The position numbers were made by a program, and so were the translations under genes. Of a stretch of 64,000 nt of DNA, positions 1 through 64,000 are shown piece after piece. This DNA is from Methylocystaceae bacterium. GTDB lineage: Bacteria > Pseudomonadota > Alphaproteobacteria > Rhizobiales > Beijerinckiaceae. The notes under the pieces are model-generated. The model was not told where the DNA came from. It saw only the letters and a list, made by a program, of their open reading frames with translations, and searched no databases. How positions within the stretch are numbered: the stretch's first letter is position 1; every line of letters starts with the position of its first letter. The stretch lies in assembly GCA_009773555.1 (NCBI GenBank), contig WSXZ01000012.1, forward strand, positions 1 to 64,000. The letters are read 5' to 3'.

Positions 1-97
1 CAGGATCGGCGCGCTGCTGAAGGAGTTCTCGCCGACAGAATGCGCAAACTTCTTCGCCGCCGCGGGATATGAACCGGTTTAAGGCGAATCCGCTCTA
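1..97 (+). mobile_element. 3' end of an IS630-family insertion sequence (partial)
   Basis: The window opens inside an open frame at bases 2-82 whose last residues read ...CANFFAAAGYEPV then stop. This matches the usual C-terminus of IS630-type DDE transposases (a CANYF...AGY ending). The frame stops 15 bases before a TA at 96-97, and directly after it the reading frame of an aquaporin resumes mid-protein. IS630 elements insert at TA, so the element edge is inferred at that dinucleotide. Only the tail is visible: the catalytic DDE residues and the other inverted repeat lie outside the window. The family call is from the short C-terminal motif only. Confidence 0.6.
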
Positions 98-664
98 GCC
101 TTCGGACTCACGGTGCTGACGGGCGCTTACGCCTTCGGCCCCGTATCTGGCGGCCATTTCAACCCAGCGGTGACGCTCGGCGTCGCGACGGCCGGCCGCT
201 TCTCCTGGAAGGACGTCGGGCCCTTCTGGATAGTGCAGCTTCTCGGCGCGACATTTGCGGCGTTCGTGCTGCTCAAGATCGCTCAGGGCAACATTGATTT
301 TTCACTCGCCAATGGCTTCGCCGCCAACGGCTATGACGAACATTCCCCCGCTGGATACACATGGCAGTCTGGCCTGCTTGCGGAAATCGTGCTGACGGCG
401 TTTTTCCTGCTTGTCATTCTAGGAACGACGGAAGGTCGCGCGCCGGTCGCCTTCGCGCCAATCGCGATCGGATTGGCGCTGACGCTGATCCATCTGGTCG
501 ACATCCCAATCACCAACGCTTCGGTGAACCCTGCGCGTTCGACAAGCCAGGCGCTCTTCGTCGGCGGCTGGGCCCTCGAACAACTTTGGCTGTTCTGGGT
601 CGCGCCATTCGTCGGCGCCATCATCGGGGGGCTCATTCATCGCTTTGCCCTTGCTGATGACTGA
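83..664 (+). pseudogene. aqpZ: Aquaporin Z-like channel, 5'-truncated by the IS element
   Basis: The frame from about 92 reads [16 protein letters not shown] and continues to a normal C-terminus, closely following AqpZ water channels. Both pore motifs are present (GGHFNPAV near the start and SVNPARS in the second half), as is the long WALEQLW stretch typical of AqpZ. The first 40 to 45 residues, which hold the start codon, the first membrane helix and the beginning of the second, are missing. The frame is closed upstream by the transposase stop codon at 80-82. A GTG at 113 could start a 183-residue product, but that would lack helix 1 and is unlikely to fold as a channel. It is therefore read as an insertionally inactivated gene. 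Confidence 0.8.
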
Positions 665-701
665 GCGGCACGAAGCAACCTCCTGATTATTTTATATGCA
701 A

Positions 702-986
702 TCAGTGGACGCTCGGCTTCGCCGCAGCGTCCCTGACACACTTCTTCGTGAAGCTCGTCCGGGCTGCGCCTGCCAGTTTCTTTTCAGCCGCAGCGGCGTC
801 GCAGGCGCTTGCAGCGGCGTCTCTGTCGCACTTTTTCATGAAACTTTTCAGCGCTGCGCCGTGCAGCTTCTTTTCCGTCGCCCGAGCGGCGCAGTCCGGG
901 CCAGCTGGTGTTGTTTGGGCGAAAGCAGCAGGCGAAATCAAAGCGCCAGCGACGCAAATTCCGGCGGTCAAAATTCTTATCGACAT
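702..986 (-). CDS. PsiF-repeat periplasmic protein
   Basis: A 94-residue secreted protein. Residues 1-23 form a signal peptide ending in AAFAQ. The rest carries two tandem copies of the PsiF repeat pattern, C-(D/A)-x-(A/R)-A-x-EKKL-x-GAA-x-(T/K)-SF-x-KKC, at about residues 32-57 and 62-87, each with a Cys at both ends. The family is named after the phosphate-starvation-inducible PsiF of E. coli, whose molecular role is unknown. The four cysteines probably form disulfides in the periplasm. A GAGAGG ribosome site precedes the ATG. It stands alone with no phosphate genes near it, and no Pho box was recognised. Confidence 0.75.
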   Translation of the reverse strand: MSIRILTAGICVAGALISPAAFAQTTPAGPDCAARATEKKLHGAALKSFMKKCDRDAAASACDAAAAEKKLAGAARTSFTKKCVRDAAAKPSVH

Positions 987-1104
987 GTTGTCCTCTCAAA
1001 AATACCAGCAGCTTCGGATAAGAGACTAGGGCAAATTCGCACGATGGCGACGCGATCTGCTGACATAACCTGAGCCCCCGACAGGCGCCAAGGCGCCGAC
1101 GACG

Positions 1105-1332
1105 TCAGCGCGCCGTGAGCGCATGATCGGCCTCGCTATCTTCGCACGCTCGCGCTTCCGCTAAAAAGAACGGCCTGTCCATTCCCAGCCCCTCCAATAG
1201 ATCGCGCATCCGATCGGGAAGCGGCTCTCGAAGAACGTCGTCGTACGTTTGCCGTAGGAATTCGCCGATTTCATCGCCGACCTTTTGGCCATGCATAGGG
1301 GACCGACGCATGTTGGGCCTCCACTCGTCCAC
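1105..1332 (-). CDS. NepR-like anti-sigma factor
   Basis: A 75-residue protein whose centre reads IGEFLRQTYDDVLREPLPDR followed by MRDLLEGL. This matches the core of NepR proteins (LR-x-xYDDV-x-x-EP-x-PDR-x-x-x-LL), the small anti-sigma factors that bind the general stress sigma factor EcfG in alphaproteobacteria and are displaced by phosphorylated PhyR. The usual partners ecfG and phyR are not adjacent, so this is an orphan or second NepR paralogue. A second in-frame ATG eight codons in is an equally plausible start. The assignment rests on the motif alone; binding to EcfG is inferred from family knowledge. Confidence 0.6.
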   Translation of the reverse strand: MDEWRPNMRRSPMHGQKVGDEIGEFLRQTYDDVLREPLPDRMRDLLEGLGMDRPFFLAEARACEDSEADHALTAR

Positions 1333-1633
1333 AGCGGACGTGAGAGCGTCGACTTAGGTTGCGGCCATAATGTGAGCGACGCTCCCCGCGGGCCCGCAAC
1401 GGAGGATTTGTAAAATTTATGGTAAATTAGACACATCACATCCTGCCCAATTCGGCCCGCCATCCATCTTCGGCAGCGGCAGCTGTTCGCAAGGCGCCGT
1501 TGTCAGCGAAGGCAAAGCAATTTTGACCCGGTTAAAAGGCCGAGCTCGAGTAGGCGCTTTCAATATCGATCGATATGGCGCTATCTGTGCGCCACCAATG
1601 CAGAGCGTTGTTTTCTCTCTCGGAGGATCGCCT
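1333..1633. other. Intergenic region between divergent nepR-like and carbonic anhydrase genes
   Basis: About 300 bases without a supported gene. It must hold the promoters of both divergently transcribed neighbours. A GGAGG ribosome site at 1622-1626 fixes the start of the carbonic anhydrase. I found no clear sigma-70 or EcfG (GGAAC...GTT) promoter and no palindrome. Open frames extend into it on both strands but are unsupported. Confidence 0.5.
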
Positions 1634-2401
1634 ATGTGTCAGGCGTGTGGCTTTACCGATATCGTTCATGGAAGCGAAATGCGCCGCAGAGCCTTTGTGT
1701 TCGGCGCCGCTACGGCTGGCGCGCTGACGGTCGTCGGAAGCGCGAGCGCCCAGGGCCGAAAATCTCAGTCGAAACAAGCCAAGCCGCGTAGTGCGCCGCC
1801 CAAGCCTGAGAATGTGATGACTCCAGACGACGCGTTGACGCGTCTGGTGGAGGGCAATCGTAGATATCAAAAAGGCATCGCAAGACGGCACGATTTCATC
1901 GCCGAACGCGAAGCCCTCGTCGGCGGACAAAATCCCTACGCCGCGGTTCTCAGCTGCGCCGATTCACGGATCGCGCCGGAATACGCCTTTGACAGTTCGC
2001 GTGGAGATCTCTTCGTCGTTCGTGTCGCCGGGAATATTGCGAATGCGTATAATACCGCGAGCTTGGAATACGCCGTGGAGGTGCTGAAGACGCCTCTCAT
2101 TTTGGTTCTCTGTCACGAAGCCTGCGGCGCTGTTAAATCCGCAATTTCGTCGATCCAGGATCATACGCCTTTGCCTGGCCACCTTCCGTCGCTCGTCGCC
2201 GCTCTGGCGCCGGCGGTTGAAGCGGTTAGGGGCCGGCAGGGCGATCTTCAGGAGAATGCGACCTTGGAGAACGCCCGGATGTGCGCGAGGACGCTCGAGA
2301 CCGCAACGCCGTTGCTGAGCGCCGCTGTCAATGAGAAGCGCGTCAAAGTCGTGAGCGGAATTTATCGCCTTGCAGACGGTCGTGTCGATCTTTTTGCGTG
2401 A
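1634..2401 (+). CDS. Beta-carbonic anhydrase with Tat-like export signal
   Basis: Catalyses interconversion of CO2 and bicarbonate. The 255-residue product carries the beta-class motifs: SCADSR (first zinc Cys plus the Asp-Arg dyad), RVAGN, and a second zinc site H-x2-C in the sequence CHEACGAV, where most relatives have GHSxCGA. Near residue 16 there is MRRRAFVFGAATAGALTVVG followed by SASAQ, a twin-arginine-type signal, so the enzyme is probably folded in the cytoplasm and exported. The ATG at 1634 is chosen because GGAGG lies seven bases upstream. This leaves a short N-terminal piece containing a CxxC before the twin arginines; an internal ATG at 1679 is an alternative start giving a cleaner signal peptide. 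Confidence 0.85.
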   Translation: MCQACGFTDIVHGSEMRRRAFVFGAATAGALTVVGSASAQGRKSQSKQAKPRSAPPKPENVMTPDDALTRLVEGNRRYQKGIARRHDFIAEREALVGGQNPYAAVLSCADSRIAPEYAFDSSRGDLFVVRVAGNIANAYNTASLEYAVEVLKTPLILVLCHEACGAVKSAISSIQDHTPLPGHLPSLVAALAPAVEAVRGRQGDLQENATLENARMCARTLETATPLLSAAVNEKRVKVVSGIYRLADGRVDLFA

Positions 2402-2500
2402 GGCTGAAGAGCTGACGCTGGTTTATTGGCGCGGTCGCGAAACGTAACGTCCATGACGGCGCAAGAACGTTAATTGCTCGCGAACGGCCGACCGCGCCTC

Positions 2501-3637
2501 CTATGAAGCGAGAATCTGCCTGTCGATTTGCGCGATCGAAGTGACGCCCGTCAAAGTCATCGCCACGCGCATTTCTTTGGCGAAGATCTCGAGCATATTC
2601 TCGACGCCCCCCTGTCCGGCCGCCGCCAACGCATATGCGGCGGCGCGGCCAAGCAGGACGCCCTTTGCGCCGAGCGCCAGCATGCGCACCACGTCCAGTC
2701 CGGACCGCACGCCTGAATCGACAAATACTTCAAGTTCGCTTCCGACGGCGTCGACGATCGGCGGCAAGGCTTTGGCTGTCGACAGCGCGCCGTCGAGCTG
2801 CCGTCCGCCGTGATTGGAAACGATGATCCCATTCGCTCCGAACCGCACGGCGTCCCGTGCGTCCTCGGGATCCAATATGCCCTTGAGGATCAAAGGCCCC
2901 TTCCAGAACTCGCGGATCCATTCGAGGTCTGACCAGCTGATCGAGGGATCAATGTTTTTTCCAAGCCAGCCGATGTAATCCTGCAGTCCGGTCGCCTTGC
3001 CGAGATATTTTGAGATGTTGCCGAGATCGTGCGGTCGGCCCCTGATCCCGACGTCAAAGGACCAGCCCGGTTTCGCGATCGCCTGAAGCAGGCGCCGCGG
3101 TTTGGCGATAGGCCCTGACAGACCGGAATGGGCGTCGCGGTAGCGCGATCCATGCACAGGAAGGTCTACCGTGAAGACAAGTTTGTTTATGCCTGCGCGC
3201 TGGGCCCGCTCCAGCATCGACTGCATGAATCCGCGGTCTTTGAGCACGTAAAGCTGGAACCAGAGGGTTCCTGCGCTGCATTGCGATGCGACTTCTTCGA
3301 GCGAACAGACCGAGAGCGTCGACAGCACGTACGGAATGCCCTTCTTCGCCGCAGCATTGGCCGCCTGGACCTCACCCCGACGAGCAAACATCCCGCTCAG
3401 CCCGACAGGCGCCAGGATCACGGGAAGCTCGGAAGGCTGACCGAACCATTCCGTCGCGAGACTGAGGCCGGTAACGTTCTTCAACACGCGCTGTCTGAGG
3501 GCCACGGCTCTCAAATCAGCGACATTGGCCTGCAAGGTGTCTTCGGCGTTCGCCCCGCCATCGATATAATCAAAAAGGAAGCGCGGCAGCTTGCGCTGTG
3601 CGACCTTTCGATAATCCGAAGCCGACGAAACAATCAT
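2501..3637 (-). CDS. lldD: L-lactate dehydrogenase (FMN-dependent, LldD)
   Basis: Oxidises L-lactate to pyruvate, passing electrons to the respiratory chain at the inner membrane. The 378-residue protein follows E. coli LldD almost end to end: start [10 protein letters not shown], the YIDGGA element, [20 protein letters not shown], the [11 protein letters not shown] strand, HSGLSGP, the GRPHDLGN region, and the flavin and catalytic segment KGILDPEDA...[10 protein letters not shown] with the active-site His-Gly-Gly-Arg. The ATG at 3637 is preferred because GGGGA lies just upstream and the protein then begins like its relatives; an upstream TTG adds four residues. No lactate permease or LldR regulator is adjacent. 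Confidence 0.93.
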
Positions 3638-3748
3638 CCGATTCCCCAAAGACTGGTCGGGCGCTGGAGCGCGAGCCTACCCCTGAACGCACAGGCGCGC
3701 GTCGAGGGCTCACGCCTTCCGCCTTGATCGCAGGAGCGCGGCGCATCG

Positions 3749-4771
3749 TCAAACCGATCTATCGCCTTGGACGCTTGCCGCTTCGTCACAGCTCAAGAGC
3801 GCTTCGCCTGCGAACTGGCCTGTATCGCAATTGGATGGATTAGCAACACGCGGCGCGGCGACAGCGACGTGGCGCTGGGCGTGATCCATGAGAAGGTTTT
3901 GGACAAAGCTCAGCTTTTCTTTCACGATCGGGGAAATCACGAAGGGATAGATATCGGGCTGCCCCATAGATCGGTTGATGTTGTTCAACGCGAACGAATG
4001 CGCGAAGGTTTCCGCAAAATCTTCCCATGCATGACAAGAGGCGTATGCGCTTATGTGCTTTTGTCGCCAGTCGGCTGGCGGCCCTTCCTCATAATGTCTC
4101 TTTAGGGCGGTGAAATAATCTTCCCGCTCGTCTCCAAAGAGCTCTCGAAACGGCCAAAGATGTTCGGAGTGCGGCACGATGCGATCCCAATAATAATGGC
4201 CGATCTCATGCCTGAAATGCCCAAGCAATGTACGATAAGGCTCACCCATCTCATCGCGCATTTTTTCCCGGACCGGATCGTCCGCTTCCTTCAAAGCGAT
4301 CGTAATCAGCCCGGAGTCATGGCCGGTCAGCACCGGCCGTTGCGATGGCTCCTCAGCCAAGAAATCGAAGACGAGCGGTTCGCCGTCGTTCTCGGACGCC
4401 GTTGGCGCAGGAAGATTCAGTCTGATCAGGCTGTAAAAGAGCCGTCGTTTGGCGGCTTCGATTTTCCGCCACGCCGCGTGGCGCTTGTCGTCCGACAAGT
4501 CAGGCACGATTCGATTATGCTGGCAGGCGAGGCAATACTCCGAGGGACCGCCCTTCTCGACCATCCAATTACATCCGTGCAGCTCCCAGTTCTTGCAGAA
4601 GCGATATTCGCGGGTTCCGTCAGCGAGCGCGCGCCATCCGTTACCGACGGGTTCGACTGCGGTCATCTCGCTATGCTTCGGCAAATAGCCGAGCGTGTGG
4701 CCGCAACTCTCGCATTTGGTGTTCTCAAAAAGTATGCTCTGGCGGCAAACTTGGCATCGAAAGGCTTTCAT
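3749..4771 (-). CDS. Putative zinc-binding metallopeptidase with N-terminal zinc ribbon
   Basis: A 340-residue protein with an N-terminal zinc ribbon (CQVC at residues 6-9, CESC about 12 residues later), further cysteines in a CKNWELHGCNW element and CLAC, and a peptidase core with HEIGH at residues 188-192 (the HExxH zinc-protease motif) in the sequence RHEIGHYYWDR. This combination is the widespread but unstudied 'putative zinc-binding peptidase' family (recalled as Pfam Peptidase_Mx with a zinc-ribbon domain). It has no signal peptide, so it is cytoplasmic. Its substrate is unknown. It is transcribed divergently from the amidoligase operon. Confidence 0.75.
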   Translation of the reverse strand: MKAFRCQVCRQSILFENTKCESCGHTLGYLPKHSEMTAVEPVGNGWRALADGTREYRFCKNWELHGCNWMVEKGGPSEYCLACQHNRIVPDLSDDKRHAAWRKIEAAKRRLFYSLIRLNLPAPTASENDGEPLVFDFLAEEPSQRPVLTGHDSGLITIALKEADDPVREKMRDEMGEPYRTLLGHFRHEIGHYYWDRIVPHSEHLWPFRELFGDEREDYFTALKRHYEEGPPADWRQKHISAYASCHAWEDFAETFAHSFALNNINRSMGQPDIYPFVISPIVKEKLSFVQNLLMDHAQRHVAVAAPRVANPSNCDTGQFAGEALLSCDEAASVQGDRSV

Positions 4772-4950
4772 GGAGGATCTTTCCGAACCGCGCTTGCGGC
4801 CTTAACTGCGCTTCTGGCGGAATGTTCCTGGTCAAGACAGAGCGGGGTCGTCGCTCGGGAGCCTCGGTCTTCCGGAGCATCCTATACCGGCGCCAATTCA
4901 ATGCGCAGCCCGTATTCACCTGCTAGGCTTATTGCCGCAATTTCGGACAA

Positions 4951-4969
4951 AGCCGCCATTTTGGCGGCT
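4951..4969. other. Short perfect hairpin in divergent intergenic region
   Basis: AGCCGCC / GGCGGCT arms of seven bases with a five-base loop. It sits between the zinc-peptidase gene and the amidoligase operon, which are divergent. There is no T-run after it on either strand, so it is not a convincing terminator. Function unknown. Confidence 0.3.
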
Positions 4970-5067
4970 CGTCAGATTGACACTGCGCGGCGCGGCCCCG
5001 CTAAACTCCCCCAGTCGCCCTGCGCCAGTTCTTGAGAGAATGGCGCTGAAACGAGACGCTGATTAAC

Positions 5068-8000
5068 GTGTCGATCCAGATCGCCCTTCACCACATCACC
5101 CACTACAAATATGACCGCCCGGTCGCACTCGGTCCGCAGATCGTCCGTCTGCGCCCGGCTCCGCATTGCCGAACGAAAATCTTGAGCTACTCGCTCAAGA
5201 TCGCGCCCTCGGAAAATTTCATAAACTGGCAGCAGGACCCGCACGGCAATTGGCTGGCGCGTCTGGTGTTCCCCGATAGCGCGAGCGAATTCAGGATTGA
5301 GGTCGACCTGCTGGCGGATCTCGCCGTCTATAATCCATTCGATTTCTTCATCGAGCCTTATGCCGAAGAATTCCCGTTCGCTTATCCGGACGAACAGAAA
5401 ATTGAGCTTGCCGCCTATCTTGAACCCGACGACGTCGGGCCTCTGACGGAAGACTTCGTCCGAAGCCTTCCGTGGCAAAAAATGCGGACAATTGATTTTC
5501 TCGTCGAACTCAACGCGCGGCTGCACCGCGACATTCGCTACGTCATCCGGATGGAGCCTGGCGTGCAGGCGCCGGAAGAGACTCTCGCGCTGGGATCGGG
5601 TTCGTGCCGCGATTCCGCTTGGCTTCTCGTTCAGATCTTGCGCAAGCTCGGTCTCGCGGCGCGTTTCGTCTCCGGCTACCTCATCCAGTTAAAGGCCGAT
5701 GTCGATCCGATTGAAGGCCCGAAGGGAACCGATCACGACTTCACCGATCTGCACGCTTGGGCGGAAGTTTTTCTGCCCGGCGCTGGTTGGATCGGTCTCG
5801 ACGCGACGTCGGGACTGTTCTGTGGCGAAGGTCATCTGCCGCTATGCAGCGCGCCGCACTATCGCTCCGCGGCGCCTCTGTCGGGCCTCGTAGAGCCCGC
5901 CCAAGTCGAATTCGGCTTCGAGATGCGCGTCGATCGCATCAATGAGGCGCCGCGCATCACCGCGCCCTTTTCCCATGATGCATGGGGCCGACTTGACGCC
6001 TTGGGCGAAAGGGTCGACGCGGACCTTAAAGCGCTCGACGTTCGCCTCACCATGGGCGGCGAGCCGACATTCGTCTCGATCGACGACTTCGAGTCCCCCG
6101 AGTGGAACACGGCGGCGACCGGCCCCACTAAGCGAGAGCGGGCCGACGACCTTATTCGCAAGCTGCGCGAGCGCTTTGCGCCGAACGGGTTTCTGCATTA
6201 CGGCCAGGGCAAATGGTATCCGGGCGAAAGCCTGCCGCGCTGGGCCTTCGGGCTTTACTGGCGCCGGGACGGCAAGCCGATTTGGTCGCAGCCGCAACTG
6301 ATCGCCGATATCGCCGAGCCGAAAGGCGCGACCACGGCAGCAGCGGAAGTCTTTGTACACGATCTTGCGGAGCGTCTCGGGGTGGGCGCCGAACATGCTT
6401 TGCCGGCCTACGAAGATCCCGCGCATTGGATGGTCAAGGAGAGCGTACTCCCGATCAATGTCGATCCCTCCGATCCCAAGATCGACGATGCGGAGGAACG
6501 CTCACGCATGATGCGGGTGTTCGAGCGCGGCCTGAGCAAGCCGACCGGTTTCGTCCTGCCGATTCAGCGCTGGAACGCGCGCGCCGAATCCCAGTCGCGC
6601 TGGACCTCCGAAAAGTGGACGCTGCGACGAGGAAAGCTGTTCTTGGCGCCGGGCGATTCGCCTATCGGACTGCGGCTTCCCGTCGCATCGTTGCCCAAGC
6701 TCCCCGAAGGCGAATATCCGTTCATCTATCCGCAGGATCCCTTCGCGCCCCGCGAGCCGCTGCCGGAACCCGGACATTTTCGCCGTCTTCAAGGCGGCGG
6801 GGCGACGTCCGGGGGGCACGCCCGCCAAGACGTGCACGAACAGTCCATTGTCGAAGGCGCCGTGCGCACCGCCTTCACCATCGAACCACGAGACGGCAAT
6901 CTCTGCGTGTTCATGCCGCCCGTCGAAACGCTCGAGGATTATCTCGAACTGCTCGAGGCGGTGGAAGAGAGCGCCAAAGCGACCGGGCTGCCGCTCTACA
7001 TCGAAGGCTATCCGCCGCCCGACGACCCGCGCCTCGAAGTGATCAAGGTGACGCCTGATCCTGGCGTCATCGAGGTCAATATTCACCCGGCCGCCACATG
7101 GCCGGAGGCCGTCGAAACGACGACCGCGCTCTATGAGGACGCGCGGCAGGCGCGGTTGACGACGGCCAAATTCATGATCGACGGCCGGCAGATCGGCTCG
7201 GGCGGCGGCAACCATGTCGTGCTTGGGGGCAAAACGCCGGCCGACTCGCCCTTCCTGCGCCGCCCCGACCTATTGAAGAGCCTTGTGCTTTATTGGCAGC
7301 GGCATCCCTCATTATCCTATCTGTTCTCCGGACTGTTCATCGGCCCCACCAGCCAGTCGCCGCGCGTCGACGAGGCGCGGCACGACTCGCTGTATGAGCT
7401 GGAGATCGCACTGGCGCAGGTGCCGTCTCCCGGCGAAGGCTATGTGCCGCCGTGGCTCGTCGATCGGTTGTTCCGCAATCTGCTGGTTGATGTCGGCGGC
7501 AACACCCATCGCGCCGAAATCTGCATCGACAAGCTCTATTCGCCCGACGGACCGACCGGGCGTCTCGGGCTCGTCGAATTCCGCGCGTTCGAAATGCCTC
7601 CCGACGCCCGCATGAGTCTGGCGCAGCAGCTGTTGCTGCGCGCGCTCGTCGCCTGGTTCTGGCGGGAGCCGCAGCACGGCGATCTGGTGCGCTGGGGAAC
7701 GGCGCTGCACGATAAATTCATGCTGCCGCATTTCGTCTGGCAGGACTTCCTCGGCGTTATCGATGATCTGCGTCGCGCCGGCTACGCCTTCGAGCCGGAA
7801 TGGTTCGAGGCGCAGCGGGAATTCCGCTTTCCGCTCGCTGGAAGCGTCGAGCACGGCGGCGTTCATCTGGAGATCCGCGGCGCGCTCGAACCCTGGCACG
7901 TGATGGGCGAGGAAGGCGCGAACGGAGCCACGGTGCGCTACGTCGATTCATCGCTTGAGCGCCTGCAGGTCAAAGCGAAGGGCCTCGTTCCCGGCCGACA

Positions 8001-8376
8001 CATGATCGCCTGCAACGGACGCCGTGTCCCGATGACCAGCACTGGCGTTTCCGGTGAGGCGGTGGCGGGCGTTCGCTTCAAGGCCTGGCAGCCGCCCTCC
8101 GGCCTGCATCCGACGCTGCCGGTCCATGCGCCCTTGACCTTTGACGTGATCGACTGCTGGAGCAGGCGTTCGCTGGGCGGCTGCGTGTATCACGCGACGC
8201 ACCCTGGAGGCCGCAATTATGACGCCTTCCCCGTCAACAGTAACGAAGCCGAAGCGCGGCGTTTGGCGCGATTTGAGGATCATGGGCACACGCCCGGGCC
8301 TGTCGATCCGCCGCGCGAGGAGCCAGGCCAAGAGTTTCCGCTGACGCTGGATCTTCGGAGGAGCATTGTCCGCTGA
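5068..8376 (+). CDS. Transglutaminase-like / DUF2126 putative amidoligase fusion
   Basis: A 1102-residue two-part enzyme. Residues 1-290 form a transglutaminase-like cysteine peptidase module: N-terminal beta region beginning [12 protein letters not shown], catalytic Cys180 (GSCRDSAW), His229 (DLHAWAEV) and Asp245 (GLDATSG). The remaining 800 residues are the DUF2126 region, a family annotated as putative amidoligase, with conserved patches such as [26 protein letters not shown], the EVNIHP segment and [12 protein letters not shown]. Inference: it may ligate an amine to a carboxylate and cleave or transfer amide bonds on the same product. It starts with GTG at 5068 and has a weak ribosome site. 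It overlaps the next gene by 11 bases. Cytoplasmic; no signal peptide. Confidence 0.85.
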
Positions 8377-10879
8377 GCGCCCGATTGAATCGGACAAGGC
8401 GTCGCAGCGCGTTGCCGCCTGGATCGCCGGATATGCGCTGAGCGGCGACGCGCCGGATGAGCTTCTCGACCCAGATGGATGTCCGCGCGCGCACTGGCTC
8501 CAATTTCTCGAATCGCTCGCCGCGTTCGGCGATACCGGCCTCGAGCAACGCTTCGCCGCAGCCGGCCGCCGCATCGACGACATGGGAATTTCCTACCGGG
8601 TCCACGGAGAAACCAAGGAGCGCAGTTGGCCGTTAGGGCGTTTGCCGCTTCTGATCCCGGAATCAGAATGGCGCGATATTGCGGCCGGCGTTGCACAGCG
8701 CGCCGAACTTCTCGATCAGATCCTGCATGACGTTTACGGCAAGGCGCGGCTTGTCGCTGAGGGCGCCTTGCCGGCCGCAGCCATCACGGGATCGCCTGAC
8801 TTCATTCGACCCATGTGCGGAGTCGCGCCGCCCGGCGGACGCTGGCTGCGCTTTTACGCCGCCGATATCGGGCGCGGGCCCGATGGCGCCTGGCGGGTGC
8901 TCGGCGATCGCGCGCAGGCGCCTTCGGGAGCTGGTTACGCCTTAGAAAATCGGATGATCCTGTCGCGCGCGCTGCCAAGTCTCTATCGAGACATGAACGT
9001 CGAGCGCCTCGCGCCGTTTTTCCGAGAATTCCGTGCGAGCATTTCAGGCGCCGCGCAACGCGTTGATCCGCGCATCTGCCTGCTGACGCCTGGACCTTGG
9101 AGCGAGACCTATTCCGAACAGGTGAACCTCGCCCGCTATCTCGGCCTTACGCTGGTCGAAGGCGAAGATCTCGTGATGAGCGATGGCAAGCTGCATGTGC
9201 GCACCATCGCCGGCTTGAAGCGCGCCGATGCGATTTGGCGTCGCGTCGACGCTGACTGGTGCGACCCGCTGGAGCAGAACGCCGCGTCGCGTCTGGGCGT
9301 CGCCGGGATGTTCGAGGCCATCCGTCGCGGCGCCGTTGTCGTCGCGAATATGCCCGGCGCCGGTCTTATAGAATCGCGCGCGCTGTTGAGCTTTCTGCCG
9401 GAGCTGTCTGAACGCGTGCTCGGCGAGAGTCTCAAACTTCCCAATGTCGCGACGTGGTGGTGCGGACGCGAAAGCGAACGCAACCAGGTTGTCAATGCCT
9501 TGAGCGACTATGCGATCAGCGGGGCGTTCAGCGACAGGCTCCCGGGATTTGGCGAATGTCGTGAGGCGCTCGGTCATGCGCTCGCCAGCGAGGCGCGCGC
9601 GCGTCTGATCGACGCCATAAATCAGCGCGGCGTCGACTATGTCGCTCAGGAACAGGTCAAGCTCTCCACGACGCCCGCCTGGTCCGACGGCAGGCTGACG
9701 CCGAGACCTTTCGCCTTGCGCGTGTTCGCCGCCGCGACGGCTGACGGTTGGACGGTGATGCCCGGCGGATTCTGCCGAGTCTCCAACCGGCTTAATGCGC
9801 GCGCCGTGTCGATGGACGCCGGCGCGCGATCGAGCGACGTCTGGGTGTTGACGAGCCATCCGATCGAATGGTCGACGCTGCTGCCGTCCGACGAGGATCC
9901 GCCGATCGTGCGCGCGCTCGGCAATCTGCCGAGCCGCGCCGCCGATAATCTTTTCTGGATGGGACGCTATCTCGAGCGCGCCGAAGCGACGTTGCGCGTC
10001 GTGCGGTCGCTCGGGGCGCGGCTGGGCGAACTTCAGCACATCGATCTTCAAGGGCGCCAGTCAATCGAACGGCTTGCGCGACTGCTGATCGCCTGGGGCG
10101 CCGCCCCCGAAGACGCGCCGGACATGGACCCGACGCAGATTGCATGGTCCGCGGCAGCCGGCGCCGACGATTACGGTTCCGCGTTGTCGGTCGTGCGCAA
10201 TGCGAGGCGCGCGGCGTCGATCGTGCGCGAGCGCTTGTCCCAAGATGTCTGGCAACTCATCGGACGCATCGAAACGCGTCTGACGCGCGCCGGCGCCGCC
10301 GCGATAACCGAGCCCGAGGCGCTGGAAATTGTGGAGCGATCGCTCCATACGCTGGCGGCTTTGTCCGGACTGATCGACGAAAATTTCAACCGCGTCGCCG
10401 GTTGGAGTTTTATCGATCTTGGGCGGAGAATCGAACGCGCCATCGGGACGTGCCGCTTTGCCCGACAGTTCGCCGGCGACGACGCGACGGTCGAGACGCT
10501 GGACGCTCTGCTCGATCTGCTCGATTCGCAGATCACCTATCGCTCCCGCTACATCGCCGGCGCCGCTCTGGCGCCGGTCCTCGACATGGCCATGCTCGAT
10601 CCGTTCAATCCGCGATCGGTCCTCTTCCAGGCGATGCGTATCGACGAACATCTCGCGACGCTGCCGACTCTGCGCGACGATGGAGTCATGGAGCCGCCGC
10701 GGCGACTCTCCGTCAAGCTGCGCGCCGAGCTCGAGTCGGAAGATGCGCGCCGCCTGGACGCCGCGATCATTCTTGCGTTTGAGCAACGCCTGATGTCTCT
10801 CGCCGACAAAATCGCCGAGCGCTACTTCACGCATGGCGCCGATGGCGCCGCAAACTCTCAGCCGTCGCGGATCGCGTGA
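8366..10879 (+). CDS. Circularly permuted ATP-grasp / alpha-E fusion protein
   Basis: An 837-residue fusion. Residues 1 to about 510 form a circularly permuted ATP-grasp domain (old names DUF404/DUF407), recognisable from YGKARL, the [13 protein letters not shown] segment, [13 protein letters not shown] and [15 protein letters not shown]. From about residue 520 ([17 protein letters not shown]) to the end is the alpha-helical alpha-E domain (DUF403). In many bacteria these two domains are separate adjacent genes. ATP-grasp enzymes make amide bonds by an acyl-phosphate route, and Iyer, Aravind and colleagues proposed such operons make peptide-like amides; the product is unknown. The TTG start at 8366 lies inside the previous gene, suggesting translational coupling. 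Confidence 0.85.
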
Positions 10880-11757
10880 TCTACGATATCGCCCATCGCA
10901 CGATCTACAAATATGACGCGCCGGTCGCCTCGGCGCGCTGCGCCATGCGCCTGATCCCCCGCAATGATCGCGGCCAGACACTGCTGTCCAGCCACATCGA
11001 ACTCTCGCCGTCGGCCGAATTCATCAATGAAAGGATTGACTTTCAAGGGAACCGAATTTGCGAAGCGCGCATTCTCAAGCCCCACACGAGGCTGCAGATC
11101 GCTCTTGCGGCGCGCGTCGCGGTCGAACGGGCGCCGCCGCCCGCGCCGGCGCTTACGCCGGCATGGGAAATCGTCAGGAACGCCGCTTACGCGTCCGACT
11201 CGCTCGCAGCCTCCTCTCCCGCCCATTACATTTATGCAAGCCGCTTTGCGCCGCTGTTCGACGCGGCGACGCATTATGCGCGCAAAAGCTTTTCGCCGGG
11301 TCGACCCATTCTCGAAGGCGCAATCGAACTAACGCAGCGCATCCACGCCGACTTCGCCTACGATCCAGATGCGACGCATATCGCGACGCCGATCGCCCAG
11401 GCGTTCGAACGCCGTCGCGGCGTCTGCCAGGATTTCGCGCATATCATGATCGCGGCTTTACGCGGTCTCGGATTGGCGGCCTCCTATGTCAGCGGCTATC
11501 TTCGAACTTACGCAGCCCCAGGTCAGGCGCGGCTGGAAGGCGCCGACTCGACCCATGCGTGGGTGTCCGTGTGGTGCGGGCCGGAATTTGGCTTCTTCGA
11601 CCTTGATCCGACGAACGCTATCGTCGTTGGCAACGACCATATCGCCATCGCCATCGGACGCGACTATGCGGATGTTTCGCCGATCGACGGCGTGATTATC
11701 GGCGCCGGCGATCAAGATTTGGATGTCAGCGTCGACGTCAAAGAAGCAGCGATTTAG
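10876..11757 (+). CDS. Transglutaminase-like family protein
   Basis: A 293-residue stand-alone transglutaminase-like protein, opening with [17 protein letters not shown], the same N-terminal beta module as the first gene of this operon. The catalytic triad is Cys184 (RGVCQDFAHI), His227 (DSTHAWVS) and Asp244 (FDLDPTN). It begins with a GTG that overlaps the stop of the ATP-grasp gene by four bases (GTGA), so the three genes are one translationally coupled operon. A likely role is to hydrolyse or rearrange the amide made by the two ligase-type neighbours; this is inference from context. It has no signal peptide. Confidence 0.85.
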   Translation: MIYDIAHRTIYKYDAPVASARCAMRLIPRNDRGQTLLSSHIELSPSAEFINERIDFQGNRICEARILKPHTRLQIALAARVAVERAPPPAPALTPAWEIVRNAAYASDSLAASSPAHYIYASRFAPLFDAATHYARKSFSPGRPILEGAIELTQRIHADFAYDPDATHIATPIAQAFERRRGVCQDFAHIMIAALRGLGLAASYVSGYLRTYAAPGQARLEGADSTHAWVSVWCGPEFGFFDLDPTNAIVVGNDHIAIAIGRDYADVSPIDGVIIGAGDQDLDVSVDVKEAAI

Positions 11758-11905
11758 GAAGAACTCCTTTGCCGATTTCCAAGGCTTCCCACCCTCAATG
11801 ACGCGAGCGCCGCTTCATTGTTATCCGAAGCGGAGTTGTTACTCTGCTGACCGGCGGATGTGACGCCTGCCCCGTGAAGCGGCCAATTTGCGCGAAGGTT
11901 TTGTC

Positions 11906-12679
11906 TTGAGATTTTTTTTCATTTTCGACGTGGCGGATACGGGTTCGCGCAATTCATGTTTCGTGGCGGCCACGCGGCGGATCCTCGGCGCGCTTGTTTT
12001 TTCCGCAATGCTTGTCGCAAGCGCCGCTTCGGCCGGCGCCACGGAGAATTATAGGGGCGATGATCCCGACTCTTACGAGTGCAGTTCGGACTACAATATC
12101 CTCAACCGGTTTTCTGCGCCGCCGGGCGTTACGCCGGCAAGATCGACGAAATATGCCGACATCAAGTTCACACTGGAAACCAACGCCCTCTTGGTCAGGG
12201 ACGCATCGAATTCGAAGGACTTGGCTCACATTATTGTCGGAGAAAACACCAAGTATTGCGTTAAAAAAAGCGTTCGCACCATACAAACGTCGAAGGAACC
12301 AGACCCGGATCGTCCAGAGTGCAACGTAAGGTATTATGCATTTCAGATGAGAGTCGTCATAGATAGCGAATTGCCAGTAAGGCCTTTTATGCTGCATCCG
12401 CCGGCAAACTTCGACAGAATGAATCACCACGTTGATGTTGACTTATACCGGGCAGCGGATTGGAGAAAGCAGAATTCAGCAGCGGGCTGCCAGGAAACAA
12501 GCGGATTTCCCGACCTTCCTCACTTTAGGCTCGGCTTTTTGAACTTGAGGACGGATAAGAAATCCGATGTCATCATAACGGAAGAAAGGCCATACAAGCT
12601 TCGAAAAGGAGAGACCTATTCTGACTATGAGCGACGAGCTTTAACAAAGGCAGGGTCTGAATTTCCGCGGCCGAAGTAG
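11906..12679 (+). CDS. Hypothetical secreted protein
   Basis: I do not recognise a family. The mature part is about 210 residues, polar, with four to five cysteines (YECSSDYN, a Cys in KYCVKK, PECNVRYY, GCQE) that could form disulfides in the periplasm. A hydrophobic stretch ILGALVFSAMLVASAASAG is a clear signal peptide. The start is uncertain: TTG at 11906 has GAAGG seven bases upstream but adds an F-rich leader, while GTG at 11963 gives a classical signal peptide with no visible ribosome site. The gene converges on hypB with only about 20 bases between them. It is somewhat richer in A+T than its surroundings, so it may be a recent arrival. Confidence 0.55.
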   Translation: MRFFFIFDVADTGSRNSCFVAATRRILGALVFSAMLVASAASAGATENYRGDDPDSYECSSDYNILNRFSAPPGVTPARSTKYADIKFTLETNALLVRDASNSKDLAHIIVGENTKYCVKKSVRTIQTSKEPDPDRPECNVRYYAFQMRVVIDSELPVRPFMLHPPANFDRMNHHVDVDLYRAADWRKQNSAAGCQETSGFPDLPHFRLGFLNLRTDKKSDVIITEERPYKLRKGETYSDYERRALTKAGSEFPRPK

Positions 12680-12701
12680 TACGTTTTTCTCGCATCGGGC
12701 G

Positions 12702-13652
12702 TCAGATGAGGCCCAACTGTCCGGCAGCGTTACGTTGCGCGCGAATCCAGTCGTAGAGCTGCTGCATGCCCGCGCCGGTCTTGGCGGAGACTTCGACGAT
12801 CTCAACATCCGGATTGACGCGGAGAATATTCTCCCTCGCCCGCTCCATCGAAAAATCAAGATGCGGCAGAAGGTCGATCTTGTTGAAGATGACGAGCTTC
12901 GCGGCGCTGAACATATGCGGATATTTGAGCGGCTTGTCTTCGCCTTCGGTCGTCGAAAAGATGACCGCCTTGGCGTGTTCGCCGAGGTCGAACAGCGCCG
13001 GACAGACGAGATTGCCGACATTTTCGATGAACAGGAGCGACCCCACGCTCGGCTTGAGTTCTGAAAGCGCGCGCGCGATCATTTCCGCGTCGAGATGGCA
13101 GCCGGTCCCGGTGTTGACCTGAACCACCGGCGCGCCCGCCGCGCGAATGCGTTCGCCGTCATTCGACGTCGCCTGATCGCCCTCAATGACGAATAGCGGC
13201 AGTTCGCCCGAAAGATCCGCGATGGCGCGCTCCAGCAGCGTCGTCTTTCCGGCGCCGGGCGAGCTGACGAGATTGAGCGCCACAATTTCGCGACCCGCGA
13301 GCCATGCCCGGCACTTGGCGGCGATCGCGTCGTTCTTCGCGAGAATGCGCGTTTCAAGTTCGAGACGCCGGTGGGACTCCTCGTGCGCGTGATCGTGATG
13401 TCCATGATCATGCGCATGCGCGTTGTGGTCGTGCCCGTGCGCATGGCCATGCCCGTGCGCATGATGATCATGCTCATGATGATGCTCATCATCTGCGTGA
13501 TGATGCGCGCCGTGAAAATGACCGTGGTCATGGTCCCCATGTGAATGGGCCGCGCCGTCTTGCTCCGACCCCGCCGCGATCTCAGCGCGTGCGCCGGTCT
13601 GCAGATTGGTCATCGTGGTCCCCTGCCCCTGGCAGCCGCAGCTCGTGCACAT
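12702..13652 (-). CDS. hypB: Hydrogenase nickel incorporation GTPase HypB
   Basis: Supplies nickel to the hydrogenase large subunit, using GTP hydrolysis. The 316-residue protein begins MCTSCGC, the CxxCGC high-affinity nickel site of HypB, followed by a long His-rich stretch (around 30 histidines in roughly 60 residues, about residues 37-100) that likely stores nickel. The GTPase core carries [12 protein letters not shown] (P-loop), EGD, TGxGCHLD with the metal-site Cys-His, ENVGNLVCP and FNKIDL. The ATG at 13652 overlaps the hypA stop by one base (TAATG). It is the last gene of the hydrogenase operon. Confidence 0.95.
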
Positions 13653-13990
13653 TATGCAGCCTCCTCGACTTCGATGCTTTTGATGTTCAGCTCTTCGCCG
13701 CGCAAGCGCTGGAACTGCCGCGATCCGCAAGGACACGCCGAGAGCATGTCGGGCGTGGGAAATTCCCCGCCGCAGACGTCGCAGCGCGCCTTCGCTTCGA
13801 CTTCACGAATATCCAGCGTCGCGTCTTCAACCGGCGTGCCTCGGGCGACTTCCGGAAAGCAGAAGGCCACAGCGTCCGGCTCGACGCCCGACAATGTGCC
13901 GATCTCAATCGTCACGCGGCGCACGCTGCGCCCTTGCGCGGCCTGCGACGCCAATTCGACGATGCTGCAAACGATAGAGAGTTCGTGCAC
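13652..13990 (-). CDS. hypA: Hydrogenase nickel incorporation protein HypA
   Basis: Partner of HypB in nickel insertion. A 112-residue protein starting with GTG: (M)[11 protein letters not shown], the nickel-binding MHE motif. It has the rubredoxin-like zinc site CDVC ... CPC (CDVCGGEF then ACPCGSR) and the EIG[14 protein letters not shown] core. Ten bases separate it from the hypE stop. Length is normal for the family. Confidence 0.95.
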
Positions 13991-14000
13991 GTCGGCTCCT

Positions 14001-15068
14001 TTAGCAGATGCGCGGCAGTTGCTCGCCGACCAGCATGTCGACGATGCGCCGGCCGCCGAAAATCGTGCGCATGGTGACGCGGCCCGGTTCGCCCGCGACG
14101 ACACTACCGATGACCGCCGCCTGTCGGCCCAGCGGATGCGCTCGCATGGCCTCGAGCGCCCGTTCCGCTTCGTCGGGCGGCACGATCGCGACGATCTTGC
14201 CTTCATTGGCCAGATAGAGTGGATCGAGTCCGAGAATTTCACAAAAGCCGCGCACCTCGTCGCGCAGCGGCGTGGCGGCCTCGTCAATTTCGATGGCGAC
14301 CTGAGCGGCTTCAGCGATTTCATTGAGAACGGTCGCCACGCCGCCGCGCGTCGGATCGCGCATGAACCGCGTGTTCGGCGCCGCATTGAGCAAGCTTGCG
14401 ATAAGGCCCTGCAGCGGGGCGCAGTCGCTCTCGATCGGCGACTGCAACGCCATGTCGCCGCGCGCCCCAAGAATGGCCGCGCCGTGATCGCCGAGCAGCC
14501 CGTTGACGAGCACTGCATCGCCCAGCCTTGCGCGATGCGCGCCAAGCTCGACGCCGGCGGCGACGACGCCAACGCCGGTCGTGGTGATGAACATCTGGTC
14601 GCAGGCGCCCTTGTTCACGACCTTGGTGTCGCCGGTGACGATCTTCACACCGGCTTCCTGCGCTGTCGCCGCCATGGACCTTGCGATCTGCCGCAGAAAA
14701 TCGATCGAAACGCCCTCTTCGATGATGACGGCGCAGGAAAGATAGAGCGGGAGCGCGCCGCCAACGGCGAGATCGTTCACCGTGCCGCAGACTGCAAGCT
14801 TGCCGATGTCGCCGCCGGGGAACACGAGTGGATCGACAACGAAGGAGTCGGTCGTGAAGGCCAGTCGGTCGCCATATTGGGCGAGGTCCAGAAGATCGAT
14901 CCGCGCCTGATCGTCGAGCGGCGCCAGCAGTGGGTTGTCGAAGGCTTCGACGAACACGTCATCGACCAAATCCTTCATCGCCTTGCCGCCGCCGCCATGC
15001 GCAAGCGTGACGGTCGGCACATGCACCGTGCCGCGCGAACGCCGGGGTGGGAAGGAGACCATGTTCAT
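14001..15068 (-). CDS. hypE: Carbamoyl-phosphate-dependent cyanide synthesis protein HypE
   Basis: HypE dehydrates the thiocarbamate on its C-terminal Cys to a thiocyanate, donating CN to the active-site iron with HypF and HypCD. The 355-residue protein shows HGGGGKAMKDLV near the N-terminus, FTTDSFVVDPLVFPGGDIG, VTGDTKVV and DPTRGG, and it ends in the diagnostic ...LPRIC, whose terminal Cys is the carrier. The ATG at 15068 overlaps the hypD stop by four bases (ATGA). A second Met follows two codons later. Confidence 0.96.
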   Translation of the reverse strand: MNMVSFPPRRSRGTVHVPTVTLAHGGGGKAMKDLVDDVFVEAFDNPLLAPLDDQARIDLLDLAQYGDRLAFTTDSFVVDPLVFPGGDIGKLAVCGTVNDLAVGGALPLYLSCAVIIEEGVSIDFLRQIARSMAATAQEAGVKIVTGDTKVVNKGACDQMFITTTGVGVVAAGVELGAHRARLGDAVLVNGLLGDHGAAILGARGDMALQSPIESDCAPLQGLIASLLNAAPNTRFMRDPTRGGVATVLNEIAEAAQVAIEIDEAATPLRDEVRGFCEILGLDPLYLANEGKIVAIVPPDEAERALEAMRAHPLGRQAAVIGSVVAGEPGRVTMRTIFGGRRIVDMLVGEQLPRIC

Positions 15069-16210
15069 GCGACGCTCGCCTCCGCTTCGTCGCGTCCCCG
15101 CTTTATGCCGCCATACTGGTAATAGGCCGCGCAAGCGCCCTCGGACGACACCATCAGCGCGCCGAGCGGCGTCTCCGGCGAGCAGGCGCGGCCGAACACT
15201 TTGCACTGCCAAGGCTTGATGACGCCTTTGAGCACCTCACCGCACTGGCAGGATTTGGGATCGGCGATTTTTGCATTGGGCACCGCAAATTTGAGCTCGG
15301 CGTCAAAGCCCCCATAGGCGTCGCGCACTTTGACGCCCGAGTGATCGATCGAGCCGAGCCCGCGCCATTCGAAAAATTCGCGCAGTTCATAGACCTGCGC
15401 GACCGCCTGCAGCGCGACGGCGTTGCCCCCTGCTGGAGCAACGCGCGCATATTGATTTTCAATCTCGCAGCGTCCTTCGTCGATCTGCTTCAGCAACATC
15501 CAGAGCGACTGCAAAATGTCGAGAGGCTCGAATCCGGCGATCACCATCGGCTTTTTGTAGTAGCGCGCGATAAACTCATAAGGCGCATCGCCGATCACCA
15601 TCGAGACATGGCCCGGTCCCAGAAATCCATCGAGGCGCAGGTCCGGACTGTCGAGGATCGCCTTGATCGTCGGAACGATGGTGATGTGATTGCAGAAGAT
15701 CGAAAAGTTTTTGATGCCTTCGCGCTCCGCGTGCAGCACGGTCAACGCCGTCGACGGCATGGTGGTCTCGAAGCCGATGCCGAAGAACACGACCTCGCGC
15801 GCGGGATTCTTACGCGCGAGCGCCAGCGCATCCATCGGCGAATAGACCATGCGCACGTCACAGCCGTCGGCCTTCGCTTGCAGCAGGCTCTTGCGTGAGC
15901 CCGGCACGCGCATAGCGTCGCCGAAGGTGGTGAAGATCACCTCCGCGCGCTCGGCGATGGCGACGCAATCGTCGACGCGTCCCATCGGCAGCACGCAAAC
16001 AGGACAGCCCGGTCCATGCACCAGTTCGATGGACTTCGGCAGCATCCCTTCGACGCCGTAACGGAAGATCGAATGCGTGTGCCCTCCGCAGACTTCCATG
16101 ATCTGCAGCGGGCGACGTTCATCGCGCCCGATTCGCGCAAGCAAGCGCCGGATATCCTTGACCAGAACATCGGCCTTCGTACGATCGCGAAATTCGTCGA
16201 CATATCTCAT
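15065..16210 (-). CDS. hypD: Hydrogenase iron-cyanide assembly protein HypD
   Basis: HypD carries a [4Fe-4S] cluster and, with HypC, holds the Fe(CN)2CO unit being built. The 381-residue protein starts MRYVDEFRD and shows EVCGGHTHSIFRYG, HGPGCPVCV, GFETT and the C-terminal cysteine cluster CQCGEVLKGVIKPWQCKVFG, all expected. The ATG at 16210 overlaps the stop of the upstream SIS gene by four bases. Confidence 0.96.
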   Translation of the reverse strand: MRYVDEFRDRTKADVLVKDIRRLLARIGRDERRPLQIMEVCGGHTHSIFRYGVEGMLPKSIELVHGPGCPVCVLPMGRVDDCVAIAERAEVIFTTFGDAMRVPGSRKSLLQAKADGCDVRMVYSPMDALALARKNPAREVVFFGIGFETTMPSTALTVLHAEREGIKNFSIFCNHITIVPTIKAILDSPDLRLDGFLGPGHVSMVIGDAPYEFIARYYKKPMVIAGFEPLDILQSLWMLLKQIDEGRCEIENQYARVAPAGGNAVALQAVAQVYELREFFEWRGLGSIDHSGVKVRDAYGGFDAELKFAVPNAKIADPKSCQCGEVLKGVIKPWQCKVFGRACSPETPLGALMVSSEGACAAYYQYGGIKRGRDEAEASVA

Positions 16211-16896
16211 GCCGCGACGTCCTTGCTTATGGCCGAGCCGCGGTCGTCGGCGAGCAGCGTGTGTACGAGATCCCAGAGTATGTGATAGGCGGCGACGTGA
16301 CACTCCTGGATGCGGTGGACTGACGTCGTGGGCACGACAAGGCAATGATCGCAGATCCCGGACGCCATCCTGCCGCCGTCGCCGCCGCTAAAGCCAATGG
16401 TCGTCAGACCCATCTCCCTCGCCTTCACGAAGGCGGCGATCAGATTTGCCGAATTGCCGCTGGTGGAGAGGCCGATAAGCCCGTCTCCCGCCCGGCCATG
16501 AGCGATGATCTGGCGCACGAAAATGTGCTCGAAGCCGATGTCATTGCCGACCGCGGACGTCATCGCCACGTCGGCGGTGAGATTGATCGCTGCGAGCGCC
16601 GGCCGGCCCGCGGTGATCGGATGGAGGAACTCGACGGCCACATGCGAAGCGTCGCAGCTCGATCCGCCGTTGCCCATGGTGAACATCCGGCCGCCGCGCC
16701 GATATACGCCCGCAAGCGCCTTCGCCGCGTCGAGCAGGACGGGCGCCTGCTCGCCGAAAAATCTCGTGCTGGTCTCGCGCGACTCGCGCGCTTTCTCTTC
16801 AATCGAATGTAGCAACCCAGCATCGACGGCGGCGGGATCCTGCTCCTTGCCATGCAGGAACGGATAAAGGACCTCCAATGCGCTCTTGCTGGTCAT
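16207..16896 (-). CDS. GmhA-like SIS-domain phosphosugar isomerase between hypC and hypD
   Basis: A 229-residue SIS protein resembling sedoheptulose-7-phosphate isomerase GmhA: GNGGSSCDASHVAVEF, VGNDIGFEHIF, GLSTSGNSANL and a C-terminal RIQECHVAAYH helix that keeps the Gln and last His of the GmhA active site (RIQExHxxxxH). The residue before this motif is His rather than the Asp of E. coli GmhA, so activity on heptose is not assured. It overlaps hypD by four bases and lies seven bases or less from hypC, embedded in the hyp genes. No lipopolysaccharide genes are near. I recall SIS genes in the same place in other high-affinity hydrogenase clusters; its role in maturation is unknown. Confidence 0.8.
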   Translation of the reverse strand: MTSKSALEVLYPFLHGKEQDPAAVDAGLLHSIEEKARESRETSTRFFGEQAPVLLDAAKALAGVYRRGGRMFTMGNGGSSCDASHVAVEFLHPITAGRPALAAINLTADVAMTSAVGNDIGFEHIFVRQIIAHGRAGDGLIGLSTSGNSANLIAAFVKAREMGLTTIGFSGGDGGRMASGICDHCLVVPTTSVHRIQECHVAAYHILWDLVHTLLADDRGSAISKDVAA

Positions 16897-16900
16897 GATC

Positions 16901-17197
16901 CTATTCCTCCGCCGCGACTGCGTCGGTGAGCGTTTGCATCGTCTCAAGTTCGGCTTGGAGTTCGCCAAGCTCTTGAAGCAATCTGAGCGTCTCCGCCGCC
17001 TCCGCCGCGTTGATCCTGCTCATCGCGAAACCGACATGGACGAGAACCCAGTCGCCGACGCAGGACTCCACAGGATGCGCTTCATCCACGATGCAGCTGA
17101 TGTTGATCTGACGACGCACCCCGCTCACGTCAACGGTCGCGACGAGATCGTCGGCATTGTCTATGCTAACGATGCAGCCGGGGATGCCGAGGCACAT
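16901..17197 (-). CDS. hypC: Hydrogenase assembly chaperone HypC
   Basis: Small chaperone (98 residues) that binds HypD and delivers the Fe(CN)2CO unit to the large subunit. It starts MCLGIPG, giving the essential N-terminal Cys2, and contains GDWVLVHVGFAMSRI, the family core. The C-terminal 30 residues form a Leu/Glu-rich helix. Its first 37 bases overlap the 3' end of hypF in another frame. AGGAATAGG near its end serves as ribosome site for the SIS gene. Confidence 0.93.
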   Translation of the reverse strand: MCLGIPGCIVSIDNADDLVATVDVSGVRRQINISCIVDEAHPVESCVGDWVLVHVGFAMSRINAAEAAETLRLLQELGELQAELETMQTLTDAVAAEE

Positions 17198-19560
17198 GCG
17201 CCGTCCTTTCCATCTCTTGTCATGTCGGTTCTCATCAGATGCGCGGCGCCGATGGCGGCCTGACCCAGCGAGAGCCCGCCATCATTGGCGGGCGCGTCAG
17301 CATGTGTGAGCACCGTGAAGCCAGCCTCGTACAAACCCTCGTAGACGTTTTCGAAAAGCAGGCGATTTTGAAAGCAGCCGCCCGATAGCGCCACCGTTTC
17401 AAATCGTCGCGCAGCCGCCAGCCGCACGGCGACTTCAGTGATTGACTGCGCCAGACCGAGGTGAAAACGGCGCGCAATGGTCTGCGCCGAAACGCCCTGC
17501 CGCAGATCCTCGAGAATTGTGCGCCACATCGGCGCCGCGTCGATGTCGATGAGCTCGGACTCGGAAATCCTCAGCGCATAGCCGCGCGTCTCGTTTGGCG
17601 CCGCGGCCGCGAGAGCCTCAAGTCGCGCCCCGGCTTCGCCTTCGTAGGCCTGACGGTCGGCGCAAACGCCGATCGCGGCGGCGACCGCATCGAAGAGCCG
17701 TCCGCAAGAGGAGGCTAATGGCGAATTGAGGCCTTGGGCGATCATCCGGTCGATCGTCGCAAGCGGTTTGCCCTCCAGGGCGCGCCAATCGCCCGGCGCA
17801 GAAGGCGTCGCTTCGAACGCGCTTGCGGCCCTAAGATGCGCATAAAGATTGCGCCACGGTTCGCGCACCGCCTGAGCGCCGCCGGGCATGGCGACCGGCT
17901 TCAACCGCGCCAGCCGCTCATAGCCAAGATAGTCGGCGAGCAGGAACTCTCCGCCCCATATCGCCCCGTCATCGCCAAAGCCCAATCCGTCGAGCACGAT
18001 CCCGAGCGCTGGCGGCGCATGGAGCGGCCGGCCGTTCTCAGCAAGGCAGGCGGCGACATGTGCGTGATGGTGTTGAACGTCAATCAGCGGCAAGGCCCGT
18101 GTGTCGGCCTCTGCGCGTCCGAGTTTCGACGACAGATATTCAGGATGCCGGTCGACGACGATCGCCGACGGCGCATGATCAAACAGGCTCCGAAAGAGCG
18201 CCAGATTCTTTTTATAGTCGTCCAACGTCGCCGCGTTCTCGAGATCGCCCTGATGCTGCGACAAGATCGCCTGACCGTCCTTGACCAGGCAGAAGGTCGC
18301 CTTCAGCTCCCCGCCCATCGCCAACAGGTCGGGCGCCTTCTCGAAGCCGCCCGGCAACCGCAGCGGCGCAGGCGCGTAGCCGCGGGCGCGGCGAAGAACC
18401 CTCGGCCGCCCGTTCATAACTCGCACAACCGAGTCGTCAACGCGATTGGCGATGGCGCGATTATGCGTCAATGCGAAGGAGGCGATTTCGGCAAGCTGTC
18501 GGCACGCCGCCGCGTCATCGACGACGGCGGGTTCGTCCGAGATATTGCCGCTCGTCATGACCAGCGGATGTTCGAACCGCTCCATCAACAGCAAATGCAG
18601 CGGCGTCGTCGGCAACATAAAGCCGAGCGTGTCGAGTCCGGGCGCGACGGCCTCGGGCAGGCGGTCAGGACCAGTCGCACGCAACAGCACGATCGGCGCT
18701 TCAACGCTCGTGAGCGCGCGCTCCTCGACGGCGTCGAGTGCGCAGTAGCGCCGAATGACGGCCAGATCGCGCGCCATCAGCGCGAAGGGCTTTGCGTCAC
18801 GACGCTTCAATCGCCGCAGGCGCGAGACGGCTGCAAGGTTGGTTGCATCGCATGCGAGATGATAGCCGCCCAGTCCCTTGACCGCGATGATCTCGCCTTG
18901 CGCGATAAGACGCGCTGCAATTTCGACCGCATCGGCGCCGCCGTCGCGCGGCGCTTCCGCTTGGCCTAACGCAACGAGCGACGCAGTCGGCCCGCAGGAC
19001 GGGCAGGCCACCGCTTCAGCGTGAAAACGGCGATCGATCGGATTGCGATATTCCGCCTCACAGGCCGCACACAGCTCGAATGGCGCCATCGTGGTCGTCG
19101 CGCGGTCGTAAGGAATGGCCGTCACAATGCTGAGGCGCGGTCCGCAATGGGTGCAGTTGGTGAATGGATAGCGATAGCGGCGTTCGTTTGGATCGCGCAG
19201 CTCCGCCGCGCATGCGCCGCAGAGCGCCGCATCCGGCGCGACCTGGGTGCGTGCGGGTCCGCCGATGCTTTCGGCGATTCGGAACTCCTGTGGCAGTTCG
19301 CCGCTGTAGCGCAGCCTTTCGATGCTGTCGATATGCGCGAGCGGCGGCGGGTCTCGTTCGATTCGTCGAAGCAGCGCAGCGACGCGCGACGGGTCGCCGC
19401 TGACGCGCAATAGTACGCCCTCGCCGTCATTGAGCACCTCGCCGGCAAGCCCCAATTCACGCGCCATGCGCCAGACAGCCGGACGAAAGCCGACCCCCTG
19501 CACACGCCCGCGCACCCGAAATTCGAGCGCCTGCGATGGCTCTACCGCCGCAAAACTCAT
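17161..19560 (-). CDS. hypF: Carbamoyltransferase HypF
   Basis: Uses carbamoyl phosphate and ATP to carbamoylate the C-terminal Cys of HypE. The 799-residue protein has an acylphosphatase domain (VRGRVQGVGFRPAVWR), two zinc-finger motifs (CGAC...CTHCGPR and CAAC...CPSCGP), a YrdC-like domain (GEIIAVKGLGGYHLACDAT, LTSGNISDEP) and a Kae1-like carbamoyltransferase domain with HHHAHVAACLAENG and ALSGGCFQN. The ATG at 19560 is chosen because the protein then begins just before the acylphosphatase domain; the upstream extension overlaps a separate small gene. The 3' end overlaps hypC by 37 bases, an unusually long overlap. Confidence 0.95.
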   Translation of the reverse strand: MSFAAVEPSQALEFRVRGRVQGVGFRPAVWRMARELGLAGEVLNDGEGVLLRVSGDPSRVAALLRRIERDPPPLAHIDSIERLRYSGELPQEFRIAESIGGPARTQVAPDAALCGACAAELRDPNERRYRYPFTNCTHCGPRLSIVTAIPYDRATTTMAPFELCAACEAEYRNPIDRRFHAEAVACPSCGPTASLVALGQAEAPRDGGADAVEIAARLIAQGEIIAVKGLGGYHLACDATNLAAVSRLRRLKRRDAKPFALMARDLAVIRRYCALDAVEERALTSVEAPIVLLRATGPDRLPEAVAPGLDTLGFMLPTTPLHLLLMERFEHPLVMTSGNISDEPAVVDDAAACRQLAEIASFALTHNRAIANRVDDSVVRVMNGRPRVLRRARGYAPAPLRLPGGFEKAPDLLAMGGELKATFCLVKDGQAILSQHQGDLENAATLDDYKKNLALFRSLFDHAPSAIVVDRHPEYLSSKLGRAEADTRALPLIDVQHHHAHVAACLAENGRPLHAPPALGIVLDGLGFGDDGAIWGGEFLLADYLGYERLARLKPVAMPGGAQAVREPWRNLYAHLRAASAFEATPSAPGDWRALEGKPLATIDRMIAQGLNSPLASSCGRLFDAVAAAIGVCADRQAYEGEAGARLEALAAAAPNETRGYALRISESELIDIDAAPMWRTILEDLRQGVSAQTIARRFHLGLAQSITEVAVRLAAARRFETVALSGGCFQNRLLFENVYEGLYEAGFTVLTHADAPANDGGLSLGQAAIGAAHLMRTDMTRDGKDGACASASPAASLA

Positions 19561-19574
19561 GATCGCTGTCGGCC

Positions 19575-19682
19575 TCACATGTTGCTGATCTTGATATAGC
19601 GATAGAGGTCCTTCGCATTCATGATCAGCAGTCCGAGGATGATAAGCCCCAGGACGATGCCTGTAATCTCCCATCCGCTCAT
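19575..19682 (-). CDS. Small (35-residue) single-helix membrane protein in hydrogenase operon
   Basis: A 35-codon frame starting ATG at 19682 with GGAGAAA seven to eight bases upstream. The product begins MSGWEITGIVLGLIILGLLI, a single membrane helix, followed by a basic-aromatic tail KDLYRYIKISNM. It lies between the maturation protease and hypF with 14 and 49 bases to its neighbours, all in one direction. I recall short proteins of this shape (DUF6893) beside actinobacterial group 1h hydrogenases; that link is from memory. It could tether the otherwise soluble hydrogenase to the membrane or its electron acceptor, which is inference. Confidence 0.7.
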   Translation of the reverse strand: MSGWEITGIVLGLIILGLLIMNAKDLYRYIKISNM

Positions 19683-19731
19683 GACATTTCTCCATTTACC
19701 GGATGCGCGGCGCGAGCGCGATCGCGTTATG

Positions 19732-20220
19732 TTACGCCGCCATCATCTCCTCAATCAGCTCTTCGACGGTCTCCGCAGCGACGCCGACCGCCGCCGCGAC
19801 AGGCTCGCTCAGCTCCATGACGCCTTCGTCGCCGCCGAAGGTCAACGGCTCGCAGGCGACCAGCAGGACGCGGCGGCAATTTCCGCCGAGCGCCGACGCC
19901 AGACGAAGAACTTTCGCGGGATCGAGCTCATGCGGCGAAAGAGACAGATCCTCCCGTGCCGGATTCTCTATCTCAACCGGATCCGGCTCCACGACCGAGA
20001 CGACGCCCGGCGCTTCCCCCCGCTGCGCCGCATCGACGAGAATAACGGCGTCATAGCCGTCCATCAGCGCGTAAGTGAGATCGATCCCGCGAATGCCGAA
20101 ATCAATCACTCGCGCGCCGTCCGGCAGCTTGGCCTGTGATAGCCTGCGCGCCACCTCTACTCCGAAGGCGTCATCGCCGTTAAAGATGTTGCCCACGCAG
20201 GCGACGAGGATCGAGGTCAT
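19732..20220 (-). CDS. Hydrogenase maturation protease (HyaD/HupD family)
   Basis: Endopeptidase that removes the C-terminal extension of the [NiFe] large subunit after nickel insertion. The 162-residue protein has the family's nickel-sensing pattern: GNIFNGDDAFGVEVA near the start (Asp-rich turn replacing the common GNxLxxDDG), DFGIRGIDL, and DAAQRGEAPGVV, followed by SLSPHELDP with the metal-binding His. The ATG overlaps the preceding gene's stop by four bases. Its substrate here should be hhyL, which retains a 25-residue tail after its last ligand. Confidence 0.9.
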   Translation of the reverse strand: MTSILVACVGNIFNGDDAFGVEVARRLSQAKLPDGARVIDFGIRGIDLTYALMDGYDAVILVDAAQRGEAPGVVSVVEPDPVEIENPAREDLSLSPHELDPAKVLRLASALGGNCRRVLLVACEPLTFGGDEGVMELSEPVAAAVGVAAETVEELIEEMMAA

Positions 20221-21575
20221 GGTCCGTCTCCCACAGCAATCGGCTCGATCTCCTCCTGGCTGAAAAAGAAACGATGTCCGGGAAAGCCCGCCGCGCCGAG
20301 ATCCCGGCCCGGATCGTCGATCAACGTCACCGCGACATGGATCCTGTCCTCGAAATCGCGCTCGATCGCCTCGACGACGGCGATCTTGTCTTTGAGCGCG
20401 ATATCCATGATGTCGCCGCCCGATTTTGGGCGTAGTCGCACGCGGGCGCCGACGCATAGACTGCGTCCGCTCTCCAGCAGCGAGACGAGGCGAAGCTTCT
20501 CTTGATCCCTGCCCGTCGGCGGCGGTTCAATCTGGCTGGCCTGAGAGGGGTGATCGCGCATGACGCCATGGAGCCGCGCCATGTCTTCGGCGGTCAATGC
20601 ATGCGTGCGCTCCAGAAGCGCGCGCGCACGGGCGTCGACGGACGCCATCTCGCGTTTCTCGGCGTCGGTCATCGCGAGAATACGAAGCGTCAGGATTTCA
20701 TCGATCTCAGTGCCGTCGAAGAGGTCGCCAGGACTTTCGGGCGCGATCGCCGGATGATCATAGAGGATGATCGGCGAAGCGAGCATGGCGTTATTGTCCT
20801 GACCGCCAACCAGCACAGGAAAGGCGCCGACATTTCGGCACTCCCCGGCAGCCTCACGCAGATCGTCCGGAGGATCTAGCAACGAAATGAATGCGCCATC
20901 TTCAACGGTGAGGATCGCATGCGTCGAGGCGAAAGCGCGAAGTTGCGCCGCTGCGCGTTCCTCACGAACCGCGCCGGCAAGCGGCGTGACGTTCTCGATC
21001 GCAATCGTCAGCTTCCACACATCAGGCGACAGCTTCTGCGCCTTCGCTTCGACCACGCCTTGGATCGTTTGAGACGTGCGAATGAGAGCGGCGACGATGC
21101 GACCGCTCCGATCTCGGACTGGCTCGAATTCGCGCGCGCCTTTGAAGCAAAACGGCGTCACGCTGGCGGCGCCTTGAACATCGGCGGGCCGCAGCGGCCC
21201 TAAGCCGATCTCCCGTTCGATCGCCTCCTCCCAGGCCAGCAACTCCCGATCGTCGACATGAAGGCTCGGAACGCGCGTGAGCGCCGGTTCGCCTTCGTCC
21301 GGAAGCTCTTGCGCCGGCGTCGCCAGCTGTCCGACCTCGCGCGTCATGACCTGCAGGAATCGAAAATGGACGTTGAACGCCGCCTGCTCTCCGCCCCGCA
21401 AGAGAACCTGCGTCTCCATGCGCGAGGCGTCGCCCTGCCGATCGAACGCCTTCGGAAAGACGCCGCCGAACGTCCAGCGCTGACGATTTTTTATCGACGA
21501 TGGCCGATAGGGATAAAGGATATAGCCCTCGTAAAGAACCGCGTTGGCGATCGCTCTGACGGAGTCGAGTTTCAT
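20217..21575 (-). CDS. Conserved hydrogenase-cluster protein of unknown function (452 residues)
   Basis: I do not recognise a named family. The sequence begins MKLDSVRAIANAVLYEGYILYPYRPS and contains NRQRWTFGGVFP, FRFLQVMTREV and, near the C-terminus, a short beta-rich domain (VRLRPKSGGDIMDIALKDKIAVVE ... HRFFFSQEEIEPI, here shortened) of about 90 residues. There is no signal peptide, membrane helix or conserved Cys cluster, so it is cytoplasmic. It overlaps both neighbours by four bases in the order hhyL, NifU-like, DUF5947, DUF6084, this gene, protease, which suggests a dedicated assembly or electron-transfer role for this hydrogenase type. Large homologues in the same place in actinobacterial clusters are recalled, not checked. 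Confidence 0.65.
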   Translation of the reverse strand: MKLDSVRAIANAVLYEGYILYPYRPSSIKNRQRWTFGGVFPKAFDRQGDASRMETQVLLRGGEQAAFNVHFRFLQVMTREVGQLATPAQELPDEGEPALTRVPSLHVDDRELLAWEEAIEREIGLGPLRPADVQGAASVTPFCFKGAREFEPVRDRSGRIVAALIRTSQTIQGVVEAKAQKLSPDVWKLTIAIENVTPLAGAVREERAAAQLRAFASTHAILTVEDGAFISLLDPPDDLREAAGECRNVGAFPVLVGGQDNNAMLASPIILYDHPAIAPESPGDLFDGTEIDEILTLRILAMTDAEKREMASVDARARALLERTHALTAEDMARLHGVMRDHPSQASQIEPPPTGRDQEKLRLVSLLESGRSLCVGARVRLRPKSGGDIMDIALKDKIAVVEAIERDFEDRIHVAVTLIDDPGRDLGAAGFPGHRFFFSQEEIEPIAVGDGP

Positions 21576-22219
21576 GTCGCCTCCGCTGCGTTCGCTTCGA
21601 GTAGCGCCTGCAAGGCGCGTTCAAATGTCGGAAGTCCTTGCCGGCGCCGGTAACGGTCCAGCTCCTCAAAAGCGTCGCGATGCAGGCAGAGCCACATGCT
21701 CTGCGGATAGTAGTGCTCCATCATCGCGCGCCATACGCTCAAGGGCAGGCGATACGTGCATTCCTTGCTCCAGGCGACTTGCTCGATCTGCAACCTGCCT
21801 TCGCTGTCGCGGTAGAAAATAGAACCGCTGAACAGAAAGTTGAGCGGAACGTCGCCCTGCTCCAAACCATGAAAATATTTGGTCGCTGCAATGTTGAAGT
21901 CATAGCTGCAAGGCGCCGGCAGATCGACGATGCGCTCAGCGTCGACGGCGGGAACGGAAACGCTCGCATGCGTCCAAAGGAAACTCCGCATCGTCTCGCC
22001 CCAGCGCGACGGGTGACCGAAGAGATCGGAAAGCCGATCATGCTCATCGCCGTCATAGCGCCGCCGCGCAGGATCGATGCGAATTTGGCAGTTCAACATC
22101 ACGTTGAGAATGGGCAGATCCGGCGTCTTGTTTACGACATGCAGCGCAAACAGCAGCAGCGGCGCGGCCGAATATTTCTCGACTTTGACGTCTTCGATGC
22201 GAAAGTCGAGATCAACCAT
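21572..22219 (-). CDS. DUF6084-like hydrogenase-cluster protein
   Basis: A 215-residue protein with the opening MVDLDFRIEDVKVEKYSAAP and later NVMLNCQIRIDPARRRY, LWTHASVSVP, YDFNIAATKYFHGL, FLFSGSIFY and WSKECTYRLP. I recall this as the DUF6084 family, found beside high-affinity hydrogenases of actinobacteria. The predicted fold is mostly beta, with no membrane segment. A role in maturation or electron transfer is inferred from its fixed position between the large subunit and the hyp genes. Overlaps with neighbours are four bases downstream and eight upstream. Confidence 0.65.
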   Translation of the reverse strand: MVDLDFRIEDVKVEKYSAAPLLLFALHVVNKTPDLPILNVMLNCQIRIDPARRRYDGDEHDRLSDLFGHPSRWGETMRSFLWTHASVSVPAVDAERIVDLPAPCSYDFNIAATKYFHGLEQGDVPLNFLFSGSIFYRDSEGRLQIEQVAWSKECTYRLPLSVWRAMMEHYYPQSMWLCLHRDAFEELDRYRRRQGLPTFERALQALLEANAAEAT

Positions 22220-22835
22220 GAACCCTGTCCTTCGTCTCGACGTCGTCCCGCAGGTTCGTAAAATAGTCGCGAACAGCCTCCCAGACCTCTGCGCCGCCAG
22301 ACAATCCCCGCCAATGCCTTCGGATCAGCCCGACGAGCGCATAGCAGCGATCAATCGAAACGAGATAGTATTCCCGTGCGCCATTCATTCGATTGACGAG
22401 CAACGCCTCAACGTCCGGATCAAGGTCGGCCAGCATCGCATTGGCCGCGATTAGTCGCGACCAGCCGTCGGCGGCAAAGGGAGACTCGATCGCTCCGGCC
22501 GGACCTGGATAGATCGCCACGGGCCCCTGCGCCGGCGTGCTGTGGAACACGAAGGCGAGATCAATCGGAATACGAAAGCCCTGCCAATCGTCGTCGCTCA
22601 GATTGAAATCGTCAAGCGCATCAGCGCGCGCCCGCAAGGCGGCAAACCGCTCACTCCCGCCCAAGAGGAACGCACATTGGGGACAAGCGCAAAAGAATTT
22701 TCGCGTCGCGCGCTCCACCAAATGCGCGTGCCGGGAAGCGATGGCCTTCGAGCAGAATTCGCAATGCTCTTCTTCCGTCGCGCTCACGAAGCGCCGCAGT
22801 CGCGACGCCCAATTCCCCGATTCTATTCTTTCCAT
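22212..22835 (-). CDS. DUF5947-like zinc-site protein of the hydrogenase cluster
   Basis: A 207-residue protein with four cysteines near the N-terminus: CEFC at about residues 25-28 and CACPQC about 25 residues later, after H-rich spacing (ASRHAHLVE). This is a likely zinc or iron-sulfur site. The middle reads GFRIPIDLAFVFHST and YPGPAGAIESP, and near the end are LLVNR and EYYLVSIDRCYALVGLIRRHW. I recall this as DUF5947, a companion of group 1h hydrogenases. Function unknown. If it binds a metal it could donate or receive electrons or act as a chaperone for the small subunit; this is speculation from context. Confidence 0.65.
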   Translation of the reverse strand: MERIESGNWASRLRRFVSATEEEHCEFCSKAIASRHAHLVERATRKFFCACPQCAFLLGGSERFAALRARADALDDFNLSDDDWQGFRIPIDLAFVFHSTPAQGPVAIYPGPAGAIESPFAADGWSRLIAANAMLADLDPDVEALLVNRMNGAREYYLVSIDRCYALVGLIRRHWRGLSGGAEVWEAVRDYFTNLRDDVETKDRVHG

Positions 22836-22856
22836 GCTCTCGCGCCTCTTTACTTT

Positions 22857-23378
22857 CTAGGCGGCGGTCTCGGTGTAAAGGGCTGTCATGTCCATTTCGA
22901 TCAAAATATCGTCGAGGTCGGGCGCCGCGTCGGTGAGAGCGTTCTCGATCTCCAGCCGCAACTGGTCGGTAGGCTCAGCAACGCCATTCCTTTGCAACTG
23001 AACCATTGCAAAGGCTTTACTCGCGCTCACGAGGCTCACATGGAGGCCGCGTGCGCTCCACTGCGGCTGCATGCGCGCGATGACATCCAGTAGACGATTC
23101 TCCACGCTCTGCGGATGTAGCCCGTGGAGGAGCAATATTGCCCGAAGGTCCCGATCCTCGACGATCTTCTCGAGTAAGGCGGCGCCATTGTCCGATGCCG
23201 CAATGATCGCACTGAGCCGCGCCAGCGAACGGGCGTGCAAATCGAGCAGGAGCGCCAGCAACTCGCGCGCCGCCTCCCGCCCCGTCCCGTCCGCGATCTC
23301 TTCAAGCGCGGCCATTAGCTTCTCTAGCCGGGCCAGAGACTGCTCCAGCGTCTCCGTCCCGCGCGCCTCTCCACTCAT
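22857..23378 (-). CDS. NifU-like protein lacking cysteines
   Basis: A 173-residue protein. Residues 1-80 form a helical domain; residues about 95-165 align by eye with the C-terminal NifU domain that holds an Fe-S cluster, with the pattern RLLDVIARMQPQWSARG (for the usual VRPxLxxDGG) and LRLEIENALTDAAPDLDDI (for the helix after CxxC). The CxxC is replaced by sequence around NGVAEP, and there is no cysteine anywhere in the protein. It therefore cannot bind a cluster by itself. It overlaps the hhyL stop by four bases. NifU-family genes are recalled next to group 1h hydrogenases in other bacteria. Confidence 0.65.
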   Translation of the reverse strand: MSGEARGTETLEQSLARLEKLMAALEEIADGTGREAARELLALLLDLHARSLARLSAIIAASDNGAALLEKIVEDRDLRAILLLHGLHPQSVENRLLDVIARMQPQWSARGLHVSLVSASKAFAMVQLQRNGVAEPTDQLRLEIENALTDAAPDLDDILIEMDMTALYTETAA

Positions 23379-25195
23379 GGCTGCTGCTTTCGCGACGCGC
23401 CGAACATGGGCGAATGCGTGGTCTTAACGGTCTTGCCGCCGCCCACATACATGTGAACGCCGCATGGCAGACAGGGATCGAAACTGCGCACCGCGCGCAT
23501 GATGTCGATGCCCTTAAACTTGTCCGGACCATTCTCTTCGAAGATCGGCGTGTTCTGGACCGCGTCCTCGTAGGGGCCCGGCGTTCCGAAATCGTCTCGC
23601 GGCGTCGCGTTCCACGGCGTCGGCGGATAGGGATGGTAATTGGCGATTTTCTTGTCTCTTATGACGAGATGGTGTGACAGCACGCCGCGCACCGCTTCAT
23701 GGAAGCCACAGCCGATCGCCTCGCCCGGCACTTCGAATGGCGTAAACGTCTTTGTGCGGCCCGCCTGAATCTCTGTGAAGGCCTGCTCCAAAAAGTAATA
23801 TGCCGCCGCGGCGCAATAGGCTTGAAAATAGGTGCGCGCCCGATCGCGTTCGATCGCGTTGCTCCACTTTGGGACCTTCCATTCAAACTCCACCGCAGGT
23901 TTGAGCGCCGTCTTCGGGAGATTGATCTTCACGCTGTCGCCCGTCGCTTTGACATAGCCGTTCATGTCGACGAGCCCTGCCAGCGCCGTCGAGAACAGGC
24001 GCGCGAAGGCGCCTCCGCCGGTGTCGAGCGGCAGATGATCTCCGCTGCTCTTGTCTAGCCAGCGCGGACACATGACCCAGGAATAGTTCTTGTCGAAGTC
24101 GCGCTTCTGCGGCCGCGGGATGGTCGTCTGATTCCACGGATGCTTCTGATCGACCGGATTGCCCAGCGGGTCCGTCTTGACGAAGGTTTCGCAATTGTCC
24201 CAGTCTTCGTAATAGGACTGACCACGCAGGATGCGAATCTGCAGATTGATGTCGACGAGGTCGGTCGTGACAAGCTTGCCGTCGACGACAACGCCTGGAG
24301 TGACGAACATTTTGCGACCCCAGTCGGTCATATGCTTATAATTGTAGTCGCAATGGTTTGGATCCTGAAACGCGCCCCAGCATCCGAGTAGAATTCTTCT
24401 GCGTCCAACCTCCTCGTAACCCGGCAGCGCTTCATAAAAAAAGTCGAACAGATCATCGTGCAGCGGCACGCATTTTTTCATGAACTCGGCGTAGCGCACG
24501 AGTCGCGTCAGATATTCGGTGAAGAGCTGGTTCGACGGCACGGTGCCGACGCCGCCCGGATAAAGAGTGGAGGGATGCACATGGCGCCCCTCCATCAGGC
24601 TGAACATCTCACGCGTGTAGCGGCTGACAATCAATGTCTCACGGTAGAATTCGCCGGAAAATGGATTGAGCGCGGTCATGATGTCGGCGATCGTTCGATA
24701 GCCATGAGCGTCCGAGTTTCGAGCGGTCGTGCGTTGCGCCTTTACCCAGACGCTTGGATTGGTTTCCTTGACCATCTGCTCGCAGAAATCGACCCCGACG
24801 AGATTGTCCTGAAAGATGTTGTGGTCGAACATATATTCCGCGGCTTCGCCGAGATTGATGATCCAGTCGGCGAGCGGCGGCGGCTTGACGCCATAGGCCA
24901 TATTCTGCGCATAGACCGAACACGTCGCGTGATTGTCGCCGCAGATTCCGCAAATGCGACTGGTGATGAAGTGGGAATCGCGGGGATCTTTGCCCTTCAT
25001 GAAAATGCTGTAGCCACGAAAGATCGACGACGTGCTGTGACATTCGGCGACTCGCCGATTCTCGAAATCAATCTTTGTAAAAATTCCGAGACTTCCGACG
25101 ATTCGGGTAATCGGATCCCAATTCATCTCGACGAGATTGGGCGACGCTTTATTGGGGCTCGGAGGCGCCGAAGGACGGGTTGCAAGGTCGACCAT
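23375..25195 (-). CDS. hhyL: [NiFe]-hydrogenase large subunit, group 1h-like
   Basis: Catalytic subunit that oxidises H2. The 606-residue protein carries the four nickel-binding cysteines: Cys82 and Cys85 in SRICGICGDNHATCS, and Cys575 and Cys578 in FDPCLPCGVHMY. The wording of both motifs (CGDNHATCS; DPCLPCGVHMYVGGG) is what I know from the high-affinity 'group 5'/1h enzymes of Streptomyces and Ralstonia. After His581 there is a 25-residue tail, the expected substrate of the maturation protease encoded downstream. No signal peptide, so the protein matures in the cytoplasm. It is 15 bases downstream of hhyS. Confidence 0.92.
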   Translation of the reverse strand: MVDLATRPSAPPSPNKASPNLVEMNWDPITRIVGSLGIFTKIDFENRRVAECHSTSSIFRGYSIFMKGKDPRDSHFITSRICGICGDNHATCSVYAQNMAYGVKPPPLADWIINLGEAAEYMFDHNIFQDNLVGVDFCEQMVKETNPSVWVKAQRTTARNSDAHGYRTIADIMTALNPFSGEFYRETLIVSRYTREMFSLMEGRHVHPSTLYPGGVGTVPSNQLFTEYLTRLVRYAEFMKKCVPLHDDLFDFFYEALPGYEEVGRRRILLGCWGAFQDPNHCDYNYKHMTDWGRKMFVTPGVVVDGKLVTTDLVDINLQIRILRGQSYYEDWDNCETFVKTDPLGNPVDQKHPWNQTTIPRPQKRDFDKNYSWVMCPRWLDKSSGDHLPLDTGGGAFARLFSTALAGLVDMNGYVKATGDSVKINLPKTALKPAVEFEWKVPKWSNAIERDRARTYFQAYCAAAAYYFLEQAFTEIQAGRTKTFTPFEVPGEAIGCGFHEAVRGVLSHHLVIRDKKIANYHPYPPTPWNATPRDDFGTPGPYEDAVQNTPIFEENGPDKFKGIDIMRAVRSFDPCLPCGVHMYVGGGKTVKTTHSPMFGASRKQQP

Positions 25196-25210
25196 GGTCG
25201 CGATCCTTAA

Positions 25211-26296
25211 CTAGAGTGGATGAGTCTTGTTCGGCCGATCTGGCTCATAACCCGTGGTGTAGGTCGGCTCCCTGTTGCGCCACTTCGGCTCCTTGTTGAG
25301 CGTGTGATTGGTGATTTTCCGCAGATTGCGGATCAGCACGCCGTAAGGCTTAATCAGAACCGATGAAATGCGGGCGCCGGGCGGTTCGTCCATGAACGGC
25401 ATGAACTTGTCGGGAAAGCCCGGCATGGTGCAGCCGATGCAGATGCCGCCGACATTGGGGCACCCTCCCAGACCCGCGATCCAGCCGCGCTTGGGCACGT
25501 TGCATTGAACGACCGGGCCCCAGCAGCCGATCTTCACCAGGCACTTCCGCGAGCCATATTCTTGCGCGAAATCGGCCTCTTCGTAGTAAGCGGCGCGGTC
25601 ACATCCCTCATGAACGGTGGGACCAAACAGCCAGCGCGGGCGGCCAAGTCTGTCGACGGGAATCATTGGCGCCAGACCGGCGAGTTGGCGCAGCAGGTAG
25701 AGGAATGTCTCCATGAAATTGTCTGGCTGGACAGGACAGCCCGGGACATTGACGATTGGCAGACCGGCCTTCGATTTCCACTCGGCGCCAAGATAGTCCT
25801 GAAGGCCCATGCAGCCCGTAGGATTGCCCTTCATTGCATGAATGCCGCCGTATGTGGCGCAGGTGCCGGCGCCGATTACGGCAAGCGCCTTTGGAGCCAA
25901 GCGGTCGATCCATTCGGTGGTTTTAATCGGCTGTCCGGTCGCCGCATCCGTCCCAATCGCCGCCCAATACCCATCGCCGCTCAGCTTCTCGTTCGGGATG
26001 GAGCCTTCGACCACAAGGACGAAGTTTTCGAGTTCGCCCCGCGCGCCTCGATGGAAGGCCTTCATAAAGTCATCGCCCACTTCGTAGGAGAGGACTGCAT
26101 TGTGCAAGCGCACCTTCGGCAGGCCGGGGATCGCTCCGAGGATGACGTCCTCTATGCTCGGTTCGCTCGCGGCGGTGATTGAGACCGAGTCGCCGTCGCA
26201 ACTCAGTCCCGCCGTAAGCCAGAGCACGTCAAGCTCTTCGATCGTGGATGGAGGCCGCTCTTTTCCTTTGGGAACTGGATTGGGGTCTGGAGCCAT
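25211..26296 (-). CDS. hhyS: [NiFe]-hydrogenase small subunit, group 1h-like
   Basis: Electron-transfer subunit with three Fe-S clusters. The 361-residue protein has no twin-arginine signal: it starts MAPDPNPVPKGKERPPS, so the enzyme is not exported. The proximal-cluster motif reads GLSCDGDS: Cys33 is kept, but the second Cys of the usual CxxC is Asp36. With GTCATYGG and GCPVQPDN the cluster would have three Cys and one Asp ligands, as reported for the O2-tolerant actinobacterial-type enzyme of Ralstonia eutropha. Further ligands for the other clusters are HEGCDR, KCLVKIGCWGP, QCNVP and GGCPNVGGICIGCTMPGFPD. No cytochrome b subunit gene is nearby. Confidence 0.92.
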   Translation of the reverse strand: MAPDPNPVPKGKERPPSTIEELDVLWLTAGLSCDGDSVSITAASEPSIEDVILGAIPGLPKVRLHNAVLSYEVGDDFMKAFHRGARGELENFVLVVEGSIPNEKLSGDGYWAAIGTDAATGQPIKTTEWIDRLAPKALAVIGAGTCATYGGIHAMKGNPTGCMGLQDYLGAEWKSKAGLPIVNVPGCPVQPDNFMETFLYLLRQLAGLAPMIPVDRLGRPRWLFGPTVHEGCDRAAYYEEADFAQEYGSRKCLVKIGCWGPVVQCNVPKRGWIAGLGGCPNVGGICIGCTMPGFPDKFMPFMDEPPGARISSVLIKPYGVLIRNLRKITNHTLNKEPKWRNREPTYTTGYEPDRPNKTHPL

Positions 26297-26641
26297 CGGT
26301 CAATCCTTTCACCAAAAGACCTGGCGACGGAAAGTCTGCACCGGGAGCAACCTGCTCGGCTTGCGCTTCTATTGGCTGCGAGCGACGCAGCCATGCCGGC
26401 GCGCGGCGGCATACAGGCCTGTCACGGCCGAAGGAAAACTCTGGAACTTGAGAAATGTTCCTAGGAGGGAACAAAATCACTGCGCGTACGATCGAGAGCG
26501 CGGGAGCGATTTTCATTTTTGGACGCGGGTCGATCCTACCCATCGAGACGGCGAGAGCGCGACTGAAGCGCCCTCGGAAGCGCCCGACAGAGCTGAGCTG
26601 ACGCTGCCTTAACTGACGCAGCGTCGCACTCCAGCTTGAGC
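26297..26641. other. Intergenic region upstream of the hydrogenase operon
   Basis: About 345 bases between the porin stop and hhyS start, both on the minus strand. No gene is supported. It contains a GGAAC-N17-GTT motif (26437-26461, minus strand) described separately and must hold the promoter for the hydrogenase operon. No sigma-54 (GG-N10-GC) element was recognised. Confidence 0.6.
26437..26461 (-). promoter_or_regulatory. Possible EcfG (general stress sigma) promoter upstream of hhyS
   Basis: On the minus strand GGAAC at 26461-26457 is followed after 17 bases by GTT at 26439-26437. This fits the alphaproteobacterial EcfG consensus GGAAC-N16/17-CGTT, except that the base before GTT is A instead of C. 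It is about 140 bases upstream of the hhyS start. The overlapping plus-strand text GGAAC-N9-GTTCC is also an inverted repeat, so an operator is an alternative reading. Chance occurrence cannot be excluded. Confidence 0.35.
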
Positions 26642-29146
26642 CTATTTTGCTTCTGCGATGCTGATGAGATCGAAGTGTCGGTTGACGCCGGCATGGATGA
26701 GGTTGCCATTGAAGCGCGTCGAGCTTGACGCGCCATAGGCGTAAAAGCCGTTCGTCTGCGCCGCGAAATTGAACCCTTGAGCCGCGCCGAGATCGTAGCG
26801 AAGATAATCGACCTTGACGCTCCACTCGGGCGTGAACATCCATTCAGCGCCGCCGCCCGCCGTCCAGCCGATCAAGCTATCCTGATAGACGGGATTGACG
26901 AGCGTCTGGTTCGTCCCGCCGATGCGGCGGGTGAAGATCGCGGCGTTCGAAGTTACGCCGCCATAGGCCATGCCGCCCGTGCCGTAAACGGCAAGCGTCG
27001 GCGTGACGAGGTAGCCCAGACGCCCGCGGATCGTTCCAAGATAGTTGAGCGTCGCGGTGCGCTGCGCATAAGTGGCGAAGCTATTGCCGCCCCCCTGCGC
27101 GAGGGTCGCTTGCCATCTCGTGTCGGTGTTGCCCGAAAACCTCCAATTGGCGCCAATCTGGAAACCGCCGATGAAGCCGGCGAGATGGTTCGTCTGGTCG
27201 ATCGGCGTCGCGCTGACAGCCACGGCTGGACTCGCGGCGGCGGCGCCGAAGGGCCAGGGCTGAACGATCGACCGCGGGCTCGACCAAGCCCCGCCGCCAT
27301 TGAGGCCGACGTAGACGTCAGACCAGCTTGGCGGCGGCGCAGGCCGCGGGGGAGGCCCCTCAGGCGAGAAGAGAGCTAGGAAATCCGATCCCGGCGGCTT
27401 GGTGATCGGATTGCCGTCGCCAAAGGCATTTGCTGAGACTTCCAGATAGAAGAAGTCGGTCGGGCGCGCGGTCAGTCCATTCGTTGTTGTCGTCTGCCCG
27501 GGGAACGATTGCGGGAAGAATGGCTGCAGCGCGACCGGCGGCGCGAAGCTTGACGTGAACGACCCTGGCCAGAAACGCGAATAGCTCGCGGTCAGATTGA
27601 TGAACGCATTCAGTTTGTAGCGGATGCGCAGATCATATTCCGTGCCGATGAACGTGCCTCTGTTGCCGAGCGGCGCAAAAAGATTGGCGCGATCCCAAGC
27701 GGCGGCGGCGCTCGCCAGCCAATAGGCGCTGAAGGACGTGTCGATCTGGAGATTTTTGAGCGGCGTAAATTCCAGCCGAATCTTGGGGTCTCTGATGTTG
27801 TTCCATGCGATGTAGTCGTTGCGCGAAAACGGCTGATTGAAGCCGTAGAAAATGTCGAAGTTCTGACTGACGCTGTCGAAGGGGCTCTTGTTGCCGGTCC
27901 CGTAGATGTAGTCGGCGCTGATGCGCGGCTTCCACGGATGGTCCGAGAAGGTGTAGCCGAGCTCGACCGAATAGGCGATGGCGTCGTGCTGGACCGTCGT
28001 TTGAATGGCGTTTTGAACAGTGCCGAACCCGCGAAATTCGCCCGTCTCGCCCATTTGTTTGTTGACGTCGACGTCGTAATCAAAGTCTCCGAGCACCCCA
28101 TAGACGCGCAGGCCTGGCGCATAGGTGTTCCTGTGAACCCTCAACGCATTAGACGTATTGAGCACATCGGCATATTGCTTGCGGCCCAGGAAATACGGCT
28201 GGATCGTCGCATATTCCGACCAGCGACGAATGCTAAACACCGTGCCATAGACCCAGTTCCCCCATTCGGGCCGATCGAACTCGTAGGGGTAGCGAACCAC
28301 CGGTCGCATCAAGAAGCTGTCGATATCCCAGTCGTTGTCCTTCTTGCCCAATCTGAGGCGAAAGCCTTCAAAATTATTGGTCGTGTTGCGGAACTCGTTG
28401 TTTGCGATCAGACGCCTGTCGAGCAACTCCAAATGAAAGCGGCCAGCGCGAATGCTAATTGGCCGATCGTTGCCACGATCGTCTTTTCCAAGCGCGTCCT
28501 TGAAATAGAGTTCTCCGAACGCCTGAATGAGATCGGTCTGATTGATCTCTTGTCCCTGCAATTGATAGAGGCTGTTGTAGGCGCGTGAGTCTTGAAATTC
28601 CACCACGAAGCGAAACGGATCCAAGATATTTTGGACGCCTACATAGGCGCGCGTTCGCGACAGCCAAAGCGAGTTGGGGAAATTTCGTCTTTGCGACGTC
28701 CACGGATTCGTCGTCGTGTTCGTCCAGGGCCGATAGTCGTCCTTGCGGTATTCAAAGCGAGCGCGGGTATCCAGACCGACGTTCAACCAGTCGATGCCTT
28801 CGAATTCCTTGTAGGTCTTCGCCAGATTGCGCACATATGGCGGAATGTCGGGCTGCGGCTCCAAACGATAGCCGCGCGTCGGCACATAGTAGCTCTTCTT
28901 CACCAGCGGCGGCGGCGGCGCCCCGGGACCAGCAGCGACACTCTTGCCATCGGTCTTCGTCTTCACTGACTTTTTTTCCGGCGCGGCCGCTTTTGCGCCG
29001 TCATCCGACTGACCCCCATTTCCCGCAATTTCCTTCGAGGGTGCTTTGTCTTCGGCGCCCGCTATTTCGGGAACGCTAAGGGCAGCGCCGACAACGGCGC
29101 CAAACGCGGCTAATCTTAACTTCTTTCTATTCTTGCTTGTCGACAT
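26642..29146 (-). CDS. Outer-membrane protein: AlgE-type porin fused to an Omp25-type barrel
   Basis: An 834-residue secreted protein with signal peptide (MSTSKNRKKLRLAAFGAVVG... ending near IAGAE). A low-complexity Ala/Lys/Pro segment follows, then, from about residue 100 to 585, a large beta-barrel like the alginate-export porins (DTRARFEYRKDDYRPW, RTRAYVGVQ, RFVVEFQDSRAY, IRAGRFHLELLDRRLIANNEFRN). A Pro-rich linker (SPEGPPPRPAPPPSW) leads, at about residue 607, into a second, smaller barrel of the rhizobial Omp25/Omp31 type (WSDVYVGLNGGGAW, GFIGGFQIGANW, IRGRLGYL, GGGAEWMFTPEWSVKVDYL), ending HAGVNRHFD. The ATG at 29146 directly precedes the signal peptide; an upstream frame extends 26 codons. 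The transported substrate is unknown. Confidence 0.8.
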   Translation of the reverse strand: MSTSKNRKKLRLAAFGAVVGAALSVPEIAGAEDKAPSKEIAGNGGQSDDGAKAAAPEKKSVKTKTDGKSVAAGPGAPPPPLVKKSYYVPTRGYRLEPQPDIPPYVRNLAKTYKEFEGIDWLNVGLDTRARFEYRKDDYRPWTNTTTNPWTSQRRNFPNSLWLSRTRAYVGVQNILDPFRFVVEFQDSRAYNSLYQLQGQEINQTDLIQAFGELYFKDALGKDDRGNDRPISIRAGRFHLELLDRRLIANNEFRNTTNNFEGFRLRLGKKDNDWDIDSFLMRPVVRYPYEFDRPEWGNWVYGTVFSIRRWSEYATIQPYFLGRKQYADVLNTSNALRVHRNTYAPGLRVYGVLGDFDYDVDVNKQMGETGEFRGFGTVQNAIQTTVQHDAIAYSVELGYTFSDHPWKPRISADYIYGTGNKSPFDSVSQNFDIFYGFNQPFSRNDYIAWNNIRDPKIRLEFTPLKNLQIDTSFSAYWLASAAAAWDRANLFAPLGNRGTFIGTEYDLRIRYKLNAFINLTASYSRFWPGSFTSSFAPPVALQPFFPQSFPGQTTTTNGLTARPTDFFYLEVSANAFGDGNPITKPPGSDFLALFSPEGPPPRPAPPPSWSDVYVGLNGGGAWSSPRSIVQPWPFGAAAASPAVAVSATPIDQTNHLAGFIGGFQIGANWRFSGNTDTRWQATLAQGGGNSFATYAQRTATLNYLGTIRGRLGYLVTPTLAVYGTGGMAYGGVTSNAAIFTRRIGGTNQTLVNPVYQDSLIGWTAGGGAEWMFTPEWSVKVDYLRYDLGAAQGFNFAAQTNGFYAYGASSSTRFNGNLIHAGVNRHFDLISIAEAK

Positions 29147-29202
29147 CGACTTTTGTCCCGTATCGCTTAACCCGGACTCCGGTTGGCGCTCTGATCGACG
29201 GA

Positions 29203-29229
29203 CCGATATGTAAACCGTGTACATATCGG
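29203..29229. promoter_or_regulatory. 27-base palindrome upstream of porin gene (candidate operator)
   Basis: CCGATATGT and ACATATCGG form perfect nine-base arms around the nine-base spacer AAACCGTGT. It lies 57 bases upstream of the porin ATG, where a dimeric regulator would bind. No regulator gene is adjacent and the motif does not match one I know. Confidence 0.5.
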
Positions 29230-29557
29230 ATATGCCGTTACGATCGATCTGTTAAGCTCATGTTTTAATCAACTCGATTTTCGACTTGCGCTGTTGTGAA
29301 ATCGCCACAGTAAACGCAACAATGCAGCCCGCGCGTTTAATTTTCGCTTTGACATTCCAGCCACTCTCTCTGGGCCGCAGAGGTTGCCCTTCTGCGACCA
29401 TTTTCCGTCCACGCCGCAAGAGGCAGTAAAGCGAAACCTTTGCTTTTTGTCTATCGATTTAGTAGACCACTCTGCACATCGAGCGAAAGCGTTGCGGTAA
29501 TGTCACAGTTTGAGAGATTGGGCGCCGCCATAGCGAGCAGAGACCTCGCCCACCGCC
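29230..29557. other. Intergenic region between tam-like gene and porin
   Basis: About 330 bases without a supported gene; the porin reads away to the left and the tam-like gene ends at its right edge. It is A+T-richer than the neighbouring genes, as expected for the porin promoter region. A plus-strand frame from 29440 runs antisense into the tam-like gene and is not believed. Confidence 0.5.
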
Positions 29558-30379
29558 CTATTTCTGCAGGGCGAAGAAGAGGCGCGGATACCGCAGAAGA
29601 ACTTTGCCGTCCGGTTGCCGCGGATAGGCCTGTGCAAGCCTCCCTCTGTATCGCGCTAAAAATTCGACGCGCTCATTTGCATCGAGCAAGTCGAGGAAGG
29701 GACGAAGGCCCGATCCTTCGAACCACTCGACCACGCCGTCAGGGCCGTCAGGGCCGTCGAGCGGGTGGACATAGACCGTCTGCCAAATATCGATCGTGCT
29801 GCAGAGCGGCGCGAGCAGATTGTAATATTCCTCGAGCGGACCGAGCACCATGATCGACTTGGCGACTGGAAGCAGACGCGGCGCCCAGGGGCCATCCGCC
29901 GCGACCATGCGCATCGCCGCGTGCGAAAGCTCATGCGTGTTGTTCGGCATCTGGACCGCAAGACGTCCGCCGGGCCGCAAATAACTCAAAAGCCTTGTCA
30001 TCAACCCGCGATGGTCGGGGAGGAAATGCAGCGCCGCATTGGCGAAGATGAGATCGGCGGGCTCCGACGGGCGCCAATGCGCGATGTCCTCCTTGATAAA
30101 AGTCGCCGTGGGCGTGCGCGCGCGGGCGACCGATAGCATGTTGTCGGATTTGTCGATCCCGATGATGTCGGCGCCGGGAAAGCTCATCGCGAGGAGCTGT
30201 GTGCTGTTTCCGGGTCCGCATCCGAGGTCATAAACCCGTTGCGTGTCGCAATAAGGCACGTGCGCAAGCAGGTCGCGGGCGGCGCGCGTGCGCTCCGCTT
30301 CGAATTTCAGATAGAGCGCCGAATTCCAGTCGTTTGTCGCGCGCCTTTCGTCGATCCCGTCAGCAGGCGCCGCGCTCAA
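29558..30379 (-). CDS. tam: Trans-aconitate 2-methyltransferase-like SAM methyltransferase
   Basis: Tam methylates trans-aconitate, which inhibits the citric acid cycle. The 273-residue protein starts its conserved part with [23 protein letters not shown] and has the SAM-binding motif [12 protein letters not shown], then [34 protein letters not shown] and a Tam-type C-terminus with [12 protein letters not shown]. The start overlaps the cysA stop by four bases, so it is the last gene of the sulfate-transport operon. The pairing may be accidental or may reflect SAM or sulfur status; no further evidence is visible. Confidence 0.85.
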
Positions 30380-31491
30380 ATGCCGTCTCCGGCGTTGACA
30401 TAGTCGCCGTTCTCGTCCGCCGGAAAGATGCGGGCTTTCGCCAGCGACAGCGGGACGCGGCCGCCGAGCGAAGCCGAACGTTCGAGCGGCGAGTCGATTT
30501 CGAGCGTTTGATCGTAGCCGTCGATGGCGATGGTGGCGCGAACGCCGGCAGGCGTGCGTCGCAGGCTCTCGACGCGTCCTTCGAGATCGCCGCTTCCTTC
30601 AGCCGCGACGGCGATATCGGCCGGGCGGAAGAAGACCCTCGCCGGCCCGCTGCGCAAGCCATGCGTATCGATATGCAATTCGCGGCCGCCGAACGTCACA
30701 TGGCCGTCGGAGATGGTGACAGGCAACGCGACCGCTTCGCCGACGAAGGAGATGACGAACGGCGAAGCCGGGCGGTCGTAAAGCTCTTCAGGCGTCCCAA
30801 TCTGTTCGATGCGGCCTTCGTTGAGCACGACGACGCGATCGGCGAGCTCCATCGCCTCATCCTGATCATGCGTAACGAAAACCGTCGTCAATCCCGTCTG
30901 CTTATGGATGTCGCGCAGCCAGCGGCGTAAATCCTTGCGCACGCGCGCGTCAAGCGCGCCGAAAGGCTCGTCGAGCAGCAGCACGCGCGGTTCGATGGCG
31001 AGCGCGCGCGCAAGCGCGACGCGCTGACGCTGGCCGCCGGAGAGCTGCGCGGGATAGCGGCCGCCGAGTCCGTCGAGCTGCACGAACTGCAGAAGCTCCG
31101 TGACGCGCGCCTTGATCGCCGCCCGCGAGGGACGCGTGCGTCTGGGGCGAACTCTCAGACCGTAGCCGATATTGTCGGCGACGGTCATATGTTTGAAGAG
31201 CGCATAGTTCTGAAACACCATGCCGACATGGCGGTCCTGCACGGGGAGATTGGTCGCGTTCTCGCCGTCGAAGAGGATCCGGCCACGATCGGGAGAATTG
31301 AGGCCCGCGATCACCCGCAGCAACGTCGTCTTGCCGGAGCCCGAGGGTCCAAGCAGCGCGACGAGTTCGCCCGGCTGAATGTGAAGGCTAACGTCGCGCA
31401 AGGCCGGAAAGGCGCCGAAATCCTGCTCGACTCCCTCGATGCGAATGGAAGTTCCGCGCTTACTTCCCTCAGTGGCGGCGAGCGCGTCCAA
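30376..31491 (-). CDS. cysA: Sulfate/thiosulfate ABC transporter ATPase CysA
   Basis: Energises sulfate or thiosulfate import. The protein has Walker A ([12 protein letters not shown]), Q-loop ([13 protein letters not shown]), signature ([15 protein letters not shown]), Walker B ([11 protein letters not shown]) and H-loop ([10 protein letters not shown]), followed by a TOBE-type regulatory domain. The start is uncertain. No ATG or GTG lies near the expected N-terminus ([15 protein letters not shown]), so the TTG at 31491 is proposed, which overlaps the 3' end of cysW by 23 bases; a longer frame begins with ATG at 31602. It overlaps tam by four bases. Confidence 0.92.
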
Positions 31492-32371
31492 AGAGCGCGT
31501 CGGCGTGACGCCACTCGAGGAAGGTCTTGAGCCCAAGTGTGACGAGCGCCAAGCCTGCAAGAAGAACCGCGAGCGCGAAAGCGGCGACATTATTGTATTC
31601 ATTGTAGAGTATCTCCACCTGAAGCGGAATTGTATTGGTCAAGCCGCGTATGTGGCCGGATACGACCGAAACGGCGCCGAACTCGCCCATGGCGCGGGCG
31701 TTACACAGCAGCACGCCGTACAGCAGGCCCCATTTAATGTTGGGCAGCGTCACGGTGAGAAAAGTCTTGAAGCCGGAGGCGCCGAGCGTGAGCGCCGCTT
31801 CCTCCTCGATCTTGCCCTGCTCCTCCATCAAAGGAATGAGTTCGCGCGCAACGAAGGGAAAGGTGACAAAGATGGTCGCCAGCACGATGCCGGGCACGGC
31901 AAAGATGATCTGCACGCCGTGAGCGGCGAGCCAAGGACCGAAGAGGCCCTGGCCCCCGAACACCAGCACATAGACGAGGCCGGCGACGACCGGCGAGACG
32001 GAGAACGGAAGATCGATCAGCGTGATCAGAACGCTCTTGCCGGGAAAGGAAAATTTGGCGATCGACCAGGACGCCGCGAGTCCGAACACAAGATTCGCCG
32101 GCACGGCGATCGCGGCGACAAGAAGCGTCAGACGGATCGCGGCGCGCGCGTCTGGATCGTCGAACGCCGTAAGAAAGTGTCCGATCCCTTTGCTGAAGGC
32201 TTCAACGAAGACGATCGCCAGCGGCGCAAAAAGGAAAAGAGCGAGAAACAGCACGGCCGTCGCAATGAGCGTATAGCGCGCGAACGACGAATCCTGCGTG
32301 ACCGGCCGGAATTTGACGCCGCGGCCGCTGGACGCGACCGCGATCTCAGACATCTCAGACATGTCAGACAT
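31469..32371 (-). CDS. cysW: Sulfate ABC transporter permease CysW
   Basis: Inner-membrane permease, half of the sulfate channel. The 300-residue protein has six membrane segments and the EAA loop contacting CysA ([22 protein letters not shown]). Family hallmarks include [15 protein letters not shown], near the C-terminal third, and [11 protein letters not shown]. Start at ATG 32371, which overlaps the cysT stop by eight bases. The N-terminus is a small repeat of Met-Ser-Asp/Glu ([10 protein letters not shown]). Confidence 0.94.
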
Positions 32372-33224
32372 GGCCGAATCTCCTGCTCCATGCTTGGACC
32401 AGATTGATGAGCAGCAGCGCGGCGAAAGAGATCGCCAGCATGATCGTCGCGATTCCGGTCGCGCCCGGGACATCATATTGTTCAAGCTTCACGACGATGA
32501 GCAGCGGCGCGATCTCGGAGACGTAAGCGATATTGCCGGCGATGAAGATCACCGAGCCATATTCGCCAATGGATCTGGCGAAGGCGAGCGCGAAGCCGGT
32601 GAGCAGCGCCGGCGCCAGGGGCGGCAGCATCACACGGATGACGGTTTGCAGCCTGCCCGCGCCGAGAGTGGCGGAGGCTTCCTCCAGTTCCGCTTCGAGC
32701 TCGGAAATAATCGGCTGCACGGTGCGCACGACGAACGGCAGTCCGATGAAAATGAGCGCGACCAGAATGCCCCAGCGGGTGAAGGCGATTTTGATGTCGT
32801 AGTCGGCAAGCGGCGCGCCGAACCAGCCATTCGGCGAATACAGCGCCGCAAGCGAAATGCCGGCCACAGCCGTCGGCAGCGCGAAGGGCAGATCGACGAA
32901 CGCGTCGAGCAGTCGACGGCCGGGAAAATCGTACCGGGTGAGCACCCAGGCGACGATGAGGCCAAAGAAAAGATCGACGACCGCAGCCGCGAAGGAGATG
33001 AAGAACGTCGTGCGCAGCGACGCGGCGACGCGCGGCTCCGAGGCGATCGCGTAGAGCCCGGAAAATCCCAGTCCCGACGACCACCAGATGAGCGTGGCGA
33101 GCGGAAAGAGGACGATCACGCCAAGATAGATCAGCGTATAGCCGAAGGTTAGGCCGAAGCCTGGAATGACGCTCGGCGCCGCGAAGCGCCGAGCGTTTTT
33201 GCCGACAAGGCTCGGGGAGGTCAC
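32364..33224 (-). CDS. cysT: Sulfate ABC transporter permease CysT (CysU)
   Basis: The second permease subunit, 286 residues with six membrane helices. Diagnostic segments are [35 protein letters not shown], the EAA loop [23 protein letters not shown] (shortened here) and [14 protein letters not shown]. It overlaps the upstream binding-protein gene by four bases and cysW by eight. Confidence 0.94.
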
Positions 33225-34223
33225 CTTGTCAGCTCTTGTTTCTGGATGTCGTCGAAAATGCCGCCGTCGGCGAAATGCTTCTTTTGCGCCACCGCCCAGC
33301 CGCCGAAACTTTTATCGACGGTGATGAATTCGATCTTGGCGAATTTCTTGACGTCGTCCTTCGCCGCATATTCGGGATGAACGGGACGATAGAAATTGCG
33401 TGCGATGATCGCCTGCGCCGCCGGCGAATAGAGAAAGTCGAGATAGGCTTCCGCGAGCTGCCTGTTGCCTTTGGCGTCGGCGTTGGCGTCAACGACGGCG
33501 ACCGGCGGCTCCGCCAGAATGGACTGGGGCGGCGTCACGATCTCGAACTTGTCAGCGCCGAATTCCTTCAGCGCAAGGAAGGCTTCGTTCTCCCATGCGA
33601 GGAGCACGTCGCCGATGCCGCGCTGGGCGAAGGTGATCGTCGAGCCTCGCGCGCCCGTGTCCATGACCGGGGCGTTCTTGTAGATCGCCTTGACAAAATC
33701 CTTGGTCTTGGCTTCGTCGCCGCCGAATTTCTTCAGCCCGTAGCCCCAGGCCGCAAGATAATTCCAGCGCGCGCCGCCGGACGTCTTCGGGTTGGGCGTG
33801 ATCACCGCGACGCCGGGCTTCGCCAGATCGTCCCAATCCTTGACGGCTTTCGGATTGCCCTTGCGGACAAGAAACACGATCGTCGACGTATAGGGCGACG
33901 AGTTATTCGGTCGGCGCTTTTGCCAATCGACCGGAATCTTGCCGCTCTTGCTGGCGATCGCGTCAATGTCGGCGGCGAGCGCCAGCGTTACGACATCGGC
34001 GTTCAGCCCCTCGATCACCGCGCGCGCCTGCGCGCCTGAGCCGCCATGCGACGCCAGAAGTTCGATCGTTTCGCCGGTCCTGGCTTTCCAGTCCGCGCGT
34101 CGGGTCATAGGAGACGTTCAGGAACGTCTGGCCCGCCTGAGAATGCGCGCTCGCCAGCATCGTGAGGGCAACCAAGCCCCCCAAAATCCCAAGTCCCAGA
34201 CCCTTCTGAAAATTCTCGCTCAT
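33221..34223 (-). pseudogene. Sulfate-binding periplasmic protein gene with frame-breaking deletion
   Basis: The 5' part (ATG 34223, GGAGAGG ribosome site) encodes a signal peptide (MSENFQKGLGLGILGGLVAL...) and the start of the mature protein, [12 protein letters not shown]. In Sbp/CysP proteins about a dozen residues (ELY...NAAFA...) should follow, then DWKAKTGE. Here the DNA goes straight from DPTR to the codons of [21 protein letters not shown], which lie in another frame. The rest to the stop at 33221 is normal ([39 protein letters not shown]). The break is around 34105-34115. An internal ATG at 34108 could give a protein lacking an export signal. Either the gene is dead or the assembly is wrong here. 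Confidence 0.75.
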
Positions 34224-34240
34224 GGTGGCGCCTCTCCAAT

Positions 34241-34270
34241 AGTCTATAAACTCACTAGCATGAGTAGACT
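34241..34270. promoter_or_regulatory. Dyad-symmetric sequence upstream of the sulfate operon
   Basis: AGTCTA at 34241-34246 and TAGACT at 34265-34270 are complementary arms, and ACTCA/TGAGT form a second, slightly offset pair inside. The region is 18-47 bases upstream of the binding-protein ATG. It could be an operator for sulfur control; no regulator motif was recognised. Confidence 0.3.
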
Positions 34271-34351
34271 GATTGGGCAAGGCGGAAAAAGCGCGGGTCA
34301 AGCCTGGACGTCAGCGGAGCTTGGAGTGTGGACGGCTGCGAAAGGTAACGC

Positions 34352-35335
34352 CTACCAGCGCAGCACTGCGCCGCCCCAGGTCATTCCCGCGCCGATCGCC
34401 ATCATCGCGATGACGTCGCCCTTTTTCAGCTTTCCGGCGCGATTCGCCTCATCGAGCGTGATCGGCATCGAGGCGCTCGACGTATTGCCGTAGCGGTCAA
34501 TGTTGATCCAGCATTTCTCGAACGGAACGCCGAGATTCTGCATTGCGGACTCGATGATGCGCTTGTTGGCCTGGTGGGCGATCACGTGATCGACGTCGGC
34601 CGCGGTCAGACCGGCGGCTTCGAGCGTTTCGCCGACCACTTCAGGCAGCAGGCGCGTCGCCACCTTATAGACCTCGCGCCCGCGCATCTTGATTTTGCCG
34701 GCCTTGTCTTCGAGCATTTCTGCGGAAGGCGGGCGGCGGCTGCCGCCGCCATAGATGCCGAGAATGCCTGTCATCGAGCCGTCGGTGCGCAGGCTGGCGG
34801 CGAGCACGCCCCGCCCTTCCTCTTCGCTGGCGCCCAGCAAGATCGCGCCGGCGGCGTCGCCAAACAGCACGCAGGTCTCGCGATTTGTCCAATCGACGAA
34901 GCGACTGAGGGTCTCGGCGCCGATCACCAGCGCGCGCTTGACCTTGCCGCTTCTGATAAACTGGTCGGCGATCGACAACCCGTAAAGCGAACCGGCGCAG
35001 GCGGCCCCGACGTCAAAGGCGAAGGCGTTTCTCGCACCGAGCTGCGCCTGAACAAATGACGCGCAGGACGGCGTCGGCGTGTCGCCTGTCACCGTGCACA
35101 CGATGATCATGTCGACGTCATCGGGCTTTACGCCAGCGAACTGCAGCGCCTCGCGCCCGGCGGCCGCCGCCAGATCGGATGTAGCCTCATGATCTGCGGC
35201 CACTCGGCGCTCTTTGATGCCGGTGCGGCTGACGATCCACTCATTGTTCGTCCTGACGATTTTCTCGAGGTCGGCATTGGAGATGACGCGCTGGGGCGCA
35301 TAAGACCCGGTTCCGAGAACAATGGAATTCGTCAA
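34352..35335 (-). CDS. fabH: 3-oxoacyl-ACP synthase III (FabH)
   Basis: Starts fatty-acid synthesis by condensing acetyl-CoA with malonyl-ACP. The 327-residue protein has the full Cys-His-Asn triad: Cys113 in VGAACAGSLYGL, His in VIAHQANKRI, and Asn in RYGNTSSASMP. It opens with SIVLGTGSYAPQRVISN and NNEWIVSRTGIKERR and ends GAGMTWGGAVLRW, all typical. The usual plsX and ihfA neighbours of alphaproteobacterial fabH are absent; the gene stands alone, so it may be a second copy. Confidence 0.95.
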   Translation of the reverse strand: MTNSIVLGTGSYAPQRVISNADLEKIVRTNNEWIVSRTGIKERRVAADHEATSDLAAAAGREALQFAGVKPDDVDMIIVCTVTGDTPTPSCASFVQAQLGARNAFAFDVGAACAGSLYGLSIADQFIRSGKVKRALVIGAETLSRFVDWTNRETCVLFGDAAGAILLGASEEEGRGVLAASLRTDGSMTGILGIYGGGSRRPPSAEMLEDKAGKIKMRGREVYKVATRLLPEVVGETLEAAGLTAADVDHVIAHQANKRIIESAMQNLGVPFEKCWINIDRYGNTSSASMPITLDEANRAGKLKKGDVIAMMAIGAGMTWGGAVLRW

Positions 35336-35686
35336 GACGTGGCGCTTCCTTCTGAGACGGCGTGGCTGAAGCTCGTGAGCGTGGCGCTCTTCATTAAGAG
35401 CCGCTCAGGCCGAGCGCAAATTTTTCTTTTTGACTCCGGCGAGGGCTATCATCGTCACCGACTTGTTGGCTTTTTTACGCCTGCGCGGGAAGACTGTCCC
35501 AAAACGAGGCCGTCAACGCTTTCTTAAAGCGCGCGCAACTAGACCAATTCGGGGCTCGTCGGAGTTGCGTTTATGGTCCACGCTATCATCTTTGCCGCCG
35601 CCGCGCTCTTCGCTCTCATTGGCGCGCTGACGGCGTAACGCCGAGCCCGCGATTGCAAAGTCGGCCGCCGCGTGGCAAGGGGCGCC
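35336..35686. other. Intergenic region between divergent fabH and rimO
   Basis: About 350 bases with no firmly supported gene. It includes a 21-codon frame at 35573-35638 (plus strand) encoding a hydrophobic peptide (MVHAIIFAAAALFALIGALTA, one membrane-helix length), with GGAG about eight bases upstream. It could be a small membrane peptide, but there is no independent support. No promoter or terminator was recognised. Confidence 0.35.
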
Positions 35687-37036
35687 ATGCAGGAACAACA
35701 GAGGCCGCCGAGCGCCGCCCCGCGCGTCTCCTTCGTCTCGCTCGGCTGTCCGAAGGCCCTCGTCGATAGCGAACGGATCATCACGCGGCTGCGCGCCGAA
35801 GGCTACGAGCTGACTCGCACCCACGCCGGGGCCGACGTCGTCATCGTCAACACATGCGGCTTCCTCGACAGCGCCAAGGCGGAGTCGCTCGAAGCGATCG
35901 GCGCCGCGCTGAACGAAAACGGCAAGGTGATCGTCACCGGCTGCATGGGCGCCGAGCCCGAAGCGATCGCCGAACGCTTCCCGCAAGTGCTGGCGATCAC
36001 CGGCCCGCAGCAATATGAGAGCGTCGTCGACGCGGTGCATCGGGCCGCCGCGCCCGCGCATGACCCCTTTGTCGATCTTCTCCCCGAACAGGGCGTGAAG
36101 CTCACGCCGCGCCACTACGCCTATCTCAAAATCTCCGAAGGCTGCGACAACAGCTGCTCCTTCTGCATCATCCCGCATCTGCGCGGGCCGCTCGTCTCGC
36201 GGCCGGCCGCCGACGTGCTGCGCGAAGCGGAAAAGCTGGCGCGCGCCGGCGTCAAGGAGTTGCTCGTCATTTCACAGGACACGAGCGCCTACGGCCGCGA
36301 CATTCGCTACGCCGAGAGCATGTTCGGCGACCGTAGCGTGCGCGCGCGCTTTCTCGACCTGGCGCGCGAACTAGGCGATCTCGGCCTTTGGGTCCGCCTG
36401 CACTACGTCTATCCCTATCCTCATGTCGATGAGGTCATCGCCTTAATGGCGGAAGGGAAAATTCTTCCCTATCTCGACATTCCTTTTCAGCATGCCGCGC
36501 CGAATGTGCTGAAGGCCATGAAACGCCCAGGAAACGATGAAAAGACTCTGGCGCGCATTCGAGCCTGGCGCGAGGCGTGTCCCGACCTCGCGCTGCGATC
36601 GACGTTCATCGTCGGCTTTCCCGGCGAGACTGACGCGGATTTCGAATATCTTCTCGATTGGCTGGAGGAGGCCGCGATCGACCGCGCCGGCGCCTTCAAA
36701 TATGAGCCTGTCGCCGGCGCGCCGGCCGAGGCGCTGGGGTTGCCCGCCGTCCCCGAGGACGTGAAGGAGACGCGCTGGAAGCGCTTCATGGAGAAGCAGC
36801 AGGCGATCAGCGCGCGGCTGATGAAGCGCAAGATCGGCAAGCGCCTTTCAGTCATCATCGACGAGCCGGGCGGCGGACCCTCCGGCGCGCTTGCCAAGGG
36901 CCGCACCAAGGCCGACGCGCCGCAGATCGACGGCGCGGCCTTTGTCGCATCGCGGCGCCCGCTGCGCGCGGGCGACATCGTCACGGCGAAAATTGAACGC
37001 TCGGAGGCCTATGACGTCTATGGCGCGGCGACCTAG
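35687..37036 (+). CDS. rimO: Ribosomal protein S12 methylthiotransferase RimO
   Basis: Radical SAM enzyme that adds a methylthio group to an Asp of ribosomal protein S12. The protein (449 residues from ATG 35687) has the N-terminal cluster cysteines in [17 protein letters not shown] and VTGCMGAE, the radical-SAM motif [11 protein letters not shown], and a TRAM domain at the end. [17 protein letters not shown] and the IVGFPGETD segment are those of RimO, not MiaB. AAGGGG precedes the ATG by four bases; a GTG at 35672 would add five residues. Confidence 0.95.
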
Positions 37037-37081
37037 AGCAGCCCTATATTGGGCCAAGGACGATTATCGGAGAGAAACCCC

Positions 37082-37402
37082 ATGACCGAAGAACCCCACG
37101 ACGAGGGCAAGCCGCAAGAAACCCCGCCGCCCAGGCCCGAAATTGCGCCGACGCAGCCGCAGCTGCCGAAGTTCGTCATTCCGCGCAGCCTTTACATCGC
37201 GACCGCGCTGATCATCATCGGCTCATTCGCCATTACGCTCTTTGTGCGCAATCCCTATACGCAGTCCGTGACCGAAGGCGGCGGCTTTTACGAGCACAGC
37301 ACGGACAATTCGGCGCTGATGTGGGTCGCGATCTTCGTCGGCATTCCTCTGAGCTTCTGGGCCTATAAGCGCTGGATATTGCCGCTCTTCGAGCGCAAAT
37401 AG
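37082..37402 (+). CDS. Small membrane protein with Pro-rich N-terminus
   Basis: A 106-residue protein of no family I recognise. Residues 1-38 are polar and Pro-rich (EETPPPRPEIAPTQPQLP-like), followed by two membrane helices (SLYIATALIIIGSFAITLFV and LMWVAIFVGIPLSFWAY) separated by about 25 residues, and a short positive tail. GGAGAG lies upstream of the ATG. It follows rimO by 45 bases and may be cotranscribed. An inner-membrane accessory or uncharacterised role is all that can be said. Confidence 0.6.
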   Translation: MTEEPHDEGKPQETPPPRPEIAPTQPQLPKFVIPRSLYIATALIIIGSFAITLFVRNPYTQSVTEGGGFYEHSTDNSALMWVAIFVGIPLSFWAYKRWILPLFERK

Positions 37403-37475
37403 CGGCAGCGTTTCCGCCCAAGCAGCGGATGCCGGTTCGGCGTGACAATGCAATCCAAGAAACGGAGCGCGTTTA

Positions 37476-38081
37476 TCAACGCGCTCCGGCGCGCAATTCG
37501 GTCGAAGAGCGCTCGATTCTTGGCCCGTGCAAATAGACGATCGCTGGGGGCGGCGTCACAGCGAGCACACCAGCCTCGCTCTCGGGAATCCTTGCGCTCT
37601 TGAAATAGACCGCCGCCTTGGCGTTGGCGGCTTTGAGCGTCGCGCCCGGCCGATCGATGACGGCGATGGGCATGCCTTGCGCAATCTCTTTCCATCGTCG
37701 CCAGCGATGAAACTGCAGCAGATTGTCGGCGCCCATGATCCACACGAAGCGCACGCCGGGACAATGGAGGCGAAGATAATCGAGCGTGTCGCAGGTGTAG
37801 CGCGCGCCGATCTCTGCTTCGAATCCGGTGAAGGCGACCCGCGGATCGCGCAGGATCTTTTTCGCCGCCGCTATTCGCGCCGCAATCGACGGCAGTTCGC
37901 GCGCGTCCTTGAGCGGATTGCCGGGTGAGACGATCCACCACAGCCGATCGAGCTTCAAGCGCGTCAGCGCGACGCGCGAGACAAGCGCATGGCCCTCATG
38001 CGGCGGATCGAAAGAGCCGCCGAAGAGACCGATGCGCATGCCTGGCGCGTGTGGCGGAAGACGCGGCAAGGGCTGCGTCAT
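37476..38081 (-). CDS. nadD: Nicotinate-nucleotide adenylyltransferase NadD
   Basis: Makes nicotinate adenine dinucleotide in NAD synthesis. The 201-residue protein has the nucleotidyltransferase motif GLFGGSFDPPHEGH (residues 18-31) and the second signature SSTELRAGAR at its end (ISSTxIR-like). Intermediate segments VSPGNPLK and FVWIMGADNLLQFHRW are typical of NadD. In many alphaproteobacteria nadD follows proA in an obg-proB-proA-nadD series; here proA is adjacent upstream on the same strand, but the other members and rsfS are not. The two are separated by a palindromic repeat element. Confidence 0.94.
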   Translation of the reverse strand: MTQPLPRLPPHAPGMRIGLFGGSFDPPHEGHALVSRVALTRLKLDRLWWIVSPGNPLKDARELPSIAARIAAAKKILRDPRVAFTGFEAEIGARYTCDTLDYLRLHCPGVRFVWIMGADNLLQFHRWRRWKEIAQGMPIAVIDRPGATLKAANAKAAVYFKSARIPESEAGVLAVTPPPAIVYLHGPRIERSSTELRAGAR

Positions 38082-38103
38082 GCCATATCCAGTTGAACAG
38101 CGA

Positions 38104-38221
38104 GGATGTCATTCCCGACGCTTCGCGATAGCGAAGTGATCGGGAATCCAGAGCAAGGCCAGCATTCGTGGATCGGCTCTGGATTCCCGATCAGGCCTTC
38201 AGCCTGCCGGGAATGACATCC
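38104..38221. repeat. Nested palindromic intergenic repeat between nadD and proA
   Basis: Outer arms GGATGTCATTCCCG (38104-38117) and CGGGAATGACATCC (38208-38221) are perfect complements. Inside lie TGATCGGGAATCCAGAGC (38137-38154) and its complement GCTCTGGATTCCCGATCA (38176-38193), plus a small hairpin CTTCGC-GATA-GCGAAG at 38121-38136. The transcript from either strand would fold into a long branched stem. Such elements are common, dispersed repeats in Hyphomicrobiales genomes. It probably limits read-through between proA and nadD or is a mobile REP-like unit; function is inferred. Confidence 0.8.
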
Positions 38222-38250
38222 CTGGCCGACCCTACACGAAAAAATACCAC

Positions 38251-39555
38251 TCACCCCCGCACCTGGCCGTCGCCATAGACGCGATATTTGAACGAGGTCA
38301 GCTGCTCGACGCCGACGGGTCCGCGCGCATGCATGCGGCCCGTGGCGATGCCGATCTCGGCGCCAAAACCGAATTCGCCGCCGTCGGCGAATTGCGTCGA
38401 GGCGTTGTGCAGCACGATCGCGGAATCAACCTCGTTCATGAAGCGCTGCGCCGCATCGGCGTCGCGCGTGATGATGCAGTCGGTGTGGTGCGAGCCGTAA
38501 GTTTCGATGTGATCGATTGCGCCCGCTAACCCATCGACGACACGCGCCGCGATGATGGCGTCGAGATATTCGGCGCGCCAGTCGTCTTCGCGCGCCGGAT
38601 TCACGCGCGCGTCGGCGGCTTGGGTCGCTGCGTCGCCGCGCACTTCGCAGCCTGAATCGATCAGCATCGAGACGAGCGGCTGAAGGTGGGTCGCGGCGCA
38701 GGCCCTGTCGACGAGCAGCGTTTCCGCAGCGCCGCAGATGCCGGTGCGCCGCATCTTGGCGTTCAGCAGCACGCGCCTCGCCATGTCGAGATCGGCGTCC
38801 TTATGCACGAAGACATGCACGATGCCTTCAAGATGCGCGAAAACCGGCACGCGCGCCTCATGCTGCACGCGGGCGACGAGACTCTTGCCGCCGCGCGGCA
38901 CGATCACGTCGATATTGCCCTCGAGGCCCGCGAGCATCGCGCCAACGGCGGCGCGATCCGCCGTCGCGACAAGCGAGATCGCCGCTTCGGGAAGCTCTGC
39001 GGCTTTCAGCCCCGCGACAAGGCAGGCGTGAATGGCGGCCGACGAGCGCAGGCTTTCGGAGCCGCCGCGGAGAATCGCGGCGTTGCCGGCCTTCAGACAC
39101 AGGCCGCCGGCGTCGGCGGTGACATTGGGCCGGCTTTCATAGATCACGCCGATGACGCCAAGCGGCGTCGAGACGCGCTCGATCTTCAGGCCGTTCGGGC
39201 GATCGAAACTCGCCAGAACGCGGCCGACAGGATCCGGCAGATCGGCGATCTCCTCCAGTCCACGGGCGATCGCCTCGACGCGTGTGGGATCGAGCGTCAG
39301 CCGATCGAGGAAAGACGCCGCCGTTCCGCGCGCCTTGGCGTCAGCGACGTCGAGCGCGTTGGCGGCGAGTATGGCGCTGCTCTGCCGGCGAATTTCGCCG
39401 GCCGCTGTGCGCAACGCCTTGTTCTTGGCGTCGGTCGAGGCGAGCGCTGCCGCCCGCGCCGCCGCCCGCGCGGCGCGCCCGAGCGCAACAAACGCGTCGC
39501 TCAGCGTCGCGTCTGCGCCGCCTGCCGGCGGCTCGCTGCGTAATGCCTGCGTCAT
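38251..39555 (-). CDS. proA: Gamma-glutamyl phosphate reductase ProA
   Basis: Second enzyme of proline synthesis, reducing gamma-glutamyl phosphate with NADPH. The 434-residue protein shows the family segments [31 protein letters not shown] (shortened), [16 protein letters not shown], the catalytic-cysteine region [14 protein letters not shown], and [11 protein letters not shown]. The C-terminus [21 protein letters not shown] is diagnostic. Length is normal. It is followed by the palindromic repeat and nadD. Confidence 0.96.
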
Positions 39556-39590
39556 AGCTTTCTCACTGGATATGCTGGAGTTTCGCTAAC

Positions 39591-40400
39591 ATGGCGGCCC
39601 CCGCAAGAAAAGCCGCCCTCAAGAAAAGCCGCCCTTGCGAGGCCTGTCGCGATATGAAAAAAAGCCGCATGTCCGCGCTTCAAGAGAATCCGTTCACTGG
39701 GCCCTTGGCGGCCGAATATGACGTGCTGCGGCTGATGTGTCCAAACGCCGCCACGCTCGCCAAAAAGATCGGCGATCGAATCGCCGAATGGCGTTCCGAC
39801 GCCGGGCCGATCGAAGGCTTCGAGATCGGCTGCGGAACGGGGATCAGCACGCTGGCGGCGCTCTCGGCGCGGGACGACCTGAAGCTCACCGCAATCGACA
39901 GCGCCGGCGAAATGCTGGATCAGGCGCGAACCAATCTCGCCGACTACGCCTCGGCGGGCCGCGTCGAATTTATCGAAGCCGATGCGCTGACGGCGCTCCG
40001 CGCGCTGCCCGATGCGCACATGGATGTCGTCATTTCGAATTACGCGATCCATAACTTCCCTGACGACTACCGTAAGGCCGTGGTTTGTGAGATTTTCCGC
40101 GTCCTGAAGCCGGGCGGCATTTTCGTCAACGGCGACCGCTACGCGATGGACGACCCGGCGGCGCATCTTGCCGATACGCAAGCCGTCGTGCGGGGATGGT
40201 TCAAGATTTTCATTGAGATGAACCGACTCGATCTGCTCGAAGACTGGATCGTGCATCTCTTGAGCGACGAATCGCCTCTGCACATTATGCCTTTCGAGCC
40301 GGCGCTCGAGCAGTTGCGCGCCGCGGGCTTCGCGCCGGTCGCCGTCGAATTCCGCGACGGCGTCGATACGCTGGTGACCGCGGCGAAGCCCGGCGGGTGA
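39591..40400 (+). CDS. Class I SAM-dependent methyltransferase
   Basis: A 269-residue methyltransferase. Motif I is FEIGCGTGISTLAAL, followed by TAIDSAGEMLDQAR, EADALTAL, the motif IV region DVVISNYAIHNF and LKPGGIFVNGDRYA. The substrate cannot be read from sequence. The start is uncertain: ATGs at 39591, 39654 and 39669 are in frame, and the first gives a basic 20-residue N-terminus with a CEAC motif that may not belong. It is divergent from proA, with only 35 bases between the starts. Confidence 0.8.
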   Translation: MAAPARKAALKKSRPCEACRDMKKSRMSALQENPFTGPLAAEYDVLRLMCPNAATLAKKIGDRIAEWRSDAGPIEGFEIGCGTGISTLAALSARDDLKLTAIDSAGEMLDQARTNLADYASAGRVEFIEADALTALRALPDAHMDVVISNYAIHNFPDDYRKAVVCEIFRVLKPGGIFVNGDRYAMDDPAAHLADTQAVVRGWFKIFIEMNRLDLLEDWIVHLLSDESPLHIMPFEPALEQLRAAGFAPVAVEFRDGVDTLVTAAKPGG

Positions 40401-40436
40401 GGCGACGCGCGCTTCTCTTTCAAGACGAGGCGCGCA

Positions 40437-40577
40437 ACCCTCTCCCATCGGGAGAGGGTGGACGCGAAGCGGCCGGGTGAGGGGTTACGACGCCGTTCGT
40501 CTAAAGCGGAAAAAAACCTGAGACTCTTTCCCCTCACCCCGGCCCTCCGGGCCGACCCTCTCCCCTTGGGAGAGGGT
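40437..40577. repeat. Nested inverted-repeat element (two 10-base hairpins)
   Basis: Two matching hairpins, ACCCTCTCCC-loop-GGGAGAGGGT, at 40437-40459 and 40555-40577 flank a central pair GTGAGGGG / CCCCTCAC. The two copies are near identical, so the whole unit is an inverted dispersed repeat of a type common in alphaproteobacteria. It lies between the methyltransferase and the EamA gene on the same strand. It may act as a terminator or be a REP-like mobile unit. Confidence 0.75.
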
Positions 40578-40649
40578 TTGCCGCGCGCAAGCTCAATATC
40601 TCAGGCAACGCCAGTTCCCACTCTCGCTGATCATGCGCTATAGCGCGCC

Positions 40650-41552
40650 ATGGATCTCGCGCTTCTCGCTCTCTTCGCCTCGCTCGTCACCGCCGTCTGC
40701 CAATCCGTCACCGATCTCGGCACCAAGGCCGCGACGCGGACGGCCGACGATCGCGCCATTCTCGCCGCGCAATGGTGCGCGGGCGCGGGCCTGCTGAGCC
40801 TTGCTTGCCTCGTCTACTATCCGGGCCTGCTCAGCGCGCCGCGCGAGACGCTTGCGTCGCTCACGAGGCCCGAATTCTGGAGTCTCCTCGCCTGGTCGGG
40901 CGCGCTCAACGTCGTCGCCTATGTGCTGTACATCCGCGCCTTTCGACTGTCCGACGCGTCGCTGGTCGCGCCGCTGGTGCTGCTGACACCCGTGCTGATG
41001 CTGTTCACCTCGCCGATCATGACCGGCGAGCACGCGCCGCCGATGGGCGTCTTCGGCGTGCTGTTCACCGTGCTCGGCGTCGGCTTGCTCGACGCCGACC
41101 AGGAAAGCGGACGCCGCTTCAACTTCCATGTCTTCGCGCGCGACAAAGGCGCGCGCATGATGATCGGCACCGCCGTGATTTGGAGCATCACCGCCAATAT
41201 CGACAAGCTCGGCGTCAGGGCGTCGACGCCGCTGATCTGGATCGCGGCGGTGACGATCGTCATCGCCTTTTGCGCCCTGCTCTACTGGCTAGCCGCGCGG
41301 CGCGCCGCGCCAAGCGCGTTCGATTTGCGTTACGCCATCGGCGCGGGTTCGGCGATGGCCTTCGGCAACACTTTGCAGATGTGGGCGCTAACCGTGCTGT
41401 TCACCCCTTACGTGATCGCCATCAAGCGATTGTCGGCGCTCTTCACCGTGCTCGCGAGCGGACGTGTGCTGAAGGAGGAGTCGAGCGGCCGGCTGCTTGG
41501 CGCGGCGGTGATGCTCGTCGGCGCCGTGATGATCGCGCTGGCAAGGGAGTAA
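40650..41552 (+). CDS. EamA/DMT-type transporter
   Basis: A 300-residue inner-membrane protein with ten predicted helices in two repeated halves, as in the drug/metabolite transporter (EamA) family: the first half begins MDLALLALFASLVTAVCQSV and the second contains GTAVIWSITANIDKLGV. The segment AYVLYIRAFRLSDASLVAPL, in the first half, is typical. Substrate unknown. It is followed within five bases by the opposite-strand yoeB stop, so the two converge. Confidence 0.85.
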   Translation: MDLALLALFASLVTAVCQSVTDLGTKAATRTADDRAILAAQWCAGAGLLSLACLVYYPGLLSAPRETLASLTRPEFWSLLAWSGALNVVAYVLYIRAFRLSDASLVAPLVLLTPVLMLFTSPIMTGEHAPPMGVFGVLFTVLGVGLLDADQESGRRFNFHVFARDKGARMMIGTAVIWSITANIDKLGVRASTPLIWIAAVTIVIAFCALLYWLAARRAAPSAFDLRYAIGAGSAMAFGNTLQMWALTVLFTPYVIAIKRLSALFTVLASGRVLKEESSGRLLGAAVMLVGAVMIALARE

Positions 41553-41556
41553 GACG

Positions 41557-41811
41557 TCAGTAATGATAGCGGCACTGAGCAATCAGCAAGGCGCCGTCTT
41601 CGACGCGATAAACGAGGCGATGCTCGCGATCGATGCGGCGTGACCACCAGCCGCGTAAGTCGCCACGTAAGGGTTCCGGCTTGCCAAGCCCTTCGAAGGG
41701 CGTGCGACTACAATCTTTGATGAGCATGTTAATGCGTTCGAGTGTCTTTTTATCTTGGCCTTGCCAATAGAGATAATCGGCCCAAGCCTGTTCGGAGAAG
41801 ACGAGCTTCAT
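41557..41811 (-). CDS. yoeB: YoeB-type mRNA interferase toxin
   Basis: Ribosome-dependent RNase of a type II toxin-antitoxin module. The 84-residue protein opens MKLVFSEQAWADYLYWQGQD and ends with the catalytic segment GDLRGWWSRRIDREHRLVYR ... IAQCRYHY, matching YoeB/Txe including the terminal HY. Its start overlaps the antitoxin stop by four bases. The pair lies in the TA-rich region ahead of lepA. Confidence 0.92.
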   Translation of the reverse strand: MKLVFSEQAWADYLYWQGQDKKTLERINMLIKDCSRTPFEGLGKPEPLRGDLRGWWSRRIDREHRLVYRVEDGALLIAQCRYHY

Positions 41812-42062
41812 TCAACGAGCTTGCGCTCTTTTCCACGCCCCGCGTCGAGCTCCAGGATGGCTGCGCGCAGGCGCTCTGCATTGCGCGGACTCTGCAGCAG
41901 ATAGCTCGTCTCCTCATAAGAGGCGAAGTCTTCGAGCGAGATCAACACGGCAGCAGGCTTGCCCTTGTCGCGGGTGATGACGACGGGCTCGTGGTCTTCT
42001 GTGACGCGATCGAGCGTGGCGGCGAGGTTTTTGCGAAGGTCGCTGTAAGAGGTTGTGCGCAT
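41808..42062 (-). CDS. yefM: YefM-type antitoxin (Phd/YefM family)
   Basis: An 84-residue antitoxin with the Phd/YefM N-terminal DNA-binding part (TSYSDLRKNLAATLDRV) and RDKGKPAAVLISLEDFASYEET, plus a C-terminal tail (SPRNAERLRAAILEL...) that wraps the toxin. It precedes and overlaps yoeB. A palindrome starts at its own ATG and is the likely autoregulatory site. Confidence 0.92.
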   Translation of the reverse strand: MRTTSYSDLRKNLAATLDRVTEDHEPVVITRDKGKPAAVLISLEDFASYEETSYLLQSPRNAERLRAAILELDAGRGKERKLVE

Positions 42063-42092
42063 GAGTGAAATATGTACGTGAATACGTACTCA
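42062..42092. promoter_or_regulatory. Palindromic operator of yefM-yoeB
   Basis: GTACGT at 42074-42079 and ACGTAC at 42084-42089 are perfect arms around GAAT; outer arms TGAGT (42062-42066) and ACTCA (42088-42092) extend the symmetry. The known E. coli YefM sites also have TGTACA-type cores, so autorepression is expected. It overlaps the antitoxin start. Confidence 0.65.
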
Positions 42093-42102
42093 CGCAAGGC
42101 CT

Positions 42103-42330
42103 TCACAACAGCTTCAAGAGTTCTTCTTCCGTCAGCCCGGCCTGCAGAAGGATCATTTTCAGAAGCGGCCGCTTCACGTCGCCGCTGTGGAGAGGCACGA
42201 CCGTCGTGCGTTTCGTTTCGGGATGGCGAAAGGTGGCGTGGCTGCCTTTTTGGCGCTGAAGCACAAATCCCGCCTTTTCCAAAGCGCGGACAAGCTCCTT
42301 CGCGGTGACATTGGGTAGCCGGGGCGGCAT
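42103..42330 (-). CDS. hicA: HicA-type mRNA interferase toxin
   Basis: A 75-residue protein with the double-stranded RNA-binding-like HicA fold. The catalytic His lies in KGSHATFRHPE, preceded by TAKELVRALEKAGFVLQRQ and followed by TVVPLHSGDVKRPLLKMIL. It is six bases downstream of hicB, giving the less common antitoxin-first order. Family knowledge: HicA cleaves mRNA independently of the ribosome. Confidence 0.9.
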   Translation of the reverse strand: MPPRLPNVTAKELVRALEKAGFVLQRQKGSHATFRHPETKRTTVVPLHSGDVKRPLLKMILLQAGLTEEELLKLL

Positions 42331-42336
42331 TCGGCC

Positions 42337-42591
42337 TCAGGCCGCGACGTCGGCGCGGACCATGACGCCGAGAGCGACGATTCCCTCGATCGGAGCCGGC
42401 TCGGGAATGGGATCACCATTGGCCGTCAGCGTCTCGATATAGACCGCCAGAGCCTCCTCGGCGTTTTGCACAGCGGCTTCGTAAGTCTCGCCCCAGGTCT
42501 GGCAACCGGGCAAGGACGGAAAATAGGCGAGGTAGCCGCCGTCGGTCTCGTGGCGCTCGATGACGAGGGGATAGGCGAGGGTCTTCAGCAT
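42337..42591 (-). CDS. hicB: HicB-type antitoxin
   Basis: An 84-residue protein with the partial RNase H-like HicB fold (YPLVIERHETDGGYLAYFP, LPGCQTWGETYEAAVQNAEEAL). It ends after PAPIEGIVALGVMVRADV and has no clear DNA-binding C-terminal domain, so regulation may need another factor. It is directly upstream of hicA. Confidence 0.9.
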   Translation of the reverse strand: MLKTLAYPLVIERHETDGGYLAYFPSLPGCQTWGETYEAAVQNAEEALAVYIETLTANGDPIPEPAPIEGIVALGVMVRADVAA

Positions 42592-42687
42592 AGAACGTCA
42601 TATAGCAGGGTCGGCGATTTCGACCAAAGGCGACAGATGGTTCCGCTACTTGTTCGGCCGCTCGCCGCCGCGGGGAGGTCCTGGTGC

Positions 42688-44493
42688 TCACTCCTCCATC
42701 TTCAGCGCGGCGATGAACGCCTCCTGCGGAATCTCGACGCGGCCGAACTGGCGCATCTTCTTCTTGCCTTCCTTCTGCTTCTCCAGGAGCTTGCGCTTGC
42801 GGCTAACGTCGCCGCCGTAACATTTCGCGGTCACGTCTTTGCGGAAGGCGCGCACCGTTTCGCGCGCGATGATCTTGCCGCCGATCGCCGCCTGAATCGG
42901 CACCTGGAACATATGCGGCGGAATGAGTTCCTTTAATTTCTCGCACATCTGCCGGCCGCGCGAGTCAGCGCGGGTGCGATGGACGAGCATTGACAGTGCG
43001 TCGACCGGCTCGGCGTTGACGAGAATGCTGAGCTTCACGAGATCGCCGGCGCGATAGTCGGTGATTTGATAATCGAAGGACGCATAACCCTTCGAGATCG
43101 ACTTCAGCCGGTCATAGAAATCAAACACCACTTCGTTGAGCGGCAGATCGTAGACCGCCATGGCGCGCTTGCCGACATAGTTGAGATCGACCTGCACGCC
43201 GCGCCGGTCCTGACAGAGTTTCAGCACCGAGCCGAGATAGTCGTCGGGCGTCAGGATCGTCGCCCGGATCCAGGGCTCGTTGATCTCTTCGATCTTCACG
43301 ACATCCGGCATGTCGGCGGGGTTGTGCAGCTTGATCTCGTCGCCGTTGGTCATACTGATCTTGTAGATGACCGACGGCGCCGTCGCGATGAGATCGAGAT
43401 CGAATTCGCGCTGCAGCCGCTCCTGAATGATTTCGAGATGCAGCAGGCCCAGAAAACCGCAGCGGAATCCGAAGCCGAGCGCCGCTGACGTCTCCATCTC
43501 ATAAGAGAAGCTGGCGTCGTTGAGGCGCAGCTTGCCGATCGCCGCGCGCAAATCCTCGAAGTCGGCGGCGTCCACGGGGAACAGTCCGCAGAACACCACG
43601 GGCTGCGCCGGCTTGAAACCCGGCAGCGCCTCGGCGGTCGGCTTCTTGTCGTCGGTGATCGTGTCGCCGACGCGCGTATCCGCCACCTGCTTGATCTGCG
43701 CCGTGATGAAGCCGACTTCGCCGGGACCAAGCGCCGCGACATCCTGCATTTTGGGACGAAAGACGCCGATCTTGTCCACTTCGTAATGGGCGTCGGCCGC
43801 CATCATCTTTATCTTCTGGCCCTTCTTCAGGGTTCCATCGAAGATTCGCACCAGCACGACGACGCCGAGATAAGCATCATACCAGCTGTCGACGAGCAGC
43901 GCCTTCAGAGGGGCCTTTTCGTCGCCATTTGGCGGCGGCAGGCGCGTGACGATCGCTTCCAGCACGTCGGGAATGCCGATGCCGGTCTTGGCCGAAATGA
44001 GCACCGCGCCCGAGGCGTCGAGACCGATGACCTCCTCGATCTGCTCCTTGATGCGGTCGGGCTCGGCCGCCGGCAGATCGATCTTGTTGAGGACGGGAAC
44101 GATCTCATGGCCGGCGTCGATGGCCTGATAGACATTGGCGAGCGTCTGCGCTTCGACGCCCTGAGAGGCGTCGACGACAAGCAGCGAGCCTTCGCAGGCC
44201 TTCAGCGAGCGGGACACCTCATAGGCGAAGTCGACGTGGCCCGGCGTGTCCATCAGATTGAGGACGTAATCCTTGCCGTCCTTGGCCTTGTAGTTGAGGC
44301 GCACCGTCTGCGCCTTGATCGTGATGCCGCGCTCGCGCTCGATATCCATCGAATCGAGCACCTGCTCGACCATGTCGCGCGCGGCGACCGTCCCCGTCTC
44401 CTGAATGAGCCGGTCGGCCAGGGTCGATTTGCCGTGGTCGATATGCGCGACAATCGAGAAATTGCGGATGTTTTCGATCTTGTGGGCGGTCAT
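42688..44493 (-). CDS. lepA: Elongation factor 4 (LepA)
   Basis: Ribosome-binding GTPase that back-translocates or assists initiation. The 601-residue protein has the G1 loop [30 protein letters not shown], and the LepA-specific C-terminal domain ending [18 protein letters not shown]. It starts [20 protein letters not shown] at 44493, where an upstream extension of 23 codons is clearly spurious. Confidence 0.96.
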
Positions 44494-44605
44494 GTGCGCG
44501 GGGATAGCAGCGCCCGCCAAGGAATGAAAGGGCGCGTCAGCCCGCGCCCAGCGCCATTTCATTCCTAGCCGGGCGGCTTAGGGGCCGCCTGAGCCTTCTG
44601 GAAGG

Positions 44606-45199
44606 CTACTTCTTCTCCATCCGCGCCTCGAGCTCCGCCTTGCCCTTGTTAAAAAGCTCAATGGCTTTGGGCACGGCCCAGCGGATAAAGGCGTCCGTCG
44701 CCCGCACGGCCATGCAGCCGACCTGGGTTACGAGCGAGACTGTCTTGTCGAACCAGGGCAAAGCCGCGCTGTCGGCGGGAATCTTGCCTCTTACCCAGGC
44801 GACCCCATCCCTGGTCTTTTCTGAGATGAGGCTCCACAGCACGACGGCGGGATCGGATGAGGGCGCGGTGGCGATCGCGTGGCGCAGCCGCACGACCTCA
44901 GCCGCAGCCTCGTCGGCCCGGCGATTGGCGGCTTCGAGCTGCCGGGACGTCTCAAGCGCTTTCGTCGACGCCCCGGCGTTCTCCGCGGCGAGGCGGTCGC
45001 GCTCCGCGGTCATCGCCGCCAGGCTGTCGCGAACATCGTCGCGCTCCTTGGCGTAGGCGTTCGCCTTCGCGACGATCTCGGACTTCTCGAAAATCTGCCG
45101 GTCGCGCTCCATGCGCGTCGCTTTGATCTGCTCCTGCAGACTGGTCAGTTCGGAGCGGGAAACCGTATCTTCGGGTTGCGATGAAGTTTCTTCGGACAT
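44606..45199 (-). CDS. Coiled-coil protein of unknown function
   Basis: A 197-residue protein. Residues 15-110 form a long charged coiled coil (ERDRQIFEKSEIVAKANAYAKE..., then LAAENAGASTKALETSRQ). The second half is a helical region with PADSAALPWFDKTVSLVTQV and a basic tail ending ELEARMEKK. No family recognised and no signal peptide. The ATG at 45199 is supported by a strong AGGAGG site. Confidence 0.6.
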   Translation of the reverse strand: MSEETSSQPEDTVSRSELTSLQEQIKATRMERDRQIFEKSEIVAKANAYAKERDDVRDSLAAMTAERDRLAAENAGASTKALETSRQLEAANRRADEAAAEVVRLRHAIATAPSSDPAVVLWSLISEKTRDGVAWVRGKIPADSAALPWFDKTVSLVTQVGCMAVRATDAFIRWAVPKAIELFNKGKAELEARMEKK

Positions 45200-45394
45200 G
45201 GCCGCCTCCTTTAGGGAGAGGATGGCTCGCGATGTGCGAACGGGTCGCGCGCGAGCAAAAACGGAATGACCTCGGTGGCGGTTCGGCCTCAAAATCGCGC
45301 GCCAAGCGCGACCATGTTTAGTGTCAAAAAACTGATTCTGCAAAACCGGCGCAGCGGCGCAGCTATTGCACACTGCGCCCTCGTGGATTTTCTG

Positions 45395-45691
45395 TTACTG
45401 CGCGCGACCGGCGGCGGACTGCACGCGCTGCGCCGCCGAGAGGCAGTCGCGCGGCGCCGCCAGACATTTATCGCGCGCGGCGCCGGCGAGCGCGTCTCCG
45501 CCGGCGTGAATCAGCTCGGACGCTTTCTCGATAGCGACCTGTACGAAGCCAGCCGCGTGCTGCGGCGATGAAGCGCGGACGGCTGCGCTTTTCGGCGCAA
45601 CGGGCGCGTGATCAGCGCGCCATTGCAGGGCGACGCAGACGAGAAGAATGCAAATCGCGCATTTGGCGAGAAAAACCAAACTCGTCTCCAT
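45395..45691 (-). CDS. Small membrane-anchored protein with C-terminal Cys pair
   Basis: A 98-residue protein starting METSLVFLAKCAICILLVCV, a membrane anchor or signal, followed by an Ala-rich periplasmic part that ends CLAAPRDCLSAAQRVQSA with two cysteines spaced seven apart. The pattern recalls the DUF5330 family of rhizobia, but that is only a resemblance. A longer frame to 45832 exists without support. Function unknown. Confidence 0.45.
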   Translation of the reverse strand: METSLVFLAKCAICILLVCVALQWRADHAPVAPKSAAVRASSPQHAAGFVQVAIEKASELIHAGGDALAGAARDKCLAAPRDCLSAAQRVQSAAGRAQ

Positions 45692-45892
45692 CAGCGAAAG
45701 CGGTTTTCTTGTAAGTGATGGCGCGGCGGGGTTGAGCCTTCGTAAACTCGCCTTCGATTTTTCCCTGAAGTCACGGCAATAAACTGCAAACCATGTCGAC
45801 GCGTCGCCGAGTAGCTGTTGAAGCTTTCGCATCGGCTTAGCGGCTGCTTAAGGACGCCCTGCTATCGCTGTTGCCGATAAGGAGCGTACGCC

Positions 45893-47749
45893 TTGAGTAG
45901 CATTGCCGACGACAGCCACTACCCGTCTTGCGTGGACGCCGCCTTGCATGAGCGGGTCGCCGGACGACCGGTGGAAGAGGCGCGTCATCGGGCGTTCATC
46001 ACTGCTCGGCTCGTCGTCGCCGCCTGCGTCCTGCTCTCGGCGCCACTGTTTCTATTCTTCCATGGCGCGCCGACGACAAGCGACTGCGTCCTTTTCCTGC
46101 TTGCGCAGAGCCCTCTCGCCTCGGTCATCGTGTTGTCCCGCGCGGGCGATTTGCGCCTTGCGCGGAGCCTCTCGATCGGCGGCTGGCTGGCGATGGCGAC
46201 GGCCATCCACGCGCTGACGCCGGACTACGATGCCTTTTCAATCGCGCTGCTGCTCGTTGCGCTCATAGAGGCTGCCCTGACGCCCGACGTCGGCGCGGTC
46301 ATCGTCATAGAGGTGGTCGCCATCGCCGCCCTCGCGCTGACAGCCGGTCTCAATCTGCGGGCGCCGCACGACACGCTGAGCGAACATGCAACGACGGCCA
46401 TGCTTCTCGGAGCGCCGCTGTTTCTCTATATCGCCGCTCTCGTCTTCGGCGCTGTCCGGGTTGAGCAGGCCCGCGCCCGCGCCGAAGCGCGCAACGACCG
46501 CGACCTCATGCTCCTGACAGGCGCCATTGGCGACATCCTGCTGCACCTCGATCGCGCCGGCGTCGTCACAGCGGTCCTGGGGGGCGGGCGCCACGTCTTT
46601 GATCTCAAGCGCGATCTGATCGGCCGCGAATTCTTCCAGCGCATTCACGTCGCCGACCGGCCAAGCTTCCTCAAGGCGGTCTCCGACGCCGTCGACGGCA
46701 AGGCGGTGGCGACCGCAGCCGTTCGCGTTCAGGTTGGCGTTGCAAGCAATGCTTCCAGCGAATTCGTCGCGCCCGTTTTCAACTTTTTCGAGGCGCGCAT
46801 GCGCCGCGCTCAATCAAATGACGAGGAATGCGCAGCGGAGGCGGTCGTCTGCGCCCTGCGAGACGTACATGCCACGCTCGAAGCCGATATCGCGCTTGCG
46901 GCGGCTCACGCGGCGGCCGAGCGCGCGGCAACCAGCAATGTGCGCCTTCTCGCCAATGTCAGCCATGAGCTGCGCACGCCGCTCAACGCCATCATCGGCT
47001 TCTCCCAAATGTTGGCGACCGACGAGATTGCGCCTTCCGAACCCGCCAAACAGCGGGAATATGCGTCAATCATCAGCGACTCCGGCCACCATCTGCTCGA
47101 GATCGTCAACTCCATCCTGGACATGTCCAAGATCGAATCGGGCGCGATGGAAATCGCCGCTGAGTCCTTCGCCCTGTCGACGCTCGCCGATCAGTGCTGC
47201 GATATGATGCAGCTGAAGGCCGATCAGTCCGGCGTGACGCTCGCGCGCGAATATGCCGAAAGCCCTGCCGAAAGCCTTGCCGAGATCGTCGCCGACAAGC
47301 GCGGCTGCAGGCAGATCCTGATCAATCTGCTCTCTAACGCAGTGAAATTCACGCCGCGCGGCGGCACGGTCAAGCTGTTGCTTCAGGCCGAAGGAAATCA
47401 AATCGTCGTCACGGTCACGGATGATGGCGTGGGCATCGCCGCAGGCGATCTCGCGCGGCTCGGCGATCCCTTTTTTCAGGTGCGCCCATCGCTTGAACGC
47501 GGGCAAGAGGGGACGGGGCTCGGTCTTTCCGTGGTGCGGGGACTCGTGGGTCTGCACGGGGGTTCGATCAGCATCGAAAGCGGACCACGGGCCGGCACGG
47601 CGGTTTGCGTGCGCCTGCCGCTCGACTGCCGTAACCGCGGCGCAACCGGCGATCCGGCAAGAATCGAAACGATCGCGCGACTTGGCGCGCCGTTAAGCAT
47701 GGCCGCGGTCGGCGGCGCAGAACCAGCAACGGTGAAGAAAATTGCGTGA
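45893..47749 (+). CDS. Membrane sensor histidine kinase (DivJ/PdhS-like)
   Basis: A 618-residue kinase. Residues 30-200 hold about six membrane helices, followed by a PAS-like region (about residues 205-300), then the dimerisation/H-box NVSHELRTPLNAIIGF near residue 355, the N-box LINLLSNAVKFTPRGG and ATP-lid boxes DDGVGI and GTGLGLSVVRGL. The layout (membrane part, PAS, HisKA/HATPase) and H-box resemble the DivJ/PdhS kinases of the alphaproteobacterial cell-cycle (CtrA) pathway, but the stimulus and partner are unknown. TTG start with AAGGAG upstream. It overlaps the next gene by eight bases. No receiver-domain gene is adjacent. Confidence 0.82.
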   Translation: MSSIADDSHYPSCVDAALHERVAGRPVEEARHRAFITARLVVAACVLLSAPLFLFFHGAPTTSDCVLFLLAQSPLASVIVLSRAGDLRLARSLSIGGWLAMATAIHALTPDYDAFSIALLLVALIEAALTPDVGAVIVIEVVAIAALALTAGLNLRAPHDTLSEHATTAMLLGAPLFLYIAALVFGAVRVEQARARAEARNDRDLMLLTGAIGDILLHLDRAGVVTAVLGGGRHVFDLKRDLIGREFFQRIHVADRPSFLKAVSDAVDGKAVATAAVRVQVGVASNASSEFVAPVFNFFEARMRRAQSNDEECAAEAVVCALRDVHATLEADIALAAAHAAAERAATSNVRLLANVSHELRTPLNAIIGFSQMLATDEIAPSEPAKQREYASIISDSGHHLLEIVNSILDMSKIESGAMEIAAESFALSTLADQCCDMMQLKADQSGVTLAREYAESPAESLAEIVADKRGCRQILINLLSNAVKFTPRGGTVKLLLQAEGNQIVVTVTDDGVGIAAGDLARLGDPFFQVRPSLERGQEGTGLGLSVVRGLVGLHGGSISIESGPRAGTAVCVRLPLDCRNRGATGDPARIETIARLGAPLSMAAVGGAEPATVKKIA

Positions 47750-48506
47750 CGCCTCGCTCTATGCCTCTCGCTTTCAGGCTTCCCCCACCGATCGCGCCCC
47801 GCCGCGCGACACACGGCGCAATGGTCGTCGCTCAATCTTTGCGCGCATATTCGGCGCGAAGCCAATCGGCGTCACGCTCATCCTCGGCATCGCCGCCGTG
47901 GCGGCGATCGGCGTGCCCATGAACGCGCTGCTGCTACAGGACGGAAGACATCCGGCGCCGCTCTTCTCGGTTCAGCCTTCGAACGCGGTCCTGGGCGCGC
48001 CAACGCGGCCGGCGCGCCCGCCCGCAGTTGAAAGCCGCACCGAGCGAGACGCGAATGTCCCCGCGCGCGCAGCACCGAAAGACCTCATCGCCAGCAAGAT
48101 CGAAAGGCTTGACGTCGCCAAAAGCCCCGACTCGGGGAAAAGCGCGCCGGCGAAAGCGGATGCGCCGCACGCCGCGGACAAGAAGCGGGACGCGATCGGC
48201 CTGCTGATCGTCGGCGATCCGCCGCTTAAGGCAAGCGCCGACAAGGCCAACAAAGCCGACAAGACGCCCAGCGCCGACAAGACGGCCAGCGCCGACAAGT
48301 CTGCGCCTGTCGATAAAAACGTTCTTTATGCGCAGCGCGCGCTCCTGAAGCTCGGCTACGTTGTGCGCTCCGACGGCGTTCTCAGCGGCGCGACGCGCCA
48401 CGCCTTGGAGAAGTTCGAGGGCGACGCCGGCCTGCCGGTCAAGGGCCGGATCACGCCGAAAGTGCTGCAGCAGCTCGCGGCGCGCTCCCGCCTGCCGCTC
48501 CCTTGA
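47742..48506 (+). CDS. Peptidoglycan-binding domain membrane protein
   Basis: A 254-residue protein. A basic N-terminus is followed by one membrane helix (IGVTLILGIAAVAAIGVPM, about residues 43-61), a long low-complexity periplasmic linker containing near-exact ADK repeats (KASADKANKADKTPSADK), and a C-terminal peptidoglycan-binding domain (LYAQRALLKLGYVVRSDGVLSG...HALEKFEGDAGLPVKGRITPKVL). The TTG start overlaps the kinase gene by eight bases, so the two are coupled. Presumably it anchors a complex to the cell wall; its link to the kinase is inferred from position. Confidence 0.78.
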   Translation: MRDASLYASRFQASPTDRAPPRDTRRNGRRSIFARIFGAKPIGVTLILGIAAVAAIGVPMNALLLQDGRHPAPLFSVQPSNAVLGAPTRPARPPAVESRTERDANVPARAAPKDLIASKIERLDVAKSPDSGKSAPAKADAPHAADKKRDAIGLLIVGDPPLKASADKANKADKTPSADKTASADKSAPVDKNVLYAQRALLKLGYVVRSDGVLSGATRHALEKFEGDAGLPVKGRITPKVLQQLAARSRLPLP

Positions 48507-48552
48507 GTCGCGGCGTTCGACAATCCCGCCGCTCAAGCGCTAGTTTGCGCCC

Positions 48553-48894
48553 ATGCGACTGAGGTCCGACATATTCGTTTCCGCGCTGATCCGCCGGGCT
48601 GAGGTGCAAGGCGCGGTCGCCATGCTGCGCCGGCGCGGCGCGGCTGAAGCCGGCGCGATCTTCGTCAAGCTTGATCGGCTTGACGGGCGCGCCGCCGTCT
48701 ATGGCCCTGCCCCGCAGAGCGAAGAACCGCCGGAGGGAGTCGATCGGCTGTTCGCGCGCGTCCATGCAGGCGACTGGCTCGATCCGGCGGAGGCCGAGCA
48801 GAGGCTCAAGCGCGAGATCATGTTCGACCCGGACCTTTGGATCGTCGAAATCGAGGATCCAGACGGTCGCGTCTTCGTCGACCTCGCCGCCTAG
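48553..48894 (+). CDS. DUF1491 family protein
   Basis: A 113-residue cytoplasmic protein starting MRLRSDIFVSALIRRAEVQGAV and containing AIFVKLDRLDGRAAVYGPAP and REIMFDPDLWIVEIEDPDGR. This is the DUF1491 family, common in alphaproteobacteria and without known function. It follows the peptidoglycan-binding gene by 46 bases. No catalytic motif is recognisable. Confidence 0.82.
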   Translation: MRLRSDIFVSALIRRAEVQGAVAMLRRRGAAEAGAIFVKLDRLDGRAAVYGPAPQSEEPPEGVDRLFARVHAGDWLDPAEAEQRLKREIMFDPDLWIVEIEDPDGRVFVDLAA

Positions 48895-48896
48895 CG

Positions 48897-50000
48897 CTAA
48901 GCGGATTGATCGAGTTTGCGCGATGGCCGCGTCAATGACTGCTGCGGCGCGGCGCGGCGGCGCGTCAGCGCGCCCGGATCTTCTCGCGCCGCACGGCGTG
49001 AATTTTCGCGCTCCGATCGCGCCGCGCCGGTCATGGCGCCCACGATGCGCGACGCCGCCCGCTGCGGCGTCGAGCGCATTACGCCGAGCAACGCCCGCAC
49101 GACCTCGGCGTCATCGGCGACTCCCGGCTCGGCGCAAAGAAGAATGCGCGTCGCCGATTCGAGCGGGACGCCGATCGCGTTGAGCGCCAGAGCGAGCGCC
49201 TCCCCAAGATGATCGACGACGAGCGCGCGCGCCCGTTCCTTTCGGCACTCGAGCGCCTCGGAGAGGAGAGCGGCCAACGCGTTGCGATCATGGCGTTGCG
49301 CCGCGGCTTCCAGTTTCTCGACGCAAGCGCCGTCGGCGCGAAACGGCGCTTCGGTCCCGCCACTCGCCAATATTTGGCGACAGGCGTTGAGCACGATCGC
49401 CGTGCGCTCGAGCCGGTTCGCCGCAAGGAAAAGCGGTTCTGGATCGAGATCCAGGTCGTCGCGATCGAGCAACATGCGCGCGAGCGTCAGATCATCGCGC
49501 GCCGCCATGACCAGCGCGCGCCTCGACGCCGAATCAAAATGCGCGGCGAGATTGCCGGCGAGCGCCCGCAGCACCTCGCCCTCGCGACGCGAGGCAAGAG
49601 CCAGCATCGTCTCCCGATCGAGCCCGCGTCGGCGGGCGACGGCCGCCGCGAATTGCGCCGGCCCCTGCTCGGCGGTGGCGATCATGTCCCGCGGCGCGAG
49701 CTTGGGCGCGAATTGAAAGGCAAGCGCGGCCGCTGCGCCGCCCTTATCGAAAAGACGCGCGAAAATCGAGGCAGGCGTTTCGGGATGGAAGCAGAGCGGC
49801 AGCGCCGCGCGGGCCACTGTTTCAGCATCGACAATGTCGATGAGCCCGAGCGCGAGCTGCTCGAACTGCCGGATGTCGGCCGTCGGATGCATCGATCGCT
49901 CGACAAACTGATCGACGACCGCTCGAAGCAGCGAAGCGTCGACCATCCGACGCTGTTCCCTATCGGCGCCCATCACTTCACCACTCGAACCCATACGCAA
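48897..50000 (-). CDS. DUF2336 domain protein
   Basis: A 367-residue helical, Ala/Leu/Arg-rich protein with the DUF2336-like core (EQLALGLIDIVDAETVARAALPL, then FARLFDKGGAAAALAFQ and RDMIATAEQGPAQFAAAVARRRGL). Such proteins look like long helical repeats, and their function is unknown. There is no membrane segment. The ATG at 50000 could be replaced by the Met nine or 18 codons later. The last 40 residues are a low-complexity basic tail. Confidence 0.65.
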   Translation of the reverse strand: MRMGSSGEVMGADREQRRMVDASLLRAVVDQFVERSMHPTADIRQFEQLALGLIDIVDAETVARAALPLCFHPETPASIFARLFDKGGAAAALAFQFAPKLAPRDMIATAEQGPAQFAAAVARRRGLDRETMLALASRREGEVLRALAGNLAAHFDSASRRALVMAARDDLTLARMLLDRDDLDLDPEPLFLAANRLERTAIVLNACRQILASGGTEAPFRADGACVEKLEAAAQRHDRNALAALLSEALECRKERARALVVDHLGEALALALNAIGVPLESATRILLCAEPGVADDAEVVRALLGVMRSTPQRAASRIVGAMTGAARSERENSRRAAREDPGALTRRRAAPQQSLTRPSRKLDQSA

Positions 50001-50110
50001 CTGGCAGAAAATTTAACATCCGGTCGTTGACGGAGCATTAACCCTCGCCAATTCCTAATCGTTAAGGACGGCTGATTCATCGTCGGCGGAACGAGCTTGG
50101 AGAAATCGCC

Positions 50111-50320
50111 ATGGGGAAGGTCATCGCCTTCCAGCCGCGCACGAGGGGGGCGTTGATACGCAACGACGTGCAGCAGCGCGACGCGCAGATTCTATTCTTT
50201 CTCGGCGTGCGCTATGTACGGATGGAGGACGCCCTCGTCAATCCGCAGGAGACGCCCGCTCCGGAATCCTGCGGCGCGCCGCCGGGCGGCGGCAAGCGCA
50301 GGCGCCGGGTCCGCGCCTGA
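50111..50320 (+). CDS. Small hypothetical protein
   Basis: A 69-residue protein with a good TTGGAGA ribosome site and ATG. It starts MGKVIAFQPRTRGALIRNDVQQRDAQ and ends in a basic tail GGGKRRRRVRA. No family recognised, but the start site and conserved-looking N-terminus make it a likely gene. It lies divergent from the DUF2336 gene and converges on the CAP-protein gene. Confidence 0.5.
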   Translation: MGKVIAFQPRTRGALIRNDVQQRDAQILFFLGVRYVRMEDALVNPQETPAPESCGAPPGGGKRRRRVRA

Positions 50321-50322
50321 CC

Positions 50323-50859
50323 TCAGTCGGCAAGAACGAGCGCCCAATAGACCTTATATTTCGCGCCAGCCGCGTAAGCCGTCGCGATGCCCATTCGCTT
50401 CACGCGTTTATCCAGCATGCGCGCATTATGCGGCGCCGAATCACGCCAGCCGGAAAAAGCTTCCGCCAGCGTGCGATAGCCCGCCGATACGTTCTCCACG
50501 GCCGCCGGCGTTTGAACGCCCGCGCCGTTGAGGCGGTCGCCGAGTTCGCCGCGCGCTGCAAGATCCCCGCTTTGCGCCATATCCCGCGCCTGCGTCTCCG
50601 CGACGCGCTGCAGCCCGTCATCAAGCGTCAGATCGCCAAGCCCGCTGTTGCGTCGATAAAGCGAGATCATGTCGCGCGCCGTCACCGGATCGACGCGCGC
50701 GCCGGCAGCCGCCAGAGAACGATACATCGGCGGCTCCGCCCCGGCCGCCCGAGGCGCAGGCTCTTGCGCGGCGTTGCAGCCGGCAAGCGCGCCGAGCGCC
50801 AGGAGAATGGCGATGCGAGGAAGAGGCGACGGAAACATCAAGCGCATCTCGCGCCTCAT
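50323..50859 (-). CDS. CAP-domain lipoprotein
   Basis: A 178-residue protein with a lipoprotein signal (IAILLALGALAGCNAAQ, lipobox LAGC) and a CAP (SCP/PR1) domain: ARDMISLYRRNSGLGDLTLDDGLQRVAETQARDMAQ, then ENVSAGYRTLAEAFSGWRDS, HNARMLDKRVKRMGIATAY. CAP domains with a conserved His/Glu pair are common in bacterial cell-envelope proteins of mostly unknown function. Start is uncertain; ATGs at 50859, 50847 and 50838 all precede the signal. Confidence 0.8.
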   Translation of the reverse strand: MRREMRLMFPSPLPRIAILLALGALAGCNAAQEPAPRAAGAEPPMYRSLAAAGARVDPVTARDMISLYRRNSGLGDLTLDDGLQRVAETQARDMAQSGDLAARGELGDRLNGAGVQTPAAVENVSAGYRTLAEAFSGWRDSAPHNARMLDKRVKRMGIATAYAAGAKYKVYWALVLAD

Positions 50860-50887
50860 TCTTTGAGAAACAATGAATGGCGAGGAT

Positions 50888-52324
50888 TTACTTCGCTTGC
50901 GCCTCGTCCGGCGTGGCGGCGTCCTCCTTAGAGTCGTCGGACCGTTCGGTCTGCTCATCTTCGCTCTTGCCGCCCGCCAGATTGGCTTCGATCGCCAGCG
51001 CGCTCGCGACGGCCGCTGCGGCCAGCTTGTCGAGTTCGGGAATGTTGACGATTGTCGGCGGCGGCGGCGGATCGAAGTGCAGGTCGCTGCGCACGCGCGC
51101 GGACTGCTCGACATCCTCGACGTAGCACCAAAGCTCGAATTTGAAGGTGTTCGCCTCCATGCCGAGGAACATCACCTGCGGCGCGGGTATCCGCAAAACG
51201 CTTTCCTGCGCACGCGCCGCCGCAAGAAGAATGTCGCGCATTCTTTCCGGATCGACGCCGACATGCGGCGAAATGGCGATCTTGATGCGGCCGACCTTGT
51301 CGCCACGCAGCCAGTTCTTCACCACGCCTGCGACGAGATTCGAATTCGGCACGATCATCGTCGCGCGATCGAAGGTCTCAATCTCGGTGGAGCGGACATT
51401 GATGCGTTTGACATAGCCCTGCTCGTCGCCGACCACGACCCAGTCGCCGACGCGAATGGCGCGCTCCCACAGCAGGATGAGGCCGGAGACGAAATTGTTG
51501 ACGATCGATTGCAGGCCAAAGCCGATGCCGACCAGTGCGAGCGCCGCCGCGAAAATGAAGCCGGCGTAGCCAAGGGTCGCGCTGATGGAGTTGCGCAGAC
51601 CGAGATCGAGCCGGGTGAGCGGCAGAAAGCGCGTGTCAAGCCAGCGCCGCAGCCCCTGCGTCGCGGCAAGCGCCGCGGCGAAGAGCAGCATCGCCACGAG
51701 CGCGCCCGAAGGAGAGATCGTGACGTCGCCGATCTTGAAGGAAACGAACGCCGAGCGAATATTGCCGAGGAAATCGCCGGACTCGTAGCCGAGCGGCGCA
51801 AGCGCCACCAACGCCGCCGCAAGGAAACAGAGCAGCGTGACAATGCCGGAAAGCAGCACGGCGAACGGCGCGAGCTGCTCGCGGCGCACGCCAAGACCGG
51901 TGATCATTTTGCGACCGAGGAAACTCGTCGGCGCAAGCGCCACCTCGATGCCGCCGCGCGAAAGCGTCACGACGACATAAAGAATGGCGATGACCGCCGC
52001 CGTCCAGCCGATCTGCAGGATGACGAAATTAGCGAAAGTGACGTAGCCTGCCGCGCACGCCCCCACCAGCACGAGCACGATAAGCGCGCCGAAGAAACGC
52101 GCGGCGCTCATCCAGTCGCGACCCTCGGGGGAGGCGACAGCGGCGCCCTCCTCGACTTCAACTCGGCTTGGCAGACTGAACAGGGCGATCGCGATGAGCG
52201 CCGCGACGATCATAACGCCGAGGCCGCGCGTCACGATCACGATAGGAAGCCCCCCCTGCACGGACTCTTCCAACTGCTCCAGGAAACGCGCCGCGGAAAG
52301 AGTCAAGCCGATCGCCGGGATCAA
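50888..52324 (-). CDS. MscS-type mechanosensitive channel, C-terminal part of a split gene
   Basis: The 478-residue frame has the MscS membrane and beta domains: several helices, then IGFGLQSIVNNFVSGLILLWERAIRVGDWVVVGDEQGYVKRINVRSTEIETFDRATMIVPNSNL (shortened), the pore-lining and upper-vestibule regions. It begins at a TTG inside the downstream end of the adjoining frame and lacks an N-terminus of its own. Together with the upstream frame it makes one large DUF3772-MscS channel. The +1/-1 frame change lies near 52305-52323, where frame A reads ...NWRLIDPGDR and frame B resumes ...IGLTLSAARFLEQL. Confidence 0.85.
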   Translation of the reverse strand: MIPAIGLTLSAARFLEQLEESVQGGLPIVIVTRGLGVMIVAALIAIALFSLPSRVEVEEGAAVASPEGRDWMSAARFFGALIVLVLVGACAAGYVTFANFVILQIGWTAAVIAILYVVVTLSRGGIEVALAPTSFLGRKMITGLGVRREQLAPFAVLLSGIVTLLCFLAAALVALAPLGYESGDFLGNIRSAFVSFKIGDVTISPSGALVAMLLFAAALAATQGLRRWLDTRFLPLTRLDLGLRNSISATLGYAGFIFAAALALVGIGFGLQSIVNNFVSGLILLWERAIRVGDWVVVGDEQGYVKRINVRSTEIETFDRATMIVPNSNLVAGVVKNWLRGDKVGRIKIAISPHVGVDPERMRDILLAAARAQESVLRIPAPQVMFLGMEANTFKFELWCYVEDVEQSARVRSDLHFDPPPPPTIVNIPELDKLAAAAVASALAIEANLAGGKSEDEQTERSDDSKEDAATPDEAQAK

Positions 52325-53423
52325 TCAGACGCCAGTTCGGATGCGCGGGAGCAAGAACCGCGCGCGCGATGGCGTAGGCGAAGGCGATTCGCGCCACGCC
52401 CTCGACAAAGCGTCGCCAGATCGGTTCGAGCGCGGCGTCGATAAGATCGTAGGCGTCAAAGGCGAGGCTTAACGCGCCGACCGCCGCGACCGGCGCAGCC
52501 ACGATGACCAGCGCCGTCCATCCGGCCGCGGCCGCCTTGCGCAAAGGCGTCGGAGCGGACTCGTCCGCCGAACGACGGACGACGCGCCGCGCCATGAAGA
52601 GCGCCAGGGCGAGGCTCGCTGCGATCGCAAAAAGCACGGCGAAAAACTGCGCGCGTCGGCCGCCGTTGACGCGATCGACGACATTCGCCGTTCGGTCGGA
52701 AAGAAAGGTCATAGAATCGCTGATCACGGCGGGCGCGCCGTCGAGCGCGGCGCGCCACAGCGAAGGCGAGAATAGACCATCCGTGCGCAGAAAGAGATTC
52801 TTCGCAAAGAGCCCGCGCTGGCGCGCGACAATCGTTACGGCGACCTGCCGCGTCTCGAGCAACATGGCGCGCGCGCGTTTGAGAGTCGCATCAACCGCGT
52901 CGTAAAGACGACGCTGCTCTTGGAGTTCGGCGTCAGCGCTGACGCGCGCGGCCGCGTCGGCGGATTCGGGCCCGTTCGGCGTCGCTTCGGGCGCGGGGAC
53001 CGGCGGTCCTCTCGCCGGCGGCGGCTTCGCGACGCTGTTCTTTACAGCAGGTTTGGCCTGGGGCTTGGACTCCGTCGGCGTCTCGGGCGCTTTGGGAGCC
53101 TCTTTTGGCGGCTCCTGGGGTTTTGCGGCGGCGGGCGCAAGCTCCTTCAACCGCGCATCGATCGCGGCGAGACGCGGCGTCAGCTTTTCGATCGTTTCTT
53201 CCAGTTCGTGCGGCAAGGGTTCGATACGCGCGCGCAGACTGCGCAGCGCGGCGTCGGAAAGCTCGGGCTGCTCAAGCGCCTTCTGCACTTCGTCCAGCGT
53301 GGCGCGCGCGCGATCAAGACGCGCGTTGAACTGTTCGATCGAAGCCGGCGCTTCGTCGGCGCGCAGTCCGGGGGCGGCGAGCGTCGCAATCAGGATGGCG
53401 ATCAGGAGCGTCAGTATGCGCAC
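52158..53423 (-). CDS. DUF3772/MscS channel, N-terminal part of a split gene
   Basis: A 421-residue frame: signal peptide (MRILTLLIAILIATLAAPGLRA), a periplasmic coiled-coil DUF3772 region (residues 25-90), a Pro/Ala-rich segment, then membrane helices around residues 275-295 and 305-325. It ends after AHPNWRLIDPGDRL in an Arg-rich run that does not resemble the family, because the true frame is the one of the neighbouring 50888-52324 frame. The combined gene would encode about 840 residues. A sequencing error or a genuine inactivating indel are both possible. Confidence 0.85.
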   Translation of the reverse strand: MRILTLLIAILIATLAAPGLRADEAPASIEQFNARLDRARATLDEVQKALEQPELSDAALRSLRARIEPLPHELEETIEKLTPRLAAIDARLKELAPAAAKPQEPPKEAPKAPETPTESKPQAKPAVKNSVAKPPPARGPPVPAPEATPNGPESADAAARVSADAELQEQRRLYDAVDATLKRARAMLLETRQVAVTIVARQRGLFAKNLFLRTDGLFSPSLWRAALDGAPAVISDSMTFLSDRTANVVDRVNGGRRAQFFAVLFAIAASLALALFMARRVVRRSADESAPTPLRKAAAAGWTALVIVAAPVAAVGALSLAFDAYDLIDAALEPIWRRFVEGVARIAFAYAIARAVLAPAHPNWRLIDPGDRLDSFRGAFPGAVGRVRAGGASYRDRDARPRRYDRRGAHRDRPVQSAKPS

Positions 53424-53481
53424 ATGCGTTCCTTAAATGGAGCGAGCCGATCAAATCGGTTTCGAGCACGCGGACGAAAGG

Positions 53482-54591
53482 TCAATCTTGCGGCGGTTCG
53501 AGTTCGTCACGGTAAGACCGCTTGTCGCCGTTCCGGTCGACCACGGTCCATCCCCCCTGCCCGTCCGGCGCGGCGGCGCCCTCGGCGACCCGCGCCTTGC
53601 CGAAGCCGCCGGGAATGTCGAGCACATAGGCCGGCAACGCAACGCTGGTCACGCGGCGCGACAGCTCTGCGTAGATTCGCCTGCCCGCCGCGAGGCTGAG
53701 CCGAAAATGCGCGGTCCCCGGCGCGAGATCTGGATGGTGCAGATAATAGGGCCGAATGCCCAGACCTGCCAAATCGCGCATCAGCCGCTCCAAGACGTCG
53801 ACGTTGTCATTGACGCCCTTGAGCAGCACGGTCTGGGAGAGAAGCACTGCGCCGGCCTCGCGCAACTGAGCGATCGCCGCGCGCGCCGGCTCCGTCAATT
53901 CGCGCGCATGGTTGACATGCAAGGCGACGAACAGCGTCTTGCCGCTTTCGCGAAGCACGGCAAGCCGATCGCTCGTCACGAGATCGGGCGCGACCGTCGG
54001 CGCGCGCGTATGGATGCGTAACAGCCGCACATGCGTAATCTCGGCAAGCCGGCGCGACACGGCGCCGAGGCGACGCGCCGACAGCATCAAGGGATCGCCG
54101 CCGGTGAGGATCACTTCGAAAATCTGAGCATGGGCGGCGATATAATCGAGCGCCGCGCCGACGTGACGCTCGGGCAGCAGATCGCCTTTGCCGCGCCCCA
54201 CCGTCTCGCGCCGGAAACAAAAACGGCAGTAGACCGGACAGACGGACAAAAGCTTCAAGAGCACGCGGTCGGGATAGCGATGCACAAGCCCCGGCAGCGG
54301 CGAATGCGCGTCGTCGCCGATCGGATCGGAAAGTTCCTGCGGACTTGTCGCGGCCTCGCGAAGATCGGGGATAAATTGCCGCGCAATCGGATCATTCGGA
54401 TCGTCGGGGTCGATCAGCGCCACGATCTCCGGCGTGACGGCGATGCTGTAGCGCTGCGCCACCTGATCGAGACCGTTGACCTCGTTCATGAGGCGCGCGT
54501 CAACCAGATCGACAAGCGAAGTAAGCGTGCGTAGCGGCGCGCGCATTCGCGCAGCTGCGTCTTGATCCAGCGGCAAGCGTTTCTCCGCCAC
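53482..54591 (-). CDS. KamA-family radical SAM protein (lysine 2,3-aminomutase-like, EpmB-related)
   Basis: Radical-SAM/PLP enzyme. The 369-residue protein has CPVYCRFCFRRE (the C-x3-C-x2-C radical-SAM motif), ILTGGDPLML, RIHTRAPTV, LVTSD and, late, GLGIRPYYLHHPDL. This fits KamA-type aminomutases; in enterobacteria the relative EpmB acts with EpmA on elongation factor P. No epmA or efp gene is adjacent, so the substrate is unsettled. The GTG at 54591 is chosen; an ATG at 54546 is an alternative. Upstream sequence is repetitive. Confidence 0.85.
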   Translation of the reverse strand: MAEKRLPLDQDAAARMRAPLRTLTSLVDLVDARLMNEVNGLDQVAQRYSIAVTPEIVALIDPDDPNDPIARQFIPDLREAATSPQELSDPIGDDAHSPLPGLVHRYPDRVLLKLLSVCPVYCRFCFRRETVGRGKGDLLPERHVGAALDYIAAHAQIFEVILTGGDPLMLSARRLGAVSRRLAEITHVRLLRIHTRAPTVAPDLVTSDRLAVLRESGKTLFVALHVNHARELTEPARAAIAQLREAGAVLLSQTVLLKGVNDNVDVLERLMRDLAGLGIRPYYLHHPDLAPGTAHFRLSLAAGRRIYAELSRRVTSVALPAYVLDIPGGFGKARVAEGAAAPDGQGGWTVVDRNGDKRSYRDELEPPQD

Positions 54592-54600
54592 GCAATCGTT

Positions 54601-54710
54601 CTCTCTCCCGCGCAGCGGAGGAGAGTTGGAGAGGGGGCGATGCGGTTCGCGCTCGGCTCGAATATATTCCCCCTCCCTTACCCTCCCCCGCTGCGCGGGA
54701 GCGGGAGGCG
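54601..54710. repeat. Nested inverted repeat upstream of argG-direction end
   Basis: CTCCCGCGCAGCGG (54605-54618) and CCGCTGCGCGGGAG (54688-54701) are perfect 14-base complements, and GAGAGGGGG / CCCCCTCCC pair inside. It is similar in style to the element at 40437. It lies between the KamA gene start and the argG stop, where it may stop read-through from argG. Confidence 0.7.
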
Positions 54711-54746
54711 TCAAGCGTTCCGCGAAAAAATCATCCGCGCGGTCCG

Positions 54747-55985
54747 TTATTGCTTCGCCCCCCGCGCGGCGCGCTTGGCCAGCGTGCGCAGCCGCAGCGC
54801 GTTGAGCTTGATGAAGCCTTCCGCGTCGCGCTGGTCGTAGGTTCCGCCTTCTTCGAAAGTGACAAGGTCCTGATCGTAAAGAGACCAGGGGCTTTCGCGA
54901 CCGACGAGCGTCGCCGAGCCCTTGTAGAGCTTGATGCGCACGCGGCCCGTGACATGCTCCTGGCTTTTGTCGATCGCGGCCTGCAGCATCTCGCGCTCCG
55001 GCGCGAACCAGAATCCGTTATAGATCAGTTCGGCGTAGCGCGGCATCAGCTCGTCTTTCAGATGCGCGGCGCCGCGGTCGAGCGTCAGGCTTTCGATTCC
55101 GCGATGCGCGACGAGCAGAATCGCGCCGCCGGGCGTCTCATACATGCCGCGCGATTTCATGCCGACGAAGCGGTTTTCGACGAGATCGAGCCGGCCGATC
55201 CCGTGAAGACGCCCCAGATCATTGAGCTTGGCGAGAAGCGCCGCCGGCGAAAGCTTGACACCGTCCACGGCCGACGCGTCGCCTTTCTCGAAATCGATCG
55301 TGACATATTGCGGCTTATCGGGCGCATCTTCGGGATTGCCGGTGCGCGAATAGACGTAATCGGGCGTCTCGTTGGTCGGATCTTCGAGCACCTTCCCCTC
55401 CGAAGACGTGTGCAGAAGATTGGCGTCGGTCGAGAACGGCGCTTCGCCGCGCTTGTCTTTCGCGATCGGGATCTGGTTCTTTTCGGCGAAGGCGATGAGA
55501 TCGGCGCGCGAGACGAAGTCCCATTCGCGCCACGGCGCGATCACGATGATATCGGGCTCGAGCGCGTAATAGCCGAGTTCGAACCGCACCTGGTCGTTGC
55601 CCTTGCCGGTCGCGCCATGGCAGACCGCGTCGGCGCCCATTTTGCGCGCGATCTCGATCTGCTTCTTGGCGATGAGCGGGCGGGCGATCGAGGTGCCAAG
55701 CAGATAAAGCCCCTCATATTGGGCGTTAGCGCGGAACATCGGGAAGACGTAATCGCGCACGAATTCTTCGCGCAGATCTTCGATGAAGATGTTTTCAGGC
55801 TTGACGCCCAGAAGCAGCGCCTTCTCGCGCGCGGGCTCGAGCTCCTCGCCCTGACCGAGATCGGCGGTGAAGGTGATGACTTCCGCGCCATAGGTCGTCT
55901 GCAGCCATTTCAGAATGATCGAGGTGTCGAGCCCCCCGGAATAGGCGAGGACGACGCGTTTGATTTCTTTTTTCTGGCGGGTCAT
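54747..55985 (-). CDS. argG: Argininosuccinate synthase ArgG
   Basis: Joins citrulline and aspartate in arginine synthesis using ATP. The 412-residue protein starts [22 protein letters not shown] with the P-loop, then [51 protein letters not shown] and [14 protein letters not shown], all typical. It runs convergent/unpaired; no other arg genes are adjacent. An antisense open frame covers it and is not believed. Confidence 0.96.
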
Positions 55986-56090
55986 TTTGGCTCTGGCTCG
56001 GCGGGAGGCGATTTGCGCGCGGACTATAGGCGCCGCGGGCCCGAGCGCAAGGCGGCGCGACGCGGCCCACGTCCGCGAAGGAGAAACAGC

Positions 56091-56576
56091 GTGCAACGAA
56101 CATTCGCCCTTGCGGGCATGCTTTCTTTTCTGGGGCTATCGGGTCTCTGCGCGCAAACCGACCAGCGCGTCTGGACGCTCGGCGGACTGGAGGACAAAAA
56201 CGCCGACAGCATCTATCTTGGCTATGGGGTGCCGGAGAGCGACGACAGCCTTGGGAGCTTCACCTGCACGCCAGGCAGCGGCCTGGTCAAAATCTGGATC
56301 GCCGAAACCAGCGCCAAGCTTAAAGCGGGAGGCAAGACGACGGCGATCCTTTCCGTCGGCGAAAAGACGGCGAAGGTCGCCGGCAAGCTCGTGCCCAATG
56401 AAGAAGCGGGCGTGCCGAGCTTCGAAGGGAGCCTGACGGCGAAAGAACCGATCTTCGCGGCTATGGCCGGCGGGGAAACGCTCGACATCGACGTTGGCGG
56501 AACAAAGCGATCGGCGCCCCTTGCCAACGCAGCGGAGAAATTCAAGAAATTCGCCGCGGCCTGCGCCAAACGCTAA
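56091..56576 (+). CDS. Hypothetical secreted protein
   Basis: A 161-residue protein with a GTG start and AAGGAG site. Signal peptide [23 protein letters not shown] (shown in part) precedes a mature part with a beta-rich look ([45 protein letters not shown]). The last Cys pairs with the one in SFTCTPG. No family recognised. It is followed by the Zur gene. Confidence 0.6.
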
Positions 56577-56615
56577 AGCCTCGTTTTTTACGTCGGAGCC
56601 CCCTAAATTGGCGCA

Positions 56616-57047
56616 ATGAGCAGCCGTTCGACAAAAAATCCCACACGGTCCAAGGTCGCCGGTCTGACGCCGGCGCGCCGCCGTGCGCTCGACATTCTCA
56701 CGCAAGCGAACCGCCCGGTCGGCGCTTATGAGATGATCGACCTCATGGCCGACGAAGAGGGCAAGCGCCCCGCGCCCGTCTCCGTCTATCGCGCGCTCGG
56801 CTATCTCATGGACAACGGCCTCGCGCATCGGCTCGCGTCAAAAAACGCCTATATCGTCTGCGGCCACGCGCATGAGGCCGAGGAGCCCGTCGTCTTCATC
56901 ATTTGCGAGCAATGCGGCGAGGTGAAAGAGGCGACGTCGCCAGGATTTGCCCGCGAGCTCGCGGCACTCGTCGGAGCGGCGCATTTCAGCGCCCGCACGC
57001 GCGTCGTGGAAATCGCCGGGCGCTGCGCCCGCTGCGAAGGCAAATAG
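56616..57047 (+). CDS. zur: Fur-family transcriptional repressor (Zur-like)
   Basis: Metal-dependent repressor of the Fur family, 143 residues. Winged-helix part: LTPARRRALDILTQANRPVGAYEMIDLM, then RPAPVSVYRALGYLMDNGLAHRL. C-terminal metal sites: CGHAHEAEEP, ICEQCGEV and a final CARCEGK, two CxxC pairs for structural zinc. The CGHAH and the long N-terminus suit zinc-responsive Zur better than Fur. It is followed by two TPM genes, overlapping by about three bases. Confidence 0.85.
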   Translation: MSSRSTKNPTRSKVAGLTPARRRALDILTQANRPVGAYEMIDLMADEEGKRPAPVSVYRALGYLMDNGLAHRLASKNAYIVCGHAHEAEEPVVFIICEQCGEVKEATSPGFARELAALVGAAHFSARTRVVEIAGRCARCEGK

Positions 57048-57049
57048 TG

Positions 57050-57838
57050 ATGCGCGGGGCCGCGCGCTGGCTTACGCCGCTCTTCTTTCTTGTCGCGTCG
57101 CTGGCCTTCGCGGCGGTGAACTATCCGCTGCTCGCTGGTCGGGTGGTTGACCAAGCCGATGTCATTCCGCCGTCCACGAAAAGCGCGATCGAGACAAAGC
57201 TGAGGGATCTCGAGGATAAATCCGGCATTCAGCTCGTTGTCGCATCTGTCAATTCGCTGGACGGCCTGGACGTCGAAACCTACGCCAACGGCCTGTTTCG
57301 CGCTTGGAAGCTCGGCGAAGCAAAAAAGAACAATGGCGTTCTGTTTCTGGTCGCGCCGAACGAGCGCAAAATGCGCATCGAAGTCGGCTACGGCCTGGAA
57401 GGAACGCTCACCGACGCGCTGTCGAAGATCATTTTGACGAGCGCGGTGGCGCCGCGTTTCAAAGCGCGGGACTACGGCGCGGGGATCGAACGCGGCGTCG
57501 AGGGGATCATCGAGGTGCTCTCCGGCGATTCCGCCGAATGGACGAAACGCGCGCGGGGGCCGCAGTCGACGACCTTCGATGAGCTTTCGCCGCTCATTTT
57601 TTTCGCCCTGTTTCTGTTCATCGTGGTCTGGATGGCGCGTAGCGCGCGCGGCGGCCGGCCAACGAGCTACCGGCGCGACAGGCGCGGCGGCCCCCCTTTC
57701 ATCGTATTGCCCCCGAGCGGCGGCTTCTGGGGGGATTCTAGCGGCGGGTGGAAAGGGGGAGGCGGTTTCGGAGACGGCGGCGGCTTTTCCGGCGGCGGCG
57801 GCTCGTCCGGCGGCGGCGGCGCTTCGGGGGATTGGTGA
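57050..57838 (+). CDS. TPM-domain membrane protein (Gly-rich tail)
   Basis: A 262-residue protein with a signal peptide (WLTPLFFLVASLAFA), a TPM (TPM_phosphatase) domain (VDQADVIPPSTKSAIETKLRDLEDKSGIQLVVASVNSLDG...FRAWKLGEAKKNNGVLFLVAPNERKMRIEVGYGLEG), one membrane helix near residue 180 and a Gly-rich C-terminus with GGGGFGDGGGFSGGG. TPM proteins with a Gly-rich tail are common and poorly understood. It starts one base after the zur stop and overlaps the next gene. Confidence 0.82.
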   Translation: MRGAARWLTPLFFLVASLAFAAVNYPLLAGRVVDQADVIPPSTKSAIETKLRDLEDKSGIQLVVASVNSLDGLDVETYANGLFRAWKLGEAKKNNGVLFLVAPNERKMRIEVGYGLEGTLTDALSKIILTSAVAPRFKARDYGAGIERGVEGIIEVLSGDSAEWTKRARGPQSTTFDELSPLIFFALFLFIVVWMARSARGGRPTSYRRDRRGGPPFIVLPPSGGFWGDSSGGWKGGGGFGDGGGFSGGGGSSGGGGASGDW

Positions 57839-58446
57839 TGCAGCTCACGGCGGACGACTTCGAGCGCATCGCGGAGGCTATTCGTCGGGCCGAAGAAAAA
57901 ACCTCCGGCGAGATCGTCTGCGTGCTGGCGCGTCGCTCTTCCGATTACGCCTTCGTGCCGCCGCTCTGGGGCGCATTTATCGCGCTAGCGTCGCCTTGGC
58001 CCATGATGCTTTTCACCGAACTTTCGCCTCGTGAGATTTTTGCGGCGCAGATCGCCATCTTTATCGCTGCGACGCTCGTCGTTTCATGGGGACCGGTGCG
58101 CTTTTTCTTGACGCCGCGCGCCGTGAAACGCGCCCGCGCCGCGCGCGAGGCGATTGAGCAATTTTTCTCGCGCGGCGTCTCCGCCACCAAGGCGCGCACG
58201 GGCGTGCTCATATTCGTTTCATTCGCCGAGCGTTACGCGCGCATCGTCGCGGACGACGCCATCGCCGCAAAAATCAGTAATGATGAATGGCAGGCCGCTC
58301 TCGATTTGCTGCTTCGAGACTTGCAACGAGAACGGCTCTCGGACGGCTTTGTCGCGGCGATAGAGGAATGCGCGCGCCTCCTGGCGCGGCATGCGCCGCC
58401 CGGCGCCAGCGGCGACGAACTGCCGGACAAAATCTATGTGATGTAG
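57838..58446 (+). CDS. Second TPM-domain membrane protein
   Basis: A 202-residue protein. It starts MQLTADDFERIAEAIRRAEEKTSGEIVCVLARRSSDYAF, a TPM-like segment (EKTSGEIVCVL matches the DKSGIQLVV-like start of the domain), and has two membrane helices (about residues 40-60 and 75-100), then FSRGVSATKARTGVLIFVSFAERYARIVADDAIAAK. The overlap TGATG couples it to the first TPM gene. Paired TPM genes with zur is a recurrent layout I suspect but have not verified. Confidence 0.8.
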   Translation: MQLTADDFERIAEAIRRAEEKTSGEIVCVLARRSSDYAFVPPLWGAFIALASPWPMMLFTELSPREIFAAQIAIFIAATLVVSWGPVRFFLTPRAVKRARAAREAIEQFFSRGVSATKARTGVLIFVSFAERYARIVADDAIAAKISNDEWQAALDLLLRDLQRERLSDGFVAAIEECARLLARHAPPGASGDELPDKIYVM

Positions 58447-58485
58447 CGGGCCGCGCCTTCGCCGGGCCACCCATGCGCGCCCAGC

Positions 58486-59769
58486 TCAGGAGGCCTTTCG
58501 TTCGCGCGCGACTTCCCGCCAGCCGATGTCGCGGCGGCAAAACCCGCCCGGCCAATCGATGAGGTCGACCGCCGCATAAGCGCGCGCCTGGGCCTCGGCG
58601 ACGCTTTCGCCTAACGCCGTGACATTCAGCACGCGACCCCCGGCGGCGAGCAGGCGTCCGCCTTCCTCGCGCGTGCCGGCGTGGGTGATGGCGACGCCCT
58701 CGACGGCTTCGGCGCATTCGACGTTGCGGATTTCCGATCCGGTCATCGGCGGTCCCGGATAGTTTTTCGCCGCCAGCACCACCGTCAGCGCCGCCAGCGG
58801 CGAAAACCGCAGTCGCTGCTGAGGCAATGCGCCCCGCGCGGCGGCAAGCATCAGCTCCAGAAGATCGCCCTCGAGACGGGGCAGAATGACTTGCGCCTCC
58901 GGATCGCCGAATCGGCAATTATATTCGATGAGCTTTGGCCCCTCTTGTGTCAGCATGAGTCCGGCGTAGAGCACGCCCTTGAAGGGCGCGCCTTTGTCGC
59001 GCATCGCGCGCATCGTCGGCTCGATGATCTCGGCCATAACGCGCGCTTCGATTTCGGGCGTCACGACGGAAGCCGGCGAATAGGCGCCCATGCCGCCCGT
59101 GTTTGGTCCCGTGTCGCCGTCGCCGACCCGCTTATGATCCTGGGCGGCCGCGAACGGAAGCGCGCGAACCCCGTCGCAAATCGCAAAGAACGACGCCTCT
59201 TCGCCTTCGAGACATTCCTCGATGACGACCTCCGCGCCCGAGAGGCCGAAAGCGCCCGCGAACATCGCCTGCACGGCGCGTTCCGCTTCCTCGAGCGTCC
59301 GAGCCACGACGACGCCCTTGCCGGCGGCGAGCCCGTCCGCCTTGACGACGATCGGCGCGCCCTGCTCACGCAGATAGTTTAGCGCCGGCTCAAGCGCAGC
59401 AAATCGCGCATAGCTCGCGGTCGGAATCCCGTAGTCGCGACACAAATCCTTTGTAAAACCCTTGGACCCTTCAAGCTCAGCCGCCGCCTGAGTTGGCCCG
59501 AAGGCGAGGATCCCGCGCTTCTCCAGTTCGTCGACGAGACCGCCGATCAGCGGCTGCTCGGGTCCGACAATAACGAGCGCAATTCCCGCATCGCGACAAA
59601 AGTCGATCACGGCGGGGTGGTTGGCGACGTCGAGATCGACGTTATCTCCCACGCGAGCCGTCCCCGGATTGCCTGGGGCGATATAGAGCCGCGTCAGCAG
59701 CGGGCTTTTTGTTAGCGCATTGGCGATCGCATGCTCGCGACCGCCAGATCCGATCAGAAGAACATTCAT
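58486..59769 (-). CDS. purD: Phosphoribosylamine-glycine ligase PurD
   Basis: Purine synthesis step 2, an ATP-grasp ligase. The 427-residue protein starts [19 protein letters not shown] and has [47 protein letters not shown]-like region and [11 protein letters not shown]. All signature segments of PurD are present and the length is normal. It stands alone and diverges from the next gene. Confidence 0.96.
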
Positions 59770-59908
59770 CAACGCTCGCCCGGTTGCTTCGTTTCCGCTT
59801 CTAGAGCGCGCGGACGCCAAAAGGCAATCCGCCGCCGAATGCTAGGCTTGCCCGTTGCGTAAGCGCCGCTAGCTATCGGTCCGGGGGCTAGCGGCTGGAG
59901 TGTCCCAC

Positions 59909-60514
59909 ATGTCCATTACCCGAGATATCGCATCGCATGACAATGCGGTCGCTTACGGCGGCCTCATTGACGCTATCGGCGGAGTCGCCACCATCGTCCT
60001 CGTGATTTGCGGTTTAGTTGGAATAGCGCCCCCCATGATGGTCGCAATCGCGACGATCGTGTTTGGCGTCGCTTTGTTAATTCAAGGCGGAGCTATGCTG
60101 TCGGAATATATGCAGGTCGTGTTTCCCGGCGGCGTTCGAACCGCTTCCGCCGAGCAGATGGGCGGCAATAGTCTCGCGCTCGTCTTCCTCGTCGGCGCTG
60201 CCGGTATTGTGCTGGGCGTTCTGTCGCTCCTTGGAATCAGTGCGGCAATACTGACCCCGGTCGCCGCGATCAGCTACGGCACCGCTCTGTTGCTGAGCAG
60301 CAACGCCGTATGGCGCCTCTATGTGCTGCGACGCGCCTCCGCTCAGATGGAGACCGCGATCGGACAGTCGCAACATGTCGGCGCCGAGATGCTCGCGAGC
60401 GAAATGGCGTCGGGCTCAGCGGGCATTCAGGCGCTCGCAGGATTGGCGGCGATCGTCATTGTGCTCACGGGCAGCACCATTAGCGCCACGGTTCTGAGCT
60501 TTATGCGAAGCTGA
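59909..60514 (+). CDS. Multi-span membrane protein of unknown function
   Basis: A 201-residue protein with about four to five membrane helices (GGVATIVLVICGLVGIAP, MVAIATIVFGVALLIQGGAML, LALVFLVGAAGIVLGVLSLLG, AAILTPVAAISYGTALLL and a last helix near the C-terminus). No family recognised. GGAG lies nine bases before the ATG at 59909; an upstream GTG adds three codons. It is followed by a strong rho-independent terminator. Confidence 0.65.
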   Translation: MSITRDIASHDNAVAYGGLIDAIGGVATIVLVICGLVGIAPPMMVAIATIVFGVALLIQGGAMLSEYMQVVFPGGVRTASAEQMGGNSLALVFLVGAAGIVLGVLSLLGISAAILTPVAAISYGTALLLSSNAVWRLYVLRRASAQMETAIGQSQHVGAEMLASEMASGSAGIQALAGLAAIVIVLTGSTISATVLSFMRS

Positions 60515-60543
60515 GCGCAGCGCCTGCGGGACACCTGCGGGAC

Positions 60544-60576
60544 AAATGCCCCCGACCAGTCGTCGGGGGCATTTTT
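60544..60576 (+). terminator. Rho-independent terminator
   Basis: A 13-base stem AAATGCCCCCGAC / GTCGGGGGCATTT around the loop CAGTC, followed by a run of T. It directly follows the membrane-protein gene, and in reverse it would also serve a minus-strand transcript. One of the few clear intrinsic terminators in the window. Confidence 0.9.
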
Positions 60577-60658
60577 CTGCCTCGTCGAGGCCCCAGACGG
60601 CTTCCCTCCCGGAGTGAAAATGCTCTAAAGACAGCGCAATCTCTCTTTGCGAGGCGAT

Positions 60659-62311
60659 ATGGCGCGGCAGTTCATCTATCACATGCAGGGCCTCAGCAAG
60701 ACCTATCCGGGCGGCAAGAAGGTCTTGGAGAACATCAATCTCTCCTTTTATCCCGACGCGAAGATCGGCGTTCTCGGCGTCAACGGCTCCGGCAAATCGA
60801 CGCTGCTGCGCATTATGGCGGGCGCCGACAAGGAATATTCTGGCGAGGGCTTCGTCGCCGAGGGCGCGCGGGTCGGCTATCTGCCGCAGGAGCCGCAGCT
60901 CGACCCGACGCTCGACGTGCGCGGCAATGTCATGCTCGGCGTCGCGGAGAAGAAGGCCATTCTCGATCGCTACAACGATCTCGCCATGAATTATTCCGAC
61001 GAGACCGCCGACGAGATGACAAAGCTCCAGGACGAAATCGAGGCTAAAGGTCTCTGGGACTTGGACAGCCAGGTCGACCAGGCGATGGACGCGCTCGGCT
61101 GTCCGCCGGACGACGCTGACGTCACCAAGCTTTCGGGCGGCGAGCGGCGCCGCGTGGCGCTGTGCAAGCTGCTGCTCGAACAGCCGGAAATGCTGCTCCT
61201 CGACGAACCGACGAACCATCTCGACGCTGAAACCGTCAACTGGCTCGAAGGACATCTGCGCCAGTATCCCGGCGCGATCCTCATCGTCACCCACGACCGC
61301 TATTTTTTGGACAATGTCACCGGTTGGATATTGGAGCTCGATCGCGGTCGCGGCATCCCCTACGAGGGCAATTACACCAGCTGGCTGAAGCAGAAGCAGA
61401 AGCGACTCTCTCAGGAATCTTCCGAGGACAAGGCGCGCCAACGCGCGCTTGAAGCCGAGAGCGAGTGGATCGCCGCTTCGCCGAAGGCGCGGCAGGCGAA
61501 AAGCAAGGCCCGCATTCAGCGCTATGAGGAACTCGTCGCCAAGCAGAACGACAAGGCGCCGACGACCGCGCAGATCGTCATTCCGGTGGCCGAGCGCCTC
61601 GGCGACAATGTCATCGATTTCGACCATCTGTCGAAAGGCTATGGCGACACGCTTCTGATCGACGATCTCTCCTTCAAATTGCCGCCCGGCGGCATCGTCG
61701 GGGTCATCGGGCCGAACGGCGCCGGCAAGACGACGCTGTTTCGCATGATCACCGGACAAGAGAAGCCCGACAAAGGGACGATCGAGATCGGCGACAGCGT
61801 GCAACTCGGCTATGTCGACCAGTCGCGCGACGCGCTGCACGCCAATAAGTCCGTCTGGGAGGAAATCTCGGACGGCAATGAGGTGATCTATCTCGGCAAG
61901 CGCGAGATCAACAGCCGCGCCTATTGCTCGGCCTTCAATTTCAAGGGCGCCGATCAGCAGAAGAAGGTCGGGCAGCTTTCAGGCGGCGAGCGCAACCGCG
62001 TGCATCTCGCCAAGATGCTGAAGAGCGGCGCCAATGTGCTGCTGCTCGACGAGCCGACCAACGACCTCGACGTCGACACGCTGCGCGCGCTCGAGGAGGC
62101 GCTCGTCGATTTCGCCGGCTGCGCCGTCATCATCTCGCATGACCGCTTTTTCCTGGACCGCATCGCGACGCATATTCTCGCCTATGAAGGCGACAGCCAT
62201 GTCGAATGGTTCGAGGGCAACTTCGCCGATTACGAGGAAGACAAGAAACGGCGCCTCGGGATCGACAGCGTCATTCCGCACCGGCTGAAATATAAGAAGT
62301 TCGCGCGGTGA
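60659..62311 (+). CDS. ettA: Energy-dependent translational throttle protein EttA (ABC-F)
   Basis: ABC-F ATPase that gates the ribosome under low energy. The 550-residue protein starts [23 protein letters not shown] and has two ABC domains: first Walker [10 protein letters not shown], signature [16 protein letters not shown], Walker [12 protein letters not shown]; second GPNGAGKTT and [15 protein letters not shown] with [11 protein letters not shown]. An arm region and PtIM linker lie between them ([20 protein letters not shown], typical of EttA). It has no membrane part. Confidence 0.95.
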
Positions 62312-62395
62312 GGAGCTGATGCACTATAGCGGTCTGCTTTCATACCCCGCAGCTTCTCAGTTCAAGTTCGCTTGCCTGAATAGCCTGCTCCGTTC

Positions 62396-62824
62396 TCAGC
62401 CGGGCGCTATAACCGAGACCTCCGGAAAATACGTCCGATAACGCGCAACGTCTCTGGTCAGCAGGGGAGCGCCGAGAGTTTCCGCCTGCGCGCCGATAAA
62501 GAAATCTGTCAGTACATTCGTCTTGGCGCCGCCGCGTATTCGATAGTCGCGAAACGCCTGCCCGGCGCGCCAAAGGGCTTGACGCGACATCGCGGAATGT
62601 TCCGCCCCGAGCGCGCCTAAAAAGTCGGAACAATCGGCTTCGGCCGTAAAGCCGGTCGCCAGTTCCGCAAAGACGGCATCGACGATCAAGATCGGTCCAA
62701 GCGACATTCTTCGTTCGAGCGCCTGCTGCGACGCTTCAAACCAATCGGCATTACGCGTCAGCAGGTCGATGAAGATATTGGTGTCGACAAGCGTCAATCG
62801 TCGCCCCGCAGGAGACGCATCCAC
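62396..62824 (-). CDS. vapC: VapC-type PIN-domain RNase toxin
   Basis: PIN-domain toxin of a type II module, 142 residues. The acidic active site is seen in LVDTNIFIDLL, in VFAELATGF and in LTDFFIGAQAE followed by LLTRDVARYRTYFP. The frame overlaps the antitoxin by 31 bases. It shows no unusual features and sits downstream of ettA on the other strand. Confidence 0.9.
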   Translation of the reverse strand: MDASPAGRRLTLVDTNIFIDLLTRNADWFEASQQALERRMSLGPILIVDAVFAELATGFTAEADCSDFLGALGAEHSAMSRQALWRAGQAFRDYRIRGGAKTNVLTDFFIGAQAETLGAPLLTRDVARYRTYFPEVSVIAPG

Positions 62825-63066
62825 TCGTCAGTCGTCGTTCGAAATTTCACGCCCTTGCGATCCAGCGCGGCGAGCGCCCGCTCAATCTTGCTCCTCGCCG
62901 CCTTCAGCGGCGCGGGGTCCGCCTGAGCTGCATCACTTCGCTCCACCAGCACACCGCCCTCCGGCCTTGCCCGCACACTGACGCGGTCGCCGGGCCGGAT
63001 GCCGGCCGCTTCGCGCACAGCCTTTGGCAAGGTGACCTGGCCCTTTATGGTGACTTTTGTGCTCAT
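62794..63066 (-). CDS. vapB: VapB-type antitoxin (AbrB-like)
   Basis: A 90-residue AbrB-type antitoxin, with the swapped-hairpin DNA-binding N-terminus MSTKVTIKGQVTLPKAVREA and GIRPGDRVSVRARPEGG. The C-terminal helix (SKIERALAALDRKGVKFR) would bind VapC. It precedes and overlaps vapC. Confidence 0.9.
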   Translation of the reverse strand: MSTKVTIKGQVTLPKAVREAAGIRPGDRVSVRARPEGGVLVERSDAAQADPAPLKAARSKIERALAALDRKGVKFRTTTDEWMRLLRGDD

Positions 63067-63077
63067 GACGCCAAAGG

Positions 63078-63112
63078 GTAATACTCGCTCAAGAAGAGTA
63101 ATACCCGCTCAA
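63078..63112. promoter_or_regulatory. Two direct repeats upstream of vapBC (operator)
   Basis: GTAATACTCGCTCAA at 63078-63092 and GTAATACCCGCTCAA at 63098-63112 are 15-base direct repeats differing at one base and spaced exactly 20 bases start to start (about two helix turns). They lie just ahead of the vapB ATG (63066), where VapBC complexes autorepress. Read on the minus strand each begins TTGAGC. Confidence 0.6.
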
Positions 63113-63137
63113 TCGAGCCGTCAATCTGCGGGGGCGC

Positions 63138-63479
63138 TCAATGCGGCGTGCGCCCAAACGCCTTTCGCAATTCGTCCTTCGCCTGCTCCAGCACCTGTCG
63201 GCGCGCCTTGGGCAAATCCTTGCCGGCCCTGTTGACGTAGAAGGTCAGCATCGACATGGCGGAACGGAACGGGTCCGCTTTGCGCCGCTCGCTCGCCTCC
63301 GCCGACCGCTTCAGGGAGCGGGCGATCTTCACGGGGTCGTCCCATGTGAATACCCCCGCATCGAGATCGAGCGCGTTGCTGTGGCTCGTGACCTCGCCCG
63401 ACCAGTAGTTGGTCGCCGTCTTTGAACTTTTTGACGCCGGAGGGCTTTTCGGCTGCCTTTGCGCCATCGTCCGCCTCAT
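63138..63479 (-). CDS. DUF3175 family protein
   Basis: A 113-residue protein with the DUF3175 pattern NYWSGEVTSHSNALDLDAGVFTWDDPVKIARSLKRSAEASERRKADPFRSAMSMLTFYVNRAGKDLP (shown in part). The family is widespread in proteobacteria and of unknown function; it has no membrane segment. A Lys/Ser/Ala-rich N-terminus of 25 residues precedes the conserved part. An internal ATG four codons in could also be the start. Confidence 0.82.
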   Translation of the reverse strand: MRRTMAQRQPKSPPASKSSKTATNYWSGEVTSHSNALDLDAGVFTWDDPVKIARSLKRSAEASERRKADPFRSAMSMLTFYVNRAGKDLPKARRQVLEQAKDELRKAFGRTPH

Positions 63480-63480
63480 C

Positions 63481-63515
63481 TCAGGAGCGCATGTCAGGAG
63501 CGCTTGTCAGGAGCC
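63481..63515. repeat. Three 13-base tandem repeats of TCAGGAGCGC
   Basis: TCAGGAGC occurs at 63481, 63494 and 63507, exactly 13 bases apart, with CGC after the first two copies and C(CTT) after the third. It lies just upstream of the DUF3175 gene's start. Probably a slippage-prone microrepeat; no role assigned. Confidence 0.5.
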
Positions 63516-63637
63516 TTGGCCAGGTAGTCGGCCGCCCACAGAAATCAACGCCTCCGAAGCGTGGCCGCCACGAATTCGCCATCTGCGCGTGGCGCATTTC
63601 CCTGCTGGGCCCTGGGCGGCCAATGAGGGAAATTTAG

Positions 63638-64000
63638 ATGAGATTATTCCGCCGGGCCGCTGCCTTGTTCGCCATCGGCGCTCTGCCGCTCGCGGGCTGC
63701 GCGCCGCAGGAGTCGCCCGTCGCGTCAGCCCCCGCCGCCTATGAAGAGGCCGCCAAGGCGACCGAGCTTACCGGCCAGGACGCGCTGCACGCGCGCATCT
63801 CCCATTACGCCCGCGTCTATGACATTCCGGAATCGCTCATTCATCGCTCGATCCGCCGCGAGAGCAATTACAATCCCAGCGCCCGGCACGGACCCTATTG
63901 GGGGTTGATGCAGATCCGCCACGACACGGCGCGGCACATGGGCTATCAGGGCCCGGCGAGCGGTCTTCTCGACGCCGACACCAATCTTGCGTTCGCGGTG
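63638..64000 (+). CDS. Lytic transglycosylase lipoprotein (partial, runs off window)
   Basis: The frame begins MRLFRRAAALFAIGALPLAGC, a lipoprotein signal with lipobox LAGC, and has an SLT-type lytic transglycosylase domain starting ISHYARVYDIPESLIHRSIRRESNYNPSARHG, with the likely catalytic Glu in RRESNYNP, then GLMQIRHDTARHMGY. GAGGGA lies upstream of the ATG. At least 121 residues; the C-terminus is beyond the window edge. Cell-wall remodelling is the family role. Confidence 0.88.
   Translation, partial: MRLFRRAAALFAIGALPLAGCAPQESPVASAPAAYEEAAKATELTGQDALHARISHYARVYDIPESLIHRSIRRESNYNPSARHGPYWGLMQIRHDTARHMGYQGPASGLLDADTNLAFAV

What the first reader, a model, noticed from the sequence alone, without database searches (positions are those of the whole stretch)
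12702..26296. Complete group 1h-like high-affinity [NiFe]-hydrogenase operon in an alphaproteobacterium
Fifteen minus-strand genes, mostly with 1-37-base overlaps, form one block with structural subunits, protease, NifU-like, three conserved unknowns, a small membrane protein, and all hyp genes, plus a SIS gene. This is the enzyme type linked to growth on atmospheric H2 in other bacteria. The full set with the extra proteins suggests a self-contained, possibly transferred module.
Basis: partly seen in the sequence, partly recalled or inferred. Interest (0 to 1): 0.75.

Follow-up and report, generated by a model that had tools for sequence, protein, structure and literature searches.

The report
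Methanotroph operon for burning trace hydrogen
This is a complete set of genes that a methane-eating bacterium probably uses to scavenge hydrogen gas from air; the same genes are already known in very close relatives, so it is ordinary, though two of its small helper proteins look worth testing.

Summary
Fifteen minus-strand genes (12702-26296) form one block: hhyS, hhyL, a NifU-like gene, DUF5947, DUF6084, an unnamed 452-aa protein, a protease, a 35-aa membrane protein, hypF, hypC, SIS, hypDEAB. It is a group 1h [NiFe]-hydrogenase: exact group 1h motifs, best solved match 5aa5 (Ralstonia eutropha HofKG), same gene order as pHG1. The genome is a Methylocystis near M. rosea SV97 (HhyL 98% identical). 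SV97 oxidises H2 below atmospheric level and raises Hhy on air (PMC11519548, passages), so kind, host and probable role are in print. High affinity is not guaranteed: the R. eutropha enzyme is low-affinity, and Methylocystis B8 (same two hydrogenase types) showed no H2 use. Recent transfer is not supported for this copy.

Two points go further. (1) The NifU-like HhyE, essential and proposed as an iron-sulfur protein in mycobacteria, has no cysteine here; none of the 28 proteobacterial copies compared shows the CxxC, whereas DUF5947 keeps a C5H2 motif in 77 of 77. (2) The 35-aa membrane protein (DUF6893-like, often unannotated) sits beside the protease in 66 of 72 loci across six phyla and is a candidate for the missing membrane anchor of group 1h enzymes.

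The parts
25211..26296 (-). hhyS, small subunit (361 aa); CDGD at residues 33-36; no twin-arginine motif found in the first 60 residues
   Evidence: Pfam Oxidored_q6 and NiFe_hyd_SSU_C; 627 bits to HofK 5aa5_A
23375..25195 (-). hhyL, large subunit (606 aa); L1 TSRICGICGDNH at 78, L2 SFDPCLPCGVH at 571, then a C-terminal extension
22857..23378 (-). hhyE-like, NifU-like protein (173 aa) without any cysteine
   Evidence: CC-only HhyE model hits it at E 1.7e-32; AlphaFold model matches NifU-like 2z51, Foldseek prob 1.00, E 4.8e-3; no Cys
22212..22835 (-). DUF5947 protein (207 aa) with C25 C28 H36 H38 C49 C51 C54
   Evidence: PF19372 E 6e-61; the seven residues invariant in 45 of 45 aligned
21572..22219 (-). 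DUF6084 protein (215 aa)
   Evidence: PF19562 E 8.6e-85
20217..21575 (-). conserved 452-aa protein of unknown function, no Pfam or NCBIfam match
   Evidence: relatives in 76 of 84 loci
19732..20220 (-). hydrogenase maturation protease (162 aa)
   Evidence: PF01750 and TIGR00072; start
19575..19682 (-). 35-aa single-helix membrane protein, DUF6893-like
   Evidence: PF21833 E 0.0039, 17.6 bits, below the 24.6 cut-off; model built from non-proteobacterial copies finds it at E 2e-5
17161..19560 (-). hypF (799 aa)
   Evidence: TIGR00143 E 1.7e-236; start
16901..17197 (-). hypC (98 aa)
   Evidence: PF01455
16207..16896 (-). SIS-domain protein, GmhA-like (229 aa)
   Evidence: PF13580; TIGR00441 E 3.4e-44 but below its cut-off
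15065..16210 (-). hypD (381 aa)
   Evidence: tblastn against relatives; annotated hypD in the same place of pHG1
14001..15068 (-). hypE (355 aa)
   Evidence: tblastn against relatives; pHG1 order
13652..13990 (-). hypA (112 aa, GTG start)
   Evidence: start; pHG1 order
12702..13652 (-). hypB with histidine-rich N-terminal region (316 aa)
   Evidence: sequence; start; pHG1 order

Best explanation
The block is a complete group 1h (Hhy) [NiFe]-hydrogenase operon of a Methylocystis methanotroph. HhyL splits H2 at a Ni-Fe centre. Electrons pass through the Fe-S clusters of HhyS and enter the aerobic respiratory chain at the inner face of the membrane. HypA-F and the protease build and release the active large subunit. 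HhyE, DUF5947, DUF6084, the 452-aa protein and the 35-aa membrane protein assemble or connect the enzyme. Its most likely use is to take up trace or atmospheric H2 when methane is scarce. Shown here: genes, motifs, kinship, gene order, cysteine-free HhyE. Shown elsewhere for close relatives: H2 uptake below atmospheric level and Hhy induction on air. Inferred: single transcript, activity in this strain, electron route, roles of the accessory proteins.
For: L1 and L2 exact; 5aa5 HofG/HofK best by far; HhyL tree; gene order as on pHG1; M. rosea SV97 HhyL 98% identical and SV97 oxidises H2 below atmospheric level with Hhy raised on air (PMC11519548, passages); M. bryophila, Methylocapsa aurea and 'Methylosinus acidophilus' carry group 1h clusters and oxidise H2, and in M. 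bryophila lifting the CH4 limitation lowers group 1h transcripts (PMC12319191, passages). PF00374 finds in this genome only the group 1h gene, a second large-subunit-like gene (3b-like by its neighbours, my reading) and a sub-cut-off match; SV97 has the same pattern.
Against: No activity or transcript data for this strain. Methylocystis B8 (HhyL 94%, only 1h and 3b) showed no H2 use and produced H2 (PMC7716213). The R. eutropha enzyme is low-affinity and that strain cannot use atmospheric H2 (PMC7174314). PMC12566213 says that in Methylocystis evidence for H2 as an energy source was exclusive to SC2, where 1d and 2b, not 1h, rose with H2. No mutant links Hhy to H2 uptake in SV97 in the passages I saw. 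pmoA was not found in this draft genome although 6 of 6 relatives searched have it.
Confidence: 0.85

Rival explanations
1. A group 1h enzyme of low affinity, like the cytoplasmic one of R. eutropha, used for recycling or redox balance rather than for atmospheric H2.
For: Same gene order and same CxxC-less HhyE as pHG1; R. eutropha Km 3.6 uM (PMC5364354); B8 showed no H2 use.
Against: SV97, with a 98% identical HhyL and also a cysteine-free HhyE, takes H2 below atmospheric level, and the PF00374 search shows no other group 1 or 2 enzyme in SV97.
Confidence: 0.2
2. A recently acquired foreign module.
For: Patchy in the genus (18 of 39) and rare in the order (HhyL at E<=1e-100 in 2 of 297, the other at 44% identity); plasmid copies elsewhere; GC slightly lower than the rest of the window.
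Against: Same flanks in SV97 and B8; HhyL of Pseudomonadota form one group (94% SH-aLRT); GC difference under 1 point; no tRNA in the window. I did not search for integrases or other mobility genes.
Confidence: 0.1
3. The locus is decaying and no longer makes active enzyme.
For: Eroded copies occur in G027, G028 and G032.
Against: All fifteen frames are open here and both active-site motifs are intact.
Confidence: 0.03

Closest known systems
Methylocystis rosea SV97 Hhy operon (L007)
   Same: HhyL 98% identical, all fourteen larger genes and the 35-aa gene present, cysteine-free HhyE
   Different: Different species; physiology measured there, not here (PMC11519548)
R. eutropha H16 hof operon on pHG1, structure 5aa5
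   Same: Gene order from small subunit to hypB identical; HhyL 84.1% identical; HhyE without CxxC; DUF6893-like ORF present but not annotated
   Different: Plasmid-borne beta-proteobacterial; purified enzyme low-affinity (PMC5364354)
M. parvus OBBP pMpar-2 cluster (L099)
   Same: Same gene families except that the 35-aa ORF is not annotated there; HhyL 86.4% identical
   Different: Rearranged: hypF, SIS, hypD, hypE, hypB lie on the opposite strand
Mycobacterium HhyE, MSMEG_2718 (from PMC6883350 passages)
   Same: Homologous NifU-like protein encoded next to hhyL
   Different: That protein carries a CxxC plus a C-terminal domain with two CxxC motifs; here there is no cysteine and no C-terminal domain

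Membership tests
group 1h [NiFe]-hydrogenase (Hhy) | L1 TSRICGICGDNH and L2 SFDPCLPCGVH (as given in PMC5364354) | tested here: met
   Both exact; exact L1 in 83 and L2 in 85 of 87 tree rows, in neither outgroup row
group 1h [NiFe]-hydrogenase (Hhy) | HhyL clusters with group 1h, not 1d or 2 | tested here: met
   Quick tree of 87 rows with HoxG and HoxC as outgroup; the comparison rows came from a search with this HhyL, and HofG (L098) is the only one of them with a structure-backed identity
group 1h [NiFe]-hydrogenase (Hhy) | Small subunit with 3 Cys + Asp around the proximal cluster, no Tat signal | tested here: met
   CDGD aligned with 5aa5 HofK; no RR motif found in residues 1-60. Cluster ligation itself not tested
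group 1h [NiFe]-hydrogenase (Hhy) | Uptake of H2 at atmospheric concentration | not testable with these tools
   Published for SV97 (PMC11519548), not for this strain
HhyE (NifU-type Fe-S protein of group 1h operons) | Position after hhyL and NifU-like domain | tested here: met
   Overlaps hhyL by 4 nt; E 1.7e-32 to a model of CxxC-bearing HhyE; NifU-like fold
HhyE (NifU-type Fe-S protein of group 1h operons) | CxxC in the NifU domain | tested here: not met
   No cysteine in the protein; CxxC seen in 25 of 78 homologues compared
HhyE (NifU-type Fe-S protein of group 1h operons) | C-terminal domain with two CxxC | tested here: not met
   173 aa, no such domain; present in 13 of 78 homologues, all of them CxxC-bearing
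DUF6893 (PF21833) | Score over Pfam's cut-off | tested here: not met
   17.6 bits against 24.6 for the window copy; four copies from other loci score 37.9-53.3. Filed as DUF6893-like on shared tail, place and own model

The most novel reading that the evidence does not exclude
Group 1h hydrogenases do not need an iron-sulfur HhyE. In Proteobacteria HhyE is a cysteine-free scaffold; the conserved metal centre of the accessory set is DUF5947 (invariant C5H2 motif), and the DUF6893 microprotein, one helix with a basic tail ending in Met, is the membrane anchor that holds the otherwise soluble enzyme at the quinone pool and so sets its high apparent affinity.
Probability: 0.25. Interest if true: 0.65.

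Novelty: new member of a known kind. Interest (0 to 1): 0.3.

Why it matters
The operon itself only adds one more Methylocystis to a documented group of methanotrophs that may live partly on trace H2. What could matter are two details that bear on an open question stated in PMC7174314 (passages): the enzyme has no membrane anchor and no signal peptide, yet it works at the membrane and loses affinity when detached, and its redox partner is unknown. A conserved one-helix microprotein in the operon and a HhyE that lacks cysteines in a lineage able to use atmospheric H2 make that question directly testable by simple deletions.

Tried and rejected
Homology of the C-terminal cysteine domain of long HhyE with DUF5947: rejected, no significant profile match (best E 0.2). 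The best blastp matches there involve the C-terminal part of DUF5947 and one HhyE only (E 3.7e-5, L084).

A solved relative for DUF5947: none by profile at E<=0.01 (best E 0.21) and none by Foldseek at E<=0.001 (best 0.25). The second structure library was not available.

Empty-site test: the two flanking genes lie apart in several hhy-lacking Methylocystis, so no clean empty site could be shown. The joint seen in G032 and G028 is a deletion scar, not an empty site.

Stops inside HhyL reported for three genomes of another genus: in my own alignment of these loci no stop lies inside the aligned part, which ends at residue 602; I read the reported TAG as the natural stop.

My first regular expression for the HhyE C-terminal domain was faulty (1 of 25) and was replaced by a count of late cysteines (13 of 25).

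One sigma-70-like site in 26200-26800 lies on the wrong strand for this operon.

Rows dropped: L024 was left out of the CxxC counts because its frame shifts there; its other frame shows no CxxC either. L067 was dropped from the HhyE alignment for in-frame stops, and other near-identical or incomplete rows were not put into A1 and A2: 43 rows used for HhyE, 45 for DUF5947. The 6 loci without a NifU-like hit (L040, L050, L066, L077, L082, L101) are not in the HhyE counts.

Full report
What is there. The window lies in contig C140 of a 4.0-Mb draft genome. Fifteen minus-strand genes fill 12702-26296: hhyS, hhyL, a NifU-like gene, DUF5947, DUF6084, a 452-aa gene, a protease, a 35-aa membrane ORF, hypF, hypC, SIS, hypD, hypE, hypA, hypB. 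Eight of 14 junctions overlap by 1-37 nt and six have gaps of 4-49 nt. A porin-like gene (26642-29224) lies upstream on the same strand and tblastn finds it in only 3 of 84 related loci, so I do not count it as part of the operon.

Which organism. HhyL is 98% identical to those of Methylocystis sp. L43, M. rosea SV97, a Methylocystis bin and M. silviterrae. The coordinates of the SV97 hit (L007) coincide with those of genome G009, which the genome tool places in the window's genus. The genome is therefore a Methylocystis. pmoA (PF02461) was not found in it, while 6 of 6 relatives searched have it. I take this as an assembly gap, since SV97 carries pmoA copies of equal score that short reads would collapse; this is inference.

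Which enzyme. HhyL carries TSRICGICGDNH and SFDPCLPCGVH exactly, the motifs that PMC5364354 gives for group 1h (passages). phmmer gives 1163 bits to the large subunit of 5aa5 (R. eutropha HofG) and at most 161 to any other chain. The small subunit gives 627 bits to HofK and keeps the CDGD stretch. A quick tree of 87 rows sets the 85 HhyL rows apart from HoxG (group 1d) and HoxC (group 2b) of pHG1 and puts the window beside L43 and SV97. The rows were gathered with this HhyL, so the tree tests 1h against 1d and 2b, not against every subgroup; and it is a quick tree with 31 open forks.

How common. At 86% identity or more, 18 of 39 Methylocystis genomes have HhyL (one of them a partial match), and a further one has a 67-residue fragment. 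In the family the figure is 18 of 298 sampled genomes, in 3 of 43 genera, and in the order 2 of 297, the other one at 44% identity. DUF5947 occurs in exactly the same 18 of 39 genomes and in 1 of 297 of the order, the window's own.

What it does. PMC11519548 (passages) reports that M. [quoted passage not shown] PF00374 finds in SV97 the group 1h gene, a second gene of the kind also seen here (450-460-aa frame) and one weak match below the cut-off. I read the second gene as group 3b from its neighbours in L003; B8 (G020 by coinciding coordinates) is reported to have only 1h/5 and 3b. Thus the group 1h enzyme is the best candidate for trace H2 uptake in SV97 and, by 98% identity, here. Against this: B8 showed no H2 use and made H2 instead (PMC7716213), R. 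eutropha's enzyme has Km 3.6 uM (PMC5364354) and that strain cannot use atmospheric H2 (PMC7174314), and in SC2 it was the 1d and 2b enzymes that rose with H2 (PMC12566213).

HhyE without cysteines. PMC6883350 (passages) reports that deleting hhyE stops Hhy activity in M. smegmatis and that HhyE proteins carry a CxxC in a NifU domain and two more CxxC in a C-terminal domain; it also mentions truncated forms that keep the NifU-like domain only, and says that 9.5% of hydrogenase-positive species lack both HucE and HhyE. The window's protein has no cysteine. A model built from 25 CxxC-bearing HhyE still hits it at E 1.7e-32 over residues 7-162, and its AlphaFold model (mean pLDDT 88.8) matches the NifU-like protein 2z51 with Foldseek probability 1.00, though at E 4.8e-3 and with cation-transporter domains close behind. 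Among 78 homologues, 25 have the CxxC, 21 keep one cysteine and 32 have neither in that place. Of the 28 proteobacterial rows 27 have none; the 28th (L024) is frameshifted there and shows no CxxC in the other frame. One unassigned genome (L065) that falls inside the proteobacterial group of the tree does have it. On the tree the trait changes at least nine times. The C-terminal cysteine domain occurs in 13 of 78, all CxxC-bearing. SV97 is among the 22 of 78 without any cysteine. If its trace H2 uptake is due to Hhy, then an Fe-S cluster in HhyE is not needed for it. PMC12319191 (passages) already noted that the NifU domain 'appears to be absent' in the M. bryophila protein; I saw no statement of a general cysteine loss in the passages and listings. 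What stays constant in HhyE is elsewhere: L84, L87, H88, P89, R95, E145 and P153 in 43 of 43.

DUF5947. The motif C-x2-C, two His, C-x-C-x2-C is present in 77 of 77 homologues found in 84 loci, and all seven residues are invariant in 45 of 45 aligned. The AlphaFold model is confident (mean pLDDT 88.9), but Foldseek finds no solved relative at E<=0.001. It is the best candidate for a metal site among the accessory proteins; which metal and what role are unknown. The term DUF5947 occurs in no paper of the library.

The 35-aa protein. It scores 17.6 bits against Pfam DUF6893, below the cut-off of 24.6. A model trained only on 29 non-proteobacterial copies finds it at E 2e-5. Of 72 loci with the protease gene and at least 250 nt behind it, 66 have such an ORF beside it at E<0.1 (60 of them at E<1e-3): Pseudomonadota 27 of 27, Acidobacteriota 18 of 23, Verrucomicrobiota 7 of 7, Chloroflexota 6 of 6, Actinomycetota 5 of 5, Planctomycetota 2 of 3, unassigned 1 of 1. 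The training copies are among these 72, so the proteobacterial rows are the independent part. In two more loci the best hit lies elsewhere, one is weak and three have none. The best control hit among 21,041 ORFs (reversed loci plus the pHG1 hox region) was E 0.32. All 63 sequences with E<1e-3 (window included) end in Met just before the stop, and 62 have a hydrophobic stretch long enough for a helix. It is not annotated on pHG1 or pMpar-2; note that the plasmid gene tables used there are incomplete. In Methylocystis it occurs in 21 of 39 genomes: the 18 with HhyL, the one with the fragment, and two (G028, G032) whose structural genes are deleted while hyp genes remain. Those two weaken a strict link with HhyL. 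PMC7174314 states that Hyd-1h has no membrane anchor yet is membrane-associated, that its affinity falls when detached, and that SolV lacks the homologous hypothetical proteins and has two other membrane proteins in its operon (passages). In the group 2a enzyme HucM makes the link to the membrane (PMC10017518, passages). I therefore propose that the DUF6893-like protein is the anchor. This is inference. That R. [quoted passage not shown] The term DUF6893 occurs in no paper of the library, and a search for hhyL with small membrane or transmembrane proteins (passages of PMC11018855 and PMC4767420) showed none that names it.

Verdict. The finding is correct and ordinary: a new member of a known kind in a genus where it has been reported. 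The accessory proteins are the part worth a follow-up.

Noticed in passing
L103 2249-8981 (G032) and L104 9320-15928 (G028): Two Methylocystis genomes keep hypFCDEAB and the DUF6893-like ORF but have lost hhyS, hhyL, hhyE, DUF5947, DUF6084 and most of the protease; a protease remnant lies next to a FabH-like gene that in the window sits at 34352-35335, and SIS is reduced to fragments.
   Followed up: partly
G027 contig C36 16573-16940: A 67-residue HhyL fragment is followed about 60 nt later by the DUF6893-like ORF; DUF5947 is absent from this genome: another eroded copy.
   Followed up: no
window genome G000: No pmoA (PF02461) match in the draft, while 6 of 6 other Methylocystis genomes searched have one to three.
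   Followed up: partly
window 26642-29224: Upstream porin-like gene reads as an alginate-export domain fused to an OMP beta-barrel domain; tblastn finds it in only three of the 84 loci, all Methylocystis.
   Followed up: no
window 5068-12679, plus strand: Transglutaminase/DUF2126 amidoligase, circularly permuted ATP-grasp/Alpha-E protein and a second transglutaminase form a cluster next to the operon; the 263-aa gene at 11888-12679 has lower GC (50.9%) and no Pfam match.
   Followed up: no
L068 4903-5103 and L028 5868-5987: DUF6893-like ORFs that lie away from the protease gene in two Acidobacteriota loci.
   Followed up: no
SIS gene, window 16207-16896: A SIS gene lies between hypC and hypD here, and in 28 of the 49 loci where all three were found; its role in hydrogenase maturation is unclear.
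   Followed up: partly
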